Shown here piece by piece: positions 1 through 64,000 of a DNA stretch of 64,000 nt. Position 1 is the stretch's first letter. Each line of letters opens with the position of its first letter. The DNA comes from Bacteroides sp. CAG:1060_57_27 (lineage in GTDB: Bacteria > Bacteroidota > Bacteroidia > Bacteroidales > UBA932), in the NCBI GenBank assembly GCA_001915575.1, contig MNQT01000026.1:374-64373 (forward strand). Reading direction: 5' to 3'. The notes below the pieces were generated by a model. That model did no database searches. It worked only from the letters and a program-made list of their open reading frames with translations, and had not been told where the DNA came from. Both the position numbers and the translations under genes were made by a program.

Positions 1-4
1 ACTC

Positions 5-30
5 ATTAGATGAAACGCGTTTCATCTAAT
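5..30. repeat. 26-bp perfect palindrome, possible operator or hairpin
   Basis: The 26 bases are identical to their reverse complement; the core is TGAAACGCGTTTCA. The A/T arms around a central CGCG resemble operators of LacI-family regulators. As RNA it would give an 11-bp stem with a CGCG loop. It lies at the left edge, so the gene it might control or terminate is outside the window. Bases 31-139 hold nothing else I recognise. Confidence 0.6.
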
Positions 31-139
31 TTCTATATATTGCAGAATTTTAACAAGTTATAAAGGTTTTACCAACCATTTTTGGCAATTATACCGAAAG
101 GAGTGCCGTGCGCGTTGTCTGTAGCCGAGAAACGAGAAA

Positions 140-167
140 GGGGCCGGATGCAGATGCGTCCGACCCC
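140..167 (-). terminator. Hairpin downstream of tRNA-Thr
   Basis: On the minus strand a GC-rich stem (GGGG, a T-G wobble, then CGGA and GC with one mismatch) closes on a four-base loop and is followed by the pyrimidine-rich stretch TTTCTCGTTTCTC. It starts 10 bases after the 3' end of the tRNA, as expected for an intrinsic terminator. Confidence 0.55.
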
Positions 168-176
168 TCTCTTCCG

Positions 177-249
177 AGCCACTCACGAGACTCGAACTCG
201 CGACCTGCGCGTTACGAATGCGCTGCTCTACCGACTGAGCTAAAGTGGC
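177..249 (-). tRNA. tRNA-Thr (anticodon CGU)
   Basis: The minus strand folds as a 73-base cloverleaf: acceptor stem GCCACTT/GAGTGGC (one U-G pair), D-stem GCTC/GAGC, anticodon stem GCGCA/CGCGC, anticodon loop TTCGTAA, five-base variable loop, T-stem GCGAG/CTCGT with loop TTCGAGT, and discriminator U. Anticodon CGU reads the Thr codon ACG. CCA is not encoded and must be added after transcription. The pair next to the anticodon loop (31-39) is an A-C mismatch, which is odd. A consensus promoter sits 8 bases upstream inside the end of nhaA. Confidence 0.93.
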
Positions 250-260
250 TTTTGGGACTG

Positions 261-291
261 CAAAGATACTAAATAAAAATCTATTTGCAAA
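261..291 (-). promoter_or_regulatory. Promoter of tRNA-Thr (-33 TTTG, 19 bp, -7 TATCTTTG)
   Basis: Reading the minus strand, TTTG (288-291) is followed by a 19-bp spacer and TATCTTTG (261-268), an exact match to the Bacteroidota housekeeping promoter. The predicted start near 257 gives an 8-base tRNA leader. The -33 element lies inside the last codons of nhaA. Confidence 0.8.
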
Positions 292-1687
292 CCTGTTTGC
301 GGGATACGAGAGTGATGAGCAGCCATCCTATGAGTCCGGCGCATAGCGATGCAGCCAGCACCGCTATTTTCCCGAAGTCTTCCAGGTGAGTCGCGGTTTC
401 GGGCGGGAGTGCCGTGAAGGAGAGGTTGTCGATGAATATCGACATCGTGAACCCTATGCCTCCGAGGCAGGCCACGGCGAAGAACATCGGCCAGCTTGCG
501 CCTCTCGGCATCTCGCATATCTTCAGCTTTATCGAGATCCAGCTCAGCAGGGTGATTCCGAGAGGCTTGCCGATGACCAGTCCGAGGAATATGCCCATGG
601 ATACTCCTCCGGTGACGGGGTCGTAGCTGAATATCCTGAGATATTCGGGACTGTTGATCTCCACTCCGGCATTGGCGAGGGCGAAAAGCGGCATTATCAG
701 GAAGTTCACCCACGGGAGCATAGCCCTCTCGACCCTGTAGCTCATGTCCATGGTGCCGTGGGCTATGCCTTCGAGCTTCATCAGGCATTCCTTCTGCGGC
801 GTGTTCGGGAATTTCTCGTCCGTCGCTCCGTCGAGGCTGTCGAGCCTTGCGATGAACTGCCCCCGCTTGCGCAGGTACTGGGCCTTGTTGTATCGCGGCG
901 CGGCCGGAATCAGGAAGGCCATCACCACTCCTGACATCGTGGCGTGGATGCCGCTGTAGTAGAACAGTATCCAAACTATCAGCGAACTTGCAAGGTAGGG
1001 GAACATGCGCTTCTCGCCGACATGCCTCATCAGCAGGGTCAGGGCTATGACCGCCGCCGACACCAGCAGCAGGCCGAACCTCACCTCGCCGCCGTAGAAC
1101 AGCGCCACCACCAGTATTGCTATCAGGTCGTCGGCTATCGCGAGTGCCGTCAGGAAGATCTTGAGCGAAACGGGGACCTTGTCCTTGAGCAGGGTAAGTA
1201 TGCAGACTACGAACGCTATGTCTGTCGCCGTAGGTATGCCCCAGCCTCTCGAGGCCAGCGTTCCCGAATTGACGGCGGTGTAGATGAGCGCGGGCAGCAT
1301 GGCACCCCCGAACGCGGCTATGATCGGCAGCAGGGCCTTCTTCCTCGTCGACAGCTCCCCGTGGGCTATCTCACGCTTTATCTCCAGTCCGACCGTAAAG
1401 AAGAATATGGTCATCAGGATGTCGTTGATGAATTTCTCGATGTCCATATCCTTCGGGAACAGCAGGTTCACCACGCCGTCGTCGCTGAACATGTGGATGA
1501 TGACGTTGGTGTGGAGTATGTCCCGGTAGATTTCTTTCGTGAAAGGCAGGTTCGCGAGCAGCATTGCGGCTATGACGCATATGAGCAGCAGCACTCCCTG
1601 TGTCCAGGGCTTGTGCAGGAGCCTGTGGCCGGTGTCGCTCAGGTGCATTACACCCTTGCTCCAGGTATAGAACGGTATCAGTCTCAT
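281..1687 (-). CDS. nhaA: Na+/H+ antiporter NhaA
   Basis: 468-residue inner-membrane antiporter that exchanges cytoplasmic Na+ (or Li+) for protons in pH and salt homeostasis. The NhaA fold is clear: the TATD segment (D156) and the ion-binding pair in AIADDL (D186, D187) correspond to E. coli D133, D163 and D164, and VIGKPLG (K374) corresponds to K300. About ten hydrophobic helices are visible. It is some 80 residues longer than the E. coli protein, mainly from a hydrophilic insertion around residues 265-320, which I recall as common in Bacteroidota homologues. It is the last gene of the dnaN operon, 6 bp after the FAH-like gene. A second Met at residue 14 is an alternative start. Confidence 0.95.
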   Translation of the reverse strand: MRLIPFYTWSKGVMHLSDTGHRLLHKPWTQGVLLLICVIAAMLLANLPFTKEIYRDILHTNVIIHMFSDDGVVNLLFPKDMDIEKFINDILMTIFFFTVGLEIKREIAHGELSTRKKALLPIIAAFGGAMLPALIYTAVNSGTLASRGWGIPTATDIAFVVCILTLLKDKVPVSLKIFLTALAIADDLIAILVVALFYGGEVRFGLLLVSAAVIALTLLMRHVGEKRMFPYLASSLIVWILFYYSGIHATMSGVVMAFLIPAAPRYNKAQYLRKRGQFIARLDSLDGATDEKFPNTPQKECLMKLEGIAHGTMDMSYRVERAMLPWVNFLIMPLFALANAGVEINSPEYLRIFSYDPVTGGVSMGIFLGLVIGKPLGITLLSWISIKLKICEMPRGASWPMFFAVACLGGIGFTMSIFIDNLSFTALPPETATHLEDFGKIAVLAASLCAGLIGWLLITLVSRKQVCK

Positions 1688-1693
1688 TCAGGG

Positions 1694-2251
1694 TCAGAAT
1701 ATTATCTTGTAGTCGGACGCCTTCTGTCCGCAGTGGTGTTCGCTTATGCGGCATTCTCCAGCCTCCCTGCGGCACAACGCCTCCCGTCTTCCTATCTCGA
1801 CGGCAAGTATGTCGCCCCTGCGTACGAAGCAGGTCCTGGTCGCCGTGCACAGGGCATCGCGCAGTAGCGCCGCGTCGAGCGCCCCGGAGCTGAAAATCTT
1901 CACGCCGTCCCTGAGGAGTTCCAGCGAAGGAGCCGTGCAGCCGCATTCCAGCGCCGGGGGCACTATGAACGAACTGTGGTCGAGGCATGATGCCGAAGCG
2001 AAGCCCTCCTCGCTCCCGTCCAGCAGCTCGTCAGGGTATAGCAGTACGCCGAAGCCTATGGCGTCGATGTATCTGTCGGCAAAGCGCGGCGAGACGCTCT
2101 TGCCGGCCTTGCAGATGTGCGCAGTAAACACCGGAGCGTAGCTCAGCGAGCCTATGAACTCCGGCACATAGAGGTCGTCGCCGTCCCTTTCCCATGTGGT
2201 GTCCGGCCTGACGACGGTGTGTCCTCCGTATGTGCGCACCACTATGTTCAT
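1694..2251 (-). CDS. Degenerate fumarylacetoacetate hydrolase (FAH)-fold protein
   Basis: 185 residues. The order of segments matches small FAH-family isomerases/hydrolases: a VRPDTTW segment (family: KPD), then YVPEF, then HICKAGKSVSPRFADRY followed by the AIGFG segment. In active members the metal is held by an E-x-E after the Tyr of the third segment and by an Asp in GIDFTARD. An ungapped alignment places Ala39, Val41 and Leu70 at those three positions, so the metal site appears lost and the protein is probably not a normal hydrolase. Its start codon overlaps the exonuclease stop (ATGA), indicating translational coupling. Function is unknown; a structural or ligand-binding role is possible. 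Confidence 0.75.
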   Translation of the reverse strand: MNIVVRTYGGHTVVRPDTTWERDGDDLYVPEFIGSLSYAPVFTAHICKAGKSVSPRFADRYIDAIGFGVLLYPDELLDGSEEGFASASCLDHSSFIVPPALECGCTAPSLELLRDGVKIFSSGALDAALLRDALCTATRTCFVRRGDILAVEIGRREALCRREAGECRISEHHCGQKASDYKIIF

Positions 2252-3087
2252 CAGAACAGGGTGCCGTTGAACTTCTCCACGAGCATCTCGCGCTTGAACT
2301 GCTCCTCGAGCCTTGCGAACTGGGCCTTGGTGTCGAGGCTGAACTTGCCCTGCCTTACCCATGCGAAGTATGACGGCTCCGTCCTGTAGACTTCCCTCGC
2401 CGTCTTTCCCTTGTGCTTGCCGAAGTTTATCAGCACCTCGCCCTTGTCGTCGTATATCAGCTGGCCGGAAAAGTCCACATAGCGCTTGGGTATGTAGGCC
2501 GAAAGAGCCTTTACATCGTTCTTGAGTGTGTCGTAGCGGTCCAGCTGGGCCTTGAGCACCTTGTAGGTGGCTATCGTGTCGGCTTCTGCCGAATGTGCGT
2601 TCTCGAAATCCTCCCCTCCGCAGTAGAAGCGGTAGGCGGCCTTGAGGTTGCGCGGCTCCATGGTGTGGTAGATGCTCTGGACATCCACCATGAGCGGGGC
2701 GTGCAGGTCCACATGCAGGTCCTTGCCCGCGAGCTTCACCCTCTCGAACTCCTCGGCCAGCATGGGAAGGTCGAACTTAGAGGAGTTGAATCCTGCGAGG
2801 TCGCTGTTCTCGAGCCACCGCGCCACCTCGTCCGAGATCTCGTAGAAAGTGGGCTCGTCCCTGAGCATCTCGTCGGTGATGCCGTTGACTTTCGACGCCT
2901 CGGGGTTCATCGGACGCTGGCATTTCTTCTCGTAGTCCCAGGGCTTGACGCGCCAGGTCCTGACCTTGTCTTCTCCGCCGGGGAATACCTTGACGAAGCT
3001 GAGTTCCACTATGGAGTCAGACGGTATGTTGAGTCCTGTGCTCTCGATGTCGAAGAAGAGCAGGGGACGCTGGAGATTCAGTTCCAT
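2251..3087 (-). CDS. DnaQ-like 3'-5' exonuclease (DEDDh)
   Basis: 278-residue exonuclease of the DNA polymerase III epsilon superfamily. The DEDDh catalytic set is visible: D13 and E15 in FFDIESTG, D106 in NSSKFDLP, and H165 with D170 in NAHSAEAD. The last 55 residues (FGKHKGKTAREV onward) match the small C-terminal domain found in ExoX-like proteins. It lies 11 bp downstream of the sliding-clamp gene dnaN and overlaps the next gene by 4 bp, so a role in replication proofreading or repair is reasonable. Whether it is the replicative epsilon subunit or an ExoX-type repair nuclease cannot be settled from sequence alone. Confidence 0.9.
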   Translation of the reverse strand: MELNLQRPLLFFDIESTGLNIPSDSIVELSFVKVFPGGEDKVRTWRVKPWDYEKKCQRPMNPEASKVNGITDEMLRDEPTFYEISDEVARWLENSDLAGFNSSKFDLPMLAEEFERVKLAGKDLHVDLHAPLMVDVQSIYHTMEPRNLKAAYRFYCGGEDFENAHSAEADTIATYKVLKAQLDRYDTLKNDVKALSAYIPKRYVDFSGQLIYDDKGEVLINFGKHKGKTAREVYRTEPSYFAWVRQGKFSLDTKAQFARLEEQFKREMLVEKFNGTLF

Positions 3088-3098
3088 GCCGCTGTGCT

Positions 3099-4235
3099 TT
3101 ACGAAACCTTGATAGGCATGAGTATGCCGCAGAGCTTTCCGCTCTCCTCCTCTCCGTCGGCAGGCACTATGAGCGCGGCACGGTATGCGTCGGCGAACTT
3201 GATGACCAGGCTGCCGCAGCTCATGTTGGAGAGCATCTCGATGAGGAAAGACGACTTGAAGCCTATGCTGAGATCCTCGCCGGAATATTCGCAGTCGAGC
3301 TTCTCGTATGCGGCGAGGGCGAAGCCGAGGTCCTGTGCGGTAATCTCGAGCTGGTCCTGCCTGAGGTCGAACTTGATGTGGTTCGAAGCCTTGTTGGCAC
3401 AGACGGCGACCCTGCGCACCGTGTCAAGAAGGCGTGCGCGGTCGATCCTGAGCACGTTGGAGTTGTTCTGGGGGATTACCCTGCGGTAGTCGGGGAACTT
3501 CCCGACTATCAGGCGGCACACCATCATCGTGTCGCCGAAGCTGAACACGACATTGCTCGCGTCGTACGCGACATGCACTTCGCCTTCCACCTTGTCTATG
3601 ATCGATTTAAGGACGCCGGCGGGCTTCTTGTGCAGTATGAACGACGACTTGGCGCCGACCTGGGCGGCCGTGGTCGTATAGCATACCAGCTTGTGCGAGT
3701 CGGACGCCACGAGGGTGGTGCCGGCCGTGTCCATGTCGAAGAATATTCCGTTCATCGCCGGACGCATCTCGTCGTCGGCCGTGGCGTATATGGTGCTGCT
3801 GATGCCCTCGCAGAGCACGTCGGCCGGGAATACCGCCGTCATCGCGTCGTCCGAGGTGCCTTTGATTTCAGGGTAGTCGGCGGCCGAGAAATATGGAAGC
3901 GATGAATTTCCGTTGCTCCACAGGCATTCGAAGGAGCCTTCGGCCGCATCGCCGCTGCCGGTGCGTATCGTGATCGGCTGGTCGGGGAGAGCCTTCAGCA
4001 GGTCTATCATCTGTCTGGCAGGTACCGCTATGCTTCCCTCCCGCGTGCTGCCCTGCACCTCTATCGAAGTGCGCAGGGTGAGCTCCTGGTCGGAGGCTGT
4101 GATCTCGAGCCTGCCGTCTTTGAGCACGAACAGGAAGTTCTCGAGGATGGGGAGGGCGGTGGTTTTTGCCGGTAAGGCCTTGGCGACGTCCAGGATGCCT
4201 TTCAGCAGGCCGGCGCTCGAAATATTGAATTCCAT
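3099..4235 (-). CDS. dnaN: DNA polymerase III beta subunit (sliding clamp)
   Basis: 378 residues, the normal length for the beta clamp, with three repeated clamp domains. Recognisable segments include LPILENFLFVLKDGRL near residue 30 and the C-terminal end LCGILMPIKVS, which closes the partner-binding domain. The ring-shaped homodimer tethers polymerase III to DNA. It is the first gene of an operon with the exonuclease, the FAH-like gene and nhaA. A -7 element TACTTTTG lies 18 bases before the predicted transcript start-to-ATG interval. No dnaA or recF is adjacent, so this is not the classic oriC arrangement. Confidence 0.97.
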   Translation of the reverse strand: MEFNISSAGLLKGILDVAKALPAKTTALPILENFLFVLKDGRLEITASDQELTLRTSIEVQGSTREGSIAVPARQMIDLLKALPDQPITIRTGSGDAAEGSFECLWSNGNSSLPYFSAADYPEIKGTSDDAMTAVFPADVLCEGISSTIYATADDEMRPAMNGIFFDMDTAGTTLVASDSHKLVCYTTTAAQVGAKSSFILHKKPAGVLKSIIDKVEGEVHVAYDASNVVFSFGDTMMVCRLIVGKFPDYRRVIPQNNSNVLRIDRARLLDTVRRVAVCANKASNHIKFDLRQDQLEITAQDLGFALAAYEKLDCEYSGEDLSIGFKSSFLIEMLSNMSCGSLVIKFADAYRAALIVPADGEEESGKLCGILMPIKVS

Positions 4236-4256
4236 ATTGCAGTTAGTCTGTTTTTA

Positions 4257-4264
4257 CAAAAGTA
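4257..4264 (-). promoter_or_regulatory. -7 element of dnaN operon promoter
   Basis: TACTTTTG on the minus strand matches TAnnTTTG; the predicted start lies about 18 bases before the dnaN ATG. No clear -33 element is seen. Confidence 0.6.
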
Positions 4265-4332
4265 GGAATAAATTTTAAACTTTGGCATATAATTTGACTT
4301 TTTAGGCCGCGGAAAACTTATTGTCAAACGCT

Positions 4333-5748
4333 ATGGATATGAACAAGAATCTGATTACAATCGTGGCTTCCGTGGGCCTGAGCGCCCTGGCGGCCTTCGG
4401 AATGGTCAAGGCGGCTACTCCGTCCGATATAGATTCGGACCTGACATATACCCCTGCCGGCGTGACGCGTACCGTCAATCTGGCCATGTCCGACTACCCC
4501 GACTTCACCTATGCGGCAGAGACCGCGGTAGAGGCGGTAGTCTATGTGCAGGTGACGGCGACGACACCCCAGTCCGACTATATCGATCCCTTCTTCCGCT
4601 TCTTCTTCGGCGACGGGTACGGCCCCCGCGAGAGGGTGCGCCAGGGCAGCGGCTCGGGTGTGATCGTGCGCGAGGACGGCTACATCGTCACCAACAACCA
4701 CGTGATCTCGGGTGCCACCGACATCAAGGTCACGCTCAACAACAACAGGACCTACAACGCCACGATAGTCGGCAGCGACCCTGCGACTGACGTCGCCCTG
4801 ATAAAGATAGACGCAAAGGGCCTGCCCGTGCTCCAGTTCGCGGACTCCGACAAGCTGCGCCTCGGCGAGTGGGTGCTCGCGATAGGAAGCCCCCTGGGCG
4901 AAGAACTCCGCTCGACGATCACCGCCGGAATCGTCAGCGCCAAGGGACGCCGCATGAACGGTTATGACGGCAGCCTCAAGATAGAGTCGTTTATACAGAC
5001 CGACGCCGCAGTCAATCCCGGCAATTCCGGTGGAGCGCTTGTCAACAAGGCGGGCGAACTGGTCGGAATCAATACGGCGATAGTCTCTACCACTGGCTCC
5101 TATACCGGATATTCCTTTGCCGTGCCTTCGAATATAGTCCACAAGACCGTGGCCGACCTCATCGACTTCGGCGAGGTGCGCAGGGTAAGGCTCGGTGTCA
5201 GTATGTCTGCTATCGATGAAAAAATGGCAGACGATCTGAAACTTTCTTCCCTGGAAGGCGTATATATTCACGAAGTCGAGAAAGGCTCGTCGGCCGACAA
5301 GGCGGGAGTGAAGGAGGAGGACGTGCTCGTTGCCATAGATACCTTCAAGATCACGACGCCTGCATCCCTGCAGGAAAGGGTCAACAACTTCCACCCCGGG
5401 GACAAGGCGACGCTGAAGGTCATCCGTGACGGCAAGACCATAGAGCTGCCCGTAGTGTTCAGGGACGAGAATCCGGAGAACGGCAGTGTGGCCGATGACG
5501 GTACGATAAACTTCTACGGTGCAAGCCTCAAGGCCACCGACGAAGGTGTGCTCATAGTTTCCGCAGGAAACGGCAAGCTCGCGCAGGCAGGTGGAATGGA
5601 CGGGTTCGTGATCCTCTATGTCAACGACCAGAAGGTAGAGACTCCCGAGGATGTGGTATCGATAGCCAAGAAGAGCCGCAGGTCAATCTTCATCGAGGGA
5701 CTCACCCCTGCAGGCAGGCCCGGATATTTCGGCTTCGGCAAGGATTAG
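4333..5748 (+). CDS. HtrA/DegP-family periplasmic serine protease
   Basis: 471 residues from ATG 4333 (ATG 4339 is also possible). An N-terminal hydrophobic segment acts as signal peptide or anchor, followed by a trypsin-like domain and two PDZ domains. The catalytic triad is visible: His123 in TNNHVI, Asp153 in TDVALIKID, Ser232 in NPGNSGGAL. The first PDZ (about 270-370) contains GVYIHEVEKGSSADKAGV; the second, shorter one (about 395-471) contains GFVILYVNDQKVETPEDV. Such proteins degrade misfolded envelope proteins. It stands alone between divergent dnaN and a hairpin terminator upstream of rpoD. Confidence 0.95.
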   Translation: MDMNKNLITIVASVGLSALAAFGMVKAATPSDIDSDLTYTPAGVTRTVNLAMSDYPDFTYAAETAVEAVVYVQVTATTPQSDYIDPFFRFFFGDGYGPRERVRQGSGSGVIVREDGYIVTNNHVISGATDIKVTLNNNRTYNATIVGSDPATDVALIKIDAKGLPVLQFADSDKLRLGEWVLAIGSPLGEELRSTITAGIVSAKGRRMNGYDGSLKIESFIQTDAAVNPGNSGGALVNKAGELVGINTAIVSTTGSYTGYSFAVPSNIVHKTVADLIDFGEVRRVRLGVSMSAIDEKMADDLKLSSLEGVYIHEVEKGSSADKAGVKEEDVLVAIDTFKITTPASLQERVNNFHPGDKATLKVIRDGKTIELPVVFRDENPENGSVADDGTINFYGASLKATDEGVLIVSAGNGKLAQAGGMDGFVILYVNDQKVETPEDVVSIAKKSRRSIFIEGLTPAGRPGYFGFGKD

Positions 5749-5773
5749 GACAGAGGACATCTGACAGCGACGG

Positions 5774-5810
5774 ATTTTCGCGGCCGGAGGTCTTCTCTGA
5801 CCGCGAAAAT
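5774..5810 (+). terminator. Hairpin terminator between htrA and rpoD
   Basis: ATTTTCGCGG (5774-5783) and CCGCGAAAAT (5801-5810) are perfect 10-bp inverted arms with a 17-base loop, followed by the T-rich TATTGTTGT. It lies 26 bp after the protease stop codon. Confidence 0.6.
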
Positions 5811-5829
5811 TATTGTTGTACAGATAGAT

Positions 5830-6690
5830 ATGAGACAGCTTAAAATCACCAAGTCCATTACCAACCGCGAGAGCGCGTCTCTGGACAAGTACCTTCAGGA
5901 AATAGGGCGCGAGGAGCTGGTTTCCCCGGAAGAGGAAGTAGAACTTGCGCAGCGCATCAGGAAGGGCGACCAGGAGGCCCTCGAGAAGCTTACGAGGGCA
6001 AACCTGCGTTTCGTGGTATCGGTGGCGAAGCAGTACCAGAACCAGGGCCTCAGCCTTCCGGACCTCATAAACGAGGGTAACCTCGGCCTTATCAAGGCCG
6101 CCGAGAAGTTCGACGAGACGCGCGGGTTCAAGTTCATTTCGTATGCCGTGTGGTGGATACGCCAGTCCATACTCCAGGCCCTGGCGGAGCAGAGCCGCAT
6201 CGTGAGGCTCCCCCTGAACCAGGTGGGTTCTCTCAACAAGATCAACAAGGCCCTCGGGAAGTTCGAACAGGAGAACGAGCGCCAGCCGTCCACCGAGGAG
6301 CTCTCCGAGATGATAGACATTCCCAAGGACAAGATAGCCGACACGCTGAGGGTTTCTGGACGCCATGTGAGCGTCGACGCCCCCTTCGTCGAGGGCGAGG
6401 ACAACAGCCTTCTGGATGTGCTTCCCAACGACGATTCCCCGAGTGCCGACAAGGGGCTCAACAACGAGTCTCTGAGCACCGAGATCGAGCGTGCGCTGCA
6501 GATACTCACCCCGCGCGAGCGTGAGATAATCAAGTCGTTCTTCGGCATAGGCTGCCAGGAGATGACCCTCGAGGAGATAGGCGAGAGGCTCGACCTCACC
6601 CGCGAGAGGGTGCGCCAGATCAAGGAAAAGGCGATACGCAAGCTCAAGAAGCCGGCCGCAAGCAAACTCCTCAAATCATATCTCGGATAG
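5830..6690 (+). CDS. rpoD: Primary RNA polymerase sigma factor RpoD (sigma-70)
   Basis: 286 residues. The protein has region 1.2 ([20 protein letters not shown]), region 2 with the core-binding and -10 recognition helices ([31 protein letters not shown]), region 3, and region 4 with the helix-turn-helix [19 protein letters not shown]. It lacks the long region 1.1 of proteobacterial sigma-70, which is normal for Bacteroidota, where this sigma reads TAnnTTTG promoters like those across this window. A near-consensus TATTGTTG lies just upstream (5811-5818). It is followed one base later by argS, so rpoD, argS and ygiQ are probably co-transcribed. Confidence 0.97.
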
Positions 6691-6691
6691 G

Positions 6692-8422
6692 ATGACGGCA
6701 GAGAATTTCATAGCCGCGAAGGCCTCAGAGGCCGTCAAGGCGATATACGGGGCGGACATAGAGGCGTCGTCGCTCCAGGTGCAGCCTACGCGCAAGGAGT
6801 TTGAGGGCGACTATACGCTTGTCGTCTTCCCTCTGCTGCGCACCACACGCCAGTCTCCCGACGCTACGGGAGACGCTATCGGCAGCTGGCTCGTAGGGAA
6901 CTGCAAGGAGATCAGCGCCTACAATTCCGTAAAGGGCTTCCTTAACCTGAGCCTTTCGAACGACTACTGGAAGGAGGCCCTGGAGCAGGCCGCTTCCGAC
7001 CCGTCTTTCGGCCAGCTCCCGCCTACCGGAAAGAGGATAATGGTCGAGTTCTCGTCTCCCAACACCAACAAGCCCCTGCATCTCGGGCATGTGCGCAACA
7101 ACCTGCTCGGATTCTCCGTGTCGGAGCTGCTCAAGGCGGCCGGCAACGAGGTGATCAGGGCCACGCTCGTGAACGACAGGGGAGTGCACATCTGCAAGTC
7201 CATGTACGCCTGGCAGCAGCGCTTCGACGGCGCCACTCCCGAAAGCACCGGCAAGAAGGGCGACCACCTCGTCGGCGACTGCTATGTCGAATATGCCAGG
7301 ATGGAAAAGGAGGATCCTACCGTCATAGACAAGGTGCACGAGATGCTCGTGAAATGGGAGGAAGGCGATCCCGAGGTACGGGCACTGTGGCAGATGATGA
7401 ACGGTTGGGTGTTCGACGGTTTCGAGCAGACCTACAAGGCTCTCGGCATAACTTTCGACAAGACCTACTACGAGCATGACACCTACCTGCTCGGCAAGGA
7501 GCTCGTGCAGAAGGGGCTCGACATGGGTGTGTTCACGCGCGACCCCGACGGTTCCGTCTGGTGCGACCTCACCGCCGACGGTCTCGACCGCAAGCTGCTG
7601 CTGCGTTCCGACGGCACTTCCGTCTATATCACCCAGGATCTCGGCACTGCCGAGAAGAGGTTCTCGGAATACAGGCTGGATTCGCACATCTATGTCGTGG
7701 GAGACGAGCAGAACTACCATTTCCAGGTGCTCAAGCTCATACTCTCCAAGCTCGGCTTCGCATGGGCGGACCAGATATACCACCTCTCGTACGGCATGGT
7801 CGAGCTCCCCGAGGGCAAGATGAAGTCGCGCGAGGGCACGGTGGTGGACGCCGACGACCTCATCGAGAAGATGTACCAGGAGGCGAAGGCCACTTCGGAG
7901 GAGAGCGGCAAGCTCGACAACGTCTCGGACGAGGAGAAGGACAGGCTCTATTCGATGATAGGGCTCGGGGCGCTCAAGTATTTCATACTCAAGGTCGACC
8001 CAAAAAAGAAGATGCTCTTCAACCCCAAGGAGTCCATAGACTTCAACGGCAATACCGGCCCTTTCATCCAGTATACTCACGCCCGCATCCAGTCTATACT
8101 GCGCAAGGCGGCCGAACAGGGCTTTGCGGCCTCTGCCGCTCCCGGAGTACAGCTCAGCCCCAAGGAGACGAGGCTCGTCAAGCTGATATCCTCGTATCCC
8201 CAGAAGGTCGGGGAGGCTGCCGCATCGCTCTCTCCCGCGCTCATAGCGAACTACTGCTACGAGCTCGCCAAGGAGTTCAACCAGTACTATCACGATACCA
8301 GCATACTGCACGAGCCGGATGCAGGCCTGCTTTCCATGAGGCTCGAGCTGATCTCCACGCTCGCTTCCGTGCTCCGCAGGGCAATGAAGATACTCGGAAT
8401 TGAACTTCCTGACAGAATGTGA
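6692..8422 (+). CDS. argS: Arginyl-tRNA synthetase
   Basis: 576 residues, class I synthetase that charges tRNA-Arg. The HIGH-type motif is HLGHVRNN after SSPNTNKPL, and MKSREGTVVDADDL is the KMSKS-like loop. The N-terminal tRNA D-loop-binding domain and the all-alpha anticodon-binding domain (last 110 residues, with the FIQYTHARIQSI segment at its start) are both present. The ATG lies one base after the rpoD stop, and the gene overlaps ygiQ by 23 bp. Length and motifs are normal. Confidence 0.97.
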   Translation: MTAENFIAAKASEAVKAIYGADIEASSLQVQPTRKEFEGDYTLVVFPLLRTTRQSPDATGDAIGSWLVGNCKEISAYNSVKGFLNLSLSNDYWKEALEQAASDPSFGQLPPTGKRIMVEFSSPNTNKPLHLGHVRNNLLGFSVSELLKAAGNEVIRATLVNDRGVHICKSMYAWQQRFDGATPESTGKKGDHLVGDCYVEYARMEKEDPTVIDKVHEMLVKWEEGDPEVRALWQMMNGWVFDGFEQTYKALGITFDKTYYEHDTYLLGKELVQKGLDMGVFTRDPDGSVWCDLTADGLDRKLLLRSDGTSVYITQDLGTAEKRFSEYRLDSHIYVVGDEQNYHFQVLKLILSKLGFAWADQIYHLSYGMVELPEGKMKSREGTVVDADDLIEKMYQEAKATSEESGKLDNVSDEEKDRLYSMIGLGALKYFILKVDPKKKMLFNPKESIDFNGNTGPFIQYTHARIQSILRKAAEQGFAASAAPGVQLSPKETRLVKLISSYPQKVGEAAASLSPALIANYCYELAKEFNQYYHDTSILHEPDAGLLSMRLELISTLASVLRRAMKILGIELPDRM

Positions 8423-10124
8423 CATACCCACTTCCGCCAAGGAGGTGCAGAAGCTCGGCTGGGACTACATCGACGTCATCATCTTTACAGGAGACGCCTT
8501 TGTGGATCATCCGAGCTTCGGTACTGCATGCATAGCCCGCTACCTGCAGAAGCACGGCTACCGTGTGGCCGTGGTCCCGCAGCCCAACTGGCGGGACGAC
8601 CTGCGCGATTTCCGCAAGCTCGGGAAGCCGAGGCTGTATTTCGCGGTGAACGCCGGAGCCATGGACTCTATGGTCAACCACTACACGGCCGCGCGCAGGC
8701 TCCGCCACAACGATGCCTATACCCCCGACGGACGCTTCGGACAGCGCCCTGACAGGGCCGTTACAGTCTATACGAAGATACTCAAGCGCCTCTGGCCGGA
8801 GGTGCCGGTGGTGATAGGCGGCGTGGAGGCATCGCTGCGGCGCCTGTGCCACTATGACTACTGGGCCGACCGACTGATGCCCTCGATACTGGTGGACAGC
8901 GGTGCGGACTGGCTGTGCTACGGAATGGGCGAGCGGACGATGCTTGAACTCACCAAGGCAATGGAAGCCGGACGGAATCTGCACCAGATAGAGAAGATTC
9001 CGCAGATCGCGTTCCTGCGCAGGGGGACATGCAAGGTTCCGGACGCACGCCTGCTGCATTCCTTCGAGGCCTGCCTTGCCGACAGGAAGGCGTTCGCCGA
9101 GAACTTCCACGATATCGAGACCTGTGCCAACATGCTGCATCCCGGCGTGCTGGTCGAGCCTGTCGGAGACGGCTATGTGCAGGTCAATCCTCCTCTTCCG
9201 CCTGCCACTACGGAAGAAATGGACTCTTTCTGGGACCTCCCGTTCACCAAGCGGCCGCATCCGCGCTACAAGGGCGGGCGCATTCCCGCCTACGACATGA
9301 TAAGGGATTCGATAATCACCCACAGGGGATGTTTCGGCGGCTGCAACTTCTGCACGATAGCCGCCCACCAGGGGAAGTTCATCCAGTCCCGTTCCGAGAA
9401 GTCGATACTCGAAGAGGTACGCCGGCTTGTCGCGATGCCGGAGTTCAGGGGCAATATCTCGGATCTCGGCGCACCTACTGCCAATATGTACGGAATGCGC
9501 GGGAAGGACGCCTCGAAATGCGGCGTGTGCCGGCGCAAGTCCTGCCTTTTCCCCTCGCCATGCCCCAACATGGACCGCAGCCATGTCCGCCTGCTGAAGC
9601 TCTACCGCGATGTGGACGCCGTGAAGGGCGTCAGACACTCGTACATAGGGAGCGGGGTGAGGTATGACCTTTTCCTCGACGACAAGGGCTTCAACGCCGA
9701 GGGAGGCAGGGAATATCTGCGCGAGCTGATGCTCAGGCATACTTCGGGCAGGCTGAAAGTGGCCCCGGAACATACCGAGGAGCATGTGCTCAGATACATG
9801 GCCAAGCCTTCGTTCAGGCTTTTCGAGACCCTGCGCAGGGAGTTCGACCGCATAAACCGCGAGGAGGGCACTCATACCGGGCTCGTCCCGTACTTCATCT
9901 CCTCGCATCCCGGCTGCACCTTGCAGGACATGCGCCGCCTCAGCGCGAATCCCTGCCTCAAGGGCATCTGGATGGAGCAGGTGCAGGATTTCATGCCTAC
10001 TCCGATGACCACCTCGTCGGTGATGTTCTACACGGGCCTGGACCCGCGCGACATGAAGCCGGTGTTCGTGGAGAGGGACCCGGAAAGAAAAAAGGAACAA
10101 AAATCTTTGTTTTTCAGAAAATAG
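8400..10124 (+). CDS. YgiQ-family radical SAM protein
   Basis: 574 residues. The radical-SAM cluster is CFGGCNFC (CxxxCxxC) in HRGCFGGCNFCTIAAHQG, preceded by an N-terminal region with FTGDAFVDHPSFG and VVPQPNWRDD that marks the YgiQ (UPF0313) family. The substrate of this family is unknown to me. The start is a TTG inside the end of argS: only this start includes the conserved IPTSAKEVQKLGWD segment that opens family members. A Cys-rich segment (CGVCRRKSCLFPSPCPN, about residue 370) may hold a second metal centre. It is somewhat shorter than many homologues, which carry a longer basic C-terminal tail. Confidence 0.92.
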   Translation: MNFLTECDIPTSAKEVQKLGWDYIDVIIFTGDAFVDHPSFGTACIARYLQKHGYRVAVVPQPNWRDDLRDFRKLGKPRLYFAVNAGAMDSMVNHYTAARRLRHNDAYTPDGRFGQRPDRAVTVYTKILKRLWPEVPVVIGGVEASLRRLCHYDYWADRLMPSILVDSGADWLCYGMGERTMLELTKAMEAGRNLHQIEKIPQIAFLRRGTCKVPDARLLHSFEACLADRKAFAENFHDIETCANMLHPGVLVEPVGDGYVQVNPPLPPATTEEMDSFWDLPFTKRPHPRYKGGRIPAYDMIRDSIITHRGCFGGCNFCTIAAHQGKFIQSRSEKSILEEVRRLVAMPEFRGNISDLGAPTANMYGMRGKDASKCGVCRRKSCLFPSPCPNMDRSHVRLLKLYRDVDAVKGVRHSYIGSGVRYDLFLDDKGFNAEGGREYLRELMLRHTSGRLKVAPEHTEEHVLRYMAKPSFRLFETLRREFDRINREEGTHTGLVPYFISSHPGCTLQDMRRLSANPCLKGIWMEQVQDFMPTPMTTSSVMFYTGLDPRDMKPVFVERDPERKKEQKSLFFRK

Positions 10125-10156
10125 TGTCATATTTGCATTCCGTTTAGAATACTTAT

Positions 10157-10531
10157 ATGGGACAGGACAACAAGAAACGACACATCATCAGCTATGAGAA
10201 CATGCCCCGCGAGCTTGCCGAGGCATTCGCAGAGAAGTATCCTAAAGGGTTCAACGACTATCTTCCGGATCTCACGAAGTATACGAAGCCGGACGGCACG
10301 CCTTTCTATGCCGTGATGCTCGAGCTTCCCGAGGACATCTACCTTGTGAAGATAAAGGTCAAGATCGACGATGCCGACGACATCAAGAGCTGGCTCGAGG
10401 GCGAGGAAGAGGCCGAGAACGAGGAAGTCGCGGGAACGAGCGGTTCCGTCGTCGACGAGGAAGGCACGCTGCCCGACGACAATATAGCGCAGTACGGCAC
10501 CGACGACGATTCTTCCGATTCAGGTGAATAG
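10157..10531 (+). CDS. Small acidic hypothetical protein coupled to ClC channel
   Basis: 124 residues. The first 85 residues form a compact domain (HIISYENMPRELAEAFAEKYPKG, then YAVMLELPEDIYLVKIKVKIDD); the last 40 are strongly acidic and low-complexity. No signal peptide or membrane helix is seen. I recall similar small proteins next to ClC genes in Bacteroides but know of no function. The stop codon overlaps the GTG start of the channel gene, so the two are translationally coupled. This suggests a cytosolic partner or regulator of the channel, which is inference only. Confidence 0.8.
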   Translation: MGQDNKKRHIISYENMPRELAEAFAEKYPKGFNDYLPDLTKYTKPDGTPFYAVMLELPEDIYLVKIKVKIDDADDIKSWLEGEEEAENEEVAGTSGSVVDEEGTLPDDNIAQYGTDDDSSDSGE

Positions 10532-12272
10532 ATCCCGTCTTAAAATATCTGACCAGAAAATACTCCTGTTTCTGAGTCTGGCGGTCGGCGTGCTCTCTGG
10601 GTGCGCCGCTGTCATCCTCGACCGGGCCATAGAATTTATCAGCGCCATTCTCGGCGAAGGTGGCGACGCCGGCAATGCCTACCACTGGAGGTACCTGATG
10701 CTCCCCGGCATAGGCATGTTCATATCCCTGATGCTGCTGAAGTTCGTGGTGCGCGACAATATCGGCCACGGCGTGACCAAGGTGCTGCTGGCCGTCTCCC
10801 GCAACGAATCCAAGATCAGGCCGCACAACACCTGGTCGTCGCTGCTGACTTCCGCCTTTACGATAGGCTTCGGCGGCTCGGTGGGTGCCGAGGCTCCCAT
10901 GGTATATACCGGAGCCGCGATAGGCTCCAATCTCGGCCGCGTGTTCGGCCTCTCCTACAGGCAGATTACCGTGCTCCTGGGCTGCGGCGCGGCCGGAGCC
11001 GTGGCAGGCATATTCAAGGCCCCGCTCGCCGGAGTGCTCTTCACCATGGAGATACTGCTCTTCAACGTGTCGATGAAGACCATGCTGCCGCTGCTTATAT
11101 CGACCGTGTCGGCTACCGTGGTGTCGTATATCTTCAGGGGGCAGACTCCGGTGTTCGCCTGCGCCCTTACGCCCTTCTCGCTGCCGAATATCCCGTTCTA
11201 CATAGTTCTCGGCGTGGCGGCCGGCTTCTTCTCGCTCTATTTCACCAACGGTACGCTTTGGCTCGAGGACAAGCTGTCGCACCTGCGCAATCCCTATGCG
11301 AAGTGGGCCATGTGCGCCGTAGGGCTCGGACTGCTGATATTCCTTTTCCCGCCCCTGTACGGACAGGGCTACGATGCACTGCACACCCTGCTCAACGGCC
11401 GCGAGTTCGTCCTCGAGAGAGACACCCCGCTGTCGTTCATGATGAGCAGTGCGTGGGGAGTGCCGCTGTTCTTCCTGCTTATACTCTTCTTCAAGATAGT
11501 GGCGATGACGCTGACCAATTCCGGCGGGGGAGTCGGAGGAACCTTCGGCCCCACGCTTTTCGCAGGGGCGGTGCTCGGCTTCGTCGTCGCACGCTGCTTC
11601 AACCTCTGCGGGCTCGCCGTACCGGAGCAGAACTTCGTGCTCGTAGGAATGGCGGCGCTCATGGCAGGAGTCATGCAGGCGCCTATGACGGCAATCTTCC
11701 TGATTGCCGAGATTTCAGGCGGATACGAGCTGCTGATACCGCTGATCCTGACTTCAACCGTGTCGTTCGGAACGGTAAGGATATTCGAGAGCTACTCCAT
11801 ATATACGAAGCGTATCGCCCAAAGCGGGGACCTGCTCACGCACGACAGCGATCAGGCGGTGCTCACCCTGATGAAGACCAACGACCTTATCAGGGACAAG
11901 TATCCCAAGGTGCAGATCGACGCCACGCTGCGCGAGATCGTGGACGTGATTTCGAACTCGGACGCTGCCGTGCTCGCAGTGATAGATTCGAGCGGACGCT
12001 TCCAGGGTATGGTGGACCTTGCGGCGGCGAGGAAATACCTGTTCAGCCCGGAGTGCTACGACACCGTGCATGTCTACAACATGATGGAGACTCCTCCCGA
12101 CTATATCTACTACGGAGAGAAAATGGACTCCGTGATGCAGAAGTTCGACCGGACCGGTGCGTGGAGGCTGCCCGTGATAGACAGCGAGCGCAAGTATCTC
12201 GGATTCATCTCCAAGTCGAGGCTCCTGACTGCCTACCGCAACGAACTCAAGGAGATTTCCGTGCAGGACTGA
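10524..12272 (+). CDS. ClC-family chloride channel/transporter with CBS domains
   Basis: 582 residues from a GTG start that overlaps the preceding gene by 8 bp. The ClC membrane domain (about 1-435) has the gating-glutamate segment GSVGAEAP (Glu123) and the Cl- selectivity segment GGTFGPTLFAG. Two CBS domains fill the C-terminal 140 residues. In LAGVLFTMEILL, Ile177 stands where H+/Cl- exchangers of the E. coli type have the inner proton glutamate. A hydrophobic residue there is typical of channel-type ClCs, so this may be a channel rather than an exchanger. The 3' end overlaps convergent tex by 26 bp. Confidence 0.93.
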   Translation: MNRSRLKISDQKILLFLSLAVGVLSGCAAVILDRAIEFISAILGEGGDAGNAYHWRYLMLPGIGMFISLMLLKFVVRDNIGHGVTKVLLAVSRNESKIRPHNTWSSLLTSAFTIGFGGSVGAEAPMVYTGAAIGSNLGRVFGLSYRQITVLLGCGAAGAVAGIFKAPLAGVLFTMEILLFNVSMKTMLPLLISTVSATVVSYIFRGQTPVFACALTPFSLPNIPFYIVLGVAAGFFSLYFTNGTLWLEDKLSHLRNPYAKWAMCAVGLGLLIFLFPPLYGQGYDALHTLLNGREFVLERDTPLSFMMSSAWGVPLFFLLILFFKIVAMTLTNSGGGVGGTFGPTLFAGAVLGFVVARCFNLCGLAVPEQNFVLVGMAALMAGVMQAPMTAIFLIAEISGGYELLIPLILTSTVSFGTVRIFESYSIYTKRIAQSGDLLTHDSDQAVLTLMKTNDLIRDKYPKVQIDATLREIVDVISNSDAAVLAVIDSSGRFQGMVDLAAARKYLFSPECYDTVHVYNMMETPPDYIYYGEKMDSVMQKFDRTGAWRLPVIDSERKYLGFISKSRLLTAYRNELKEISVQD

Positions 12273-14400
12273 CGAGCCTCAGCGCGATGCGCGACCTTTC
12301 CGTATCGACGTTCTCCACGACGACTGTCACTTTCTGGTGCAGTTTCAGCACTTTGGCGGGATCGGTGCCGCGGGGCCCGAGCCGTGAAACATGTATGAGG
12401 CCGTTCTCGTGTATGCCTATGTCTACGAAGGCCCCGAAATTGGTTATGTTCGTGACTATGCCCGGAAGTTCCATGCCCGCCTTCAGGTCTTCGAGTTCCC
12501 GGATGTCTTCCGCGAACCTGAACTCTCCGGCCTCTCCGCGGGGATCGAGCCCCGGCTTGGCCAGTTCCCTGATGATGTCGCGCACGGTGGGAAGCCCTGC
12601 ATCGCCGCTCACGAAATCCTCCGGATTTATTCCGGCGCACATCTGCGCGTTGCCTACGAGATGCGAGACATCTGTTCCCAGGCTTCTGGCCATCTTTTCC
12701 ACGATTCCGTAGGACTCGGGGTGCACTGCGGAGTCGTCGAGGGGGTTCTCTGCGCCCTTGATGCGCAGGAAGCCCGCGCACTGCTCGAAGGTCTTGGCTC
12801 CGAGCCGCGGCACGTCCGAAAGCTCTTTCCTGCTCTTGAAAGGCCCGTGGGTATTCCTGTAGTCTATGATGTTCTCGGCAAGGGCCGTCCCTATGCCGGA
12901 CACATATGCCAGAAGGTAGCCGGAGGCCGTGTTGAGGTTGACGCCCACGGCGTTGACGCAGCTCTCGACCGTGGTCTGGAGCTTCTCTTTGAGCAGGTTC
13001 TGGTCTACGTCGTGCTGGTACTGGCCTATGCCTAGGTTCTTGGGGTCTATCTTCACGAGTTCGGCAAGGGGATCCATTAGCCTGCGGCCGATCGATACGG
13101 CTCCCCTTACCGTGACGTCTTCGTCGGGGAATTCCCGTCTTCCGGCCTCGGATGCGCTGTATATCGATGCGCCGTCTTCGCTGACCGTCCATATCCGGCA
13201 GCCTTCTGGAAGGCGTATGCGGCGCATGAAGTCCTCCGTCTCGCGCGATGCCGTGCCGTTGCCGATTGCGACGGCCTGTATCCTGTATTCCGACAGTATC
13301 CTCTGCACTTCCGTTATCGCCTTCACCTTCTCGTTGCGCGGAGGGTGCGGATAGATTATCGTGTGGTACAGCAGCCCTCCCTGTTCGTCGAGGCAGGCGA
13401 GCTTGCAGCCGTTGCGGTAGCCGGGGTCAATGGCGAGCGTGCGCTTCTGGCCTACCGGGGCGCCGAGCAGCAGCTGGCGCAGGTTCTCCCCGAAGACCCT
13501 GATGCTCTCCTCGTCGGCCTTATGCTTGGCTTCCCTGATCACTTCCCCGCTGATCGAAGGATAGAGCAGGCGCTTGAACGAGTCGGCGGCCGCCAGCCGT
13601 ATCTCGGAGGCCAGTGCTTCGGAAGGGTAGCCCTGTGCCTTGCAGAAGTCGTAGTATATCTTCGATGTGCATTTCTCGGGGTCGGCGTCTATGCTTACGC
13701 TGACGAACCCTTCGGCCTCGGCCCTGAGTACGGCCAGCAGGTTGTGCGAGGGAATCCTGTCGAGCGGATAGCTGAAATCGAAATAGCTGCGGTACTTCGC
13801 TGCTTCGGGATTCTCCCTGCCGGCCTTCGTGACGGCGGACCTTATGCGGCGCGTGCGGAAGATCGCGCGCTGGTTTTCCCTGATCTGGGCCGTCTCGGAG
13901 AGCCTTTCGGCTATTATGTCCCTTGCACCCTGGAGTGCGTCTCCTGGGCCTGGAACCTCGTCGGAAGTATACTTTGCCGCTTCGGAGAGCGGGTTGCGTG
14001 CGGCGAGCGTCCACATGGCGTCGGCGAGCGGCTCGAGTCCCCGCTCCCTGGCCTGGGTCGCCCGGGTGCGCCTCTTTGGCCTGTAGGGAAGGTAGAGGTC
14101 TTCGAGTTCGGCGGAACTGAGGCAGTTCTCGATCCTTTCCTTCATGGCCTCGTCGAGTGCTCCGGCCTGCGAGATTGCGGCAAGTATGGTCTGCTTGCGC
14201 TTCTCCATTTCTCCGAACACGTCGCACAGGTGCTTGATTTCGGCCACGGAGGCGTCGTCCAGGCCGCCCGTCTTCTCCTTGCGGTAGCGGCTTATGAAAG
14301 GTATGGTGTCTCCCTGAGCGAACATCTCCACGCAGTTCTCCACCTGCCAGGCCTTTATTCCGAGCAGCCCGGCTATATGTCTGATGTACAGTTCCTTCAT
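12247..14400 (-). CDS. tex: Tex family RNA-binding transcription accessory protein
   Basis: 717 residues. Domains in order are the Tex N-terminal helical region, a YqgF/RNase H-like domain (LAIDPGYRNGCKLACLDEQ, about 325-450), a helix-hairpin-helix block (LNTASGYLLAYVSGIGTALA then GPFKSRKELSDVPRLGAKTF), and a C-terminal S1 RNA-binding domain (GIVTNITNFGAFVDIGIHENG). Tex proteins bind nucleic acid and RNA polymerase-associated complexes and affect transcription and stress responses. The ATG overlaps the stop of the upstream glycosyltransferase (ATGA). Longer in-frame sequence upstream of 14400 belongs to the glycosyltransferase region and lacks family similarity. Confidence 0.96.
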   Translation of the reverse strand: MKELYIRHIAGLLGIKAWQVENCVEMFAQGDTIPFISRYRKEKTGGLDDASVAEIKHLCDVFGEMEKRKQTILAAISQAGALDEAMKERIENCLSSAELEDLYLPYRPKRRTRATQARERGLEPLADAMWTLAARNPLSEAAKYTSDEVPGPGDALQGARDIIAERLSETAQIRENQRAIFRTRRIRSAVTKAGRENPEAAKYRSYFDFSYPLDRIPSHNLLAVLRAEAEGFVSVSIDADPEKCTSKIYYDFCKAQGYPSEALASEIRLAAADSFKRLLYPSISGEVIREAKHKADEESIRVFGENLRQLLLGAPVGQKRTLAIDPGYRNGCKLACLDEQGGLLYHTIIYPHPPRNEKVKAITEVQRILSEYRIQAVAIGNGTASRETEDFMRRIRLPEGCRIWTVSEDGASIYSASEAGRREFPDEDVTVRGAVSIGRRLMDPLAELVKIDPKNLGIGQYQHDVDQNLLKEKLQTTVESCVNAVGVNLNTASGYLLAYVSGIGTALAENIIDYRNTHGPFKSRKELSDVPRLGAKTFEQCAGFLRIKGAENPLDDSAVHPESYGIVEKMARSLGTDVSHLVGNAQMCAGINPEDFVSGDAGLPTVRDIIRELAKPGLDPRGEAGEFRFAEDIRELEDLKAGMELPGIVTNITNFGAFVDIGIHENGLIHVSRLGPRGTDPAKVLKLHQKVTVVVENVDTERSRIALRLVSPARKSP

Positions 14401-15125
14401 TTCGCTGCCCTCGTGAATTTGCGGAACCTCAGGGCGATTACGCCCCAGAAGGCCTCTCCGAATATGCTTCCTGACATCTTGGACGTGCCGGCCTTGCGGT
14501 TGACGAATATTACCGGGACTTCCGCTATGCGGAACCCGAGCTTGTGGGCGGTATATTTCAGCTCTATCTGGAAGCCGTAGCCCTTCATCCTTATCTTGTC
14601 GAGGTCGATAGTCTCGAGCACCCTGCGCGAGTAGCATACGAAACCGGCGGTGCTGTCGAATATCTTGAATCCGAGCACCGTTCTGACATAGATCGAGGCG
14701 CAGTAGGAGAGCAGTATCCTGCCCATGGGCCAGTTGACCACGTTGACGCCGTCGCAGTAGCGGGAGCCTACCGACATGTCGGCTCCTCCCTGCGTGCATG
14801 CCGCGAGCAGCCTCGGAAGGTCGGCGGGGTTGTGCGAGAAGTCCGCGTCCATTTCGAACACATAGTCGTAGTCCCTGACGCAGGCCCACCTGAAGCCCGC
14901 GACATAAGCCGTGCCGAGCCCCTGCTTGCCGCTCCTGCACAGGAGGAACAGCCTGTCGGGGTATCCGGCCTGCATCTTCCTTACCGCGTCGGCCGTGCCG
15001 TCGGGGGAGCCGTCGTCTATGACCAGTATGTGATAGCCGTCTTCTATGGCGAAGACGGCCGGGACTATGCGCGAGATGTTCTCGATCTCGTTGTAGGTAG
15101 GAATTATGACCAGTTTCTTTTCCAT
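14397..15125 (-). CDS. DPM1-like polyprenol-phosphate glycosyltransferase (GT2)
   Basis: 242 residues. The GT-A fold carries LVIIPTYNEIENI at the N-terminus, LVIDDGSPDGTADAV, and the metal-binding EMDADFSHNP (DxD type). GLGTAYVAGFRWA and the C-terminal NRKAGTSKMSGSIFGEAFWG segment are diagnostic of the dolichol-phosphate mannose synthase branch. It likely transfers a sugar from an NDP-sugar to a polyprenyl phosphate on the inner membrane face, but has no C-terminal membrane helices. ATG 15125 is preferred; the -7 box ends at 15131, leaving a leader of about 2 bases, so the mRNA may be leaderless. Confidence 0.93.
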   Translation of the reverse strand: MEKKLVIIPTYNEIENISRIVPAVFAIEDGYHILVIDDGSPDGTADAVRKMQAGYPDRLFLLCRSGKQGLGTAYVAGFRWACVRDYDYVFEMDADFSHNPADLPRLLAACTQGGADMSVGSRYCDGVNVVNWPMGRILLSYCASIYVRTVLGFKIFDSTAGFVCYSRRVLETIDLDKIRMKGYGFQIELKYTAHKLGFRIAEVPVIFVNRKAGTSKMSGSIFGEAFWGVIALRFRKFTRAAK

Positions 15126-15130
15126 CAATA

Positions 15131-15138
15131 CAAATTTA
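15131..15138 (-). promoter_or_regulatory. -7 element for the DPM1-like gene and tex
   Basis: TAAATTTG on the minus strand matches TAnnTTTG. The predicted start is 15127, two bases before the ATG. Confidence 0.6.
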
Positions 15139-15139
15139 G

Positions 15140-15147
15140 TATTTTTG
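15140..15147 (+). promoter_or_regulatory. -7 element for the GT2 gene at 15185
   Basis: TATTTTTG matches TAnnTTTG. It is back-to-back with the divergent -7 element one base away and predicts a 34-base leader. Confidence 0.55.
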
Positions 15148-15184
15148 TCGGGACTTTTATTGTTTTCCGCCTTAATTGCACGAT

Positions 15185-16519
15185 ATGTCAGTTTCTGTCT
15201 TCAATATCCCGCCGCGTCCTTCCACCGGCGACATACGCAGGATAGCCTCCGCATGCAGCGGAGAATACAGTTTCATATGTACCCGCACCACGCTTCCGGA
15301 ATGGGTTGCCGGAGGAAGGGAGCGTATGCTCAGGCTTGCGGACGACACCGGGGCCGTGCTCCTGTATGCCGACCGCTTCAACCGTGTGGACGGCTGCCTC
15401 GAACCTTGGCCTGTCATCGACTGGCAGGAAGGCTCGCTGCGCGACGACTTCGATTTCGGCAGCGTGCTGCTGGTGAGGAACTCCGCGCTCGTGCAGGCGG
15501 CCTCGGAAATGGATGCGGACTACCGCTACGCCGGTCTGTACGACCTGTGGCTGCGCCTTTCGAGACAGGGGGAGTTCGTGCATATTGGCGAATACCTCTA
15601 TTACGAGGACAAGGAAGACCTGCGCAGCTCCGGGGAGAAGCTCTTCGACTATGTGAACCCCTCGGCGCGGGAAGTGCAGATAGAAATGGAGAGGGCCTGC
15701 ACGGCTCATCTCAAGGCCGTAGGCGGCTACCTGGCCCCGGTCTTCAAGGATGTCGACCTCGGCTCCGGAGGCAGCTTCGAGTTCGAGGCGTCGGTCGTGA
15801 TACCCTGCCGCAACAGGGTGCGCACCATAGGCGACGCCATACGTTCGGCGCTCTCCCAGAAGACGGACTTTCCCTATAATGTAATAGTGGTCGACGACAA
15901 TTCCACCGACGGAACGCCCGAAGTGATTTCGTCCTTTGACGATCCACGCCTCGTGTACATAGCACAGGAACCCGGATACCATGCGATAGGCGGTAACTGG
16001 AACGCCGCCATATGGCACCCTTCCTGCGGGAGGTTCGCCCTGCAGCTCGACTCGGACGACATGTATTCCGACGACGAGGTGGTCACCCGCTTCGTAAGGG
16101 CGTTCCGCGAGCAGGACTGCGCTATGGTCATAGGCAGCTACAGGATTACCGACTTCGACCTTAACGAACTGCCTCCGGGAGTAATCGACCACAGGGAGTG
16201 GACCGAGGAGAACGGACGCAACAACGCCCTCCGCATCAACGGGCTCGGGGCTCCGCGGGGTTTCTGGACTCCGCTGCTGCGCAGCATCGGAGGCTTTCCC
16301 GTGACCAAGTACGGCGAAGACTATGCGGTCGCGCTCCGCATAAGCCGCGAGTACAGGATAGGGCGCATCTGGGATGTGATGTATGACTGCCGCAGGTGGA
16401 CGGGCAATTCCGACGCCGACCTGAGCGTAGACAGGGTTAACGCCAACAACCTCTATAAGGACCGTCTGAGGACCTGGGAGCTTGCCGCAAGGCGGAGACT
16501 CAACGCCGGTAAAAAATAG
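15185..16519 (+). CDS. Two-part family 2 glycosyltransferase
   Basis: 444 residues from ATG 15185. The C-terminal half (about 200-444) is a standard GT2 domain: [34 protein letters not shown] and the DxD-like [13 protein letters not shown]. The N-terminal 190 residues ([13 protein letters not shown], then [20 protein letters not shown]) resemble the second half of a GT-A domain without its nucleotide-binding start, so this part looks like a degenerate tandem copy. No membrane segment is seen. The acceptor and sugar donor are unknown. It is divergent from the DPM1-like gene, which suggests shared involvement in glycan synthesis. Confidence 0.88.
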
Positions 16520-16538
16520 GAGAATCCTGCGGATACTC

Positions 16539-16569
16539 TTGCAGATTCCGTTTCTTTGTCATATCTTTG
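16539..16569 (+). promoter_or_regulatory. Promoter of ABC-GntR-DUF2807 operon
   Basis: TTG (16539-16541), a 20-bp spacer and TATCTTTG (16562-16569) match the Bacteroidota promoter. The predicted start near 16573 falls in the adjoining inverted repeat. Confidence 0.75.
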
Positions 16570-16570
16570 T

Positions 16571-16594
16571 CGTGTATTAATAAACTACTACACG
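16571..16594. promoter_or_regulatory. Inverted repeat CGTGTA-N12-TACACG, likely GntR (YtrA-type) operator
   Basis: Perfect 6-bp arms (16571-16576 and 16589-16594) start two bases after the -7 box and cover the predicted transcript start. GTGTA...TACAC inverted repeats are, as I recall, the sites of YtrA-subfamily GntR repressors. The operon encodes such a regulator at 18258, so autorepression is the natural reading. Confidence 0.65.
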
Positions 16595-16601
16595 AAAGCA
16601 T

Positions 16602-17429
16602 ATGATAAAGATCGACAACCTGGCGTTCAGCTACGGAAAGAATCAGGTCCTGAACAATATCAGCCTGACACTCGGGGAGGGCAGGATTTACGGCCTTCTC
16701 GGAGAGAACGGCGTCGGAAAGACGACGCTGCTGACACTGTTGTGCGGGCTGAAGGCTCCGCAGCGGGGAACCATACTTGCAGAGGGGGAGCAGCCCTCGC
16801 ACCGCAGCCCGGCATGGCTCGAGCAGATTTCCTACCTGCCCGACGATGTCGCTCCGGTGAACGACAAGGCTCTCGGGTGGGCGCGCAGCCGGGGACGCTT
16901 CTGGCCCGGCTTCTCTCTCGACAAGTTCGTCTCCGTGATGCGCGAGTTCGAGACCGACACCGAGCAGAAGCTCTCAACCATGTCGGCCGGACAGCTCAAG
17001 AAGACATACATCAGCTTCTGCCTCGCCTGCAACACTAAGTACCTCTTCATGGACGAGCCCACCAACGGCCTGGACATCCCGTCCAAGGCGCAGTTCCGTT
17101 CTGCCGTGCTGAAATATACCGACGAGAACGCTACGCTCGTGATTTCCACGCACCAGGTCCGCGACCTCGAGAATGTCATAGACCCCATAATCATACTCGA
17201 GCCCCAGGATGTGCTGCTCAACGCCTCGGTAGAGGAGATTTCGTCAAGGCTTTTCTTCGACTACGGCTCCGAACTGCATCCGGAGAGCCTCTACTCCGAG
17301 CAGCTTCCCGGCGGCTTCATACAGGTGTACCCCAACAGGGACGGCCGCGACAGCAAGGTCAATATCGAGGCCCTGTTCAACGCCGCGCACCGCAACAGGG
17401 AGGTGATAAAGTCGCTTTTCAGCAAATAA
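16602..17429 (+). CDS. ABC transporter ATP-binding protein (YtrB-like)
   Basis: 275 residues. It carries Walker A GENGVGKTT, signature segment MSAGQLKK (Q-loop region upstream), Walker B YLFMDEPTNGLD and the H-loop ISTHQVRDLE. The C-terminal 70 residues are a family-specific extension. It energises export or remodelling by the permease encoded 3 bp downstream. It is the first gene of the operon ABC ATPase, permease, GntR regulator, DUF2807 lipoprotein. YtrA-linked transporters often respond to cell-envelope stress, which is knowledge of the family rather than evidence here. Confidence 0.94.
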   Translation: MIKIDNLAFSYGKNQVLNNISLTLGEGRIYGLLGENGVGKTTLLTLLCGLKAPQRGTILAEGEQPSHRSPAWLEQISYLPDDVAPVNDKALGWARSRGRFWPGFSLDKFVSVMREFETDTEQKLSTMSAGQLKKTYISFCLACNTKYLFMDEPTNGLDIPSKAQFRSAVLKYTDENATLVISTHQVRDLENVIDPIIILEPQDVLLNASVEEISSRLFFDYGSELHPESLYSEQLPGGFIQVYPNRDGRDSKVNIEALFNAAHRNREVIKSLFSK

Positions 17430-17432
17430 ACA

Positions 17433-18251
17433 ATGTCAAAGATTCCGACAGATATGAACAATATATTCAATTTCAACCGATTCGGGAGGTATTTCTCATA
17501 CGAGCTCCGCAATGCCAGGAACTCGTACGGAATGACTATGGCGGTGGTAGGACTGCTGCCCGCGATACTGCTCGGCATATTCGCCCTGCTGACACTGATT
17601 TTCAACATATTCGATGCCGGAGTGGACTTCACCCCCGCCGCGAGGCCGGTGGCCATAGGCGCCGCCCTGATAATCGTGACCTTCGGCTCTCCCGCCGCCA
17701 TCTACGGCTCCGTTACCGACCGCAGGGCAGGTACGGACTACCTGCTCGTGCCCGCATCGACTTTCGAGAAGTGGCTTTCGATGATACTGATGATGTGTAT
17801 CGTGGTACCTGCGGTGCTGTGCGTGCTGCTTTTCGCGTGCGACTCGCTCCTGGCGCTGCTTCTGCCCGACACCTACGGCTGGCCTCTATGGCAGCTGGTC
17901 GGCTTCAATCCTTTCAATATCGTGCTTGACGAGGAGATATCCGTCAATCTCGCCTACCCCGTGTTCCTCGGGACGGCAAGTTCCATGCTCTTCATGACCC
18001 TCGGGGCGATCTTCTTCAAGAAGTCGAAGATAGCGAAGACCATACTCGTCGGACTGCTCATAAGCGTAGTGCTCAGCCCCGTCTCCATAGGAGTCGTCGC
18101 AAGTGCCGACACCTTCAGGTACCTTGACGACCTGTCTTCTCCCTACGATGCCGCGCGCATCTTCAACACCTTCATGAATGTCGTGCTGTGGGGCCAGATC
18201 GTAATCCTCGCCCTTGCGGTATACTTCAGGCTCAGGTTCATCAAACATTAG
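17433..18251 (+). CDS. ABC transporter permease
   Basis: 272-residue integral membrane protein with about six hydrophobic helices, for example AVVGLLPAILLGIFALLTLI and LSMILMMCIVVPAVLCVLLF. A periplasmic or cytosolic loop follows residue 150. It lacks sequence motifs that name a substrate. Its position between the ATPase and the GntR gene marks it as the membrane half of the transporter. A second Met at residue 8 is an alternative start. Spacings are 3 bp upstream and 6 bp downstream, so co-translation is likely. Confidence 0.85.
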   Translation: MSKIPTDMNNIFNFNRFGRYFSYELRNARNSYGMTMAVVGLLPAILLGIFALLTLIFNIFDAGVDFTPAARPVAIGAALIIVTFGSPAAIYGSVTDRRAGTDYLLVPASTFEKWLSMILMMCIVVPAVLCVLLFACDSLLALLLPDTYGWPLWQLVGFNPFNIVLDEEISVNLAYPVFLGTASSMLFMTLGAIFFKKSKIAKTILVGLLISVVLSPVSIGVVASADTFRYLDDLSSPYDAARIFNTFMNVVLWGQIVILALAVYFRLRFIKH

Positions 18252-18257
18252 CGGCTT

Positions 18258-18602
18258 ATGATGATATTTGACGAAAACAAGCCCATATACATCCAGATAG
18301 CCGACGACATCAGCGACAAGATATTACGCGGCGAATGGAAACAGGGCTCCAGGATCCCTTCCGTGAGGGAGTGGGGGGCGCAGATAGGCGTCAACCCGAA
18401 CACGGTGGCCCGTTCGTACGAGATACTTTCGGACAGGAAGATAATAGTCAAGCAGAGGGGTGTGGGATTTTTCGTGACGGGCGACGCGGTAGACGTCATC
18501 AAGAGTACGGAGAGGACGAGGTTCCTCGAGGAGGAACTGCCCGCCTTCAGGGACAGGGCGATGTACCTTGGGTTGGATTTGAATGAAATTCTAAAGAGAT
18601 AG
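18258..18602 (+). CDS. GntR-family transcriptional regulator (YtrA subfamily)
   Basis: 114 residues. A winged helix-turn-helix fills the N-terminal 75 residues: PIYIQIADDISDKILRGEW, SRIPSVREWGAQIGVNPNTV, and ILSDRKIIVKQRGVGFFV. The short C-terminal tail of about 35 residues has no ligand-binding domain, as expected for the YtrA subfamily. It probably represses its own operon through the CGTGTA-N12-TACACG repeat at 16571-16594. It is placed third in the operon; the upstream gap is 6 bp and the DUF2807 lipoprotein ATG follows 5 bp after the stop. Confidence 0.94.
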   Translation: MMIFDENKPIYIQIADDISDKILRGEWKQGSRIPSVREWGAQIGVNPNTVARSYEILSDRKIIVKQRGVGFFVTGDAVDVIKSTERTRFLEEELPAFRDRAMYLGLDLNEILKR

Positions 18603-18607
18603 TGAAT

Positions 18608-19330
18608 ATGAAAAGGTATTTCATGCCGCTTGCGGCGGCAGTGTTGTGTGTGCTGGGCCTCGGCTCGTGCAGGGTATTCAGGTTCAGTCCTGATTTGGCG
18701 GAAAGGGAGGTCGTCACGGCCGAAGGCGAGAGCGTGACCAAGGCTTTTGACTCTCTTCCGGAGTTCCGCGCGGTGGAGTTCTCCGTGCCTGCCGATATCA
18801 GCTACAGTGCGGGAGAATGTGCCCTCAGTGTCACGACCGCGCAGAATGTGCTCGACAAGCTGGATGTAAGGGTTGACGGCGACGTGCTCGTGGTAGGACT
18901 CAAGCCCGGAGTGGCGAGGCTCAGGAACGTAAAGGCCTTCGATGTGGTACTCTCCTCTCCGGAGCTGCGCGGCGTGGGCATAGACGGGGCCGCGTCGTTC
19001 AAGGCCGTGAGCGGGGTGCTTTCGTCGGAAGACTTCTATATCGAAGTCAACGGTGCGGGAGACCTCAGCCTCGCCTCCCTCCGTGCCGCCGATGTCGGTA
19101 TCGAGATAAACGGAGCCGGGAACGTGACGGTTGCCGGGGTGGACTGCACTGATATCGATATAGAGATCAACGGAGCAAGTTCCTGCACCGTGGCAGGGAA
19201 AGCCGTATCGGCCTCCGCGGAAATAAACGGAGCCGGAGATATCGACCTCTCGGGACTCGACACCCGGGAGCTGGATTCTTCCGTGAACGGCATAGGGAGC
19301 ATCAAGAGGCCGAAAGGCCTCAGCCGTTAG
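18608..19330 (+). CDS. DUF2807 (GIN-domain) lipoprotein
   Basis: 240 residues. The N-terminus is a lipoprotein signal with lipobox LGSC (Cys near residue 19). The body is the GIN/DUF2807 domain. From about residue 135 there are five spaced repeats of the form xExNGAGxx (VNGAGDL, INGAGNV, INGASSC, INGAGDI, VNGIGSI), as expected for a right-handed beta-solenoid. Domain function is not established; it is often described as adhesin-head-like. Co-transcription with an ABC transporter and a YtrA-type regulator suggests an envelope-stress context. The 3' end overlaps the convergent GSCFA gene by 11 bp. Confidence 0.9.
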   Translation: MKRYFMPLAAAVLCVLGLGSCRVFRFSPDLAEREVVTAEGESVTKAFDSLPEFRAVEFSVPADISYSAGECALSVTTAQNVLDKLDVRVDGDVLVVGLKPGVARLRNVKAFDVVLSSPELRGVGIDGAASFKAVSGVLSSEDFYIEVNGAGDLSLASLRAADVGIEINGAGNVTVAGVDCTDIDIEINGASSCTVAGKAVSASAEINGAGDIDLSGLDTRELDSSVNGIGSIKRPKGLSR

Positions 19331-20189
19331 GCTCTGCGCGGTGCATGGGCCTGTGGGCGGCCTGCCGCGTGAGCCTGAGGTTCCTGTCCATTTCTGCCTG
19401 GCATTCCCCGGGAATGCAGCAGAGGCGGAACTTCTCCCAGATATAGTCTACGGCTATGTCCCTCGGGTGCACGAGGTCGGCGGCATAGAAGCGGTAGTCG
19501 CGCAGCTCGTCCAGCAGCAGTTCGTAGGCCGGGAAGTACGAAAGTCCTTCCCGGCTTTCCAGTATGCCGTCGACCGCCAGCTGCAGCGTGGCCTTCGAGA
19601 GGGTGTTCTCATGTGCTCCGCCGCCGAGATGCCTGATCGGGGAGACGGTGAAGATGAACTGTTTCTCGGGATGTGAGTGGACTATATCCCCGAGAAGCTG
19701 AGAGCACCGGGATATGTCGAGGCGCTTCCTGCCGAACTCGTATCCCGGGCGCTTGAGGCAGTTCGACACGACCTTGCCGTCCCGCGTCCATACATAGGCC
19801 GTACCGAGGGTTATGACGACCCTCGTGCTCCTGAGCCAGAACGCGCGCGCCGATGCCAGTGCCGAATTTGCCGCATCGAGGAACTCTTCCCTGCTGCTGC
19901 GTGCGAACGAGGTATGGTGCTCGAAGCTGCATACGAGTCCGGCTCCGGCGCCCATCTGCACGCAGTCCGCTTCCGTGTAGCTGTCATCGGAATCGAGCCG
20001 GGAGACGGCGAGGGCAATCGAGGCCGGGTTGTACAGAGTTCCGAAAGGGTTCACCAGCACATCCATGCCGGCCTCGCGCATCCTGCTTCCTATCCCGTCG
20101 GTGAAACAGCTCCCTATGAGCACGGCAGGGTCGTCCGGAGAGACCTGCACTCCGGACTTCGACAGCTTTATTTCGGTCGTGAACTTCAA
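19320..20189 (-). CDS. GSCFA-family protein
   Basis: 289 residues. The family motif is visible as GSCFTDGIG near residue 26, followed by NPFGTLYNPASIA, ITLGTAYVW and FTVSPIRHLGGG. The fold is thought to be SGNH-hydrolase-like, with Ser in GSCF, but no reaction is established. The start is taken as TTG 20189, giving MKFTTEIKLSKSG, which matches the family N-terminus. A TTG 27 bases upstream lies inside the -7 promoter box and cannot be on the transcript. The last 30 residues are basic and poorly conserved. Confidence 0.87.
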   Translation of the reverse strand: MKFTTEIKLSKSGVQVSPDDPAVLIGSCFTDGIGSRMREAGMDVLVNPFGTLYNPASIALAVSRLDSDDSYTEADCVQMGAGAGLVCSFEHHTSFARSSREEFLDAANSALASARAFWLRSTRVVITLGTAYVWTRDGKVVSNCLKRPGYEFGRKRLDISRCSQLLGDIVHSHPEKQFIFTVSPIRHLGGGAHENTLSKATLQLAVDGILESREGLSYFPAYELLLDELRDYRFYAADLVHPRDIAVDYIWEKFRLCCIPGECQAEMDRNLRLTRQAAHRPMHRAEPNG

Positions 20190-20213
20190 GGCGTATGGGT
20201 TTTCATGAATAGA

Positions 20214-20221
20214 CAAAATTA
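20214..20221 (-). promoter_or_regulatory. -7 element of the GSCFA gene
   Basis: TAATTTTG on the minus strand; predicted start near 20210, giving a 21-base leader to TTG 20189. Confidence 0.55.
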
Positions 20222-20253
20222 TAACTTTTTCGCGTAATCTGCCCGTTTCTTGC

Positions 20254-20261
20254 TATTTTTG
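20254..20261 (+). promoter_or_regulatory. -7 element of the 5'-nucleotidase gene
   Basis: TATTTTTG, predicted start near 20265. A purine-rich TAAGGAG follows at 20269-20275, one of the few Shine-Dalgarno-like sequences in the window, 13 bases before the ATG. Confidence 0.55.
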
Positions 20262-20288
20262 CGTCCGTTAAGGAGAATATATACGCTT

Positions 20289-22037
20289 ATGAAGAATATC
20301 AGATCCAGATTCCTGTATGCGCTGCTGGGCGCCGCTCTGCTGCTCGTGCCCGGAGCCTTGTCCGCCCGCAGCCACAGCCTCTATGTGGTTACTACCGGCG
20401 ATGTGCACGGCTCGTGGTTCGCCGCCCCCTATGTCGGGGACGGCTCCGCCAAGACCAGCCTGATGTCTGTCAAATACTATGTCGACAGCCTGCGCGCCGC
20501 AGTAGGCGGGGACAACGTGCTGCTGCTCGACGCCGGAGACTGCCTGCAGGGCGACAACGCCGCATACTACTATAACTATGTGGATACCGCCGGCCCTCAT
20601 CTTTTCAGCCGCATCTGCGCCTATATGGGCTATGACGCCGTCACCGTGGGCAACCATGACATCGAGACAGGTCATGCCGTCTACGACAGGGTCAATTCCG
20701 AACTCGCCGGGGAGGGAATCCCCTGGCTGGGAGGCAATGCCCTCAGGACATCCGACCGCACCTCCTATTTCCCCGTGTATACGGTGCTGGACAAGGGAGG
20801 TCTCAAGGTAGCGGTGCTCGGCTTCACGAATCCCAATATCAAGGCATGGCTGTCCGAGGACCTCTGGAGCGGAATGGAGTTCATTTCCCTGATTCCGTGC
20901 GTGCAGAAGTGGGTGGATGTCGTGAACGAGAAGGAGAAGCCGGATGTCGTGATAGTGCTGGTGCACTCGGGTACGGGCGAGGGAGACGGCTCGGTGCTCG
21001 AGAGCCAGGGGCTCGACCTGCTTGCTTCGCTCGAGGGAGTCGACCTCCTTGTGACGGCCCACGACCACAGGCCCCGCGTCGAGTCGAAGGGCGGAACATA
21101 CATGGTCAACGCAGGTTCGCGTGCGGGATATGTGGGATATGCCTGCATCGAGGTGGACAAGTTTGCCGGCAGGCTGCGCTCCAAGAGCGTGGAGGCCGAT
21201 ATAGTGCGTCTCGACAAGAATAAGGTCGACAACGCTATGGCCGAAGCCTTCTCCGAGGACTTCGAGGCCGTGCGTGCGTTCACCAACCGCAAGGTAGGTA
21301 CGCTCGCCATGGACCTGTATTCGCGCGAGGCCTTCACCGGGATGTCCGATTTCATCAACCTTATCCACACCGTGCAGCTCGGAGTGCCCGAGGCCGACAT
21401 ATCGTTCGCCGCACCTCTGAGCACTGACGGCAGGGTGTCCGGCGGAGACGTGATATATAACGACATGTTCACGATCTATCCGTTCGAGAACCAGCTCTTC
21501 GTCGTAAGGATGCGCGGCAGCGAGATAAAGGACTATCTCGAATATTCCTACGACAACTGGATCCAGACTCCGGGCGAGCATGTGCTCAGGATAAGGAAGG
21601 GCGAAGATCCCCGCTACGGCACGGAGAACTGGTCGTTCGAGGGTCCTACATATAACTTCGACTCGGCCGCGGGCATCAACTATACCGTGGACGTGACCAG
21701 GCCTGCCGGAAGCAGGGTGGAGATCAGCTCGCTCGCCGACGGAAGGCCTTTCCAGGAGAACGGGTGGTATAACGTGGCAATGACCTCGTACCGTGCGAGC
21801 GGCGGAGGAAACCTGATTCCGCTCGGTGCCGGGATCGAAGATGTCGAAGACGAGGGCAGGGTAGTGGCGAGATACCCCGAAATAAGGGATATGATCTACG
21901 ACTTCATAAGCAGCCGCGATGTCGTGACTCCGTCCGAGGTGGGCGACAGGAAACTGCTCGGAGAGTGGAAGTTCGTTCCCGGGCAGGTAGTCGGGCCCCT
22001 GATGAAGGCCGATATGGAACTGGTGTTCGGAGACTAA
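20289..22037 (+). CDS. Secreted 5'-nucleotidase / metallophosphatase
   Basis: 582 residues. A signal peptide ends near LSARS. The metallophosphoesterase domain has the dimetal ligands in TTGDVHGSW, LLDAGDCLQGDN, VGNHDIE, VLVHSGTG and TAHDHRPRV. The C-terminal 5'-nucleotidase domain (from about 340) has FINLIHTVQLG and ends with MTSYRASGGGNLIPLG. It likely dephosphorylates nucleotides or 2',3'-cyclic nucleotides in the periplasm to scavenge nucleosides and phosphate. ATG 20289 is chosen because it starts the signal peptide (MKNIRSRFLYALLG). The stop overlaps convergent ffh by 4 bp. Confidence 0.93.
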   Translation: MKNIRSRFLYALLGAALLLVPGALSARSHSLYVVTTGDVHGSWFAAPYVGDGSAKTSLMSVKYYVDSLRAAVGGDNVLLLDAGDCLQGDNAAYYYNYVDTAGPHLFSRICAYMGYDAVTVGNHDIETGHAVYDRVNSELAGEGIPWLGGNALRTSDRTSYFPVYTVLDKGGLKVAVLGFTNPNIKAWLSEDLWSGMEFISLIPCVQKWVDVVNEKEKPDVVIVLVHSGTGEGDGSVLESQGLDLLASLEGVDLLVTAHDHRPRVESKGGTYMVNAGSRAGYVGYACIEVDKFAGRLRSKSVEADIVRLDKNKVDNAMAEAFSEDFEAVRAFTNRKVGTLAMDLYSREAFTGMSDFINLIHTVQLGVPEADISFAAPLSTDGRVSGGDVIYNDMFTIYPFENQLFVVRMRGSEIKDYLEYSYDNWIQTPGEHVLRIRKGEDPRYGTENWSFEGPTYNFDSAAGINYTVDVTRPAGSRVEISSLADGRPFQENGWYNVAMTSYRASGGGNLIPLGAGIEDVEDEGRVVARYPEIRDMIYDFISSRDVVTPSEVGDRKLLGEWKFVPGQVVGPLMKADMELVFGD

Positions 22038-23359
22038 TGCCTTCCGAGTGACTTGAGCCTCTGCTGGAGGGTGCCGCTCACGGCCATTTTCATCATGCGG
22101 CGGGTCTGGTCGAACTGCTTGAGCAGCTTGTTCACCTCCGCCACGCTGGTTCCAGAGCCCTTTGCTATACGGGTGCGCCTCGAGCCGTTAAGGCATTCGG
22201 GGTGCTCCTTTTCGTATGGGGTCATCGACTGTATTATGGCTTCGGTCGACTTGAAGGCGTCTTCGGGGATGTCCACATCCTTGAGCGCCTTGCCGACGCC
22301 GGGGAGCATGCCCATTATGTCCTTCATGTTGCCCATTTTCTGGACCTGCTTGAGCTGGTCGTAGAAATCGTTCAGCGTGAACTGGTTCTTGGCTATCTTC
22401 TTCTTGAGGCTGCGGGCCTGCTGCTCGTCGTACTGCTCCTGGGCCTTCTCCACGAGGGTGACCACATCGCCCATGCCGAGTATCCTGTCGGCTATCCTCG
22501 CGGGGTAGAACAGCTCCAGCGCCTCCATTTTCTCTCCGGCGCTGATGAACTTGATGCTCTTGCCCGTGACCGCCTTTATCGACAGCGCAGCGCCGCCCCT
22601 GGTGTCGCCGTCCATTTTGGTGAGCACGACTCCGTCGTAGTCTATGGCCTCGTTGAACGCCTTTGCAGACTCGACGGCGTCCTGTCCTGTCATGGCGTCG
22701 ACGACGAACAGGCTTTCGCTTGGATTGAGCGCCTTGTGCATCGCCGAGATCTCGTCCATGAGTTCCCTGTCGACCACGAGCCGTCCGGCGGTGTCGACTA
22801 TCACGGCGGAGAAGCCTTCGGCCTTGGCCTTTGCCACCGCGTCGAGGGCTACCTTGACGGGATCCTTCTCGCCGGGCTCGGAATATACCGGTACCCCGAC
22901 CTGCTCTCCGAGCGTGGACAGCTGGTCGACCGCCGCAGGCCTGAAAGTGTCGCAGGCTGCGAGCAGCACCTTCATCCCTGACTTGCTCTTCAGGCGCAGC
23001 GCGAGCTTGCCGCAGAACGTGGTCTTGCCGGAACCGTTGAGTCCGGCGACGAGTATTACCGCGGGAGAGCCCTTGAGGTTGATCTCGCTGTGCTCGGAGC
23101 CCATGAACTCCACAAGCTCGTCATGGACTATCTTGACCATCATCTGCTGGGGCTTGACGGCGGTGAGCACATCGGAGCCCAGGGCCTTTGCCTTGACCCT
23201 GTCGCAGAATTCCTTGGCCACCTTGTAGGATACGTCCGCGTCGAGCAGCGCCCTGCGTATGTCCTTGACGGTTTCGGCTATGTTTATTTCGGAGATCTTG
23301 CCTTCGCCCCTGAGTATCTTGAACGACCTTTCCAGTCTGTCGGAGAGATTTTCAAACAT
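22034..23359 (-). CDS. ffh: Signal recognition particle protein Ffh (SRP54)
   Basis: 441 residues. The N-domain is followed by a G-domain with P-loop GLNGSGKTTFCGKLA, ACDTFRPAAVDQL, VDTAGRL and TKMDGDTRGGAAL. The Met-rich M-domain (about 325-441) includes MKDIMGMLPGVGKAL and the SRP-RNA-binding segment RRTRIAKGSGTSVAEVN. It targets ribosomes making membrane proteins to FtsY. It stands alone, with a consensus promoter 37 bases ahead. The 4.5S RNA gene is not visible in this window. Confidence 0.97.
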   Translation of the reverse strand: MFENLSDRLERSFKILRGEGKISEINIAETVKDIRRALLDADVSYKVAKEFCDRVKAKALGSDVLTAVKPQQMMVKIVHDELVEFMGSEHSEINLKGSPAVILVAGLNGSGKTTFCGKLALRLKSKSGMKVLLAACDTFRPAAVDQLSTLGEQVGVPVYSEPGEKDPVKVALDAVAKAKAEGFSAVIVDTAGRLVVDRELMDEISAMHKALNPSESLFVVDAMTGQDAVESAKAFNEAIDYDGVVLTKMDGDTRGGAALSIKAVTGKSIKFISAGEKMEALELFYPARIADRILGMGDVVTLVEKAQEQYDEQQARSLKKKIAKNQFTLNDFYDQLKQVQKMGNMKDIMGMLPGVGKALKDVDIPEDAFKSTEAIIQSMTPYEKEHPECLNGSRRTRIAKGSGTSVAEVNKLLKQFDQTRRMMKMAVSGTLQQRLKSLGRH

Positions 23360-23399
23360 ATTCTGTCCCTTTTTCTTATGAGCTGTCTTATACGGACTG

Positions 23400-23430
23400 C
23401 AAATTTAGCCAACGCGGTGCATAATTGCAA
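23400..23430 (-). promoter_or_regulatory. Promoter of ffh (-33 TTG, 20 bp, -7 TAAATTTG)
   Basis: On the minus strand TTG (23428-23430), a 20-bp spacer and TAAATTTG (23400-23407). The predicted leader is about 37 bases. Confidence 0.7.
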
Positions 23431-23493
23431 GCGTATGCGGAGCCGTCATCGGAGCGGGGAAGGTCGATATTGCGTATAATCGTCGATTTTTTA

Positions 23494-23501
23494 TAATTTT
23501 G
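23494..23501 (+). promoter_or_regulatory. -7 element of the cation efflux gene
   Basis: TAATTTTG; predicted start near 23505 and an 18-base leader to ATG 23523. It rules out the in-frame TTG at 23499, which lies inside the box. Confidence 0.6.
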
Positions 23502-23522
23502 CGCCCTGTAACGGAAGAAGGA

Positions 23523-24389
23523 ATGACGACACATACGCACACCCATACGCAGCGGCTCGAGAGACTCGACGCCGCATATTATATCGCCATAGCGCTCAAT
23601 ATAGGATATGTCGCGGCTGAGACCTGCGTCGCGCTGGTGCACGGTTCCGCGGGGCTCCTCTCGGATGCCGGACACAAGCTCATGGACGTGTTCTCGCTGC
23701 TGATAGCCCTGCTTGCGTTCAAGCTCGCCTCGAGCAGGCCCTCGCAGCGCAGGACCTACGGCCTGCGCAAGGTGTCGGTGCTGATATCCCTGGTGAACGC
23801 CCTGCTGCTTGCAGCGGTCGTGCTGGCGATACTGGTAGAGAGCGCCTCCAAACTCGCGCATCCCTCTCCCGTCGACGGGGCCGCGATCTCTTGGACTGCC
23901 GCCGCGGGAATACTCGTGAGCGGGATAAGCGCCCTGCTCCTCGGAAGGTTCAGGCGCGGCGACATCAATACCCGGGGAGCCTTCCTGCACATGGCCACGG
24001 ATTCCCTGATGTCGCTCGGCGTGGTGCTGTCGGGAGTGGTGATAAGCGTCACAGGATGGTCGGTGCTCGACCCTCTCGTCGGAGTAGTCATTTCGTCGGT
24101 GATGCTGGCCGGAGCCGTCAAGCTCGTCATCGACAGCTTCGGCATGATCATAGACTCCGTTCCGGAAGGGATAGATCCCTCGCATGTCCGTGAACTCATC
24201 CTGTCATGTAGGGGAGTGGAGGGCATAGACGAGCTGCATATATGGCCGGTCAGCATATTCGAGACCGCCCTGAGCGCCAGGGTGCGCGTGCACGGGGCGG
24301 AGAATGCGGAGCATGTGCCGGACGAGATACGCCTCAGGCTCTCGTCGGAAGGCATACAACAATCTACGGTCGAAGTGCATCTTATATGA
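23523..24389 (+). CDS. Cation diffusion facilitator (CzcD/ZitB-like) transporter
   Basis: 288 residues. The N-terminal HTHTHT run may bind metal. Six hydrophobic helices follow. The transport site is visible as SDAGHKLMD in the second helix (D48, H51, D55) and HMATD in the fifth. These are the residue types used for Zn2+, Cd2+ or Co2+ by this family, which exchanges metal for protons. The C-terminal cytosolic domain (about 205-288, with ELHIWPVS) is present. It is monocistronic or followed by the META lipoprotein 33 bp downstream. Confidence 0.94.
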   Translation: MTTHTHTHTQRLERLDAAYYIAIALNIGYVAAETCVALVHGSAGLLSDAGHKLMDVFSLLIALLAFKLASSRPSQRRTYGLRKVSVLISLVNALLLAAVVLAILVESASKLAHPSPVDGAAISWTAAAGILVSGISALLLGRFRRGDINTRGAFLHMATDSLMSLGVVLSGVVISVTGWSVLDPLVGVVISSVMLAGAVKLVIDSFGMIIDSVPEGIDPSHVRELILSCRGVEGIDELHIWPVSIFETALSARVRVHGAENAEHVPDEIRLRLSSEGIQQSTVEVHLI

Positions 24390-24422
24390 CAGTTGGTTGA
24401 ACGAATCTAAATACAGAAATTC

Positions 24423-24839
24423 ATGAAGAAGGCAGTTACTTTCCTTGCCGCCGCTGCGGCTATGTTTTCAATGGCATCGTGCTCCGGAAACCAGAGCATA
24501 GACGGACACTGGGATTTCAAGACCCTGAACGGAGAGGAGGTGGTCACCACCGAGAAGACTCCTTTCCTCGAGTTCGACGGCGAGAGCGGCCGCGTGCACG
24601 GATGCCTCGGCGTCAATTTGGTGAACGGAAGCTATACTTTCGAGGACGGCAAGCTTACGCTTGGCAACCTCGGTATGACGATGATGGCCGGACTCCCCGA
24701 GGACATGGCGGTCGAGAGCGCCCTGGGCGATGCATTGAAGCTTGCCCGCGGAGCAAAGGTCTCGTCGGACAAGCTTTCGATTACAGACGCGGAGGGCGAG
24801 GTGATACTCACCCTTGAAAGGAGTCAGGAACAGCAGTAG
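24423..24839 (+). CDS. META-domain lipoprotein
   Basis: 138 residues. The signal peptide ends at lipobox MASC (Cys about residue 20). The rest matches a META/HslJ-like domain: GHWDFKTLNGEEVV, FLEFDGESGRVHGCLG, LVNGSYTFEDGKLTLG and LGMTMMAG. In the family this domain is a small periplasmic or outer-membrane-attached barrel-like fold linked to heat-shock or antibiotic tolerance, but without a defined reaction. It ends in a hairpin shared with convergent carB. Confidence 0.88.
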   Translation: MKKAVTFLAAAAAMFSMASCSGNQSIDGHWDFKTLNGEEVVTTEKTPFLEFDGESGRVHGCLGVNLVNGSYTFEDGKLTLGNLGMTMMAGLPEDMAVESALGDALKLARGAKVSSDKLSITDAEGEVILTLERSQEQQ

Positions 24840-24840
24840 G

Positions 24841-24869
24841 ATACAGGAGGGGGCTTCCCCTACCTGTAT
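24841..24869. terminator. Bidirectional hairpin between META lipoprotein and carB
   Basis: ATACAGG...CCTGTAT arms enclose a second GGGG/CCCC stem and a CTT loop. It begins 2 bases after the META stop and contains the carB stop codon. There is no long T-tract, so termination strength is uncertain. Confidence 0.5.
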
Positions 24870-27800
24870 TCATCCCAGCTTTTGATGCTGATCTTATCCA
24901 GAGGGACGGCGCAGAACGCCCTGATGTAGGCAGTCGCGAGACGGCTGTTCGTAATCAGGGGAACGTTGAAGTCTATCGCCGCCCTTCTCATTTTATACCC
25001 GTTGCTCAGTTCGTTGTGCGTGAAGTTCTTGGGTATGTTGATGACGAGGTCGACCTGGTGGTTGCGTATGAGGTCGAGGGCTGCGGGATGGCTTTCCGAG
25101 GTCACCTCGAAGGGCCATAGAGCCCTCTGCGCCTCCACTCCGTTCTCGTTGAGGTACTTGCAGGTGCCTGCGGTGGCGTAGATCTTCATTCCGGTCTTCG
25201 CGAGCACCTGGCAGGCATAGAGTATGTCCGCCTTCTGGCGCGCGTTGCCAGACGAAATCAGCACGCCCTTCACGGGTATCCTGTGCCCGACTGACAGCAT
25301 CGACTTGAGCAGGGCCTCGTCGAGGTTGTCTCCGATGCATCCAACCTCTCCGGTAGAGGACATGTCCACTCCGAGCACGGGGTCGGCCTGGTTGAGGCGC
25401 GAGAACGAGAACTGCGAACACTTGATGCCCACATATTCGAGTTCGAAGGGGTCGGTGGATACCGGCTCGGGATGCTCTCCCAGCATGGCCCTCGTCGCGA
25501 GTTCTATGAAGTTGGACTTGAGTACCTTCGACACGAAGGGGAAGCTTCTCGACGCCCTCAGGTTGCACTCGATGACCTTGATATAGTTGTCGGTCGCGAG
25601 GAACTGGATGTTGAAGGGGCCGGTTATGTTGAGTTCGCGCGCTATCGCAGCCGTGGTCTTGCGTATCTTCGCGGCGGTGATTCCGTATATCTTCTGGGGA
25701 GGGAACTGTATCGTGGCGTCGCCCGAGTGCACGCCGGCGAATTCGATGTGCTCGGAGATCGCCGAGGCTATCACCTTTCCGCCGTCGGCCACCGCATCGC
25801 ATTCGAGCTCCTTGCAACGCTGCATGAACGAACTTATCACGACGGGGTGCTCCTCCGATACCTCGACGGCCATGTCGAGGAATACCTTGAGGTCATCGAA
25901 GCTGTAGCATACGTTCATCGCCGCTCCCGACAGCACATACGAAGGCCTTACCAGCACGGGGAAGCCGACTTCCGCGATGAAGTTGTCGATGTCTTCCATA
26001 GTCGTGAGCTCCCTCCAGCGGGGCTGGTCTATGCCGAGCTTGTCGACTATCGAAGAGAACTTGTTGCGGTCTTCGGCGCGGTCTATGTCTATGGCGGAGG
26101 TTCCGAGTATGTTGATGCCGCTTTCCATAAGGGGCAGGGCCAGGTTGTTGGGAATCTGGCCTCCCACGCTGACTATGACTCCGTACGGCTGCTCGAGCCT
26201 GCACACCTCCATTACCGTCTCGAAACTGAGCTCGTCGAAGTAGAGCCTGTCGCAGACGTCGTAGTCCGTGGAGACGGTCTCGGGGTTGTAGTTTATCATT
26301 ATCGACCTGTAGCCCCTCTTGTGCAGGGTCTGGAGGGCGTTGACGCCGCACCAGTCGAATTCTACGCTGCTTCCTATGCGGTAGGCTCCGGAGCCGAGCA
26401 CTATCACGCTCTTTCCGTCGCCGTGGAAGCTGACATCGTCGCTGTTTCCGTTATAGGTGAGGTAGAGATAGTTGGTCTGCGAGGGGAATTCGGCGGCGAG
26501 GGTGTCTATCTGCTTGACGCAGGGACGCAGCCCTTCCTTCCGCCTGCGCTCTCCGACTTCCGCCTCCGTGGCCGAAACGACGCGGGCTATCTGTATGTCG
26601 GAGAAGCCCTGGCGCTTGGCCTTGGCGAGCAGTTCGCGCGGAAGCGAGCCGAGGCTGCCGCAGGCTTCGAGTTCGCGGTAGGTCAGCTCTATGCCGTAGA
26701 GCTTGTCGAGGAACCACTTGTCTATCTTGGTGAGCTCGTGTATCCGATCTATGCTGTAGCCCTTCTCCATAGCCGCGGCTATCGCGAAGATACGGCTGTC
26801 GGTGGGGTTCTTCAGGGCGTAGTCGAGATCCTTGCCGTCATAGGCCTTGTTGCAGACGAAGCCGTTCGCTCCCTGGCCTATCATGCGCAGACCCTTCTGT
26901 ATGGCCTCCTCGAAGTTGCGGCCTATGGCCATGACCTCTCCGACGCTCTTCATGCTGGAGCCTATCTCCCTCGAGACACCCTTGAACTTGGCGAGGTCCC
27001 AGCGGGGAATCTTGCACACGACATAGTCGAGCGCGGGCTCGAAGAACGCAGGTGTGGTCTTGGTCACGGCGTTCTTGAGCTCGAAGAGCCCGTAGCCGAG
27101 GCCGAGCTTGGCTGCTATGAATGCGAGGGGGTATCCGGTGGCCTTGGACGCGAGCGCCGACGAGCGGCTGAGCCTCGCGTTGACCTCTATGACCCTGTAG
27201 TCCTCCCCGTCAGGGCTGAACGCGTACTGGACGTTGCACTCTCCGATTATGCCTACATGGCGGACTATGTCTATGGCGGTCTTGCGCAGGAAGTGGAACT
27301 CCTTGTTGGAGAGGGTCTGCGACGGGGCCACGACTATGCTCTCTCCGGTGTGTATGCCCAGCGGGTCGAAATTCTCCATGTTGCAGACCGTGATGCAGTT
27401 GTCGTAGCGGTCGCGCACCACCTCGTACTCGATCTCCTTCCAGCCGCGCAGAGACTTCTCGACCAGCACCTGGGGCGAGAACGAGAAGGCCTTGCCTGCA
27501 ACTGCGTTGAGTTCGGCCTCGTTCTCGCAGAATCCCGAGCCGAGGCCTCCGAGCGCATAGGCTGCGCGTATGATGACGGGATAGCCGACCGATGCGGCGG
27601 CGGCCCTTGCCTCCTCGAGGTTGGAGGCGGCGTGCGAGCGTATCGTCTTGACGCCTATCTCGTCGAGCTTGCGTACGAACAGTTCCCTGTCCTCGGTGTC
27701 GATTATCGCCTGTACGGGCGTTCCGAGCACCCGTATGCCGTTGCGTTCGAGCACTCCGCTGCGGTACAGCTCGACTCCGCAGTTGAGGGCCGTCTGTCCT

Positions 27801-28069
27801 CCGAACGAGAGCAGTATGCCCTGCGGCTTCTCCTTGAGTATGACCTTCTCGACGAAGAACGGGGTTACCGGCAGGAAATACACCTTGTCCGCCACGCCCT
27901 CGGAAGTCTGCACCGTCGCGATGTTGGGGTTGATCAGGACGGTCTCTATACCTTCCTCGCGCAGGGCCTTCAGCGCCTGCGAGCCGCTGTAGTCGAACTC
28001 GCCGGCCTCTCCTATCTTGAGTGCTCCGGAACCGAGCACCAGTACTTTCTTTATGCTTTTGTCGATCAT
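24860..28069 (-). CDS. carB: Carbamoyl-phosphate synthase large subunit
   Basis: 1069 residues, full length. It has two homologous ATP-grasp halves (carboxyphosphate half starting KKVLVLGSGALKIGEAGEFDY; carbamoyl-phosphate half around 550 with VIVLGSGAYRIGSSVEFDW) and a C-terminal MGS-like allosteric domain (about 935-1069). With CarA it makes carbamoyl phosphate from glutamine-derived ammonia, bicarbonate and 2 ATP. It lies 4 bp after carA and is the last gene of the arginine operon, feeding both the transcarbamylase encoded upstream and pyrimidine synthesis. Confidence 0.97.
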   Translation of the reverse strand: MIDKSIKKVLVLGSGALKIGEAGEFDYSGSQALKALREEGIETVLINPNIATVQTSEGVADKVYFLPVTPFFVEKVILKEKPQGILLSFGGQTALNCGVELYRSGVLERNGIRVLGTPVQAIIDTEDRELFVRKLDEIGVKTIRSHAASNLEEARAAAASVGYPVIIRAAYALGGLGSGFCENEAELNAVAGKAFSFSPQVLVEKSLRGWKEIEYEVVRDRYDNCITVCNMENFDPLGIHTGESIVVAPSQTLSNKEFHFLRKTAIDIVRHVGIIGECNVQYAFSPDGEDYRVIEVNARLSRSSALASKATGYPLAFIAAKLGLGYGLFELKNAVTKTTPAFFEPALDYVVCKIPRWDLAKFKGVSREIGSSMKSVGEVMAIGRNFEEAIQKGLRMIGQGANGFVCNKAYDGKDLDYALKNPTDSRIFAIAAAMEKGYSIDRIHELTKIDKWFLDKLYGIELTYRELEACGSLGSLPRELLAKAKRQGFSDIQIARVVSATEAEVGERRRKEGLRPCVKQIDTLAAEFPSQTNYLYLTYNGNSDDVSFHGDGKSVIVLGSGAYRIGSSVEFDWCGVNALQTLHKRGYRSIMINYNPETVSTDYDVCDRLYFDELSFETVMEVCRLEQPYGVIVSVGGQIPNNLALPLMESGINILGTSAIDIDRAEDRNKFSSIVDKLGIDQPRWRELTTMEDIDNFIAEVGFPVLVRPSYVLSGAAMNVCYSFDDLKVFLDMAVEVSEEHPVVISSFMQRCKELECDAVADGGKVIASAISEHIEFAGVHSGDATIQFPPQKIYGITAAKIRKTTAAIARELNITGPFNIQFLATDNYIKVIECNLRASRSFPFVSKVLKSNFIELATRAMLGEHPEPVSTDPFELEYVGIKCSQFSFSRLNQADPVLGVDMSSTGEVGCIGDNLDEALLKSMLSVGHRIPVKGVLISSGNARQKADILYACQVLAKTGMKIYATAGTCKYLNENGVEAQRALWPFEVTSESHPAALDLIRNHQVDLVINIPKNFTHNELSNGYKMRRAAIDFNVPLITNSRLATAYIRAFCAVPLDKISIKSWDEYR

Positions 28070-28073
28070 AGCG

Positions 28074-29156
28074 CTATAGTTTCGAGATGAATTCGTCGAA
28101 GAGGAACTCCGTGTCCACGGGGCCGCTGGAGGCTTCGGGGTGGAACTGCACCGAGAAGAAGGGCTTGCTGCGGTGGCGTATGCCCTCGTTGGTGCCGTCG
28201 TTCATGTTTACGAAGTACGGTTCCCATTCAGGACTCAGGGTGCTGTCGTCGACGGCGAACCCGTGGTTCTGGGAAGTTATGTAGCACCTGTCGCTGCCGA
28301 CCATCCTGACCGGCTGGTTATGGCTGCGGTGTCCGTATTTGAGCTTGAATATGCTGGCTCCGGCCGCACGGGACAGAAGCTGGTTGCCCATGCAGATGCC
28401 GCATACCGGCCTGTCTCCCTTCAGCGCCTCCCTGATGTGCTCCACGGCCGGAGTGCAGAACGCCGGGTTTCCGGGGCCGTTGGATATGAACAGCCCGTCC
28501 CATTCCAGGGTGTTGAAGTCGTAGTCCCATGGCACGCGCGTAACCTGCACGCCCCTGCTTATAAGGCAGCGCAGTATCTGGTGCTTTACCCCGCAGTCGA
28601 CGAGCACAACCTTCTTGCCCTCGCCGGGGTATCTTACCACCTCCTTGCAGCTGACTATGTCCACCTGGTTCTCGATGTTCGGGTCATATTCGTCGATGCT
28701 GCTCTCGAGCGTTCCCTCAGGGACTATCTTGCCGAGCATCGAACCCTCCTCGCGGAGGATCTTCGTCAGCTCGCGCGTGTCGATTCCGAATATTCCGGGG
28801 ACCTTCTGCTCGCGCAGCCATTCGTCGAGGCTTTTGACGGCGTCCCAGTGGCTGTATTCCTCGCTGTAGTCCGAGATTATCAGTCCGCGTACATGTATCT
28901 TCTCCGATTCGAACGACATGCAGAGCCCGTTCTCGTCGAATTCCTCGGGCGGAATGCCGTAGTTGCCTATCAGGGGATAGCTTACGCAGAGTATCTGCCC
29001 GGAGTACGAGGGGTCGGTCAGGCTCTCGGGATAACCCACCATAGCCGTGGAGAATACCACTTCGCCGCTTGCCGCTCCGTCGTAGCCGAAGCTCCACCCC
29101 TCCATCCTGTGTCCGTTCCTCAGGACCAGAGTCGCTTTTTTTCGAGTTTGTGCCAT
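28074..29156 (-). CDS. carA: Carbamoyl-phosphate synthase small (glutaminase) subunit
   Basis: 360 residues. The N-terminal CPSase domain starts with ATLVLRNGHRMEGWSFG. The C-terminal class I amidotransferase domain has the catalytic Cys in CGICMGNQLL, and His in FHPEASSGP. It hydrolyses glutamine and channels ammonia to CarB. The gap to argH is 10 bp and to carB 4 bp. Placement at the end of an arginine operon couples carbamoyl-phosphate supply to arginine genes. Confidence 0.97.
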   Translation of the reverse strand: MAQTRKKATLVLRNGHRMEGWSFGYDGAASGEVVFSTAMVGYPESLTDPSYSGQILCVSYPLIGNYGIPPEEFDENGLCMSFESEKIHVRGLIISDYSEEYSHWDAVKSLDEWLREQKVPGIFGIDTRELTKILREEGSMLGKIVPEGTLESSIDEYDPNIENQVDIVSCKEVVRYPGEGKKVVLVDCGVKHQILRCLISRGVQVTRVPWDYDFNTLEWDGLFISNGPGNPAFCTPAVEHIREALKGDRPVCGICMGNQLLSRAAGASIFKLKYGHRSHNQPVRMVGSDRCYITSQNHGFAVDDSTLSPEWEPYFVNMNDGTNEGIRHRSKPFFSVQFHPEASSGPVDTEFLFDEFISKL

Positions 29157-29166
29157 ATTTCTTAGC

Positions 29167-30483
29167 TTACCAGTTGGATGCTTTTGTCATCAGTTCCCTT
29201 ATCCTGTCGTTGCAGAGCCTGCCCAGGCTGCCCTCGTGGGTGTGTCCCAGCTCCGATGCCGTCAGGCCGGAGGGATTGCCGCGCGAATATCTGAACTCTC
29301 CTCTGCCGACCTCCTGTCCGACCTGCCGGTAGGCCTCCCTGAACGGGGTGCCCGCGAGCGTGCGCAGGTTCACTTCCTCTACGGTGAACATGCACCCGTA
29401 CATCGGGTTGTCGAGTATGCGGGTGTTGACCTTCACGGCCGAAAGCATGTAGCGAGTCATCCCGAGGCACGAGTGCATCAGCTCCAGGGCGGGGAAGAGT
29501 ATGTCCTTGAGGAGCTGGCTGTCGCGGTGGTAGCCGGAGGGCATGTTGCCGCACAGCAGCGCTATCTCGTTGTAGGCGGAAAGTATGCGGTTGCATTTTC
29601 CGCGCACCATCTCCCATACGTCGGGGTTCTTCTTGTGCGGCATTATGCTCGAGCCTGTGGTGAGTTCGTCGGGAAAGCTTATGAATCCGAAGTTGGGGCA
29701 TAGGTAGAGGCAGCAGTCCGATGCGAACTTGTTGAGCGTCAGTGCGAGCGCTCCTATGGCGGAGGCTACGCACATCTCGCTCTTGCCCCGGCTGAGCTGT
29801 GCAGCCACGCTGTTGTAGTCCATGGAGTCGAAGCCGAGCAGGCGGGTCGTCATCTCCCTGTCGAGGGGGAAGGAGTTTCCGTATCCGGCGGCCGAACCGA
29901 GCGGGTTGCGGTTCACGACGCGGTAGGCGGCTCCGAGCATGTACATGTCGTTTACCAGCGCCTCGGCGTATGCCCCGAACCAGAGCCCGAACGACGAGGG
30001 CATGGCAATCTGGAGGTGGGTATAGCCCGGAAGGAGCACTTCGGAGTACCTGTCGCTGAGTTCCTGGAGGGTGCCGAACAGCTGCAGGGTCTCCTCTCGG
30101 AACGCCTTGAGCTCGTCCCTGAGGAAGAGCTTGATGTCGACGAGCACCTGGTCGTTGCGCGAGCGCCCGGAGTGTATCTTCTTGCCGGTGTCCCCGAGTT
30201 CGCGGGTCAGCAGCAGCTCTACCTGCGAGTGGATGTCCTCGACATCGTCCTCGAGGCGGAAAGTACCGTCTTCGATGCTGCGCGCGATCCTGTCGAGCCC
30301 CTCGTCCAGCTTTCCGAACTCCTCCTCGCTCAGCAATCCTATGCTGCATAGCATCCTGATGTGCGCCTTGGAGCCCTGCACGTCGTAGCGTGCGAGCTTG
30401 AGGTCGAGCTTGCGGTCGTCGCCTACGGTGAAGTCTTCCACCGCGTCGGTGGCCTGAGTGCCTTTATTCCAGAGTGTAGCCAT
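29167..30483 (-). CDS. argH: Argininosuccinate lyase
   Basis: 438 residues of the fumarase/aspartase superfamily. The signature GSSIMPHKKNPD (about residue 275) holds the catalytic Ser loop. SGRSRNDQVLVD and LLPGYTHLQIAMP are the other two conserved regions. It cleaves argininosuccinate to arginine and fumarate, the final step of arginine synthesis. The gene overlaps the end of argE by 20 bp. Confidence 0.96.
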   Translation of the reverse strand: MATLWNKGTQATDAVEDFTVGDDRKLDLKLARYDVQGSKAHIRMLCSIGLLSEEEFGKLDEGLDRIARSIEDGTFRLEDDVEDIHSQVELLLTRELGDTGKKIHSGRSRNDQVLVDIKLFLRDELKAFREETLQLFGTLQELSDRYSEVLLPGYTHLQIAMPSSFGLWFGAYAEALVNDMYMLGAAYRVVNRNPLGSAAGYGNSFPLDREMTTRLLGFDSMDYNSVAAQLSRGKSEMCVASAIGALALTLNKFASDCCLYLCPNFGFISFPDELTTGSSIMPHKKNPDVWEMVRGKCNRILSAYNEIALLCGNMPSGYHRDSQLLKDILFPALELMHSCLGMTRYMLSAVKVNTRILDNPMYGCMFTVEEVNLRTLAGTPFREAYRQVGQEVGRGEFRYSRGNPSGLTASELGHTHEGSLGRLCNDRIRELMTKASNW

Positions 30484-31558
30484 TGTCCAGTTCTTCTATG
30501 AATTCGATGTATCCTCCTATGCCGGCGGCGATTTCGGAGGCGAGTATGTATTCGTCTGCCTTGTGGGAGCGGGACGAGTCGCCCGGCCCTATCTTGACTG
30601 CGTCCCTTCCGAGCCTCATCCAGTCGGAGGTCGTGGGCGAGCTGTATGTGTGCACCCCGAGCCGCGAGAGGGCGGCGAGCAGGGGAGAGCCCTCCCGGGT
30701 CGCGGATGCGAAGTTCGACAGCTTCCTCGGCGTCAGCGTGCTGCTGCATATACCCTGCAGTTCCGAGAGCACTTCCTGCGGAGTATAGAGTTCGTTCGTG
30801 CGTATGTCGACGGTGAAACGGCAGCTGTCGGGAATCACGTTGTGTGCGCTTCCCGCCTGGATCTGCGTCACGTTCAGCATCACTTTCCCGGATATGGGGG
30901 AGACCCTTGCGAAACCGTGCGCCCTGAGGGCGGCTATGTCGTCCAGCGCGATATACAGGGCGTTTTTCCCGTCGCCCCTAGCGGCATGTCCGCCCACGCC
31001 GTGCGCCTCTCCGTCAAGGACCAGCAGCCCTTTCTCGCTGGTAGCGGCCTTCATGCCGGTAGGCTCCCCGACTATCACCCAGTCCGGCGAGGGCAGGGAT
31101 TCCCTGCCCGAAAGCGGGCCGTCGTGCGAGTACAGCCATGCGGCGCCGCCGTCTCCAGAGCGCTCCTCTTCGGATGTGAGGACGAGCATCAGGTTGAAGT
31201 GCAGCCTGGAGTCAAAAAAATGACGGAATGCGGCAATCATCGATACCACACTTCCGCCATCGTCGTTGGACCCCAGTCCGTAGACAACGCCGTCGTCCAT
31301 TCCGGGATCGAAAGGATCCCGGGTATAGCCGCCCGAGGCCGGAACCGTATCGATGTGCGCGTCGAGTGCGAGCGTCTTCGCCGACGGGTCGAAGTTGCGG
31401 GACAGGCAGACTATGTTGTTGCGCAGCCTTTTCGGGGAGAGTCCCCAGGAATCGAGCGTGCCGCAGAGCAGCGACGCGGCCGCATCCTCTCCGAAGGTGG
31501 GGGAAGGTATGCGCACCAGCTGCCTGAGCAGGTCTATGTAGGCTGCGGTATCCGTCAT
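30464..31558 (-). CDS. argE: M20-family N-acylornithine/N-acylcitrulline deacylase (ArgE)
   Basis: 364 residues. The M20 dimetal site appears as LDAHIDTVP, GLGSNDDGGSVVS and TSEEERSGDGG. GEAHGVGGHAARGD is the dimerisation-domain histidine segment. In bacteria with an ArgF'-type transcarbamylase the acyl group is removed from acylcitrulline rather than acylornithine, so that is the expected substrate here. The start overlaps the argB stop by 4 bp and its end overlaps argH by 20 bp. Whether it prefers acetyl or succinyl cannot be read directly; argF' suggests succinyl. Confidence 0.9.
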   Translation of the reverse strand: MTDTAAYIDLLRQLVRIPSPTFGEDAAASLLCGTLDSWGLSPKRLRNNIVCLSRNFDPSAKTLALDAHIDTVPASGGYTRDPFDPGMDDGVVYGLGSNDDGGSVVSMIAAFRHFFDSRLHFNLMLVLTSEEERSGDGGAAWLYSHDGPLSGRESLPSPDWVIVGEPTGMKAATSEKGLLVLDGEAHGVGGHAARGDGKNALYIALDDIAALRAHGFARVSPISGKVMLNVTQIQAGSAHNVIPDSCRFTVDIRTNELYTPQEVLSELQGICSSTLTPRKLSNFASATREGSPLLAALSRLGVHTYSSPTTSDWMRLGRDAVKIGPGDSSRSHKADEYILASEIAAGIGGYIEFIEELDNGYTLE

Positions 31559-32334
31559 AAAGCCAGTCTTGTGCCGGATTCTGACAGAAGATTGCCCGCG
31601 TGCATGATCCTGACCTCCGCCGCACCCTCTCCGAGTGCCTTGAAGGCGTTGTCGAGCTTGGGTATCATGCCGTCCGCTATGCGTCCTTCCGCACGCAGGC
31701 GGGCGTAAAGCCGGGTGTCGAGCTCCGGGATTACGCTCTCTTCGTCAAATCTGTCGTAAAGTACGCCATTTTTTTCGAAACAATAAAGAAGTTTCGCATT
31801 TATTGCACAAGAAATCGCGCAGGCCACGGTGTCGGCGTTCGTGTTCAGGAGGTTTCCCTGTCCGTCGTGGTTGATCGCGCAGAACACCGGAACGAGTCCC
31901 ATGCCGAGCAGTCCGTGCAGGGTGGCGCTGTCTATGCTGTCCTTGCGCACGTCGCCTACGAAGCCGTAGTCGAGCGTTCCCGAGCCGTCGGCGAGCGCCA
32001 CGGGCGGCCTTCTCGATGCGGTGATCAGCGAAGCGTCGCAGCCTGCGAGCCCTATGGCGTTGCAGCCGCAGGCCTGGAGGAGGGCGACTATGTGCTTGTT
32101 GCACCAGCCGGCATAGGTCATGGTCACCGCGCGCAGCGCATTTTCGTCGGTGACCCTGCGCCCCTCGACCATCACAGGCTCCTCGCCGAGCCGTCTCTGC
32201 AGCTGGCTGGCCATGACGCCTCCGCCGTGGACGAGAATCTTCGGCCCGCCGAGGGAGGCGAAGTCGGAGCAGAACTTGCGCAGCGCCTCCTCGCTGTCGA
32301 TTATGTTGCCCCCTATCTTTACTACGGTCGTCAT
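31555..32334 (-). CDS. argB: N-acylglutamate kinase (acetyl- or succinylglutamate)
   Basis: 259-residue amino-acid kinase. VVKIGGNIIDSEEAL at the N-terminus and LVHGGGVMASQLQRRLG are the phosphate and substrate loops; NTNADTVACAIS is the nucleotide-binding segment. It phosphorylates the N-acylated glutamate gamma-carboxylate. It overlaps argE by 4 bp (ATGA) and starts 4 bp after argF'. Confidence 0.95.
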   Translation of the reverse strand: MTTVVKIGGNIIDSEEALRKFCSDFASLGGPKILVHGGGVMASQLQRRLGEEPVMVEGRRVTDENALRAVTMTYAGWCNKHIVALLQACGCNAIGLAGCDASLITASRRPPVALADGSGTLDYGFVGDVRKDSIDSATLHGLLGMGLVPVFCAINHDGQGNLLNTNADTVACAISCAINAKLLYCFEKNGVLYDRFDEESVIPELDTRLYARLRAEGRIADGMIPKLDNAFKALGEGAAEVRIMHAGNLLSESGTRLAL

Positions 32335-32338
32335 AAGT

Positions 32339-33292
32339 CTAAAGGCTCTTGAGCATCATCTTGAGTACGGTCTGGGCGGATACGACCCTGTTCGCGGCCT
32401 CGGGAATCACCAGCGAGCGCGGTCCCTCTATGACGGCGTCGCTGACTATCATGTTGCGCCTGACGGGCAGGCAGTGCATGAAGAATGCGTCATTGGTGAG
32501 GGCCATTTTCTTTTCGGTCACCGTCCATGACATGTCGCGCGAGAGCACCTTGCCGTAGTTGTCTCCCTCGTATGCGGACCAGTTCTTGGCATATACGAAG
32601 TCCGCTCCCTCGAGGGCCTCGTCCTGGTCGTGGGTCACGCGTGCTCCGCGGGTGAACTCGGGACTGAGGTCGTAGCCTTCCGGGTTGGCTATGACGAAAT
32701 CATAGTCCGTGAGGCTCATGCCTTCAGCGAAAGAGTTGGGCACGGCCTGGGGCAGCGCCTTGGGATGCGGCGCCCAGGTCATCACCACCTTCGGCCTTTC
32801 CGATTTCCTGTGTTCCTCTATCGTGATTATGTCGGCGAAGGTCTGCAGGGGATGTCTGGTCGCCGCCTCCATGCTGAACACGGGTTTTCCCGAGTACCTT
32901 ATGAACTGGTTCAGGATGACTTCTCCGTAGTCTTCCCCGCGGTTTGCCAGCTGCGCGAACGACCTGACTCCGATTATGTCGCAGTAGCTGCCCATTACCG
33001 GGATAGCCTCGAGCAGGTGTTCACTCCTGTCGCCGTCCATGACCACGCCGCGCTCGGTCTCGAGCTTCCACGCGCCCTGGTTTACATCGAGTACCATTAC
33101 GTTCATGCCGAGGTTCATCGCGGCTTTCTGGGTGCTCAGGCGGGTGCGCAGGCTGTTGTTGAAGAATACCAGCAGGGCTGTCCTGTTGCGTCCGAGCTCC
33201 TGGTCTGCGAAGGGATTGGCCTTTACATACCGTGCTTCGCGCAGTGCCTCTCCGAGATCGGGCAACTGCCTTATCGATGTGAATTCTTTCAT
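32339..33292 (-). CDS. argF': N-succinylornithine (ArgF'-type) carbamoyltransferase
   Basis: 317 residues. The carbamoyl-phosphate site is FFNNSLRTRLST, and HCLPVRRNM is the substrate loop. The sequence is very close to the Bacteroides fragilis N-succinylornithine transcarbamylase as I recall it. Position 90 is Ser, where B. fragilis has Pro and the Xanthomonas acetylornithine enzyme has Glu (its residue 92). Published mutants show that Ser, Pro, Ala or Val there gives succinylornithine specificity, so this enzyme is predicted to use N-succinylornithine. The ATG overlaps the argD stop (ATGA); sequence upstream of 33292 in this frame is argD overlap. Confidence 0.93.
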   Translation of the reverse strand: MKEFTSIRQLPDLGEALREARYVKANPFADQELGRNRTALLVFFNNSLRTRLSTQKAAMNLGMNVMVLDVNQGAWKLETERGVVMDGDRSEHLLEAIPVMGSYCDIIGVRSFAQLANRGEDYGEVILNQFIRYSGKPVFSMEAATRHPLQTFADIITIEEHRKSERPKVVMTWAPHPKALPQAVPNSFAEGMSLTDYDFVIANPEGYDLSPEFTRGARVTHDQDEALEGADFVYAKNWSAYEGDNYGKVLSRDMSWTVTEKKMALTNDAFFMHCLPVRRNMIVSDAVIEGPRSLVIPEAANRVVSAQTVLKMMLKSL

Positions 33293-34449
33293 GCCTTGTC
33301 GTTGTTGTCGTTTCCGGATGTAAGTTCCCTCCATGCGGCGACGAAGCTGTCGGCTGTCGGGATGTCGATAGTGAGGGAGGGGAGCAGCCTTATCACGTCC
33401 GCCCCGGCCGCCCCGGTGAAGAAGTGCTTCCTGAACAGGAGCGCGTCGCGCAGTCCCGCATGTTCCTTTCTGACCTGAAGGCCTATCATGAGGCCGCGGC
33501 CGCGGTATTCCACGAGTGCGCCGTCCGGATGTCCGCCGGGATTGAAGGCCTCGCGCAGATGTTCTCCCACCCTGGCGGCATTTTCCACGAGGTGCTCGTT
33601 CTCGATCACGTCCAGCACTGCCAGCGCCGCCGTGCAGGCGAGGTGGTTTCCTCCGAAGGTGGTGCCCAGCAGGCCGTAGGACGCCTTGAAGTCCGGACTT
33701 ATCAGCACGCCGCCTATGGGAAAGCCGTTGGCCATGCCCTTGGCTGTGGTCACGAGATCTGCCCTTATCCCCGAGCGCTGGTGGGCGAAGAACAGGCCGC
33801 TGCGCCCGTATCCGGACTGTATCTCGTCGAGAATCAGGACGGCCCCGTACCTGTCGCATAGCACGCGCAGTTCGCGCAGGAAGTCGTCCGAGGGCTCGTA
33901 GATGCCAGCCACTCCCTGGATGCCTTCGATTATCACTCCGGCGTATTCTCCGCCGGAAAGTTCCCTTTCGACCGCATCTGTGTCGCCCAGCTCGACGAAG
34001 CCCACGTTGGACGCGGAGTTGAATGGAGCGCGTATCGCGGGATTGTCGGTCGCCGCCACGGCTCCTGCAGTCCTTCCGTGGAAACTCCTGCGGAACGCGA
34101 GTATGCGCGCCTTTCCCGTGGCGAAGGAGGCGAGCTTCATGGCGTTCTCGTTGGCCTCGGCGCCGCTGTTGCAAAGGAACAGGCGGTAATCATCGTATCC
34201 GCTGGCCCTGCCGAGCCTGGAGGCGAGGTCTTTCTGCAGGGAATTCTGTACGGCGTTGGAGTAGAAGCCCAGCCTGCCGAGCTGCTCTGTCAGCATCTTT
34301 ATGTAATGGGGGTGGCTGTGGCCTATGCTGATCACGGCATGGCCGCCGTAGAGGTCTGTGTAGCTGTTGCCCTCGCTGTCCCACAGCGTGGTTCCCAGTC
34401 CTCGTACGGGCTCTATGTCCCAGGTCTTGTATACTTCGAAAAGTGTCAT
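33289..34449 (-). CDS. argD: N-acylornithine aminotransferase (acetyl/succinyl)
   Basis: 386-residue class III PLP transaminase. It shows the PLP loop NSGAEANENAMKLA, the Asp of VLILDEIQSGYGRSG, and the Schiff-base Lys in TTAKGMANGFPIGG. It converts the N-acylglutamate semialdehyde to N-acylornithine. The gene lies 46 bp after argC and overlaps argF' by 4 bp. The family commonly accepts both acetyl and succinyl substrates. Confidence 0.95.
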   Translation of the reverse strand: MTLFEVYKTWDIEPVRGLGTTLWDSEGNSYTDLYGGHAVISIGHSHPHYIKMLTEQLGRLGFYSNAVQNSLQKDLASRLGRASGYDDYRLFLCNSGAEANENAMKLASFATGKARILAFRRSFHGRTAGAVAATDNPAIRAPFNSASNVGFVELGDTDAVERELSGGEYAGVIIEGIQGVAGIYEPSDDFLRELRVLCDRYGAVLILDEIQSGYGRSGLFFAHQRSGIRADLVTTAKGMANGFPIGGVLISPDFKASYGLLGTTFGGNHLACTAALAVLDVIENEHLVENAARVGEHLREAFNPGGHPDGALVEYRGRGLMIGLQVRKEHAGLRDALLFRKHFFTGAAGADVIRLLPSLTIDIPTADSFVAAWRELTSGNDNNDKA

Positions 34450-34495
34450 TTTCCAGATGTTGTTTTTTTTGTTTGGCGCGTTTATGCGGAAGGCA

Positions 34496-35488
34496 TCAGA
34501 AAGCCGAGGCCTTCAGGCGCAGTCCGCAGTCTTCTGGCAGTCCGCAGGCCAGGTTCATATTCTGCACCGCCTGTCCCGAGGCTCCTTTGAGCAGGTTGTC
34601 TATCACGCTGGAGACAACCAGCCTGCCCGAGTGCTTCTCGACCGACAGCAGGCATTTGTTGGTGTTCACGACCTGCTTGAGGTCTACCGGGCCGGGATAG
34701 AGGAAGGTGAATGGAGCGTCGCTGTAATATGCACTGTAGAGCACCCTGGCTTCCTCCTCGTCCAAGGGACAGGGAGTGTGTACGCTGGCGAAGATGCCCC
34801 TCGTGAAGTCGCCCCTCATCGGCACGAAGTCTATCTCGGAGCCGAACCCGGGCTGGAGCAGCGCGAGGTTGCGCGTTATTTCCTTGAGATGCTGGTGCGT
34901 GAACACCTTGTAGGCCGATATGTTCGAGCTCCTCCAGCTGAAGTGTGTGGTCTCGGAGGGCTTGACCCCGGCTCCGGTCGAGCCGGTTATCGCGGTGACG
35001 CATATCTCTCCCTCGAGCAGGCCTGCGTCCGCAAGGGGCAGCAGGGCGAGCTGGATTGCCGTGGCGAAGCATCCGGGGTTGGCTATCTTCGCCGCCTTCT
35101 GTATTCTGGCGCGCTGCATCTCAGGCAGGCCGTAGACATAGCCCTCACTCTCGTCCCTGAAGTCCTGGGCCAGGTCTATCACCTTGAGCTGTCCGGGGCG
35201 CCTGTGCTCCGCCCAGAATTCGCGGCTCTTGCCGTGGGCAGAGCACAGGAAAAGCACGGAGACGCTTCCGAGGTCGAATTCGCTGCAGAACTTGAGATCC
35301 GTCTCGCCGAACAGTCCCTGGTGTACCTCCCACAGGTACTTGCCGGCGCTGCTCTGTGAGTGTACGAACTCGAGCTGAACATAGGGGTGGTTCAGCAGCA
35401 GGCGGACAAGCTCTCCCGCCGTATAGCCGGCTCCGCCGACTATGCCGGCCTTGATCTTCTTCGGCGTGCTTTGTGACTGGCGTCTCAT
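34496..35488 (-). CDS. argC: N-acyl-gamma-glutamyl-phosphate reductase
   Basis: 330 residues. GIVGGAGYTAGELVRLL is the NADP-binding loop. The catalytic Cys is in ANPGCFATAIQLALLP, and ITGSTGAGVKPSETTHF is also conserved. It reduces the acylglutamyl phosphate to the semialdehyde. The start overlaps the argG stop by 4 bp. The 46-bp gap to argD is the largest spacing in the operon. Confidence 0.96.
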   Translation of the reverse strand: MRRQSQSTPKKIKAGIVGGAGYTAGELVRLLLNHPYVQLEFVHSQSSAGKYLWEVHQGLFGETDLKFCSEFDLGSVSVLFLCSAHGKSREFWAEHRRPGQLKVIDLAQDFRDESEGYVYGLPEMQRARIQKAAKIANPGCFATAIQLALLPLADAGLLEGEICVTAITGSTGAGVKPSETTHFSWRSSNISAYKVFTHQHLKEITRNLALLQPGFGSEIDFVPMRGDFTRGIFASVHTPCPLDEEEARVLYSAYYSDAPFTFLYPGPVDLKQVVNTNKCLLSVEKHSGRLVVSSVIDNLLKGASGQAVQNMNLACGLPEDCGLRLKASAF

Positions 35489-36711
35489 ATCAGTTCGTCC
35501 TTATGGTTGCCGTAGTATACCCTCAGTGGGTTGGACAGGATCTTGATGAAGCCCTTGGCGTCCTCGGGCGTCCAGCCGCTCTGGGTCTCGCCGTATTCTC
35601 CGAGCTTGCTCTTGACGAGGTCGCAGGGCGAGTCCACGCCTACTGTGGAGAATCCGTAGGGACGCAGTTCGAGGGTGACCTTGCCGCTGACATTGCGCTG
35701 GCTGCTCTCGAGCATGGCCTCGATGTCCCTCATCACGGGCTCGAGATACTGGCTCTCGTGAAGGAACATGCCGTACCATGTCGCCACCTGGTCTTTCCAG
35801 TACTGCTGCCACTTCGAGAGGGTGAACTTCTCGAGGAACCTGTGGGCTCCTATTATAAGCATAGGCGCAGCGGCCTCGAAACCTACGCGGCCCTTTATTC
35901 CTATTATGGTGTCGCCCACATGCATGTCGCGTCCTATGCCGTAGCGCGAGCCTATCTTTTCCACTTCCCTTATCGCCTCGACCTTGTCTTCACAGGCCCG
36001 GCCGTTCACTTCGCACAGCTCTCCCTTCTCGAACCCGAGTTCGAGTATCTCGCTGCCTCTGCTTTCAACCTGCTTGAGGTATGCGCTCTCGGGCAGACCC
36101 TGGCGGGAGTCGAGTATCTCTCCTCCGCATATCGAGGTGCCCCAGAGGCCGACGTTGTAGGAGTATTTGAGCTTGGCGAAGTCGGCGTTGAAGCCGTGGG
36201 CGTTGAGGTAGTCGACCTCGTCCTTGCGGCTGAGGTTGCCGTCGCGCGTCAGCGTGATTATCTCCATGTCGGGGCACATCACGAGGAAGGTCATGTCGAA
36301 GCGTATCTGGTCGTTGCCGGCTCCTGTGGAACCGTGCGCTATGGCGTCGGCGCCTATGCTCCTGGCGTAGCGGGCTATGGCCATGGCCTGGAAGATGCGC
36401 TCGGAAGATACAGAGATAGGATAGGTCCCGTTGCGCAGCACATTGCCGTAGACCATGTAGCGCAGGCTCTTTTCATAGTATTCGCGGCTGACATCTATCG
36501 CCGCGAACATGGCAGCGCCGAGCGCGTATGCGTTCTTCTCGTTGGTTTCCAGCTGTTCGGGGCTGAATCCGCCGGTATCCGCGCAGACGGCATGGACTTC
36601 GTAGCCCTTTTCCCTTGCGAGATACATTACCGTGTAGGATGTGTCGAGGCCGCCGCTGAATGCGACCACTACTTTTTTCTTTTCCATATCGTGAGTCGTT
36701 TTTTCGTCCAT
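35485..36711 (-). CDS. argG: Argininosuccinate synthase
   Basis: 408 residues from ATG 36711. The ATP-binding P-loop is VVVAFSGGLDTSYTVMYLA near the N-terminus, and ADTGGFSPEQLE and GSTGAGNDQIRFDMTF are citrulline/aspartate-site segments. It joins citrulline and aspartate using ATP. The start shares a base with the stop of the GNAT gene (TAATG), which implies translational coupling; ATG 36687 (MEKKKVV) is an alternative. Confidence 0.95.
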   Translation of the reverse strand: MDEKTTHDMEKKKVVVAFSGGLDTSYTVMYLAREKGYEVHAVCADTGGFSPEQLETNEKNAYALGAAMFAAIDVSREYYEKSLRYMVYGNVLRNGTYPISVSSERIFQAMAIARYARSIGADAIAHGSTGAGNDQIRFDMTFLVMCPDMEIITLTRDGNLSRKDEVDYLNAHGFNADFAKLKYSYNVGLWGTSICGGEILDSRQGLPESAYLKQVESRGSEILELGFEKGELCEVNGRACEDKVEAIREVEKIGSRYGIGRDMHVGDTIIGIKGRVGFEAAAPMLIIGAHRFLEKFTLSKWQQYWKDQVATWYGMFLHESQYLEPVMRDIEAMLESSQRNVSGKVTLELRPYGFSTVGVDSPCDLVKSKLGEYGETQSGWTPEDAKGFIKILSNPLRVYYGNHKDELI

Positions 36712-37271
36712 TATTCGTCGGGATGATGTATGGTCAGGTGCTCCTTCGGGTCGTAGAGCAGGCCGGTGCAGATGCACATCTTGTAGTCATGGCTGCGGAG
36801 TATGTCGAAGTGGCGGCAGCCCTGGCAGCCTTTCCAGAATTCGGGGTCGTCGGTGAGCTCGGAGAACGGGACTGGCCTGAACCCGAACTCGTAGTTCATC
36901 TTCATCACGGCGGCGCCGGTCGTTATCGAGAATATCTTGGCATCTGGAAAGAGCTTTCGCGAGAGTATGAAGGTCTGCTCCTTGATTCTCTTCGCCACGC
37001 CCATGCCCCTGAAGTCGTGGGCCACTATAAGTCCTGAGTTCGCCACGAAACTCTTGCCTCCCCAGGACTCGATATACGAGAATCCGGCGAAGCGCCCGTC
37101 GTCACTGACGGCTATCACGGCCTTTCCGGCCCTTATCTTGTCGCAGATGTACTCCGGCGTCCTCTTGGCGATTCCGGTCTTGCGCTCCAGCGACGAAACG
37201 AATATTTCCTTGCAGATCTGTTCTGCGTATGCGGTGTGGCATTCCTCTGCCACGGTGACTGTTATTTCCAT
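36711..37271 (-). CDS. GNAT acyltransferase heading the arginine operon, candidate N-acylglutamate synthase
   Basis: 186 residues from ATG 37271. The GNAT acyl-CoA pyrophosphate loop is FRGMGVAKRI (R88-G89-x-G91-x-A93), and GKSFVANSGLIVAHDFRG is the preceding strand. The C-terminal part has four Cys in C149-x2-C152 and C166-x-C168, which could bind a metal. No argA or argJ is present in the operon, and the gene is first and coupled to argG. It is therefore a good candidate for the missing enzyme that acylates glutamate (acetyl or, given argF', succinyl). Direct functional evidence is lacking. Confidence 0.85.
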   Translation of the reverse strand: MEITVTVAEECHTAYAEQICKEIFVSSLERKTGIAKRTPEYICDKIRAGKAVIAVSDDGRFAGFSYIESWGGKSFVANSGLIVAHDFRGMGVAKRIKEQTFILSRKLFPDAKIFSITTGAAVMKMNYEFGFRPVPFSELTDDPEFWKGCQGCRHFDILRSHDYKMCICTGLLYDPKEHLTIHHPDE

Positions 37272-37300
37272 GTTGACATACAAAGTCCCAAACGGCAAGA

Positions 37301-37308
37301 CAAACCTA
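37301..37308 (-). promoter_or_regulatory. -7 element of the arginine operon
   Basis: TAGGTTTG on the minus strand, predicted start near 37297 with a 26-base leader to the GNAT ATG. An 8-bp palindrome ATTGCAAT (37317-37324) lies in the spacer. No good -33 TTG is seen, which would fit an activated or regulated promoter. Confidence 0.6.
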
Positions 37309-37369
37309 GATTGTCGATTGCAATTCACGGACAGGTTTCGGATTTGGATAGTGAGTGTGCAATGAAAGT

Positions 37370-37408
37370 TCCGAAGTGTGGGAGGGTTCTACGCCTCCTC
37401 GGTTCGGA
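37370..37408. repeat. Two-tier hairpin upstream of the arginine operon promoter
   Basis: TCCGAA (37370-37375) pairs with TTCGGA (37403-37408), and GGAGG (37381-37385) with CCTCC (37394-37398). The structure lies between the divergent arginine and mtnN promoters and is not inside either predicted transcript, so its function is unclear. Confidence 0.4.
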
Positions 37409-37477
37409 CGGAAAGAAGAGAATATTTCCTTTTCGCTGCTGACATACGGCCGCAAATATACTCAAAAGCGCCGAGCT

Positions 37478-37502
37478 GTGCAAATAATCGTTAATTTTGC
37501 AC
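37478..37502. promoter_or_regulatory. Dyad GTGCAAA-N11-TTTGCAC over the mtnN promoter
   Basis: Perfect 7-bp arms flank the -7 element TAATTTTG (37492-37499), whose end is part of the right arm. A bound protein would block RNA polymerase, so it is a candidate operator. Confidence 0.5.
37492..37499 (+). promoter_or_regulatory. -7 element of mtnN
   Basis: TAATTTTG with predicted start near 37503, only about 5 bases before the ATG. Confidence 0.6.
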
Positions 37503-37507
37503 CTGTT

Positions 37508-38134
37508 ATGAAAGCTGGTGTACTTGTAGCGATGCAGTCGGAATACGATGCGCTCAGGCGCAGCGGAGTCGCCTGCGTGGAGAAGTCGGGGATAGGCAAG
37601 GTCAATGCGGCCTCCGCCGCGACTCAGATGATACTGTGCTCCCGTCCCGACTGCATAATAAATTCCGGCTGTGCGGGGAGCCTGTGTGCCGGAGTGGAAG
37701 TCATGGATGTGGTAGTGGGTGCGCAGTGCGCCTACCACGATGTCTGGTGCGGGGAGCCGAACGAACCCGGAACGGTGGAAGGGGAGCCGCAGAGGTTCGA
37801 CGCCGACCCGCATCTGCTTGCAGCAGCCGTCGCGATAAGGCCTGAGGCGGGCAGCCTGCACAGCGGGCTCATATGCACGGGAGACCAGTTCTTCATCAGC
37901 CGGGAGGAGGACATGCGCATCCTGAGCCTCTATCCCGACGCCCTTGCGAGCGACATGGAGTCCGCCGCCGTGGCGCAGGTGTGCAGGCGTTACGGGGTCC
38001 CTTTCCTGAGCCTGAGGGTCATCAGCGACATCCATGTGAGCGAAAGCGAGCAGCGGCGCAGCTACGAGGGATTCTGGAACGACATCTCGGACAATTCCTT
38101 CTCGGTGCTCGCACGGCTTCTGGAGACTCTATAG
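37508..38134 (+). CDS. mtnN: 5'-methylthioadenosine/S-adenosylhomocysteine nucleosidase
   Basis: 208 residues. It aligns with E. coli MtnN at MKAGVLVAMQSE (Glu12), SGIGKVNAASAATQ, IINSGCAGSL, ICTGDQFF, DMESAAVAQVC (Glu174 equivalent) and VISDIHV (Asp197 equivalent). It hydrolyses SAH to adenine and S-ribosylhomocysteine, the substrate of LuxS, encoded 610 bp downstream. About 28 residues between Glu12 and the SGIGK segment are missing relative to E. coli, so the protein is a compact form. The catalytic residues are kept. The stop overlaps convergent fur by 6 bp. Confidence 0.9.
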   Translation: MKAGVLVAMQSEYDALRRSGVACVEKSGIGKVNAASAATQMILCSRPDCIINSGCAGSLCAGVEVMDVVVGAQCAYHDVWCGEPNEPGTVEGEPQRFDADPHLLAAAVAIRPEAGSLHSGLICTGDQFFISREEDMRILSLYPDALASDMESAAVAQVCRRYGVPFLSLRVISDIHVSESEQRRSYEGFWNDISDNSFSVLARLLETL

Positions 38135-38515
38135 GTGTTCGACGCATTCCGGGCAGATGCCCCTTACGACGCAGTTCACCTCGTCTACCTTGAACCCTTC
38201 GGGGATCACCAGCGTCGGAATCTTCACATCGTCGAGGCAGATGGTCCTGTGGCAGCGGATGCATGTGAAGTGTACGTGCGAGGAACGGCAGTACTTGCGG
38301 CATGCGCTGCCGTCGTCTATCTCGTGCAGCAGCCCTTTTTCGAGGAACAGCGTGAGCGCGCGGAAGATCGTGGACTTGTCCACGGTCTCCAGCCCCTGCT
38401 CGATGTCGTTCAGGGAGAAGGCACCGCCTATGCGGCAGATTTCCCTGTATATGAGCATGCGCATGGCCGTAGGATTCACTCCCGCGCCTGTCAGGATAGT
38501 TTCTATCTGGTTCAT
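38129..38515 (-). CDS. Fur-family metalloregulator
   Basis: 128 residues. The N-terminal winged helix ends with KSTIFRALTLFLEKGLL. The C-terminal dimerisation part has SSHVHFTCIRC and a second CPEC pair, forming the structural Zn site of two CxxC motifs. It could be a Fur, Zur or PerR type; the ligand set does not decide. It lies between mtnN and luxS on the opposite strand, and its own promoter spacer has a GATAATCAT Fur-box-like half-site. In-frame sequence upstream of 38515 belongs to the intergenic repeat and is not coding. Confidence 0.9.
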   Translation of the reverse strand: MNQIETILTGAGVNPTAMRMLIYREICRIGGAFSLNDIEQGLETVDKSTIFRALTLFLEKGLLHEIDDGSACRKYCRSSHVHFTCIRCHRTICLDDVKIPTLVIPEGFKVDEVNCVVRGICPECVEHL

Positions 38516-38535
38516 CGCTGTTTCTTGGATTACGG

Positions 38536-38543
38536 CAAAGCTA
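38536..38543 (-). promoter_or_regulatory. -7 element of fur-family gene
   Basis: TAGCTTTG on the minus strand, predicted leader of 17 bases. GATAATCATAAAT lies just upstream in the spacer, a weak Fur-box-like site that could give autoregulation. Confidence 0.55.
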
Positions 38544-38630
38544 ATGAAAAATTTATGATTATCCGCAATATTTGTATCACACTTGCCTGCCCGTGAATTA
38601 CCCATGAATGGAGGCAGTAAATGTGTATTG

Positions 38631-38697
38631 CCGGATGTATATGTCTGCGGGGGACATAAACCCCGGAGAACAGTCCCCCGCAGGCATATACATCCGG
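38631..38697. repeat. 25-bp-arm inverted repeat between fur and luxS
   Basis: Arms 38631-38655 and 38673-38697 are reverse complements except for one base (a T-G pair in RNA), separated by 17 bases. Both arms end in CCGG. It lies outside both predicted transcripts (fur starts near 38532, luxS near 38727), so a DNA-level or mobile (MITE/REP-like) origin is more likely than a leader. No target-site duplication is evident. Confidence 0.75.
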
Positions 38698-38715
38698 AAT
38701 CATGGAAAAATTCCC

Positions 38716-38723
38716 TATTTTTG
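38716..38723 (+). promoter_or_regulatory. -7 element of luxS
   Basis: TATTTTTG, predicted start near 38727 and an 18-base leader. Confidence 0.55.
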
Positions 38724-38744
38724 CCATACTCGAAAATACAGGAA

Positions 38745-39227
38745 ATGAAAAAGATCGCAAGTTTCACAATCAACCACCAGAAACTCTCCAGAGGAATATT
38801 CGTATCGCGCAGGGACGAGGTCGGCGGCGAAGTCGTCACAACCTTCGACATACGCATGAAGGAGCCCAACCGCGAACCCGCCCTCGGGCAGGGCGCCATA
38901 CATACCATAGAGCATCTTGCGGCCACATATCTGCGCAACGAGCCCGAGTGGGGGAGCCGCATAGTCTACTGGGGTCCTATGGGCTGTCTGACAGGCAACT
39001 ACCTGCTTCTGAGGGGCGACTACAGCTCCGCCGACATACTGCCACTGATGCGCGACACCTTCGGCTTCATCGCCGGGTACGAGGGAGAAGTTCCGGGCGC
39101 GACCCCTTCCGACTGCGGCAACTATCTGCTGCACGACCTTCCCATGGCCCGCTACGAGGCGCACAGGTTCCTGACCGAGGTGCTGGAGCATCCGGGAAAG
39201 GAGAATCTGGAGTATCCCGAGGACTGA
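38745..39227 (+). CDS. luxS: S-ribosylhomocysteine lyase LuxS
   Basis: 160 residues. The metal ligands are H53 and H57 in HTIEHLAAT and C124 in PSDCGNY; the catalytic Cys81 is in WGPMGCLTG. It splits S-ribosylhomocysteine to homocysteine and DPD, the AI-2 precursor. With mtnN just upstream it completes the detoxification of SAH by the activated-methyl cycle. ATG 38745 starts the family N-terminus MKKIASFTINH. The YgjP-like gene follows 4 bp later, so the two are probably co-transcribed. Confidence 0.96.
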   Translation: MKKIASFTINHQKLSRGIFVSRRDEVGGEVVTTFDIRMKEPNREPALGQGAIHTIEHLAATYLRNEPEWGSRIVYWGPMGCLTGNYLLLRGDYSSADILPLMRDTFGFIAGYEGEVPGATPSDCGNYLLHDLPMARYEAHRFLTEVLEHPGKENLEYPED

Positions 39228-39231
39228 GCGT

Positions 39232-40128
39232 ATGGCAGCCAAGGTCATCGACGACCCGGCGGCGGGAGAGGTGCAACTTGTCAGGAGTCCCCGCAGCAAG
39301 CGCATCAGTATCAGGGTGCATCCTGTACGGGGAGTGACGGTTACGCTGCCCACTTTCTGCAGTTATGCCGATGGGACGAGAGCCTTCGCGGAGAAGCGGG
39401 AATGGGTATTGGAGACTCTGGAACGGCTGCGCAGGAGGTGCGATGAGGCCGAACGTGATGGAACGGGCGTGCCGAGACTCTGCGATGGGGCAGTGGTACA
39501 TACGCTGCTCTCTGAGATAGTCTTCAGTCGCGATGCGGCTGCTCTGGAGCCTGGTTTTGCGATAGCAGTGACCCCTGCCGTGGATCCGGGACAGTCCGGA
39601 AGGCCCGTCTCGGACGCGGAACGGCCTCCCGTGCATAAGGAAGTCCGGTATCCTGGCTCTCTGCCTCCCGAGGGCAGCGGGGCGCTGTCGTCTGCGCTTA
39701 TGCCTGTCTTGGTGGAGCTGCTGCGCGAAGAGGCTTCCGCGCTGCTTCCGGAGAAACTTTCGCGCCTTGCCGTCCGCTACGGTTTCGCATACGGCCGCGT
39801 CTGCATCAAGCACAATTCCTCCAACTGGGGCAGCTGCTCCGCAAAAGGGAACATAAACCTGAACCTCAACCTTGTCCGCCTGCCCGAAGCCCTCTGCGAC
39901 TATGTGCTGCTGCACGAGCTCTGCCACCTGCGCTACCTCGACCACGGTCCCCGCTTCCACGAACTTCTGGAGCGTCTCTGCGCCGACAACCTCGGACGCC
40001 TTGCCTCTTGCGCAGGGCCGTCGGATTCCGTCTTGCCGGAAATCATCGCCTCTGTCAGGCGCAGCCGCGCGCGGTTCCCGGTGCAGCATGTCCTGAAATG
40101 CCGTCTTAAAGCGTACCGTCTGATATGA
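39232..40128 (+). CDS. YgjP-like (DUF45, M48-type) metallopeptidase
   Basis: 298 residues. The zinc-binding HELCH is in YVLLHELCHLRYLDHGPRFHE, preceded by IKHNSSNWGSCSAKGNINLN. Both are hallmarks of the YgjP-like family. The N-terminal 60 residues have the family segment VRSPRSKRISIRVHPVRGV. A proline- and charge-rich stretch around residues 115-145 is not conserved. It lacks a signal peptide. Its target is not known. It probably shares the luxS transcript. Confidence 0.88.
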   Translation: MAAKVIDDPAAGEVQLVRSPRSKRISIRVHPVRGVTVTLPTFCSYADGTRAFAEKREWVLETLERLRRRCDEAERDGTGVPRLCDGAVVHTLLSEIVFSRDAAALEPGFAIAVTPAVDPGQSGRPVSDAERPPVHKEVRYPGSLPPEGSGALSSALMPVLVELLREEASALLPEKLSRLAVRYGFAYGRVCIKHNSSNWGSCSAKGNINLNLNLVRLPEALCDYVLLHELCHLRYLDHGPRFHELLERLCADNLGRLASCAGPSDSVLPEIIASVRRSRARFPVQHVLKCRLKAYRLI

Positions 40129-40159
40129 TGCGTGCGGGCGGAGATGAGGGAAAGTTTAT

Positions 40160-40167
40160 TATATTTG
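40160..40167 (+). promoter_or_regulatory. -7 element of the CYTH gene
   Basis: TATATTTG, predicted start near 40171 with a 12-base leader. Confidence 0.55.
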
Positions 40168-40182
40168 TCCTGATACTGGATC

Positions 40183-40662
40183 ATGGAAGATTGCTTAGAG
40201 ATAGAAAGGAAATTCCTCGTATGCGGGGACTTCAGGCCTTCGGTACGCAGGTCGCTGCATCTCGTGCAAGGCTATATCTGCACGGAACACGGCAGGACCG
40301 TCAGGGTGCGTCTGGGCGACGGGCGGGGTTTCCTTACAATCAAGGGCCCGGGCAGCGCCGACGGAACCACCCGCTTCGAGTGGGAGAAGGAGATTCCGCC
40401 GGACGAGGCCGGACAGCTGCTGCGGCTCTGCGTGAGCGGGAAGATCGACAAGACCAGGCATCTCGTGGATTTCGGGGGCCATACCTTCGAGGTGGACGAG
40501 TTCCACGGTGACAACGAGGGGCTCGTGTTCGCAGAGCTCGAACTGAAAAGTCCGGACGAGCCTTTCGCCCGGCCGGACTGGCTCGGAAAGGAGGTTACGG
40601 GCGATGTCAGGTACTACAACTCCTACCTGTCGGAGCACCCGTACCGTAGCTGGAAGGAATAG
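40183..40662 (+). CDS. CYTH-domain protein (triphosphate tunnel metalloenzyme)
   Basis: 159 residues. The ExExK signature opens the protein as EIERKFLV, followed by basic strand residues (RTVRVRLGDGRGFLTIK), KTRHLV, and the acidic VDEFHGDNEGLVFAELELKS. These line the triphosphate tunnel. Bacterial members hydrolyse inorganic or nucleoside triphosphates; substrate here is not known. It has no CHAD domain. Length is typical for stand-alone CYTH proteins. It converges on the metal efflux operon. Confidence 0.92.
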   Translation: MEDCLEIERKFLVCGDFRPSVRRSLHLVQGYICTEHGRTVRVRLGDGRGFLTIKGPGSADGTTRFEWEKEIPPDEAGQLLRLCVSGKIDKTRHLVDFGGHTFEVDEFHGDNEGLVFAELELKSPDEPFARPDWLGKEVTGDVRYYNSYLSEHPYRSWKE

Positions 40663-40681
40663 GCCCTACATTTCGAGGGCC
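40662..40681. terminator. Small hairpin between CYTH gene and efflux operon
   Basis: GGCCCT (40662-40667) and AGGGCC (40676-40681) with an 8-base loop, spanning both convergent stop regions. No clear T-tract; a bidirectional terminator is possible. Confidence 0.4.
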
Positions 40682-41835
40682 ATTAGGTCTGCGACGGCGA
40701 GCAGATATTCCAGCTGGGTCTGCAGGGCGAGTTCGCGGGAACTGTAGAAGTAGCTTATCTCGTTCATATAGTCCAGCAGCGACATCTGTCCGCTGTCGAG
40801 CGCCTTCTGAAGATCCCGCAGCCCTTCGTCTGAGTCCGTGAGCAGGGCGTATCCCGCAGCCGATTCGGCAAGGCCCGCAGCCTTTTCGTACAGGTTTTCG
40901 GCATTGGTGCGGAACTGTACCAGAGCATCCTGCTCGGCGAGGCGGGCCGCTTCCAGCTGCTTCTTCGCGCTGGAGATCTTCTTTCCTGCCGACCACAGGG
41001 GTATGCTCACTCCTACCGATACTCCGCGGAAGCCCTCGCCGGGCACCACCTCTGACTTGTATCCTACCGACAGGCTCGGAAAAGCCTCGCTGCGGCTCAG
41101 TTTGAGCTGCTTCTCGGAGGTGCTTGTGGATGTGCGCACATACTCGAGCGCGCTGCTCTTCCCTGAGGCCTGTTCAAGCCACAGCCCGAAGCTGCCGGGA
41201 AGCAGTACTGTCTCCTGCTCGCAGGCGGTGATCACTATGTCTTCTCCGCCGTTGAGGTTCTTCAGTTCCGCGAGAAGGCCGTCGCGCTCGACTTCGCACA
41301 GCCTCAGCGTCCCTTCGGCTTCCGCGAGTCCCACCGCCGCCTTGCGGTAGTCTATTACGGAGAACTCACCCTTCTCGTATCCGGAACGGTAGGCCTGCTC
41401 CACGGCGCGGGCGTTGTCGGCCCTGCGGGTGTATTCGGCGATCAGCGCGTTGCAGTTGATTATCCTGTATACCAGCTTGCGCGCCTGGGTGAGTATGTCA
41501 CGGCGGCTGGCACGGTATTCGAGGGCGAGAAGTTCGTTCTGCCCGAGGGCGAGCCGCTTCCTGGCGCCGGTCAGGGCCCCGAAGTCGAAGCTCTGGCTCA
41601 CTCCGAAGTCGTGCCTGCGCCGTCCGTCCTCCCCGAAGAGGTATCCGAACTCCACTTCCGGCCCTTCGAGTCTCGCCTCGGCGAGATTTGCGTCCGCGCC
41701 GGCATCGAGCTGCTGCTGGAGCGCCTTCAGAGTCAGGTTGTTTTCGCCTACCTGCCCGAGTATGTCGTCTATGGTCTGTGCGCCGGCAACCGTGCATGCG
41801 ATTGCGGCGGCCAGTATCGAAAGTATCCTTTTCAT
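40666..41835 (-). CDS. TolC-family outer membrane efflux protein (CzcC-like)
   Basis: 389 residues. A signal peptide ends near VAGAQ. The rest is two OEP repeats with long helices rich in Ala, Leu and Arg, including GVSQSFDFGALTGARKRLALG and FRGVSVGVSIPLWSAGKK, the paired strand-entry segments of the outer-membrane barrel. It is the outer-membrane exit duct for the RND pump. The gene overlaps czcA-like by 4 bp and is last in the operon. Confidence 0.92.
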   Translation of the reverse strand: MKRILSILAAAIACTVAGAQTIDDILGQVGENNLTLKALQQQLDAGADANLAEARLEGPEVEFGYLFGEDGRRRHDFGVSQSFDFGALTGARKRLALGQNELLALEYRASRRDILTQARKLVYRIINCNALIAEYTRRADNARAVEQAYRSGYEKGEFSVIDYRKAAVGLAEAEGTLRLCEVERDGLLAELKNLNGGEDIVITACEQETVLLPGSFGLWLEQASGKSSALEYVRTSTSTSEKQLKLSRSEAFPSLSVGYKSEVVPGEGFRGVSVGVSIPLWSAGKKISSAKKQLEAARLAEQDALVQFRTNAENLYEKAAGLAESAAGYALLTDSDEGLRDLQKALDSGQMSLLDYMNEISYFYSSRELALQTQLEYLLAVADLMALEM

Positions 41836-44800
41836 TTCTTTTCCTCCTTTTCGCTGAAGATGTCGTAGACAATGGGTATCACGAATGCGTTGAGCAGCGT
41901 GGAGCTCAGCAGGCCTCCGAGGATGACCTTCGCCATGGGGCTCTGGATCTCGTTGCCCGGCAGCTCTCCTCCCAGCGCGAGCGGTATCAGTGCGAGGGCT
42001 GACGACAGGGCGGTCATCAGAATGGGGTTAAGCCTGTCGAGCGAACCGGTCATCACCGCGTCGGCCACTCCGAGCCCGTGGTGCCTGAGGTCGTTGTAGC
42101 GGTCTATCAGCAGCATTCCGTTGCGCGTGGCGATGCCGAACAGCGAGATAAAGCCGATGATCACGGGTATCGACAATACGCGGTCGCTGAAGAACACCAT
42201 GAGCACACCGCCGATAAGGGCGAGCGGCAGGTCTATCAGCACTATGGCCGACTGCTTGAAGCTGCGGAACTGGTTGTAGAGCAGCAGGAATATCACTATG
42301 ACCGCGAAGACCGTCAGTACCGACAGCGTGCGCGAGGCGCTCTGCGCGCTCTCGAACTGACCGCCGAACTCTATGTGGTAGCCTTCGGGCAGGGTGACTT
42401 TTTCGGCGATCGCCGCCTGCATGGCGTCGACCGCTCCCTGCAGGTCGCCTCCGGTGATGTTCGCCGATACCACTATCTTGCGTTGCGCGTTCTCGCGGTT
42501 GATAGTATTGGGGCCGGTGGTGGAACGTATCTCTGCTATGTGGTCGAGGGGAACCTTTCCGGCAGGGGTGTCGACAGTCATGTCCCTTATCGTCTCGATG
42601 CGGTCGCGCCAGTCGCCTGCGGCCTTGACGGTGAGGTCGAACACCTTACCGCCTTCATATACCTGCGATACAGGACGGCCTCCGAGGCATACCTCGACAT
42701 ATTCCACGAACTCGGACATCGTCACCCCGTAACGGGCGAGCATCTCGCGGCGCGGGACTATCGCCAGTTCCGGCCGTTCGATCTGCTGCTCCACGTTGAG
42801 GTCCGCGAGGCCCTCGACTCCGCTCACCGCCTCCTTGATGTCGTTGCCGAGGTTGAAGAGCGTGTTGAGGTCGTCGCCGAATATCTTGACGGCGATCGCG
42901 GCCTGAGTTCCCGAGAGCATCGCGTCTATGCGGTGCGATATGGGCTGGCCTATCTCTACATTGACACCGGGCAGGGTGCCCAGCTTCTCGCGCAGTTCCG
43001 CGATGATTTCGTCCTTCGGACGACCGCCGAACTCGAACGGAGCCTCCATTTCAGAGGTGTTCACCCCGAGGGCGTGCTCGTCAAGCTCCGCACGTCCGGT
43101 CTTGCGGGCCACGGTCTTGATTTCGGGAACCGACAGTATCAGTTCCTCGGCCTTGCGTCCGATAGCGTCGCTCTCTTCGAGCGATACTCCGGGCAGCGTG
43201 CTCACGTTGATCGTGAACGAGCCCTCGTTGAACGGAGGCAGGAAGCTGGAACCGAAGCCGAACGCCATCACTACGGCTCCGACGAGCGCCGCCGCCGATA
43301 CTCCCAGCACTGCCTTGCGATGGTGCAGCGCGGCTTTCAGGGCCTTGCCGTAGCCTTTCTTGAGCCAGCGCGTGACGGGAGACTCCTTGCTCGTCCCCTT
43401 TGTGGCCCCCGTGTTCTTAAGCAGGAAACTGCACAGCACCGGGGTGAGCGTGAGCGCTACCAGGGTAGATGCGAACAGCGACACTATGAAGGCGACTCCG
43501 AGCGGAATCAGCATCCTGCCTTCGATTCCGGAGAGGAAGAAGATAGGGATGAAGCTGACCACTATGATGAAGGTGGAGTTGAGTATGGGCATACGGACCT
43601 CCTTGGAGGCGTCGAACACCACGTCGAGTACCTTGCGCCTCTCCGCCTCGGGCCTGAGGCGGTTCTCCCTGAGCCGCTTGAACACATTGTCCACATCGAC
43701 TATCGCGTCGTCTACCAGCGAGCCTATGGCGATAGCCATGCCTCCTATGCTCATGGTGTTGATGCTCATCCCGGTGACCCTCAGCACTATGATCGTGATG
43801 AGCAGGGAGAGGGGTATGGTCACGAGCGATATCAGCGTCGTCCTGACATTCATCAGGAACAGGAAGAGCACGAGTATCACGAACAGCGCGCCTTCCACGA
43901 GGGCTTTCTTGATGTTGCCTATCGAGGCGTCGATAAAGCTGCTCTGGCGGAAGATGTCGGTCTTCACCTCGACATCGGGGGGAAGGGTCTCGGCGATTTC
44001 GGACATCTTGGCGTCAAGCGCGTCGGTGAGATCGTTCGTGGACACCTTGGGCTGTTTGGTCACCGTCAGCAGCACTCCGCTCCTGCCCTCTATGGATGCG
44101 GTGCCGGTGCGGGGCTCCTTGGGTCCGGTGCGCACTTCGGCTATGTCCCTAAGCGTCACGGGCCTGCCATCGTCGGCAATCTTGACCACCGCGAGCGAGA
44201 GCTCGTCGACGGAGGTGGTGGACGACATGCCCCTTATTATGTATTCGTTGGAGTATTCATAGAGCACTCCGCCGGAGGCGTTGCGGTTCATGTCGGCAGT
44301 GGCGTCGAGGACTTCGTCGGTAGTGACTCCGTAGCGGCGCATGCGGTCCATGTCGAGCAGTATCTGGTATTCCCTGATGTCGCCTCCAAGCACGGCTACC
44401 TGTGCGACTCCGCCGACGGCGAGCAGCTGGGGCCTTATGGTCCAGTCGGCAATGGTGCGGAGCTCCTCGGGCGAAGTCTCTCCGTCAGAGGTGAGGCCGA
44501 TTATCAGCACTTCGCCGAGTATTGACGACTGGGGGCCGAGAGTAGGGGTTCCGACATTGGCGGGAAGCTGGTCGCCGAGGGTCGCGAGCTTTTCGGAGAC
44601 TATCTGCCTGTCGCGGTAGATGTCCGTGCCCCAGTCGAACTCAACCCAGACTACCGAGAATCCGGTCGTGGACGACGAGCGGACGCGGCGTACGTCCGTG
44701 GCGCCGTTGACGGCGGTCTCTATGGGGAAGGTGACGGTCTTCTCCACCTCTTCCGGAGCCATTCCCTGCGCTTCTGTCATTATGACTACCGTGGGCGCGT

Positions 44801-44927
44801 TGAGGTCGGGGAACACGTCCACCTCCATTGTCTCGGCGACATACATGCCGCCTACGGCCAGCAGCACTGCGGTAATCAGGACGAGCAGCCTGTTGTGCAG
44901 CGAGAATTCTATTATCCTGTTGAGCAT
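41832..44927 (-). CDS. HME-RND heavy-metal efflux pump (CzcA/CusA family)
   Basis: 1031 residues with the 12-helix RND architecture and two large periplasmic loops. The helix IV motif is MAIAIGSLVDDAIVDVDNVFKRL. Compared with CzcA (D402, D408, E415) the first Asp is replaced by Ala and the Glu by Asp, a pattern nearer to CusA. The CusA methionine relay is not clearly present. The transported metal is therefore unclear (Cu/Ag or a divalent cation). It is energised by protons and pairs with the CzcB-like adaptor 6 bp upstream and the CzcC-like duct overlapping downstream. Confidence 0.93.
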   Translation of the reverse strand: MLNRIIEFSLHNRLLVLITAVLLAVGGMYVAETMEVDVFPDLNAPTVVIMTEAQGMAPEEVEKTVTFPIETAVNGATDVRRVRSSSTTGFSVVWVEFDWGTDIYRDRQIVSEKLATLGDQLPANVGTPTLGPQSSILGEVLIIGLTSDGETSPEELRTIADWTIRPQLLAVGGVAQVAVLGGDIREYQILLDMDRMRRYGVTTDEVLDATADMNRNASGGVLYEYSNEYIIRGMSSTTSVDELSLAVVKIADDGRPVTLRDIAEVRTGPKEPRTGTASIEGRSGVLLTVTKQPKVSTNDLTDALDAKMSEIAETLPPDVEVKTDIFRQSSFIDASIGNIKKALVEGALFVILVLFLFLMNVRTTLISLVTIPLSLLITIIVLRVTGMSINTMSIGGMAIAIGSLVDDAIVDVDNVFKRLRENRLRPEAERRKVLDVVFDASKEVRMPILNSTFIIVVSFIPIFFLSGIEGRMLIPLGVAFIVSLFASTLVALTLTPVLCSFLLKNTGATKGTSKESPVTRWLKKGYGKALKAALHHRKAVLGVSAAALVGAVVMAFGFGSSFLPPFNEGSFTINVSTLPGVSLEESDAIGRKAEELILSVPEIKTVARKTGRAELDEHALGVNTSEMEAPFEFGGRPKDEIIAELREKLGTLPGVNVEIGQPISHRIDAMLSGTQAAIAVKIFGDDLNTLFNLGNDIKEAVSGVEGLADLNVEQQIERPELAIVPRREMLARYGVTMSEFVEYVEVCLGGRPVSQVYEGGKVFDLTVKAAGDWRDRIETIRDMTVDTPAGKVPLDHIAEIRSTTGPNTINRENAQRKIVVSANITGGDLQGAVDAMQAAIAEKVTLPEGYHIEFGGQFESAQSASRTLSVLTVFAVIVIFLLLYNQFRSFKQSAIVLIDLPLALIGGVLMVFFSDRVLSIPVIIGFISLFGIATRNGMLLIDRYNDLRHHGLGVADAVMTGSLDRLNPILMTALSSALALIPLALGGELPGNEIQSPMAKVILGGLLSSTLLNAFVIPIVYDIFSEKEEKK

Positions 44928-44933
44928 GGCACG

Positions 44934-46088
44934 TCAGTGGTTGTGGGTATGTCCCGGAATTACGGATGCCGCCGAGAGCCTTACCTGGTATGCCCCCTTG
45001 ACGACGACGTCTTCTCCGCCGTCGAGGCCGGAGACGATCTCGACATCGACTCCGTTACGGCCGCCGATGGTCACGGGAACCTTCCTGTAGCATTCCTCGT
45101 CGAGCCTGACATAGACGAAAAACTCCCCCTGCTCTTCGGTGAGCGCAGACTCGGGTACGGAAATGACCCCGTCCCTGCTGTCGGTGAGCAGCCATGCCTC
45201 TACATACGAGCCGTTCATCAGGCCGTAGCGGTTGGCGAATTCGAAAGTCACCGGGATGTATGCCGACGAGGCTGATACGGAGCGTCCGACCGATACCGGA
45301 CGGCCTTCGGTGCCCGTTAGGCACACGGGCGTGTCGCCGTAGTGCAGCTTGAAGTTCACTCCCGATATGGAATTCCTCAGGGAGGCGTATTTCTCGGGCA
45401 GGTCGGCGGTGAGGCGCAGGCGCGAATCCGAGCTTACAGTCGCTATCGCCTCTCCTGCGGCCACATAGTCGCCCTCTGTCTTGAGCACGCCAGTGATGCT
45501 GCCGTCGATCGGAGAGCTTACCGCCACTCCGTTTCCGGCTCCGTCGGCGCTGGAACCCTGGTAGGCGTTCTTGGCCGTGAGATAGTCGGCTTCAATGGCA
45601 GTGAACTCCCTTTGCGAGATTATCCTGTCTTCCAGCAGGCTCTTCGCCCTCAGGTATTCTTTCTCTGCGGCTGCGAATGCGATTGCCGCCCTTGTCACTG
45701 CGTCTCCGGCTCCCATTCCTCCGGCTGACACTCTCGCGATTGTCTCCCCGTCTGATACTCTCTGGCCGGGAACCGGTGTCGCCCCGTTCCATGAAAGGAT
45801 GCCGGAAGTCAGGGATGTGACTGTGGCGGAACCTTTTCCGGAAGGGGAGAGGACGCCGGAGGTGCGTATTGCCGAGCTGAACTTTCCGGGCTGTATCGTC
45901 TCGACCTCTACCCCGGCCTCCCTTGCCCTCTCGGGAGAGAGGACTATCTCTCCGTGGGCTGCTTCTCCCTCGTGGGCGTGCGCTTCCGCTTCGGATGCGG
46001 TTCCGTGGTCATGGTCTTCGTTCTTGTTATGGCAGGCGGCAGCGGCCAGCAGGCACAACGCCGCCAGTAACAGGTATTTCTGTTGCAT
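44934..46088 (-). CDS. RND efflux periplasmic adaptor lipoprotein (CzcB-like)
   Basis: 384 residues. The signal peptide ends at lipobox AAAC (Cys about residue 19). The mature N-terminus is His-rich (HDHGTASEAEAHAHEGEAAHGE), likely metal-binding. The membrane-fusion fold follows: barrel-sandwich and lipoyl segments (GKGSATVTSLTSGILSW, VAVSSPIDGSITGVL), an alpha-hairpin around 155-190, and a beta-barrel with FANRYGLMNGSYVEAWL. The protein ends HTHNH. ATG 46088 begins the signal peptide. It bridges the RND pump to the outer-membrane duct. Confidence 0.92.
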   Translation of the reverse strand: MQQKYLLLAALCLLAAAACHNKNEDHDHGTASEAEAHAHEGEAAHGEIVLSPERAREAGVEVETIQPGKFSSAIRTSGVLSPSGKGSATVTSLTSGILSWNGATPVPGQRVSDGETIARVSAGGMGAGDAVTRAAIAFAAAEKEYLRAKSLLEDRIISQREFTAIEADYLTAKNAYQGSSADGAGNGVAVSSPIDGSITGVLKTEGDYVAAGEAIATVSSDSRLRLTADLPEKYASLRNSISGVNFKLHYGDTPVCLTGTEGRPVSVGRSVSASSAYIPVTFEFANRYGLMNGSYVEAWLLTDSRDGVISVPESALTEEQGEFFVYVRLDEECYRKVPVTIGGRNGVDVEIVSGLDGGEDVVVKGAYQVRLSAASVIPGHTHNH

Positions 46089-46144
46089 AATCGTTTTCTT
46101 TCGGTTTATGTTGCCTTTGTGAATTGCGTCTGTGCATCCGGTAT

Positions 46145-46182
46145 GCTCCCGGCACCTGAGCATGGACGCTGCATGCCGGAGC
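46145..46182 (-). repeat. Hairpin in the efflux operon leader region
   Basis: GCTCCCGGCA (46145-46154) and TGCCGGAGC (46174-46182) pair with one bulged base around a 19-base loop. It lies in the 124-bp spacer between the small His-rich gene and the adaptor gene. No T-tract follows, so it may be a processing or stability element. Confidence 0.4.
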
Positions 46183-46212
46183 GGCAGGATGCGGGCCGCT
46201 TGTGGAATGCGG

Positions 46213-46557
46213 CTATATGCAGGCCCGGAACGGAGGCCCTCGCAGGGCCGAATGCGGCAGGAAAGCCGCCGTCTTGGAGATGAAACGGCAGGAAAGGTCG
46301 GAAATCCTGCGCACTGCGTGATCCGGACGGTCCGAAAGGTCGGGGATGTCGTCATGGACGAGGGCGTCCGCCGGTATGCAGAGCTGTGTGTCCTCGTCGG
46401 AACTCTGCAGGAAGCTCTCGAGCTGCGAACAGCTGTAATGCACGTGGATATGGTTTTCGACACGCGTGCAGTGGTGGCTGTGCGGTATCAACGAATGCAG
46501 CAGCACGAAGGCGAAGGCCAGCATGCACAGCTTGGATATTGGTATCCTCCTTTCCAC
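46213..46557 (-). CDS. Small His-rich membrane-anchored or exported protein
   Basis: About 114 residues if started at GTG 46557 (MERRIPISKLCMLAFAFVLL); ATG 46524 is an alternative. The basic N-terminus and hydrophobic helix look like a signal peptide or anchor. It is followed by the His-rich HSLIPHSHHCTRVENHIHVH and several Cys, suggesting metal binding. The remaining part is low in recognisable motifs. The location just ahead of the metal efflux genes and the shared promoter suggest a periplasmic metal-sensing or chaperone role (inference). With the -7 box at 46562-46569, the GTG would sit about one base after the transcript start, i.e. leaderless. Confidence 0.6.
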   Translation of the reverse strand: MERRIPISKLCMLAFAFVLLHSLIPHSHHCTRVENHIHVHYSCSQLESFLQSSDEDTQLCIPADALVHDDIPDLSDRPDHAVRRISDLSCRFISKTAAFLPHSALRGPPFRACI

Positions 46558-46561
46558 GGCA

Positions 46562-46569
46562 CAAAGATA
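46562..46569 (-). promoter_or_regulatory. -7 element of the metal efflux operon
   Basis: TATCTTTG on the minus strand, predicted start near 46558. No consensus -33 exists at the right distance; instead a palindrome occupies that place, suggesting regulated activity. Confidence 0.6.
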
Positions 46570-46581
46570 CGGAATATTTCC

Positions 46582-46598
46582 TTGCAAGCCGCTTGCAA
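46582..46598. promoter_or_regulatory. 17-bp palindrome TTGCAAGC-C-GCTTGCAA, likely efflux operator
   Basis: Perfect 8-bp arms around one base, centred about 32 bases upstream of the predicted start, that is, on the -33 region. This placement suits either an activator replacing the missing -33 contact or a repressor. No regulator gene is adjacent. Confidence 0.6.
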
Positions 46599-46764
46599 CA
46601 TATGCCCGGTCCGCGTATCCCTCATCTGCCCGGGTCTGTCTCCGCTTTCCTGTTTTGAATTCCGGGAAAAAGTTGTATTTTTATCCGGCTGAATCTGTAT
46701 CGGTATTATGAAGAAGTTTTTCAGCATTTTCAGGAATGTATTGGCCGCCGCGGAAATAAGGCCG

Positions 46765-46795
46765 TTTGTTTTTATGGCGGGTTTTCCTATATTTG
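46765..46795 (+). promoter_or_regulatory. Promoter of gdhA (-33 TTTG, 19 bp, -7 TATATTTG)
   Basis: TTTG (46765-46768), 19-bp spacer, TATATTTG (46788-46795): an exact consensus match with a predicted 28-base leader. Confidence 0.8.
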
Positions 46796-46826
46796 TTTGA
46801 GAGTTAGTTAAAATTACCTTCTGCTT

Positions 46827-48182
46827 ATGGACAAGTTTACCAAGAATTATGTCGAGAGGTTCATGTCTGAGCTGATCGCAAGGAACCCCGGTGAGAGCGA
46901 ATTCCACCAGGCGGTGAGAGAGGTTGTCGAGAGTGTAGCCGACTATGTGGTCGCCTATCCTTACCTCATGGATTTCAAGATCCTCGAGAGAATGGTCGAG
47001 CCCGAGCGCGTGATAATGTTCCGCGTGCCCTGGATGGACGACAGGGGAGAGATACACATCAACCGCGGCTACCGCGTGCAGATGAACAGCGCCATAGGCC
47101 CCTACAAGGGAGGTCTCCGCTTCCATGCGAGCGTCAACCTCAGCATCATGAAGTTCCTCGCGTTCGAGCAGACTTTCAAGAACGCGCTCACGACTTTGCC
47201 CATGGGCGGCGGCAAGGGCGGTTCTGACTTCAGCCCCAGGGGCCGCTCTGACGCCGAGGTGATGCGTTTCTGCCAGAGTTTCATGACCGAGCTTCAGAGG
47301 CATATCGGCCCCGATACCGATGTCCCTGCCGGTGATATCGGAGTCGGCGGCCGCGAGATCGGCTATCTCTTCGGCCAGTACAAGAGGCTGAAGGACGAAT
47401 TTACCGGAACCCTTACGGGCAAGGGACTCGCATGGGGCGGAAGCCTGCTGCGTCCCGAGGCCACCGGCTACGGGGTCTGCTATTTCGCGGAGCAGATGCT
47501 CGCGCGCGAGGGCAAGTCGTTCGAAGGCCAGACAGTCCTCATCTCAGGAGCCGGCAATGTCGCCCAGTTCGCGGCACAGAAGGCCATGAGGCTGGGTGCC
47601 AAGGTTGTCACCCTGTCCGATTCTGACGGATACATGTACGATCCCGAGGGCCTCGACGAGGAGAAGCTCGCCTATGTAATGGAGCTCAAGAACGTGCGCC
47701 GCGGCCGTATCAGCGAATATGTGAAGCAGTATCCTCAGGCCAGGTACTTCCCCGGGGAGCGTCCCTGGAAGGTGCCTTGCGACATCGCCCTTCCCTGCGC
47801 CACGCAGAACGAGATTGAGGCGGCCGATGCCGGGAATCTCGTCAAGGGCGGATGCTGGTGCGTAGTGGAGGGTGCGAACATGCCCAGCACCCCCGAAGCG
47901 ATTGCCATATTCCAGCAGGCGAAGATGCTCTACTCTCCCGGTAAGGCGTCCAACGCCGGCGGAGTGGCTACCTCCGGTCTCGAGATGAGCCAGAATTCCA
48001 TGCGCCGCAAGTGGACTTCCGAGGAGGTCGACGCCCAGCTGCGCACTATCATGACGGGCATCCACGAGGCCTGCCTCGAGTACGGTACCAGGGAGGACGG
48101 CTATGTGAACTATGTAAAGGGTGCCAACATCGCCGGATTCATCAAGGTCGCCAATGCCATGGTGGACCAGGGACTCGTATAG
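46827..48182 (+). CDS. gdhA: Glutamate dehydrogenase (NADP-type, hexameric)
   Basis: 451 residues, the usual length of bacterial hexameric GDH. The substrate-binding segment is GPYKGGLRFHASVN, with MGGGKGGSDFSPRG holding the catalytic Lys, and DVPAGDIGVGGREIGYLFGQYK also conserved. The Rossmann-type NADP domain contains VLISGAGNVAQFAAQKA. It aminates 2-oxoglutarate to glutamate, the main ammonia-assimilation route in many gut Bacteroidales. It is followed 6 bp later by the REC-PPDK fusion gene. Confidence 0.97.
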   Translation: MDKFTKNYVERFMSELIARNPGESEFHQAVREVVESVADYVVAYPYLMDFKILERMVEPERVIMFRVPWMDDRGEIHINRGYRVQMNSAIGPYKGGLRFHASVNLSIMKFLAFEQTFKNALTTLPMGGGKGGSDFSPRGRSDAEVMRFCQSFMTELQRHIGPDTDVPAGDIGVGGREIGYLFGQYKRLKDEFTGTLTGKGLAWGGSLLRPEATGYGVCYFAEQMLAREGKSFEGQTVLISGAGNVAQFAAQKAMRLGAKVVTLSDSDGYMYDPEGLDEEKLAYVMELKNVRRGRISEYVKQYPQARYFPGERPWKVPCDIALPCATQNEIEAADAGNLVKGGCWCVVEGANMPSTPEAIAIFQQAKMLYSPGKASNAGGVATSGLEMSQNSMRRKWTSEEVDAQLRTIMTGIHEACLEYGTREDGYVNYVKGANIAGFIKVANAMVDQGLV

Positions 48183-48188
48183 CAGGAT

Positions 48189-51134
48189 ATGTTTGGACAG
48201 GACTATACCAGGTTGATGGTCAGGAGGATACGCAACATCCTGCTGATATGTAACAATTACGACAGCTTCTCGCTCGAGGAGGACGGCCATATAGAGGCCC
48301 GGATTTCGCAGGAATATACCGAGCTCAACCTCAGCAATCCTCCTTCCATCGACCGGGTGGAGTCCACAATGGAGGCTCTCGACCTCATAAAGCGTCAGGG
48401 TGAAAGGTACGACCTGATAATCACTATGTTCAATGTCGGCAGGCTCGACGTGTTCGAGTTCGCCGCGCTGGCCAAGGAGATAGTCCCGCAGACACCGATA
48501 GTGCTGCTGTCGTCGTATTCGAAGGTCATCTACAACCATATAGTCAGCCAGGACAGGTCCAACTTCGACTATGTGTTCAGCTGGAACAACAGCACCGATC
48601 TCATAATCGCTATCATCAAGCTGCTCGAGGACAAGCTTAACGCCGACCACGACATACTCGAGATGGGCGTGCGTACGATAATGCTGGTCGAGGATTCCGT
48701 GCGCTATTATTCGGCCTACCTGCCCCTGCTCTACCGGCTCGTGCTCAGGCAGAACAACGAGTCCGTGCGCGACGCCCTCAACGAGGAGCAGCAGTTCATG
48801 CGCAAGCGCGCGAGGCCCAAGATACTGCTCGCCACCTGCTACGACGAGGCGCTGGAGCTGTACCGCAAGTACAAGACCAACATGCTCGGAATCATCTCCG
48901 ATGTGGGCTTCATCCTCCACAAGGGCGACAGCCGGGCCACCGAGGTCATCGATGCGGGGATTGACCTGTGCCGGCTTATCAAGTCGGAGATACCCACTAT
49001 GCCATACCTGCTGCAGTCGTCCCAGGAGAGCATGAGGGCCGTGGCGGAGGAACTTGGCGTAGGCTTCGTGCGCAAGACTTCGAAGACGCTGATCCACCAG
49101 CTCAGCGAGTATATAGCCCGGGAGTTCGCGTTCGGCGACTTCCTCGTGACAGACCCGCATACCGGGCAGGTGCTCGCGCGGGCGCGTAACCTCTATGAGT
49201 TCGAACGCCTGATCGCAACGATGTCGGACGATGCCCTGAGGTATTTCGCGGGCAAGAACTACATCTCACGCTGGCTGTACAGCCGAGGCCTCTTCACGAT
49301 AGGCAACTCGTTCCGGGATATAAGCATCAACGAGGGTTCCGACCTTGCCGAGATACGCAAGCTGAACCTCCGGATGATTCACGACTACCGCATCCGCCAG
49401 GGTCTGGGAGTCGTGGCCCGCTTCGAGCCCGAGAGCTACAACGACGCAATCTGGTTCTCGCGCCTCGGCGACGGCTCTCTCGGAGGCAAGGCGCGCGGCC
49501 TCGCGTTCCTCAACCACATACTCTCCAAGTACGACCTCTACGGCAGATGGGAGGATGTGCGCGTGCTTGTTCCGCGCACGCTCGTCATCACCACCGAGTA
49601 CTTCGACCGCTTCATCCTCGAGAACGGGCTGCAGTATGTGATAAACTCCGACCTCTCCGACAACGAGATACTCTCCGAGTTCGTCGCCTCGACCCTGCCT
49701 TCCGACCTTACGGACGCCCTCAGGGTGTTCATACGCAATGTGCGCAGGCCACTGGCCGTCCGTTCGTCCTCCATACTCGAGGACTCGTACTACCAGCCTT
49801 TCGCAGGGGTGTATTCGACCTACATGATTCCCCATACGGAGAACGAGGACCAGGAACTGCGCCTGCTGTCGAAGGCCATAAAGAGCGTGTATGCCTCGGT
49901 GTACTTCGCGTCTTCGAGGGGCTACATCATCTCCACTTCCAACGTGATATCGGAGGAGAAGATGGCCATAGTGCTGCAGGAGATTTGCGGCAGCGAGGAC
50001 GGTGGCTACTATTTCCCGACGCTTTCGGGCGTAGCCCGCTCGATAAACTTCTATCCCATAGGCTACGAGACTCCCGAGGACGGTGTCGCCAAGGTGGCGT
50101 TCGGCCTGGGCAAGGCCGTGGTGGACGGCGACCAGGTGCTGCGCTTCTCGCCTAAATATCCCAAGAACGTGCTCCAGACCTCCACGCCCGAGCTCACGAT
50201 GAACGAGACCCAGCAGGCGATGTTCGCGCTGAACCTCCAGCCTGACCGCTTCAAGACTTCCGTCGACGACGCCGTGAACCTCGAGCGCATACCGGTGTCG
50301 GACTGCGGCAGGTTCCGCTCCTTCTCGAAGGTGGTGTCCACCTGGGACTACGAGAACCAGCGCATCGTTGATTCTCCGGTGCCGCGCGGTCCGAAGTTCG
50401 TCACTTTCGCACATATCCTCAAGTACAACACCTTCCCGCTCGCGGACATACTCTCTACGCTGCTCGACATCACCCGCAGGGAGGTCAAGTGCGCCGTGGA
50501 GATCGAGTTCGCGGCCGACCTCGACAGGGGACCGGACGGGGCCGCCCTGTTCAACGTGCTTCAGATACGGCCTATCTCTGCTGTGACAAGCTTCAACAAG
50601 GTCGACTGGGATTCCCTCGACACTTCAGGCGCCCTGCTATCTTCCGGCTGTGCGATAGGTCCGGGCACAATCCAGGGCGTAAGGGACATAGTCTACCTGC
50701 GCAGGGAGGGCTTCGACACGCTCAAGACCCGCGAGATTGCTTCCGAACTGACAGCCCTCAACACCAGGATGCGAGAGGAGGGGCGGAACTATGTGCTGAT
50801 AGGCTACGGACGCTGGGGTTCCAGCATACCGACGCTCGGTGTTCCGGTGCAATGGAGCAATATCTCCGAGGCAAGGGTCATAGTGGAGTGCTGTCTCGAG
50901 AACTTCAGGGTCGATCCCAGCCAGGGTACGCATTTCTTCCAGAACATGACTTCTTTCAATGCCGGATATGTCAATGTCAATCCTTATTCCCGTCCGGGCG
51001 AGTATTGCGACTTCGACGCCCTCGATGCCATGCCGGCCGAATACGAGAGCGAATTCGTTCGTATGGTGCATTTCGACGAAGACCTCACCGTCTGCATAGA
51101 CGGACAGGAGGACAGGGCGCTGGTGAAGGCATGA
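48189..51134 (+). CDS. Receiver-receiver-PPDK_N (PEP synthase-type ATP-grasp) fusion protein
   Basis: 981 residues with no signal peptide. Residues 15-145 form a receiver-like domain lacking the phospho-acceptor Asp (ITMFNV at the expected site). Residues 160-310 form a second receiver-like domain that keeps the acidic pair (VEDS, E168-D169), the acceptor Asp238 (IISDVGF) and Lys296 (VRKTSK), with a long insertion. Residues about 420-805 are a PPDK_N/PEP-synthase ATP-grasp domain: GDGSLGGKARGLAFLN, AVRSSSILEDSYYQPFAG and LQIRPIS. The phosphohistidine swivel and PEP-binding barrel of PPDK/PpsA are absent. A 175-residue C-terminal region (RNYVLIGYGRWGSSIPTLGV, QGTHFFQNMTSFNAGYVNV) has no domain I recognise. 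It is 6 bp after gdhA, so nitrogen or carbon sensing is plausible. Confidence 0.9.
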   Translation: MFGQDYTRLMVRRIRNILLICNNYDSFSLEEDGHIEARISQEYTELNLSNPPSIDRVESTMEALDLIKRQGERYDLIITMFNVGRLDVFEFAALAKEIVPQTPIVLLSSYSKVIYNHIVSQDRSNFDYVFSWNNSTDLIIAIIKLLEDKLNADHDILEMGVRTIMLVEDSVRYYSAYLPLLYRLVLRQNNESVRDALNEEQQFMRKRARPKILLATCYDEALELYRKYKTNMLGIISDVGFILHKGDSRATEVIDAGIDLCRLIKSEIPTMPYLLQSSQESMRAVAEELGVGFVRKTSKTLIHQLSEYIAREFAFGDFLVTDPHTGQVLARARNLYEFERLIATMSDDALRYFAGKNYISRWLYSRGLFTIGNSFRDISINEGSDLAEIRKLNLRMIHDYRIRQGLGVVARFEPESYNDAIWFSRLGDGSLGGKARGLAFLNHILSKYDLYGRWEDVRVLVPRTLVITTEYFDRFILENGLQYVINSDLSDNEILSEFVASTLPSDLTDALRVFIRNVRRPLAVRSSSILEDSYYQPFAGVYSTYMIPHTENEDQELRLLSKAIKSVYASVYFASSRGYIISTSNVISEEKMAIVLQEICGSEDGGYYFPTLSGVARSINFYPIGYETPEDGVAKVAFGLGKAVVDGDQVLRFSPKYPKNVLQTSTPELTMNETQQAMFALNLQPDRFKTSVDDAVNLERIPVSDCGRFRSFSKVVSTWDYENQRIVDSPVPRGPKFVTFAHILKYNTFPLADILSTLLDITRREVKCAVEIEFAADLDRGPDGAALFNVLQIRPISAVTSFNKVDWDSLDTSGALLSSGCAIGPGTIQGVRDIVYLRREGFDTLKTREIASELTALNTRMREEGRNYVLIGYGRWGSSIPTLGVPVQWSNISEARVIVECCLENFRVDPSQGTHFFQNMTSFNAGYVNVNPYSRPGEYCDFDALDAMPAEYESEFVRMVHFDEDLTVCIDGQEDRALVKA

Positions 51135-51175
51135 TGCCGATGAATGCATGACGACGACAAAAGCATAACGACCTG

Positions 51176-51955
51176 ATGATAAAGTCGATATTTTTCGACA
51201 TCGACGGCACTCTGGTGAGTTTCAACACGCACCGCATCCCCCGGTCCGCCGTAGAGGCTATCACGCTGGCGAAGCGGCGCGGCGTAAGGATCTTCATCTC
51301 CACCGGCCGCCCTTTCCCTCTGATTGACAACATCGGGGAGATCAGGCACCTCGTCGACGGCTACATCACCGTCAACGGTGCCTGTTGTTTCATCGGGCCG
51401 AGAATCATCTCGTGCACGCCCATACCCGGAGACGACGTGCGGACGGTGCTGCGCCTGTCGGAAGAAATGGATTTCGCGACCCTCGTGGCAGGGGAGAAGA
51501 CCCTGGCGATGTATAACGACAAGCCTTATGCCGACGAGATTTTCCGGCGGCTGCTCGATGTCGGCGGCCTGAAGGGCGGCATTACTGCGGAATCTGTCCT
51601 CAAGGAGCGCGTATTGCAGTTTACGCCCGTAGTCACCCGCGAACTGGAGGAAATGATAATGCCGCAGCTTCCCGGCTGCGTCTCCAGCCGCTGGTGCCCC
51701 GAATTCGCGGACATCACGGCTAAGGGTGTGGACAAGGGAAAGGGCCTTATGGCCGTCATATCAGACCAGAACCTCAGGATTGAAGAGACCATGGCTTTCG
51801 GCGACGGAGGCAACGACATGGCCATAATAAGGAGCGCGGGCTTGGGCGTCGCCATGGGAAATGCCGGCGACTCGCTGAAAAAAGTCGCCGGCTATGTCAC
51901 GGACACGGTCGACGACGACGGTATAAGCAAGGCGCTGCAGAAGTTCGTGCTGTAG
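51176..51955 (+). CDS. Cof-type HAD-IIB phosphatase
   Basis: 259 residues. HAD motif I is FFDIDGTLVS (nucleophile Asp8), motif II is ISTGR, motif III Lys is in GVDKGKGLMAV, and motif IV is AFGDGGNDMAII. The C2B cap domain lies between about 85 and 185. Such enzymes dephosphorylate sugar phosphates or related metabolites such as flavin precursors; the substrate is not predictable. It ends exactly where convergent asd ends. Confidence 0.93.
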   Translation: MIKSIFFDIDGTLVSFNTHRIPRSAVEAITLAKRRGVRIFISTGRPFPLIDNIGEIRHLVDGYITVNGACCFIGPRIISCTPIPGDDVRTVLRLSEEMDFATLVAGEKTLAMYNDKPYADEIFRRLLDVGGLKGGITAESVLKERVLQFTPVVTRELEEMIMPQLPGCVSSRWCPEFADITAKGVDKGKGLMAVISDQNLRIEETMAFGDGGNDMAIIRSAGLGVAMGNAGDSLKKVAGYVTDTVDDDGISKALQKFVL

Positions 51956-52960
51956 CTACCCCGCCTTGCTTATGAGATATTCCGCAATCTGCACTGCGTT
52001 GAGTGCGGCGCCCTTGCGTATCTGGTCGCCTGAGAGCCACAGGGTCATGCCGTTCTCGTCGGCAAGGTCGCGGCGTATGCGGCCCACATAGACATCGTCC
52101 TTTCCGCCGGTGAAGAGAGGCATGGGATAGGTCTTCGTCGCGGGGTCGTCCTGCACGGTGACTCCCGGGGCGGCCTGGAGCGCAGCGCGTACCTGTTCTT
52201 CCGTGAGAGGTTCTTCGGTCTCGATCCATACGGCTTCCGAGTGGGAACGCAGCGAGGATATCCTCACGCAGGTCGCGGAGCAGCGGATATCCGAATGGAG
52301 GATCTTGCGCGTCTCGTTGAACATCTTCATCTCTTCCTTGGTGTAGCCGTTGTCGGTGAACACGTCTATCTGCGGAATCACGTTGTATGCCAGCTGGTAG
52401 GGGAACCTGTCCACGGTCACGTCTTCGCCCTGCACTATCTGGCGGTACTGCTCCTGCAGTTCCGCCATGGCCTGCGCTCCCGCTCCCGATGCCGACTGAT
52501 AGCTTGCGACATGCACGCGGCGTATGTGCGAGAGCCTGTCTATGGGCTTCAGGACCACCACCATCATTATCGTGGTGCAGTTGGGGTTCGCGATTATCCC
52601 GCGCGGACGCACGAGGGCGTCTTCGGCGTTGCATTCGGGCACTACCAGGGGGACATCGTCGTCCATACGGAATGCGCTCGAGTTGTCTATCATCACCGTG
52701 CCGTGCCTGGTTATGGTCTCCGCGAACTCGCGCGAAGTGCCGGCTCCTGCCGATACGAACGCGTAGTCCACGCCCTTGAAGTCGTCGTTGTGCTGCAGGA
52801 GCCTTACCTCCAGATCCTCGCCGCGGAAGGCGAACCTACGTCCCGCACTCCTCTGCGAGCCGAAGAGCAGAAGCTCGTCGGCAGGGAAATTCCTCTGTTC
52901 GAGCACGCGCAGGAACTCCTGTCCCACCGCTCCGCTCGCACCTACTATTGCTGCTTTCAT
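51956..52960 (-). CDS. asd: Aspartate-semialdehyde dehydrogenase
   Basis: 334 residues. The NADP loop is [16 protein letters not shown] at the N-terminus and the catalytic Cys is in [28 protein letters not shown] and the basic substrate-site segment are conserved. It reduces aspartyl phosphate to aspartate semialdehyde for threonine, methionine, lysine and cell-wall DAP synthesis. It follows thrA by 33 bp in the same operon. Confidence 0.96.
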
Positions 52961-52993
52961 CTTGTGTCTCCTTAAAAGTCGTTCTATTGAATG

Positions 52994-55432
52994 TCAGATA
53001 TTCGCTATGCTCATTATGTCGGCGAACACTCCCGCCGCGGTGACATCCGCACCGGCGCCGTAGCCCTGGATGAGCATCGGGTGGCGGTTGTAGCGTTCGG
53101 TGGTGAGGCGTATGATGTTGTTGGAGCCCTCGAGGGCGTAGAAGGAGTGTGTGCTGTCCACCTCCTCCAGACCTATCGAGCAGCGTCCGCTGTCCATTCG
53201 GGCCACGAACCTGAGCCTCTTGTGCTCCTTCTCCAGGATCTGCCTGCGGCTTTCGAAAGCGGCGTCGAGTTCCGGCAGCCTTTTCCAGAACTCCTCCATC
53301 GAGCAGGCGAAAAGCTCGTCGGGGATGAATAGACGTGCTTTCACATCTTCCATTTCGACCCTGTATCCTGCTTCCCTCGACAGGATTACGAGCTTGCGCA
53401 TCACATCCTTCCCGGAAAGGTCAATCCTCGGGTCTGGTTCGGCGAAGCCCTGCTCCTGTGCCATACGTACCGCTCGGCTGAAGGGGACTTCGGCCGATAG
53501 GGTGTTGAATATGAAGTTCAGCGTGCCGCTTAGGACGGCCTCGAGCCTCAGTATCCTGTCGCCGCTGTTGCAGAGGTCGTTGATTGTGTTGATTATCGGC
53601 AGCCCCGCGCCGACATTGGTCTCGAACAGGAACTTGACTCCGTGGCTCAGGGCAGTGTCCTTGAGTCTGCGGTATGTCCCGTATTCCGAGGATGCCGCGA
53701 CCTTGTTGGCTGCCACCACAGAAATGCTGCGGCTGAAGAAGTCACCGTACAGTCCCGCGATTTCAGGGCTCGCCGTGCAGTCTACGAACACGGAGTTGAA
53801 GATGTTCATGCCGACCACCTCGTCGCGCAGCTTTCCGGGAGTGATTTCCATTCCGCCCTCAAGGGCATCGCGCCAGCCGTCGAGACTGATCCCGTCCCGG
53901 TCGAAGACGGCTTTCGTGCTCCTGGCGATACCTACTATGTTGATTTTCAGGTTCCTCTCCTTCATCAGGCGTTCCCGCTGCGATGCGATCTGCTCGAGCA
54001 GCTTCCCGCCTACCGTGCCGACACCGCAGACGAACAGGTTCAGCTCCTGGTATTCTGAGAGGAAGAAACTGTCGTGGATCACGTTCAGGGCCTTGCGGAG
54101 GTTTCCTCGCTTTACTATGAACGATATGTTGCTCTCCGAGGAGCCCTGGGCGCAGGCTATCACGCTGATGCCGTTGCGTCCGAGCGTGCCGAACAGCTTC
54201 CCGGCTATGCCAGCATGGTATTTCATGTTCTCGCCGACGACGGCGACTGCAGCCAGACCGTTCTCGATGTGCACGGGCTCTATCGCTCCGCTCTCGATTT
54301 CATGGCGGAATTCCCTGTCTATCGTGGCCGCGGCGGCAGCCGCATCCTCCCTGCCTACCCCGATTGTGATTCCGGTCTCGGAAGCGGACTGGCTTACGAG
54401 GAACGCGCTGATGTTCCCGTCCGCGAGCACCTTGAATATGCGGCTGTCGATTCCGACTATCCCGACCATAGAAGTGCCCGTCAGCGTTATCAGGCTGATG
54501 TCGTCAATAGAGGATATGCCTCTTATGAGCCTTTCGTCCCTGCGGCACTCCTGCCTTATGGAAGTTCCCGGAGCGGCGGGGTTGAAGGTGTTCTTTATCA
54601 GTATGGGGATGCCCTTGCGGCATACCGCGTACAGGGTGGGGGGATATATCACCTTCGCGCCGAAGTTGCAGAGCTCCATAGCCTCGGCGTAGCTCATCTC
54701 GTCGATCACATACGAGGTCTTGATTATCTTCGGGTCGGCCGTCATGAACCCGTCCACGTCGGTCCATATCTCGAGCAGTCGGGCGTCCAGGGCGGCAGCC
54801 AGCAGGCTTGCCGTGTAGTCGGAGCCGCCGCGCCCGAGGTTGGTGATCTCGCCGCTTACGGAGTCGGAGGAGATGAACCCGGGCACTATGGCTATCGGAG
54901 ATGCGTCGCCGTAGTCCTTGAAAGTCTCGCGTACGAGCCTGTATGTTGCGGCTGTGTCGGCGACATCCTGTCCCGAGACCTTGGCCGTCCTTATGAATCC
55001 AAGTGAGTCGTATAGCTTGCTTCCGGGTATGGCGGCGCTGACTATTATGGAAGACATCCTCTCACCGAAACTCAGGATCTCGTCCAGGGTCTTTCTCGGG
55101 AGCACTCCCAGCAGCCTGACACCCTGGCATATCCTTTCAAGCCTGTCTGCCAGCTCTTCTATCCTGCGTCCGGTGTCTTCTCTTGCGGCAGGGTCTGTGA
55201 TGCATGCGGAGCACATCTCCAGATGCCTCTTCCTGAGTTCGGAGAGCGATTCGAGGCAGGATTCGTCGCCTCTTTCCGCCAGACGGGCCGTGCTTACGAG
55301 CAGGTCCGTGACCCCTCCGAGGGCAGACACCACTACGATGGCACATTCGCCGCGCCTTTCGATTATAGACTTTACGTTGGAAAGACTTTCCGGAGTGCCG
55401 ACGGAGCTGCCTCCGAACTTCATAATTTTCAT
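52994..55432 (-). CDS. thrA: Bifunctional aspartokinase / homoserine dehydrogenase
   Basis: 812 residues from ATG 55432. The N-terminal aspartokinase starts with KIMKFGGSSVGTPESL and has FGERMSSIIVSAAIPG and GRGGSDYTASLLAAAL. Two ACT regulatory segments lie near 310-450 (SLITLTGTSMVGIVG). The homoserine dehydrogenase half (about 460-812) has an NAD(P) loop in LFVCGVGTVGGKLLEQ, and the catalytic GSNNIIRLTTERY region at the end. It does the first and third steps of the aspartate pathway. The ACT domains imply threonine feedback, known for the family. ATG 55423 is an alternative start. Confidence 0.96.
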   Translation of the reverse strand: MKIMKFGGSSVGTPESLSNVKSIIERRGECAIVVVSALGGVTDLLVSTARLAERGDESCLESLSELRKRHLEMCSACITDPAAREDTGRRIEELADRLERICQGVRLLGVLPRKTLDEILSFGERMSSIIVSAAIPGSKLYDSLGFIRTAKVSGQDVADTAATYRLVRETFKDYGDASPIAIVPGFISSDSVSGEITNLGRGGSDYTASLLAAALDARLLEIWTDVDGFMTADPKIIKTSYVIDEMSYAEAMELCNFGAKVIYPPTLYAVCRKGIPILIKNTFNPAAPGTSIRQECRRDERLIRGISSIDDISLITLTGTSMVGIVGIDSRIFKVLADGNISAFLVSQSASETGITIGVGREDAAAAAATIDREFRHEIESGAIEPVHIENGLAAVAVVGENMKYHAGIAGKLFGTLGRNGISVIACAQGSSESNISFIVKRGNLRKALNVIHDSFFLSEYQELNLFVCGVGTVGGKLLEQIASQRERLMKERNLKINIVGIARSTKAVFDRDGISLDGWRDALEGGMEITPGKLRDEVVGMNIFNSVFVDCTASPEIAGLYGDFFSRSISVVAANKVAASSEYGTYRRLKDTALSHGVKFLFETNVGAGLPIINTINDLCNSGDRILRLEAVLSGTLNFIFNTLSAEVPFSRAVRMAQEQGFAEPDPRIDLSGKDVMRKLVILSREAGYRVEMEDVKARLFIPDELFACSMEEFWKRLPELDAAFESRRQILEKEHKRLRFVARMDSGRCSIGLEEVDSTHSFYALEGSNNIIRLTTERYNRHPMLIQGYGAGADVTAAGVFADIMSIANI

Positions 55433-55452
55433 ATCGGAATCCTGTTTCAGAT

Positions 55453-55482
55453 TTTGCGAGCCCAAAATTATGGATTAATTTG
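55453..55482 (+). promoter_or_regulatory. Possible leuA operon promoter (TTTG, 18 bp, TTAATTTG)
   Basis: TTTG (55453-55456), 18-bp spacer and TTAATTTG (55475-55482), one mismatch from TAnnTTTG. It predicts a leader of about 58 bases. Confidence 0.35.
55463..55470 (-). promoter_or_regulatory. -7 element of thrA-asd
   Basis: TAATTTTG on the minus strand, predicted start near 55459 with a 27-base leader. Confidence 0.55.
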
Positions 55483-55543
55483 GTTTTTTCATAATTAAAT
55501 CTGAAATTAGCCTGAACTAACTTGTTGGTTGGAAATCAGACTT

Positions 55544-57049
55544 ATGCCGGATCGCAGGATATATATTTTCGACACCACCCTGAGGGACGGGGAGCAGGTT
55601 CCGGGGTGCCAGCTCGGCACGGCCGAGAAAATTCAGCTCGCAAAGGCTCTCGAGGAGCTCGGCGTCGACATCATCGAGGCAGGCTTTCCCGTCTCGAGTC
55701 CGGGGGACTTCAACTCCGTGGTGGAAGTGTCCAAGGCCGTCACATGGCCGGTAATATGCGCCCTCACGCGGGCCGTGGAGAAGGATATCGACGTCGCGGC
55801 CGAAGCGCTCAGGTACGCGCGGCACAAGAGGATACATACCGGTATCGGCACTTCGGACCAGCATATACGCCATAAGTTCAAGTCGACCCGCGAGGAGATA
55901 CTCGAGCGTGCCGTGAGGGCTGTCCGCTATGCGAAGAAATATGTAGAGGATGTGGAGTTCTATGCCGAGGACGCCGGCCGTACCGACGACGAATACCTCG
56001 CGCGCGTGGTGGAGGCCGTGATTAAGGCCGGGGCGACGGTCGTCAACATACCGGACACTACAGGGTACTGCCTGCCTTCGGAGTATGCCGCCAAGATACG
56101 CTATCTTGTCGAGCATGTGGACGGCATAGAGAAGGCCGTCATCTCCACACACTGCCATAACGACCTCGGTATGGCCACGGCCAACACGGTCTCCGGCCTG
56201 CTTGCCGGCGCCGGCCAGTGCGAAGTGACGATAAACGGGGTGGGAGAGAGGGCCGGCAATACGGCACTGGAGGAGATAGCGATGATACTGCGCTGCCATT
56301 CCGACATACCCCTCGAGACAGGCATCAACGCCTCGCGCATCTTCCCCGTCAGCAGGATGGTGTCCGGCCTTATGAACATGCCCGTGCAGGCTAACAAGGC
56401 CATAGTCGGGCGGAACGCCTTCGCCCACTCCTCGGGCATACACCAGGACGGCGTGCTCAAGGACGCATCCACATACGAGATAATGGATCCCAAGGATGTA
56501 GGAATAGACGACAGCCACATAGTCCTCACCGCGAGAAGCGGGCATGCGGCACTCAAATACAGGCTCGAGCTGCTCGGAATCAGCCTCGACCAGGCTGCCT
56601 TGGACAGCTTCTACCGCAGGTTCCTCGAGCTTGCGGACAAGAAGAAGCAGGTCGGAGACGACGACCTGCTGATGCTTGCCGGAGCCCAGAGGACGGAGTC
56701 GGCACATGTCAGGCTCGACTACCTGCAGGTTACGAGCGGCAAGGGGCTCAGACCGGTCGCCAGCATAGGACTCGACATAGGAGGCGAGAAGTTCGAGGCG
56801 GTATCCGGCGGCAACGGCCCTGTCGACGCGGCCATCAATGCCCTCCGGCATATCGTCAGGCGGAAGACCCTGATACGGGAGTTCACGATACAGAACATCA
56901 CCAGAGGTTCGGACGATGTAGGCCGGGTACATATGCAGGTCGAGTATGACGGCAGGATCTATTACGGCCTCGGTGTCGATACCGACATCGTGACGGCTTC
57001 GGTCGAGGCATATATCGACTGCATCAACAAATTCACCACCGGCCGATGA
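55544..57049 (+). CDS. leuA: 2-isopropylmalate synthase
   Basis: 501 residues from ATG 55544. The TIM-barrel acetyltransferase domain has [13 protein letters not shown], metal-binding HxH in [16 protein letters not shown], and [16 protein letters not shown]. The SGIHQDG segment leads to the C-terminal LeuA dimer domain (about 365-501), which gives leucine feedback in the family. It condenses acetyl-CoA and 2-oxoisovalerate. The genes downstream (leuC, leuD, leuB) support leucine synthesis rather than citramalate or homocitrate synthesis. The stop overlaps leuC by 4 bp. Confidence 0.95.
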
Positions 57050-58413
57050 ACACTCTCTTCGACAGGATATGGGACGCGCATGTGGTACGGCAGCTGGACG
57101 ACGGAACCGTCCAGCTGTACATAGACAGGCTCTACTGCCACGAGGTGACGAGCCCCCAGGCCTTCGACGGACTGAGGACGAGAGGTATCGGCTGCCTGCG
57201 TCCCGGCAAGGTCTTCTGCATGCCGGACCACAATATCCCCACGCTCGGGCAGGAAAGGTCTGTCGAGGATCCTGTCTCTCGCGCGCAGCTCGACGCCCTC
57301 GAGCGTAACGCACGCGAGTTCGGACTGGAATATTTCGGAATGACCGACCCCCGCAGCGGCATAGTGCATGTGGTAGGGCCCGAACGGGGCTTGTCCCTTC
57401 CGGGGATGACTATAGTCTGCGGGGATTCCCATACCTCCACCCACGGCGCTGTCGGTGCCCTTGCGTTCGGCATAGGCACGAGCGAGGTCGAGATGGTGCT
57501 GTCGAGCCAGTGCATACTCCAGCGCAGGCCGCGCACGATGCGGATACGCATCGACGGGAGCCTGGGGCGCGGAGTCACGGCCAAGGATCTCGCCCTCTAC
57601 CTGATAATGAAGCTAGGTACGTCCGGTGCCACGGGCCATTTCGTGGAATATGCCGGGCAGGCAGTCGAGGCGCTCTCGATGGAGGGGCGGCTGACGCTCT
57701 GCAACCTTTCGATAGAGATGGGGGCGAGGGGCGGAATGGTCGCCCCGGACCGGAAAACCTTCGAGTATCTCAAAGGTAGGCCTTACGCCCCCGAGGGGGA
57801 TGAATGGGAGCGTGCTGTCGCCTGCTGGAAGACGCTCCGCAGCGCAGAAGATGCCGTGTTTGACAGGGAACTCCGCTTCGATGCCTGCGAAATAGAACCG
57901 ATGATAACATACGGAACCAATCCCGGAGCCGGCGTGCCTGTCGGCGGCACAATCCCTTCCGACGCTCTGGCTTCAGGACTGGAATATATGGGGTTCCGCG
58001 CTGGAGAAAGGATGCTCGGCAAGAAGGTGGACTATGTGTTCCTCGGAGCCTGCACAAACGGCCGCATAGAGGATTTCAGGGCTTTCGCCTCGATAGTGGA
58101 GGGCCGCAGGAAGGCTCCGGGAGTGACTGCCTGGCTCGTTCCCGGCTCGTGGGAGGTAAGGGAACAGGTCGAGCGCGAGGGGCTCGGCGCAGTGCTGCGC
58201 GATGCCGGTTTCGAACTGCGTCAGCCGGGATGCTCCGCATGCCTCGCGATGAACGGCGACAGGATCCCTCCCGGAAAATACTGCGTTTCCACGAGCAACC
58301 GCAATTTCGAGGGGCGTCAGGGCCCTATGTCGCGTACGATGCTGGCCAGCCCCCTGACAGCCGCGGCCGCGGCGGTGACCGGTGTCGTCACCGACCCGAG
58401 GGAACTGATGTGA
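57046..58413 (+). CDS. leuC: 3-isopropylmalate dehydratase large subunit
   Basis: 455 residues of the aconitase family. The Fe-S cluster Cys ligands are in [13 protein letters not shown] and [30 protein letters not shown] carries an active-site segment. With LeuD it isomerises 2- to 3-isopropylmalate. It overlaps leuA by 4 bp (ATGA) and precedes leuD by 13 bp. Confidence 0.96.
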
Positions 58414-58426
58414 ACCCTGTTGGACG

Positions 58427-59029
58427 ATGAAAAGGAAATTCGACATAATAGAGAGCAGCTGCGTTCCGCTAGAGGTAGAGAACGTGGATACTGACCAGAT
58501 AATCCCGGCCCGTTTCCTCAAGGCGACGACCCGCGATCCGGAGTTTTTCGGAAGCCACCTGTTCAACGACTGGCGCTACGACCCCGACGGACGTCCGCGC
58601 CCCGGCTTCGTGCTGAACGATCCTGCATACTCTGGTTGCATACTTGTCGCCGGGGACAATTTCGGCTGCGGCTCCAGCCGCGAGCATGCCGCCTGGGCAC
58701 TGGCAGGGTACGGTTTCAAGGCCGTGGTGTCGTCGTCTTTCGCCGACATCCACAGGCAGAACGAACTCAACAGCTTCGTGCTCCCGGTGGAGGTGAGCCG
58801 GGAGTTCCTCTCGGAACTCTTCGGCTGCATAAGGGAGAACCCAGGTACCGTGCTGCGCATCGATGTAGGCAAGAGGACCGTGACGAATACTGCGGCAGGC
58901 CGCTCGGAAGAGTTTCCGCTCGACGCTTACAAGAGATACTGCCTGATGAACGGTCTCGACGACATAGACTTCCTGCTCGAGCGCAGGGACCTTATAGAAG
59001 AATTCGAGAGAAGATGGAACTCAAGATAG
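58427..59029 (+). CDS. leuD: 3-isopropylmalate dehydratase small subunit
   Basis: 200 residues. The swivel-domain signature is [16 protein letters not shown], and [13 protein letters not shown] near the N-terminus is also conserved. It is the small partner of LeuC. It overlaps leuB by 16 bp. Confidence 0.96.
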
Positions 59030-60090
59030 CGATACTTCCCGGGGACGGAATCGGCCCAGAGGTCACGGCACAGGCCGTGAAGGCCATGAAGGCGGTGTGC
59101 AACCGTTTTGGACACGATCTCATTTCGGAGTACGGCCAGATAGGCGCCTGTGCGATAGACAGCTGCGGAGACCCTTTCCCGGATTCGACGCTTAGGCTCT
59201 GCGAGAGGAGTGCGGCCGTGCTGTTCGGTGCCGTCGGCGACCCCCGCTACGACAACGACCCCGGCGCCGTGGTTCGCCCGGAGCAGGGACTCCTGCGGAT
59301 GCGCCGCAGCCTCGGCCTTTATGCCAACCTGCGCCCGGTACAGACATGGAGGGCGCTGCTGCACCGTTCTCCGCTCAGGGAGGAGATAGCCCGCGGGGTA
59401 GACTTCGTATGCCTGAGGGAGCTCACGGGAGGCATGTACTTCGGCCGCAAGGGTAGGACTGACGGAGGAGATACGGCGTTCGATACCAATGTCTACAGCC
59501 GCATGGAGGTGGAGCGCATACTCCGTTTTGCCTTCGGCCTCGCCGCGAAGCGCAGGAGGCATCTCACGGTGGTCGACAAGGCAAACGTGCTGGAGACCTC
59601 AAGGCTCTGGAGACAGGTGGCTCAAGAACTCGGTCCTCTGTATCCGGATGTTTCGCTCGACTTCATGTATGTTGACAATGCCGCGATGAAACTGGTCTCC
59701 GACCCCCGTTTCTTCGACATACTCGTGACTGAGAACACCTTCGGCGACATACTTACCGACGAGGCCAGCTGCATCCCCGGATCCATGGGACTGCTCGCCT
59801 CGGCCTCGCTCGGCGGAAAGACGGCCGTATATGAACCCATACACGGCTCCTATCCGCAGGCTGCCGGAAAGGGCACGGCCAACCCTCTCGCCGCCATACT
59901 CTCCGCCGCGATGATGCTCGAGTACAGCTTCTGCCTCCCGCGCGAAGCCGCCGCGGTGCGCTCGGCCGTGGAATCCTGCCTCGAAGAGGGGACGGTCACG
60001 GAAGACCTCTCCGCACCCGGACAGGCATGTTCCACATCCGAAGTGGGCGAGCGCGTCGCGCAGAAGATAGCTTCAGTTGAAATCAGATAA
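59014..60090 (+). CDS. leuB: 3-isopropylmalate dehydrogenase
   Basis: 358 residues from ATG 59014 ([17 protein letters not shown]). Further conserved segments are the substrate Arg-rich [41 protein letters not shown] and the NAD-site [20 protein letters not shown]. It oxidises and decarboxylates 3-isopropylmalate to 2-oxoisocaproate. The in-frame sequence before this ATG belongs to the leuD reading region and is not coding. Confidence 0.96.
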
Positions 60091-60102
60091 AAGACTACAG
60101 AT

Positions 60103-61143
60103 ATGCAGAACAACATCGACTGGTCAAAGCTCTCGTTTGCCTACAGGAAGACAAACGCGATAATAGTCAGCAGGTTCCGGGACGGCAAGTGGAGCGCTCC
60201 CGAGGTCTGCACCGACTTCGACTTCCATTTCAACGCCTTTGCCGGGGTATTCCACTACGGCAACTCCTGCTTCGAGGGGCTCAAGGCCTTCCGCGGTGCC
60301 GACGGCAGGGTGCGCATCTTCCGTCCCGACGAGAACGCCCGCAGGCTCGCGCGCAGCGCCGCCCGTCTCGGCATGGAGGCTCCCTCCGAGGATCTGTTCG
60401 TCAGGATGTGCTGCATGTGCGTAAGGGAGAACATGGACTTCCTCCCGCCTTTCGGCTACAATGCCTCGATGTACATCCGTCCCGTGCTCGAGGGAGTGAA
60501 CCCCAACATCAACATAGCCTCGTCGGAAGAACTCGTGTTCGCGGTGATGTGCCTGCCTGTCGGAAGCTATTCCAAGGCCGGCGTGCTCAATCCTGTGGAT
60601 GCGGTGATCTCCCGCAACTACGACAGGGCCGCCCCCAACGGTACGGGTTCGTACAAGATCGCCGCCAACTATGCGGTCTCGTTCTATCCATACAACCTCG
60701 CGCACTCGCTCGGCTATACGGAGCTGCTTTTCCTCGACCCCGCGACGAAGACGAAAATAGACGAGTTCGGCTCGTCGAACTTCCTCGCGATCAAGGGTAA
60801 CACTTATGTTACCCCGCTTTCAGACAGCGTGCTGCCGTCGATTACGAACAAGTCGCTGCAGACGCTCGCCGAAGATATGGGCCTCAAGGTCGAGAGGCGC
60901 GCCGTTCCGGTAGAAGAACTTGCGGAGTTCGACGAGGTGGACGCCTGCGGCACCGCCGTGGTGATTACGCCCATACGCTCGCTCGACGACAAGCCGGCTC
61001 TCGAAGGAACAGAGGTGAGCCGCAGCTACCGTATCCCTTCCGGAGACGCTTGCGGCAAGGTGAGCCGCCGCCTGTACGATGCCATAAGGGGCATACAGAA
61101 CGGCGAGATCGAGGACAGGCACGGCTGGTGCGTGCTGCTTTAG
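60103..61143 (+). CDS. ilvE: Branched-chain amino acid aminotransferase
   Basis: 346-residue class IV PLP transaminase. Lys in NGTGSYKIAANYA is the Schiff-base residue, and FEGLKAFRGADGRVRIFRP is the substrate-pocket segment. It does the last step of leucine, isoleucine and valine synthesis. Spacing is 12 bp after leuB and 12 bp before metX. Confidence 0.95.
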   Translation: MQNNIDWSKLSFAYRKTNAIIVSRFRDGKWSAPEVCTDFDFHFNAFAGVFHYGNSCFEGLKAFRGADGRVRIFRPDENARRLARSAARLGMEAPSEDLFVRMCCMCVRENMDFLPPFGYNASMYIRPVLEGVNPNINIASSEELVFAVMCLPVGSYSKAGVLNPVDAVISRNYDRAAPNGTGSYKIAANYAVSFYPYNLAHSLGYTELLFLDPATKTKIDEFGSSNFLAIKGNTYVTPLSDSVLPSITNKSLQTLAEDMGLKVERRAVPVEELAEFDEVDACGTAVVITPIRSLDDKPALEGTEVSRSYRIPSGDACGKVSRRLYDAIRGIQNGEIEDRHGWCVLL

Positions 61144-61155
61144 CGTGAAGTGAGG

Positions 61156-62187
61156 ATGAAAGAACACAGGCTTCACATAGACGCTCCTTTCGAGTTCGAG
61201 GCCGGAGGACGCCTTCCCTCGCTCGAACTCGTGTATCATACTTCCGACCGCGCATACAGGCAGGGCGAGCCGGTGATATGGATCTGCCATGCCCTTACCG
61301 GCAACTCCGATCCCCAGGACTGGTGGCCCGGCATGGTAGGACCCGGAAGGCTTTTCGACCCGGACAGATACTATATCGTATGCGCCGGCATGCTCTGCTC
61401 TCCCTACGGGCCTACAGGACCCGCCGCCGTCAATCCCGAAACGGGCAGACCGTATCTGCTCGACTTTCCGAAGACTACGGTAAGGGACATGGTGCGCGCC
61501 GAGATACTGGTGCGCGAGCACCTCGGAATAGAGCATATAGACCTTATGATCGGCCCGTCGATAGGAGGGTTCCAGGCGCTGGAGTGGGCCGTCATGGAGC
61601 CGGAGCGCATAGGCAGCGTCGTATTCCTCGCGACTGCGACCAGGGTCACCCCGTTCATGACCGCATTCAACGAGTCGCAGAGAATGGCACTGCTCGCGGA
61701 TCCGAGCTTCCTCGAGGCCATGGACATCACCGGAGGCCGTGCCGGACTCGCCTGCGCCCGCTCGATAGCCCTTCTGTCGTACCGTACCTTCGAAGGGTAC
61801 AACCTCACGCAGCAGGACAGGGGTACAGACACGCTGTTCGCAGACAGGGCGTGCTCCTACCAGCGTTACCAGGGGGAGAAGCTCGTCAGGCGCTTCGACG
61901 CCTACAGCTACTGGTACCTTACGCTCGCGCTCGACAGCCAGAACATAGGCCGCGGCAGGGGAGGGGTGGAGAATGCGCTTTCACGCATACGCGCCAGGAG
62001 CCATGTGATCAGCATAGACAGCGACATGCTCTTCCCGCCCTCGCACGGCAGGGCTACGGCCGCCGCGATAGACGGGGCGGAGTACCACGAACTCGGCTCG
62101 CTTTTCGGGCACGACGGCTTCCTCGTCGAGAACGACGCCCTGGAGAAGATACTGGAGCCAATACTCCGTGACGCCATTGGCGTGTAA
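61156..62187 (+). CDS. metX: Homoserine O-acyltransferase MetX
   Basis: 343 residues, alpha/beta hydrolase fold. The nucleophile Ser is in GPSIGGFQALEWA, the Asp is near VISIDSDMLFPP and the His in FGHDGFLVE. WICHALTGNSDPQDWW and NYVxCAGML-type IVCAGMLCSPYGPTGP are family segments. It acylates homoserine for methionine synthesis; acetyl or succinyl donor is not certain. It is the last gene of the leu-ilv operon, using ATG 61156. A weak CCGG hairpin lies in the 54-bp gap before the convergent M64 gene (62224-62240). Confidence 0.94.
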   Translation: MKEHRLHIDAPFEFEAGGRLPSLELVYHTSDRAYRQGEPVIWICHALTGNSDPQDWWPGMVGPGRLFDPDRYYIVCAGMLCSPYGPTGPAAVNPETGRPYLLDFPKTTVRDMVRAEILVREHLGIEHIDLMIGPSIGGFQALEWAVMEPERIGSVVFLATATRVTPFMTAFNESQRMALLADPSFLEAMDITGGRAGLACARSIALLSYRTFEGYNLTQQDRGTDTLFADRACSYQRYQGEKLVRRFDAYSYWYLTLALDSQNIGRGRGGVENALSRIRARSHVISIDSDMLFPPSHGRATAAAIDGAEYHELGSLFGHDGFLVENDALEKILEPILRDAIGV

Positions 62188-62241
62188 CACGCACTTCGCG
62201 ACAGGCGTTTCCCAAGACGGCTCCGACCGGCTTCCGGCCGC

Positions 62242-63612
62242 CTATTCCGTATAGAACAGTATCATCCTTTCTATGGCCCTGCGGCATACGGGGCAGAATC
62301 CCGGCGCGCCGTTGGTCTTCATGCGGCAGTCCGGATACGGCCTGTAGGCCCCCTTGGACATATAGCCCGCACCCTCGTAGACTCCGACGAAGCCCCCTGC
62401 ATCCTCTCCTGCGGACAGGGCGTCCCGGAGGGAGGCGTCTTCCACCGCCGGAGTAGGAACCGGGGTGCCGTCAGGAAGCATGTCCTCCCACTTGGAGGAG
62501 AAGTCCGCGAGGGTCGTTATGTTCTGCTCCCAGGGTTCGGTGTCGGGGTGGTAGTAGGGCGAATACATGTCGTCGTAGTAGTACTCGTCGGCGAGTCCCG
62601 CGAAACTGTGCCCGAACTCATGCACCACTACCGGCCCGAACGCATCGTGAAGCGAGGTCGTGAGCGTGTAGAAGTTGTAGATTCCTCCGCCTCCGTAGGT
62701 CTCCGTGTTGGCGAGTATGACTATATGTTCGTAGGGGATTCCGCAGAGCCTGTCGGCAATATTGCTGACCTTGCGCGTGGTAAGGTAGCGGTCCATGTGG
62801 AAGGTGCTGAAGTTCGACTCCAGTGCCGTGTCTTTCCATACGCCCTGTGCGGGTACGCTTACTCCGCTGTCCTTGGACTCGAGTGCCACGGCGACGAAGT
62901 TGAACCTGTCCCGGTAGCTCTTGAAAGGCTCGTGAGAGAGTATGGCGTCGACTGCGGTCTGCGCGTGAGAGTAGAACCGTTCCTTCTCGTCTTCCGTATA
63001 CCCTTCGGCAACTATGGCTACGTCTATGCAGTCTTCGGCGCTTCCGCTCCTCAGAAGGTATCTGTGCTCCTCGGGAGCGGCGGGGGAGAGCCGGTGTATA
63101 AGTATCTCTTCAGGGTCTATCCTGTGCCGCAGCGTCGCGCAGACCTTGCCGTGGGTGTCGAACAGCCTTATCTGCAGCGTTGCAGGGCGCTTCGGCATGG
63201 GGACGAGCAGCACGTTTTCGAAGGCTTGCCTGGTCGTGGTTGCCTCTTGTGTGGTCTGCCATTCCTGGAAGAGGGTGGAGAAGCTGGATATGTATATCGT
63301 CTTTCCGTCTGCCTCGTCGGTCAGCTCGACCTGGCCGTTACCCCTTAGGGGCAGTCTGTCGAGATTGTGGCGGCGTCCGGCCCATCCCGCGAACGAATAC
63401 AGTTCGTCCACATATATCGCCTGCGAGCCGGTGCTGCCGGCGAGTATGCAGTCTATGCGCAGCGTGCTGTCGCAAAAGTACGCTTGGAAACCGTCTTGCC
63501 CGGAGCGGCTTACTGCCTGTCCTGGGCCCGTAGGACGCGTGGTTGCGGCGTAGGCTGCCGGGATACAGGCCGCGAGGCATAGCAGGAGTGCCAGAATGTG
63601 TCGTGCTCTCAT
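62242..63612 (-). CDS. Secreted M64-family metallopeptidase (IgA peptidase M64-like)
   Basis: 456 residues from ATG 63612, whose start encodes a signal peptide ending near AAYA. An N-terminal beta-rich domain (about 25-190) precedes the M64 catalytic domain with zinc motif HEFGHSFAGLADEYY (about residue 335). FVAVALESKDSGVSVP and ILANTETYGGGGIYNFYT are further family segments. The C-terminal MKTNGAPGFCPVCRRAIERM is typical and has two Cys. M64 peptidases include IgA-cleaving enzymes from gut bacteria, but most Bacteroidales copies have no tested substrate. Confidence 0.93.
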   Translation of the reverse strand: MRARHILALLLCLAACIPAAYAATTRPTGPGQAVSRSGQDGFQAYFCDSTLRIDCILAGSTGSQAIYVDELYSFAGWAGRRHNLDRLPLRGNGQVELTDEADGKTIYISSFSTLFQEWQTTQEATTTRQAFENVLLVPMPKRPATLQIRLFDTHGKVCATLRHRIDPEEILIHRLSPAAPEEHRYLLRSGSAEDCIDVAIVAEGYTEDEKERFYSHAQTAVDAILSHEPFKSYRDRFNFVAVALESKDSGVSVPAQGVWKDTALESNFSTFHMDRYLTTRKVSNIADRLCGIPYEHIVILANTETYGGGGIYNFYTLTTSLHDAFGPVVVHEFGHSFAGLADEYYYDDMYSPYYHPDTEPWEQNITTLADFSSKWEDMLPDGTPVPTPAVEDASLRDALSAGEDAGGFVGVYEGAGYMSKGAYRPYPDCRMKTNGAPGFCPVCRRAIERMILFYTE

Positions 63613-63715
63613 CTGTCGTGATTTTATTTCCGTAAATATCGCTATAAATTTCAGTATATTGCAGTTCATTTTGTATTTATTGTATACCGTATTGTTTATT
63701 GCCTGCCGTATTGTC

Positions 63716-64000
63716 ATGGATTCCTTTAAACGTCTCTCTGTTGTGCCGGCTGTGTGCCTGGCGATGTACGCCCTTCTGTTTTTCGGGCATACGGCCTTAT
63801 TGCCTGCCGCTGTAAGCGGGCCGGTGCCTTCGTGCATGTATGGGTCGCCACGTACACGCTCCCTGTATGCCGCCATTGATTCGCTTTCCTCGGGGCTCGA
63901 TGCCAGGGTAGGGGTCGCGGCCGTGTTCGACGGAGGTGATACTCTTGTATATGACAGCCGTCCGGAACTCGGGGCGGAATATCCGCTTATGAGCGTGATG
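63716..64000 (+). CDS. Class A beta-lactamase, 5' part (cut by window end)
   Basis: 95 codons are present, open to the right edge. A signal peptide occupies about the first 33 residues. The mature start has SGLDARVGVAAVFDGGDTLVYD and ends PLMSVM, which fits the segment around the catalytic Ser of the SxxK motif in Bacteroidota class A2 enzymes (CfxA/CepA-like); the Ser is residue 93. The Lys would be the next codon, outside the window. The other motifs (SDN, KTG) cannot be seen. It is divergent from the M64 gene across a 103-bp AT-rich spacer. Confidence 0.8.
   Translation, partial: MDSFKRLSVVPAVCLAMYALLFFGHTALLPAAVSGPVPSCMYGSPRTRSLYAAIDSLSSGLDARVGVAAVFDGGDTLVYDSRPELGAEYPLMSVM

Follow-up and report, generated by a model that had tools for sequence, protein, structure and literature searches.

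A receiver and ATP-grasp protein family beside glutamate dehydrogenase genes suggests an ATP-using switch on ammonia uptake and release

What is the role of a protein that joins receiver-like folds to the ATP-binding domain of a dikinase and is encoded directly behind glutamate dehydrogenase (GDH)? GDH is one of the chief routes by which ammonia enters and leaves metabolism in many anaerobes. In the window analysed here, the whole 64,000-nucleotide stretch from Bacteroides sp. CAG:1060_57_27, gdhA (46827..48182, + strand) encodes a 451-aa NADP-type GDH (Pfam PF02812 and PF00208; NF006929, 745 bits) and is followed, after a gap of 6 nt and on the same strand, by an open reading frame (ORF) of 981 residues without internal stops (48189..51134, + strand), a reading that was confirmed. 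Present names for such proteins, REC-PPDK and PEP/pyruvate-binding protein, suggest carbon metabolism. That relatives mostly lie beside GDH genes in distantly related bacteria suggests an undescribed ATP-using switch on ammonia uptake and release via glutamate.

The highest identity among 80 named loci, the best 80 of 176 relatives, was 89%, found in Candidatus Cryptobacteroides avistercoris (L036), where gdhA is also adjacent, and in an uncultured Bacteroidales (L048). On the same strand, 41 nt 3' of the 981-aa ORF, lies a Cof-type HAD hydrolase (51176-51955, +; PF08282, 161.6 bits), whose putative counterpart by position in L036 is a 259-aa ORF. Further genes were named by eye from their translations: an aspartate-semialdehyde dehydrogenase-like ORF (51956-52960, -), a fused aspartokinase-homoserine dehydrogenase-like ORF (52994-55465, -) and a 2-isopropylmalate synthase-like ORF (55529-57049, +). 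Upstream of gdhA, ORFs for an RND heavy-metal-type efflux pump and its adaptor were recognised by eye (41832-46463, -). An anti-phage system was rejected as an identity for the locus, PADLOC giving no match at E ≤ 1 and PHROGs weak matches alone (E 0.018 and 0.11).

Domain architecture and predicted folds

The Pfam scan of the 981-aa protein returned PPDK_N at residues 430-799 (126.5 bits against a cut-off of 27) and a sub-threshold receiver match at residues 49-115. An AF2 model built from 45 sequences (pLDDT 86.7, pTM 0.79) places two receiver-like folds, a helical linker, an ATP-grasp domain and a compact C-terminal domain in that order, in agreement with the domain reading of the original prediction, which was made from the DNA of this locus. 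Relatives share the core of ATP-grasp and C-terminal domain and fall into three classes: class A, to which the present protein belongs, with two receivers before the core (~1000 aa); class B, the core only (~580 aa); and class C, the core with other N-terminal modules.

Receiver 1 (residues 13-152; 48225..48644, +) is aspartate-less, carrying M80 in place of the acceptor, and none of 25 wider class A members has D at that position. Receiver 2 (residues 162-315; 48672..49133, +), which the fold search did not list separately and which is read from its order of strands and helices in the AF2 model and from its residues, holds the complete residue set of a response regulator, namely two acidic residues, an aspartate acceptor, T/S and Lys. 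E168, D169, D238 and S277 occur in 81/81 sequences and K296 in 80/81, and the wider class A members retain E168, D238, S277 and K296 in 25/25 and D169 in 24/25, which bears out the phospho-acceptor set named originally (E168, D169, D238 and K296). D238 (codon 48900..48902, +) is the predicted phospho-acceptor. Histidine-kinase genes adjoin only some of the relatives.

Within the PPDK_N-type ATP-grasp domain (residues 416-800; 49434..50588, +), K434, R525, E773 and Q792 are conserved in 47/47 members of classes A-C and R794 in 45/47, the count covering 39 of 40 fetched loci (the L122 member was missed in ORF calling) and the 40 loci coming from 39 of 74 member-bearing genomes. R525 aligns with Arg117 of LmRPH, the Listeria rifampin phosphotransferase, and K434, judged from its place in the GGK motif, would correspond to Lys22. 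In the passages concerned of the LmRPH paper (PMC4844700), Lys22 and Arg117 are required for drug phosphorylation, and Glu297, probably the counterpart of E773, can be replaced without loss.

An ordinary PPDK or PpsA was rejected, since Pfam at E ≤ 1 did not detect the PEP/pyruvate TIM-barrel domain PF02896, whose absence the original prediction had stated. The C-terminal domain runs to the last residue, 981, and no acceptor domain was recognised in the protein. The idea of a dikinase in two parts, its swivel domain encoded as a separate subunit elsewhere, was likewise rejected, on a profile search with PF00391 that gave 18 matches in the genomes of eight relatives: the closest relative searched (G001) has a sole PEP-utilizers match, in a PPDK-sized frame of 914 aa; of the remaining 17, 16 fall in frames 538-1368 aa long and the last, in G007, in an 80-aa frame close to the start of a contig.

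The C-terminal domain (residues 806-981; 50604..51131, +), with the motifs GRWGS and SQGTHFFQN, is predicted from AF2 and VIA-align to adopt a swivelling beta/beta/alpha fold; residues 806-974 modelled alone reached pLDDT 91.0 and pTM 0.89. Its most consistent end-to-end matches in VIA-align are to the PPDK phosphoryl-carrier domain, and longer alignments, running from residues 411 to 981 on PpsA (2ols, 4-465) and from 408 to 981 on PPDK (1dik, 9-510; first and last aligned residues), look as if an ATP-grasp were followed by a swivel domain. H915 (codon 50931..50933, +), the first residue of helix 915-922 in the AF2 models, is a candidate phosphohistidine and, like R875 and E900, is present in 47/47 members of classes A-C. 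Sequence comparison gave a different picture. PF00391, the phosphohistidine swivel domain, has no sequence match in the protein; a profile-profile comparison (hhalign) of 51 C-terminal domains with nine low-diversity PEP-utiliser swivel sequences found no homology and left the two His unaligned, which is evidence against sequence homology to the PPDK-type swivel domain. Foldseek with the C-terminal domain alone gave no match at E ≤ 0.001, and 23 C-terminal domains scanned with Pfam at E ≤ 10 hit six families, each in one member. The original description of the protein as having no phosphohistidine domain is weakened by the predicted swivel fold, the PPDK-carrier matches and the invariant His; since the profile-profile comparison shows no sequence homology, this correction is an inference from structure. 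The outcomes it had named beforehand as contrary to it were absent, in that HMM searches found no PPDK C-terminal half, receiver folds are predicted and D238 is conserved.

Rifampin phosphotransferase (RPH; PDB 5hv1 and 5fbs), as portrayed by Stogios (2016; PMC4844700), likewise combines a PPDK_N ATP-grasp carrying the equivalent Lys and Arg with a C-terminal beta/beta/alpha domain bearing one conserved His, a fold predicted here, and has no PEP domain. It differs in having about 450 residues, including a rifampin-binding domain, between its ATP and swivel domains, where the present protein has about 20: the last ATP-grasp strand of the AF2 model spans 786-795 and the first C-terminal-domain strand 817-819, so that the rifampin-binding domain is absent. 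It differs further from the 981-aa protein in that the latter has two receivers and a C-terminal domain without detectable sequence homology to the PPDK-type swivel. PPDK and PEP synthase (PF01326, PF00391 and PF02896) share the ATP-grasp fold, but the 981-aa protein has neither the TIM-barrel nor a PF00391 match, and PEP synthesis is not to be expected of it.

The REC-PPDK fusion itself is already noted in print: a passage in Galperin (2018; PMC5847659) calls the combination of REC with pyruvate phosphate dikinase 'Bacteroides-like', and one in Maule (2015; PMC4395418) mentions pyruvate phosphate dikinase effectors of Asp-less receivers. Judged from this wording, these fusions are probably the same family as class A; the GDH link, the C-terminal domain and a function are absent from the passages that describe them. 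A search of the open-access literature, which leaves subscription papers mostly outside, gave, among the matches listed, no paper on the GDH link, on the C-terminal domain or on a dedicated GDH-modifying enzyme in Bacteroidota or spirochaetes. In the passages concerned, PMC12096838 names both enzymes, at unrelated loci.

Linkage to glutamate dehydrogenase

Among the best 80 of 176 relatives, gdhA lies upstream, adjacent and on the same strand in 38 loci (39 with L013, where the ORF start is over-extended and gdhA is adjacent), head-to-head with the family gene in eight, elsewhere in the locus in two (L073 and L078), and is absent from 31; upstream sequence of more than 2.5 kb is available for 23 of these. 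The median gap in the 38 upstream same-strand loci was 9 nt (mechanical ORFs). Since this set is biased, a profile of the C-terminal domain was searched in two phylum samples of 198 genomes each, centred on G001 (Bacteroidota) and on a Sphaerochaeta genome (G004), both known beforehand to hold a member.

The Bacteroidota sample contained 60 members in 34/198 genomes. A GDH-type domain (PF02812, which also matches related amino-acid dehydrogenases) lay within 7 kb of 50/60, always on the same strand, whereas GDH counts and genome sizes predict about 0.65; by class, the proportions were 29/33 for the ~1000-aa form, 8/9 for the ~580-aa form and 13/18 for distant members. PEP-utilizers_C genes of these 34 genomes served as a control, and 0/65 had a GDH-type domain within 7 kb. 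In the Sphaerochaeta-centred sample, with 44 members in 40/198 genomes, GDH lay within 7 kb of 32/44, against about 0.25 expected for a uniform 3.7-Mb genome, and its arrangement varied: 18 downstream and nine upstream on the same strand, three upstream and two downstream on the opposite strand. These counts considerably strengthen the tie to GDH that was first proposed from the adjacency at this locus. The linkage is seen with NADP-type and with more distant GDH classes, and the sole low-scoring PF02812 match used for adjacency, a contig-end fragment in G105, is a GDH according to L092, as judged by comparing match places.

Co-occurrence points in the same direction in the Sphaerochaeta-centred sample, where a GDH-type domain occurs in 38/40 genomes with a member versus 11/20 tested without one (Fisher p 0.0004; the 20 were taken from the top of the list and not at random). 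For Bacteroidota it is uninformative, the domain being present in 34/34 genomes with a member and 20/20 tested without. Members without GDH within 7 kb number 10/60 in Bacteroidota and 12/44 in the other sample (22/104), and 18 of the 22 are on contigs where no GDH was found. Alistipes loci, with up to 6 kb upstream covered, are plainly unlinked to GDH. In five of them (L019, L020, L025, L027 and L032, with no gdhA nearby), inspection by eye revealed a RidA-like gene close upstream of the member, and some of these loci also contain a C_GCAxxG_C_C-type protein. A comparison of 47 partnered with eight unpartnered GDHs, for which 6/14 fetched unpartnered dehydrogenases scoring below 350 bits had been dropped, yielded five weak columns and no convincing site separating the two groups.

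Four genomes (L083-L086) carry a cluster with two units of gdh and member each, and members and GDHs each split into two matching types. Member distances are 0.19-0.98 within and 1.04-1.12 between types, and the corresponding GDH distances 0.11-0.39 and 0.69-0.86. Across 37 pairs, the two distance matrices correlate with r 0.77, a value reached by 0/5000 permutations, in a test that keeps shared species history and counts one gene of one genome twice (L074 and L117). The tree set consisted of 18 loci chosen by hand from the first 80 and of fetched class A pairs within 500 nt, leaving out L092 (GDH cut by a contig end) and L121 (3.4-kb gap). Before one L087 member was re-paired with its directly upstream GDH and L087_3302 was removed, r was 0.28 over 38 pairs, because that L087 member had been paired with a distant GDH. 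The type match is broken in L093. Exchanging partners in all four tandem genomes gave r 0.832 versus 0.830 for the true pairing, since a full exchange merely renames the two types; only mixed swaps fit worse.

Attached modules and the proposed mechanism

Modules around the core change from class to class. Five of ten Pfam-scanned class C members (L081, L082, L096, L129 and L136; 913-1064 aa) carry a C-terminal nucleotidyltransferase domain (PF01909 over cut-off; GS...DxD motif), a domain that Pfam did not find in L099 (1010 aa) or in L097, L123, L125 and L133 (778-891 aa). The N-terminus of the ~870-aa form of class C, which we take to be KaiC-like, received no Pfam name. Two-component genes were found in at least five of 40 fetched clusters (L083, L084, L085, L090 and L136), the kinase being Pfam-tested in L083 and L136. 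In L081 (1891-8218) and L082 (4805-16171), a core-only 580-aa form and a nucleotidyltransferase relative of 1060-1064 aa overlap by 7 bases; the pair directly follows a more distant GDH class in L081 and is preceded by a distant GDH, an NADP-type GDH and a class A member in L082. In L128 and L124, the class C member is closely preceded by a gene (1732-3024 and 7788-9098, respectively) with a similar STG..LD..GDNVVW N-terminus; the L128 gene, which matches HTH_3 and, below threshold, cupin, is a possible regulator of its cluster. The GDH beside the class C member of L129 (5083-6315) is in two frames (131 and 240 aa) in the assembly.

For a signal-controlled output enzyme targeting its neighbour, one would expect core and neighbour to stay constant while the modules vary, as is seen here. 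We regard a functional tie between the family protein and GDH as very probable, and give an even chance to the reading that the protein is a phosphotransferase under signal control and specific to GDH, with the full mechanism that follows. We infer a catalytic core with His915 as the putative carrier, GDH as the presumed acceptor and a resulting effect on GDH, the proposed action on GDH being based on genomic linkage. Receiver 2 would be switched by a histidine kinase acting at D238, receiver 1, which lacks the Asp, serving for docking or dimerisation, and the resulting state would open or close the ATP-grasp domain. The ATP-grasp would load phosphate or pyrophosphate from ATP onto His915, in the manner of rifampin phosphotransferase and PPDK. 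The charged C-terminal domain would then swing out and act on the GDH of the adjacent gene, so that GDH activity would follow the nitrogen or energy state. Should the C-terminal domain be a diverged carrier of phosphohistidine type, the family would represent a dikinase core reduced to ATP-grasp and carrier and acting on a separate protein. The original interpretation, in which the protein phosphorylates another target or serves as an ATP-driven regulator, possibly of GDH, is as a whole partly supported.

Glutamine synthetase and PII are under nucleotidyltransferase control by GlnE/GlnD. The phosphotransferase proposed here would work similarly, as a dedicated covalent-modification enzyme for an enzyme of nitrogen assimilation, and the nucleotidyltransferase domain in half of the scanned class C members adds to the likeness; its catalytic core is unrelated, however, and its target would be GDH. 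The broader proposal, that in at least two phyla a dedicated ATP-grasp/histidine phosphotransferase with interchangeable inputs controls GDH in a GlnE/GlnD-like manner, with the GDH protein as (pyro)phosphoryl acceptor, is tentative and, in our judgement, less likely than not.

The same linkage, together with the lack of a substrate domain and of a separate swivel partner in G001, would also be consistent with a non-catalytic regulatory subunit that senses ATP/ADP through its ATP-grasp domain and binds and allosterically changes GDH under receiver gating, without phosphoryl transfer. Yet the Lys and Arg needed for catalysis in RPH (K22 and R117, in the passages of PMC4844700) and the C-terminal His are kept in 47/47 members, which a pure sensor need not do, and we consider this reading somewhat improbable. 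We think it improbable, too, that the protein is a metabolic partner phosphorylating a small-molecule substrate or product of GDH (glutamate, 2-oxoglutarate or a derivative of these) in a short pathway. PPDK, PpsA and RPH do act on small molecules, according to parts of PMC4844700, and the linkage to NADP-type and to more distant GDH classes counts in its favour; but a small-molecule binding domain is absent, the 580-aa form consists of ATP-grasp and C-terminal domain only, and the receivers, two-component genes and nucleotidyltransferase domain point to signalling. Moreover, the commonest neighbour family after GDH and its antisense ORFs occurs in just 13 of the best 80 loci, all close relatives.

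GDH might, lastly, be merely co-regulated, its proximity reflecting common transcription of nitrogen genes while the target lies elsewhere, as the 22/104 members away from GDH and the ability of REC-containing proteins to act anywhere would allow. The retention of GDH in upstream, downstream, same-strand and opposite-strand arrangements, the joint duplication of gdh-member units in four genomes and the excess of GDH-type domains in member-bearing genomes of the Sphaerochaeta-centred sample all argue against this, and we hold it to be highly improbable.

The linkage allows the proposed phosphotransferase to be tested specifically in a named species, Parabacteroides distasonis, in which the member, annotated only as a PEP/pyruvate-binding protein, is divergent from gdhA and a second GDH lies 3.5 kb downstream. 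One 278-kb P. distasonis record (NZ_OY725790.1; L137), labelled plasmid and carrying ruvC, rapZ, gdhA and a family member, may be chromosome sequence.
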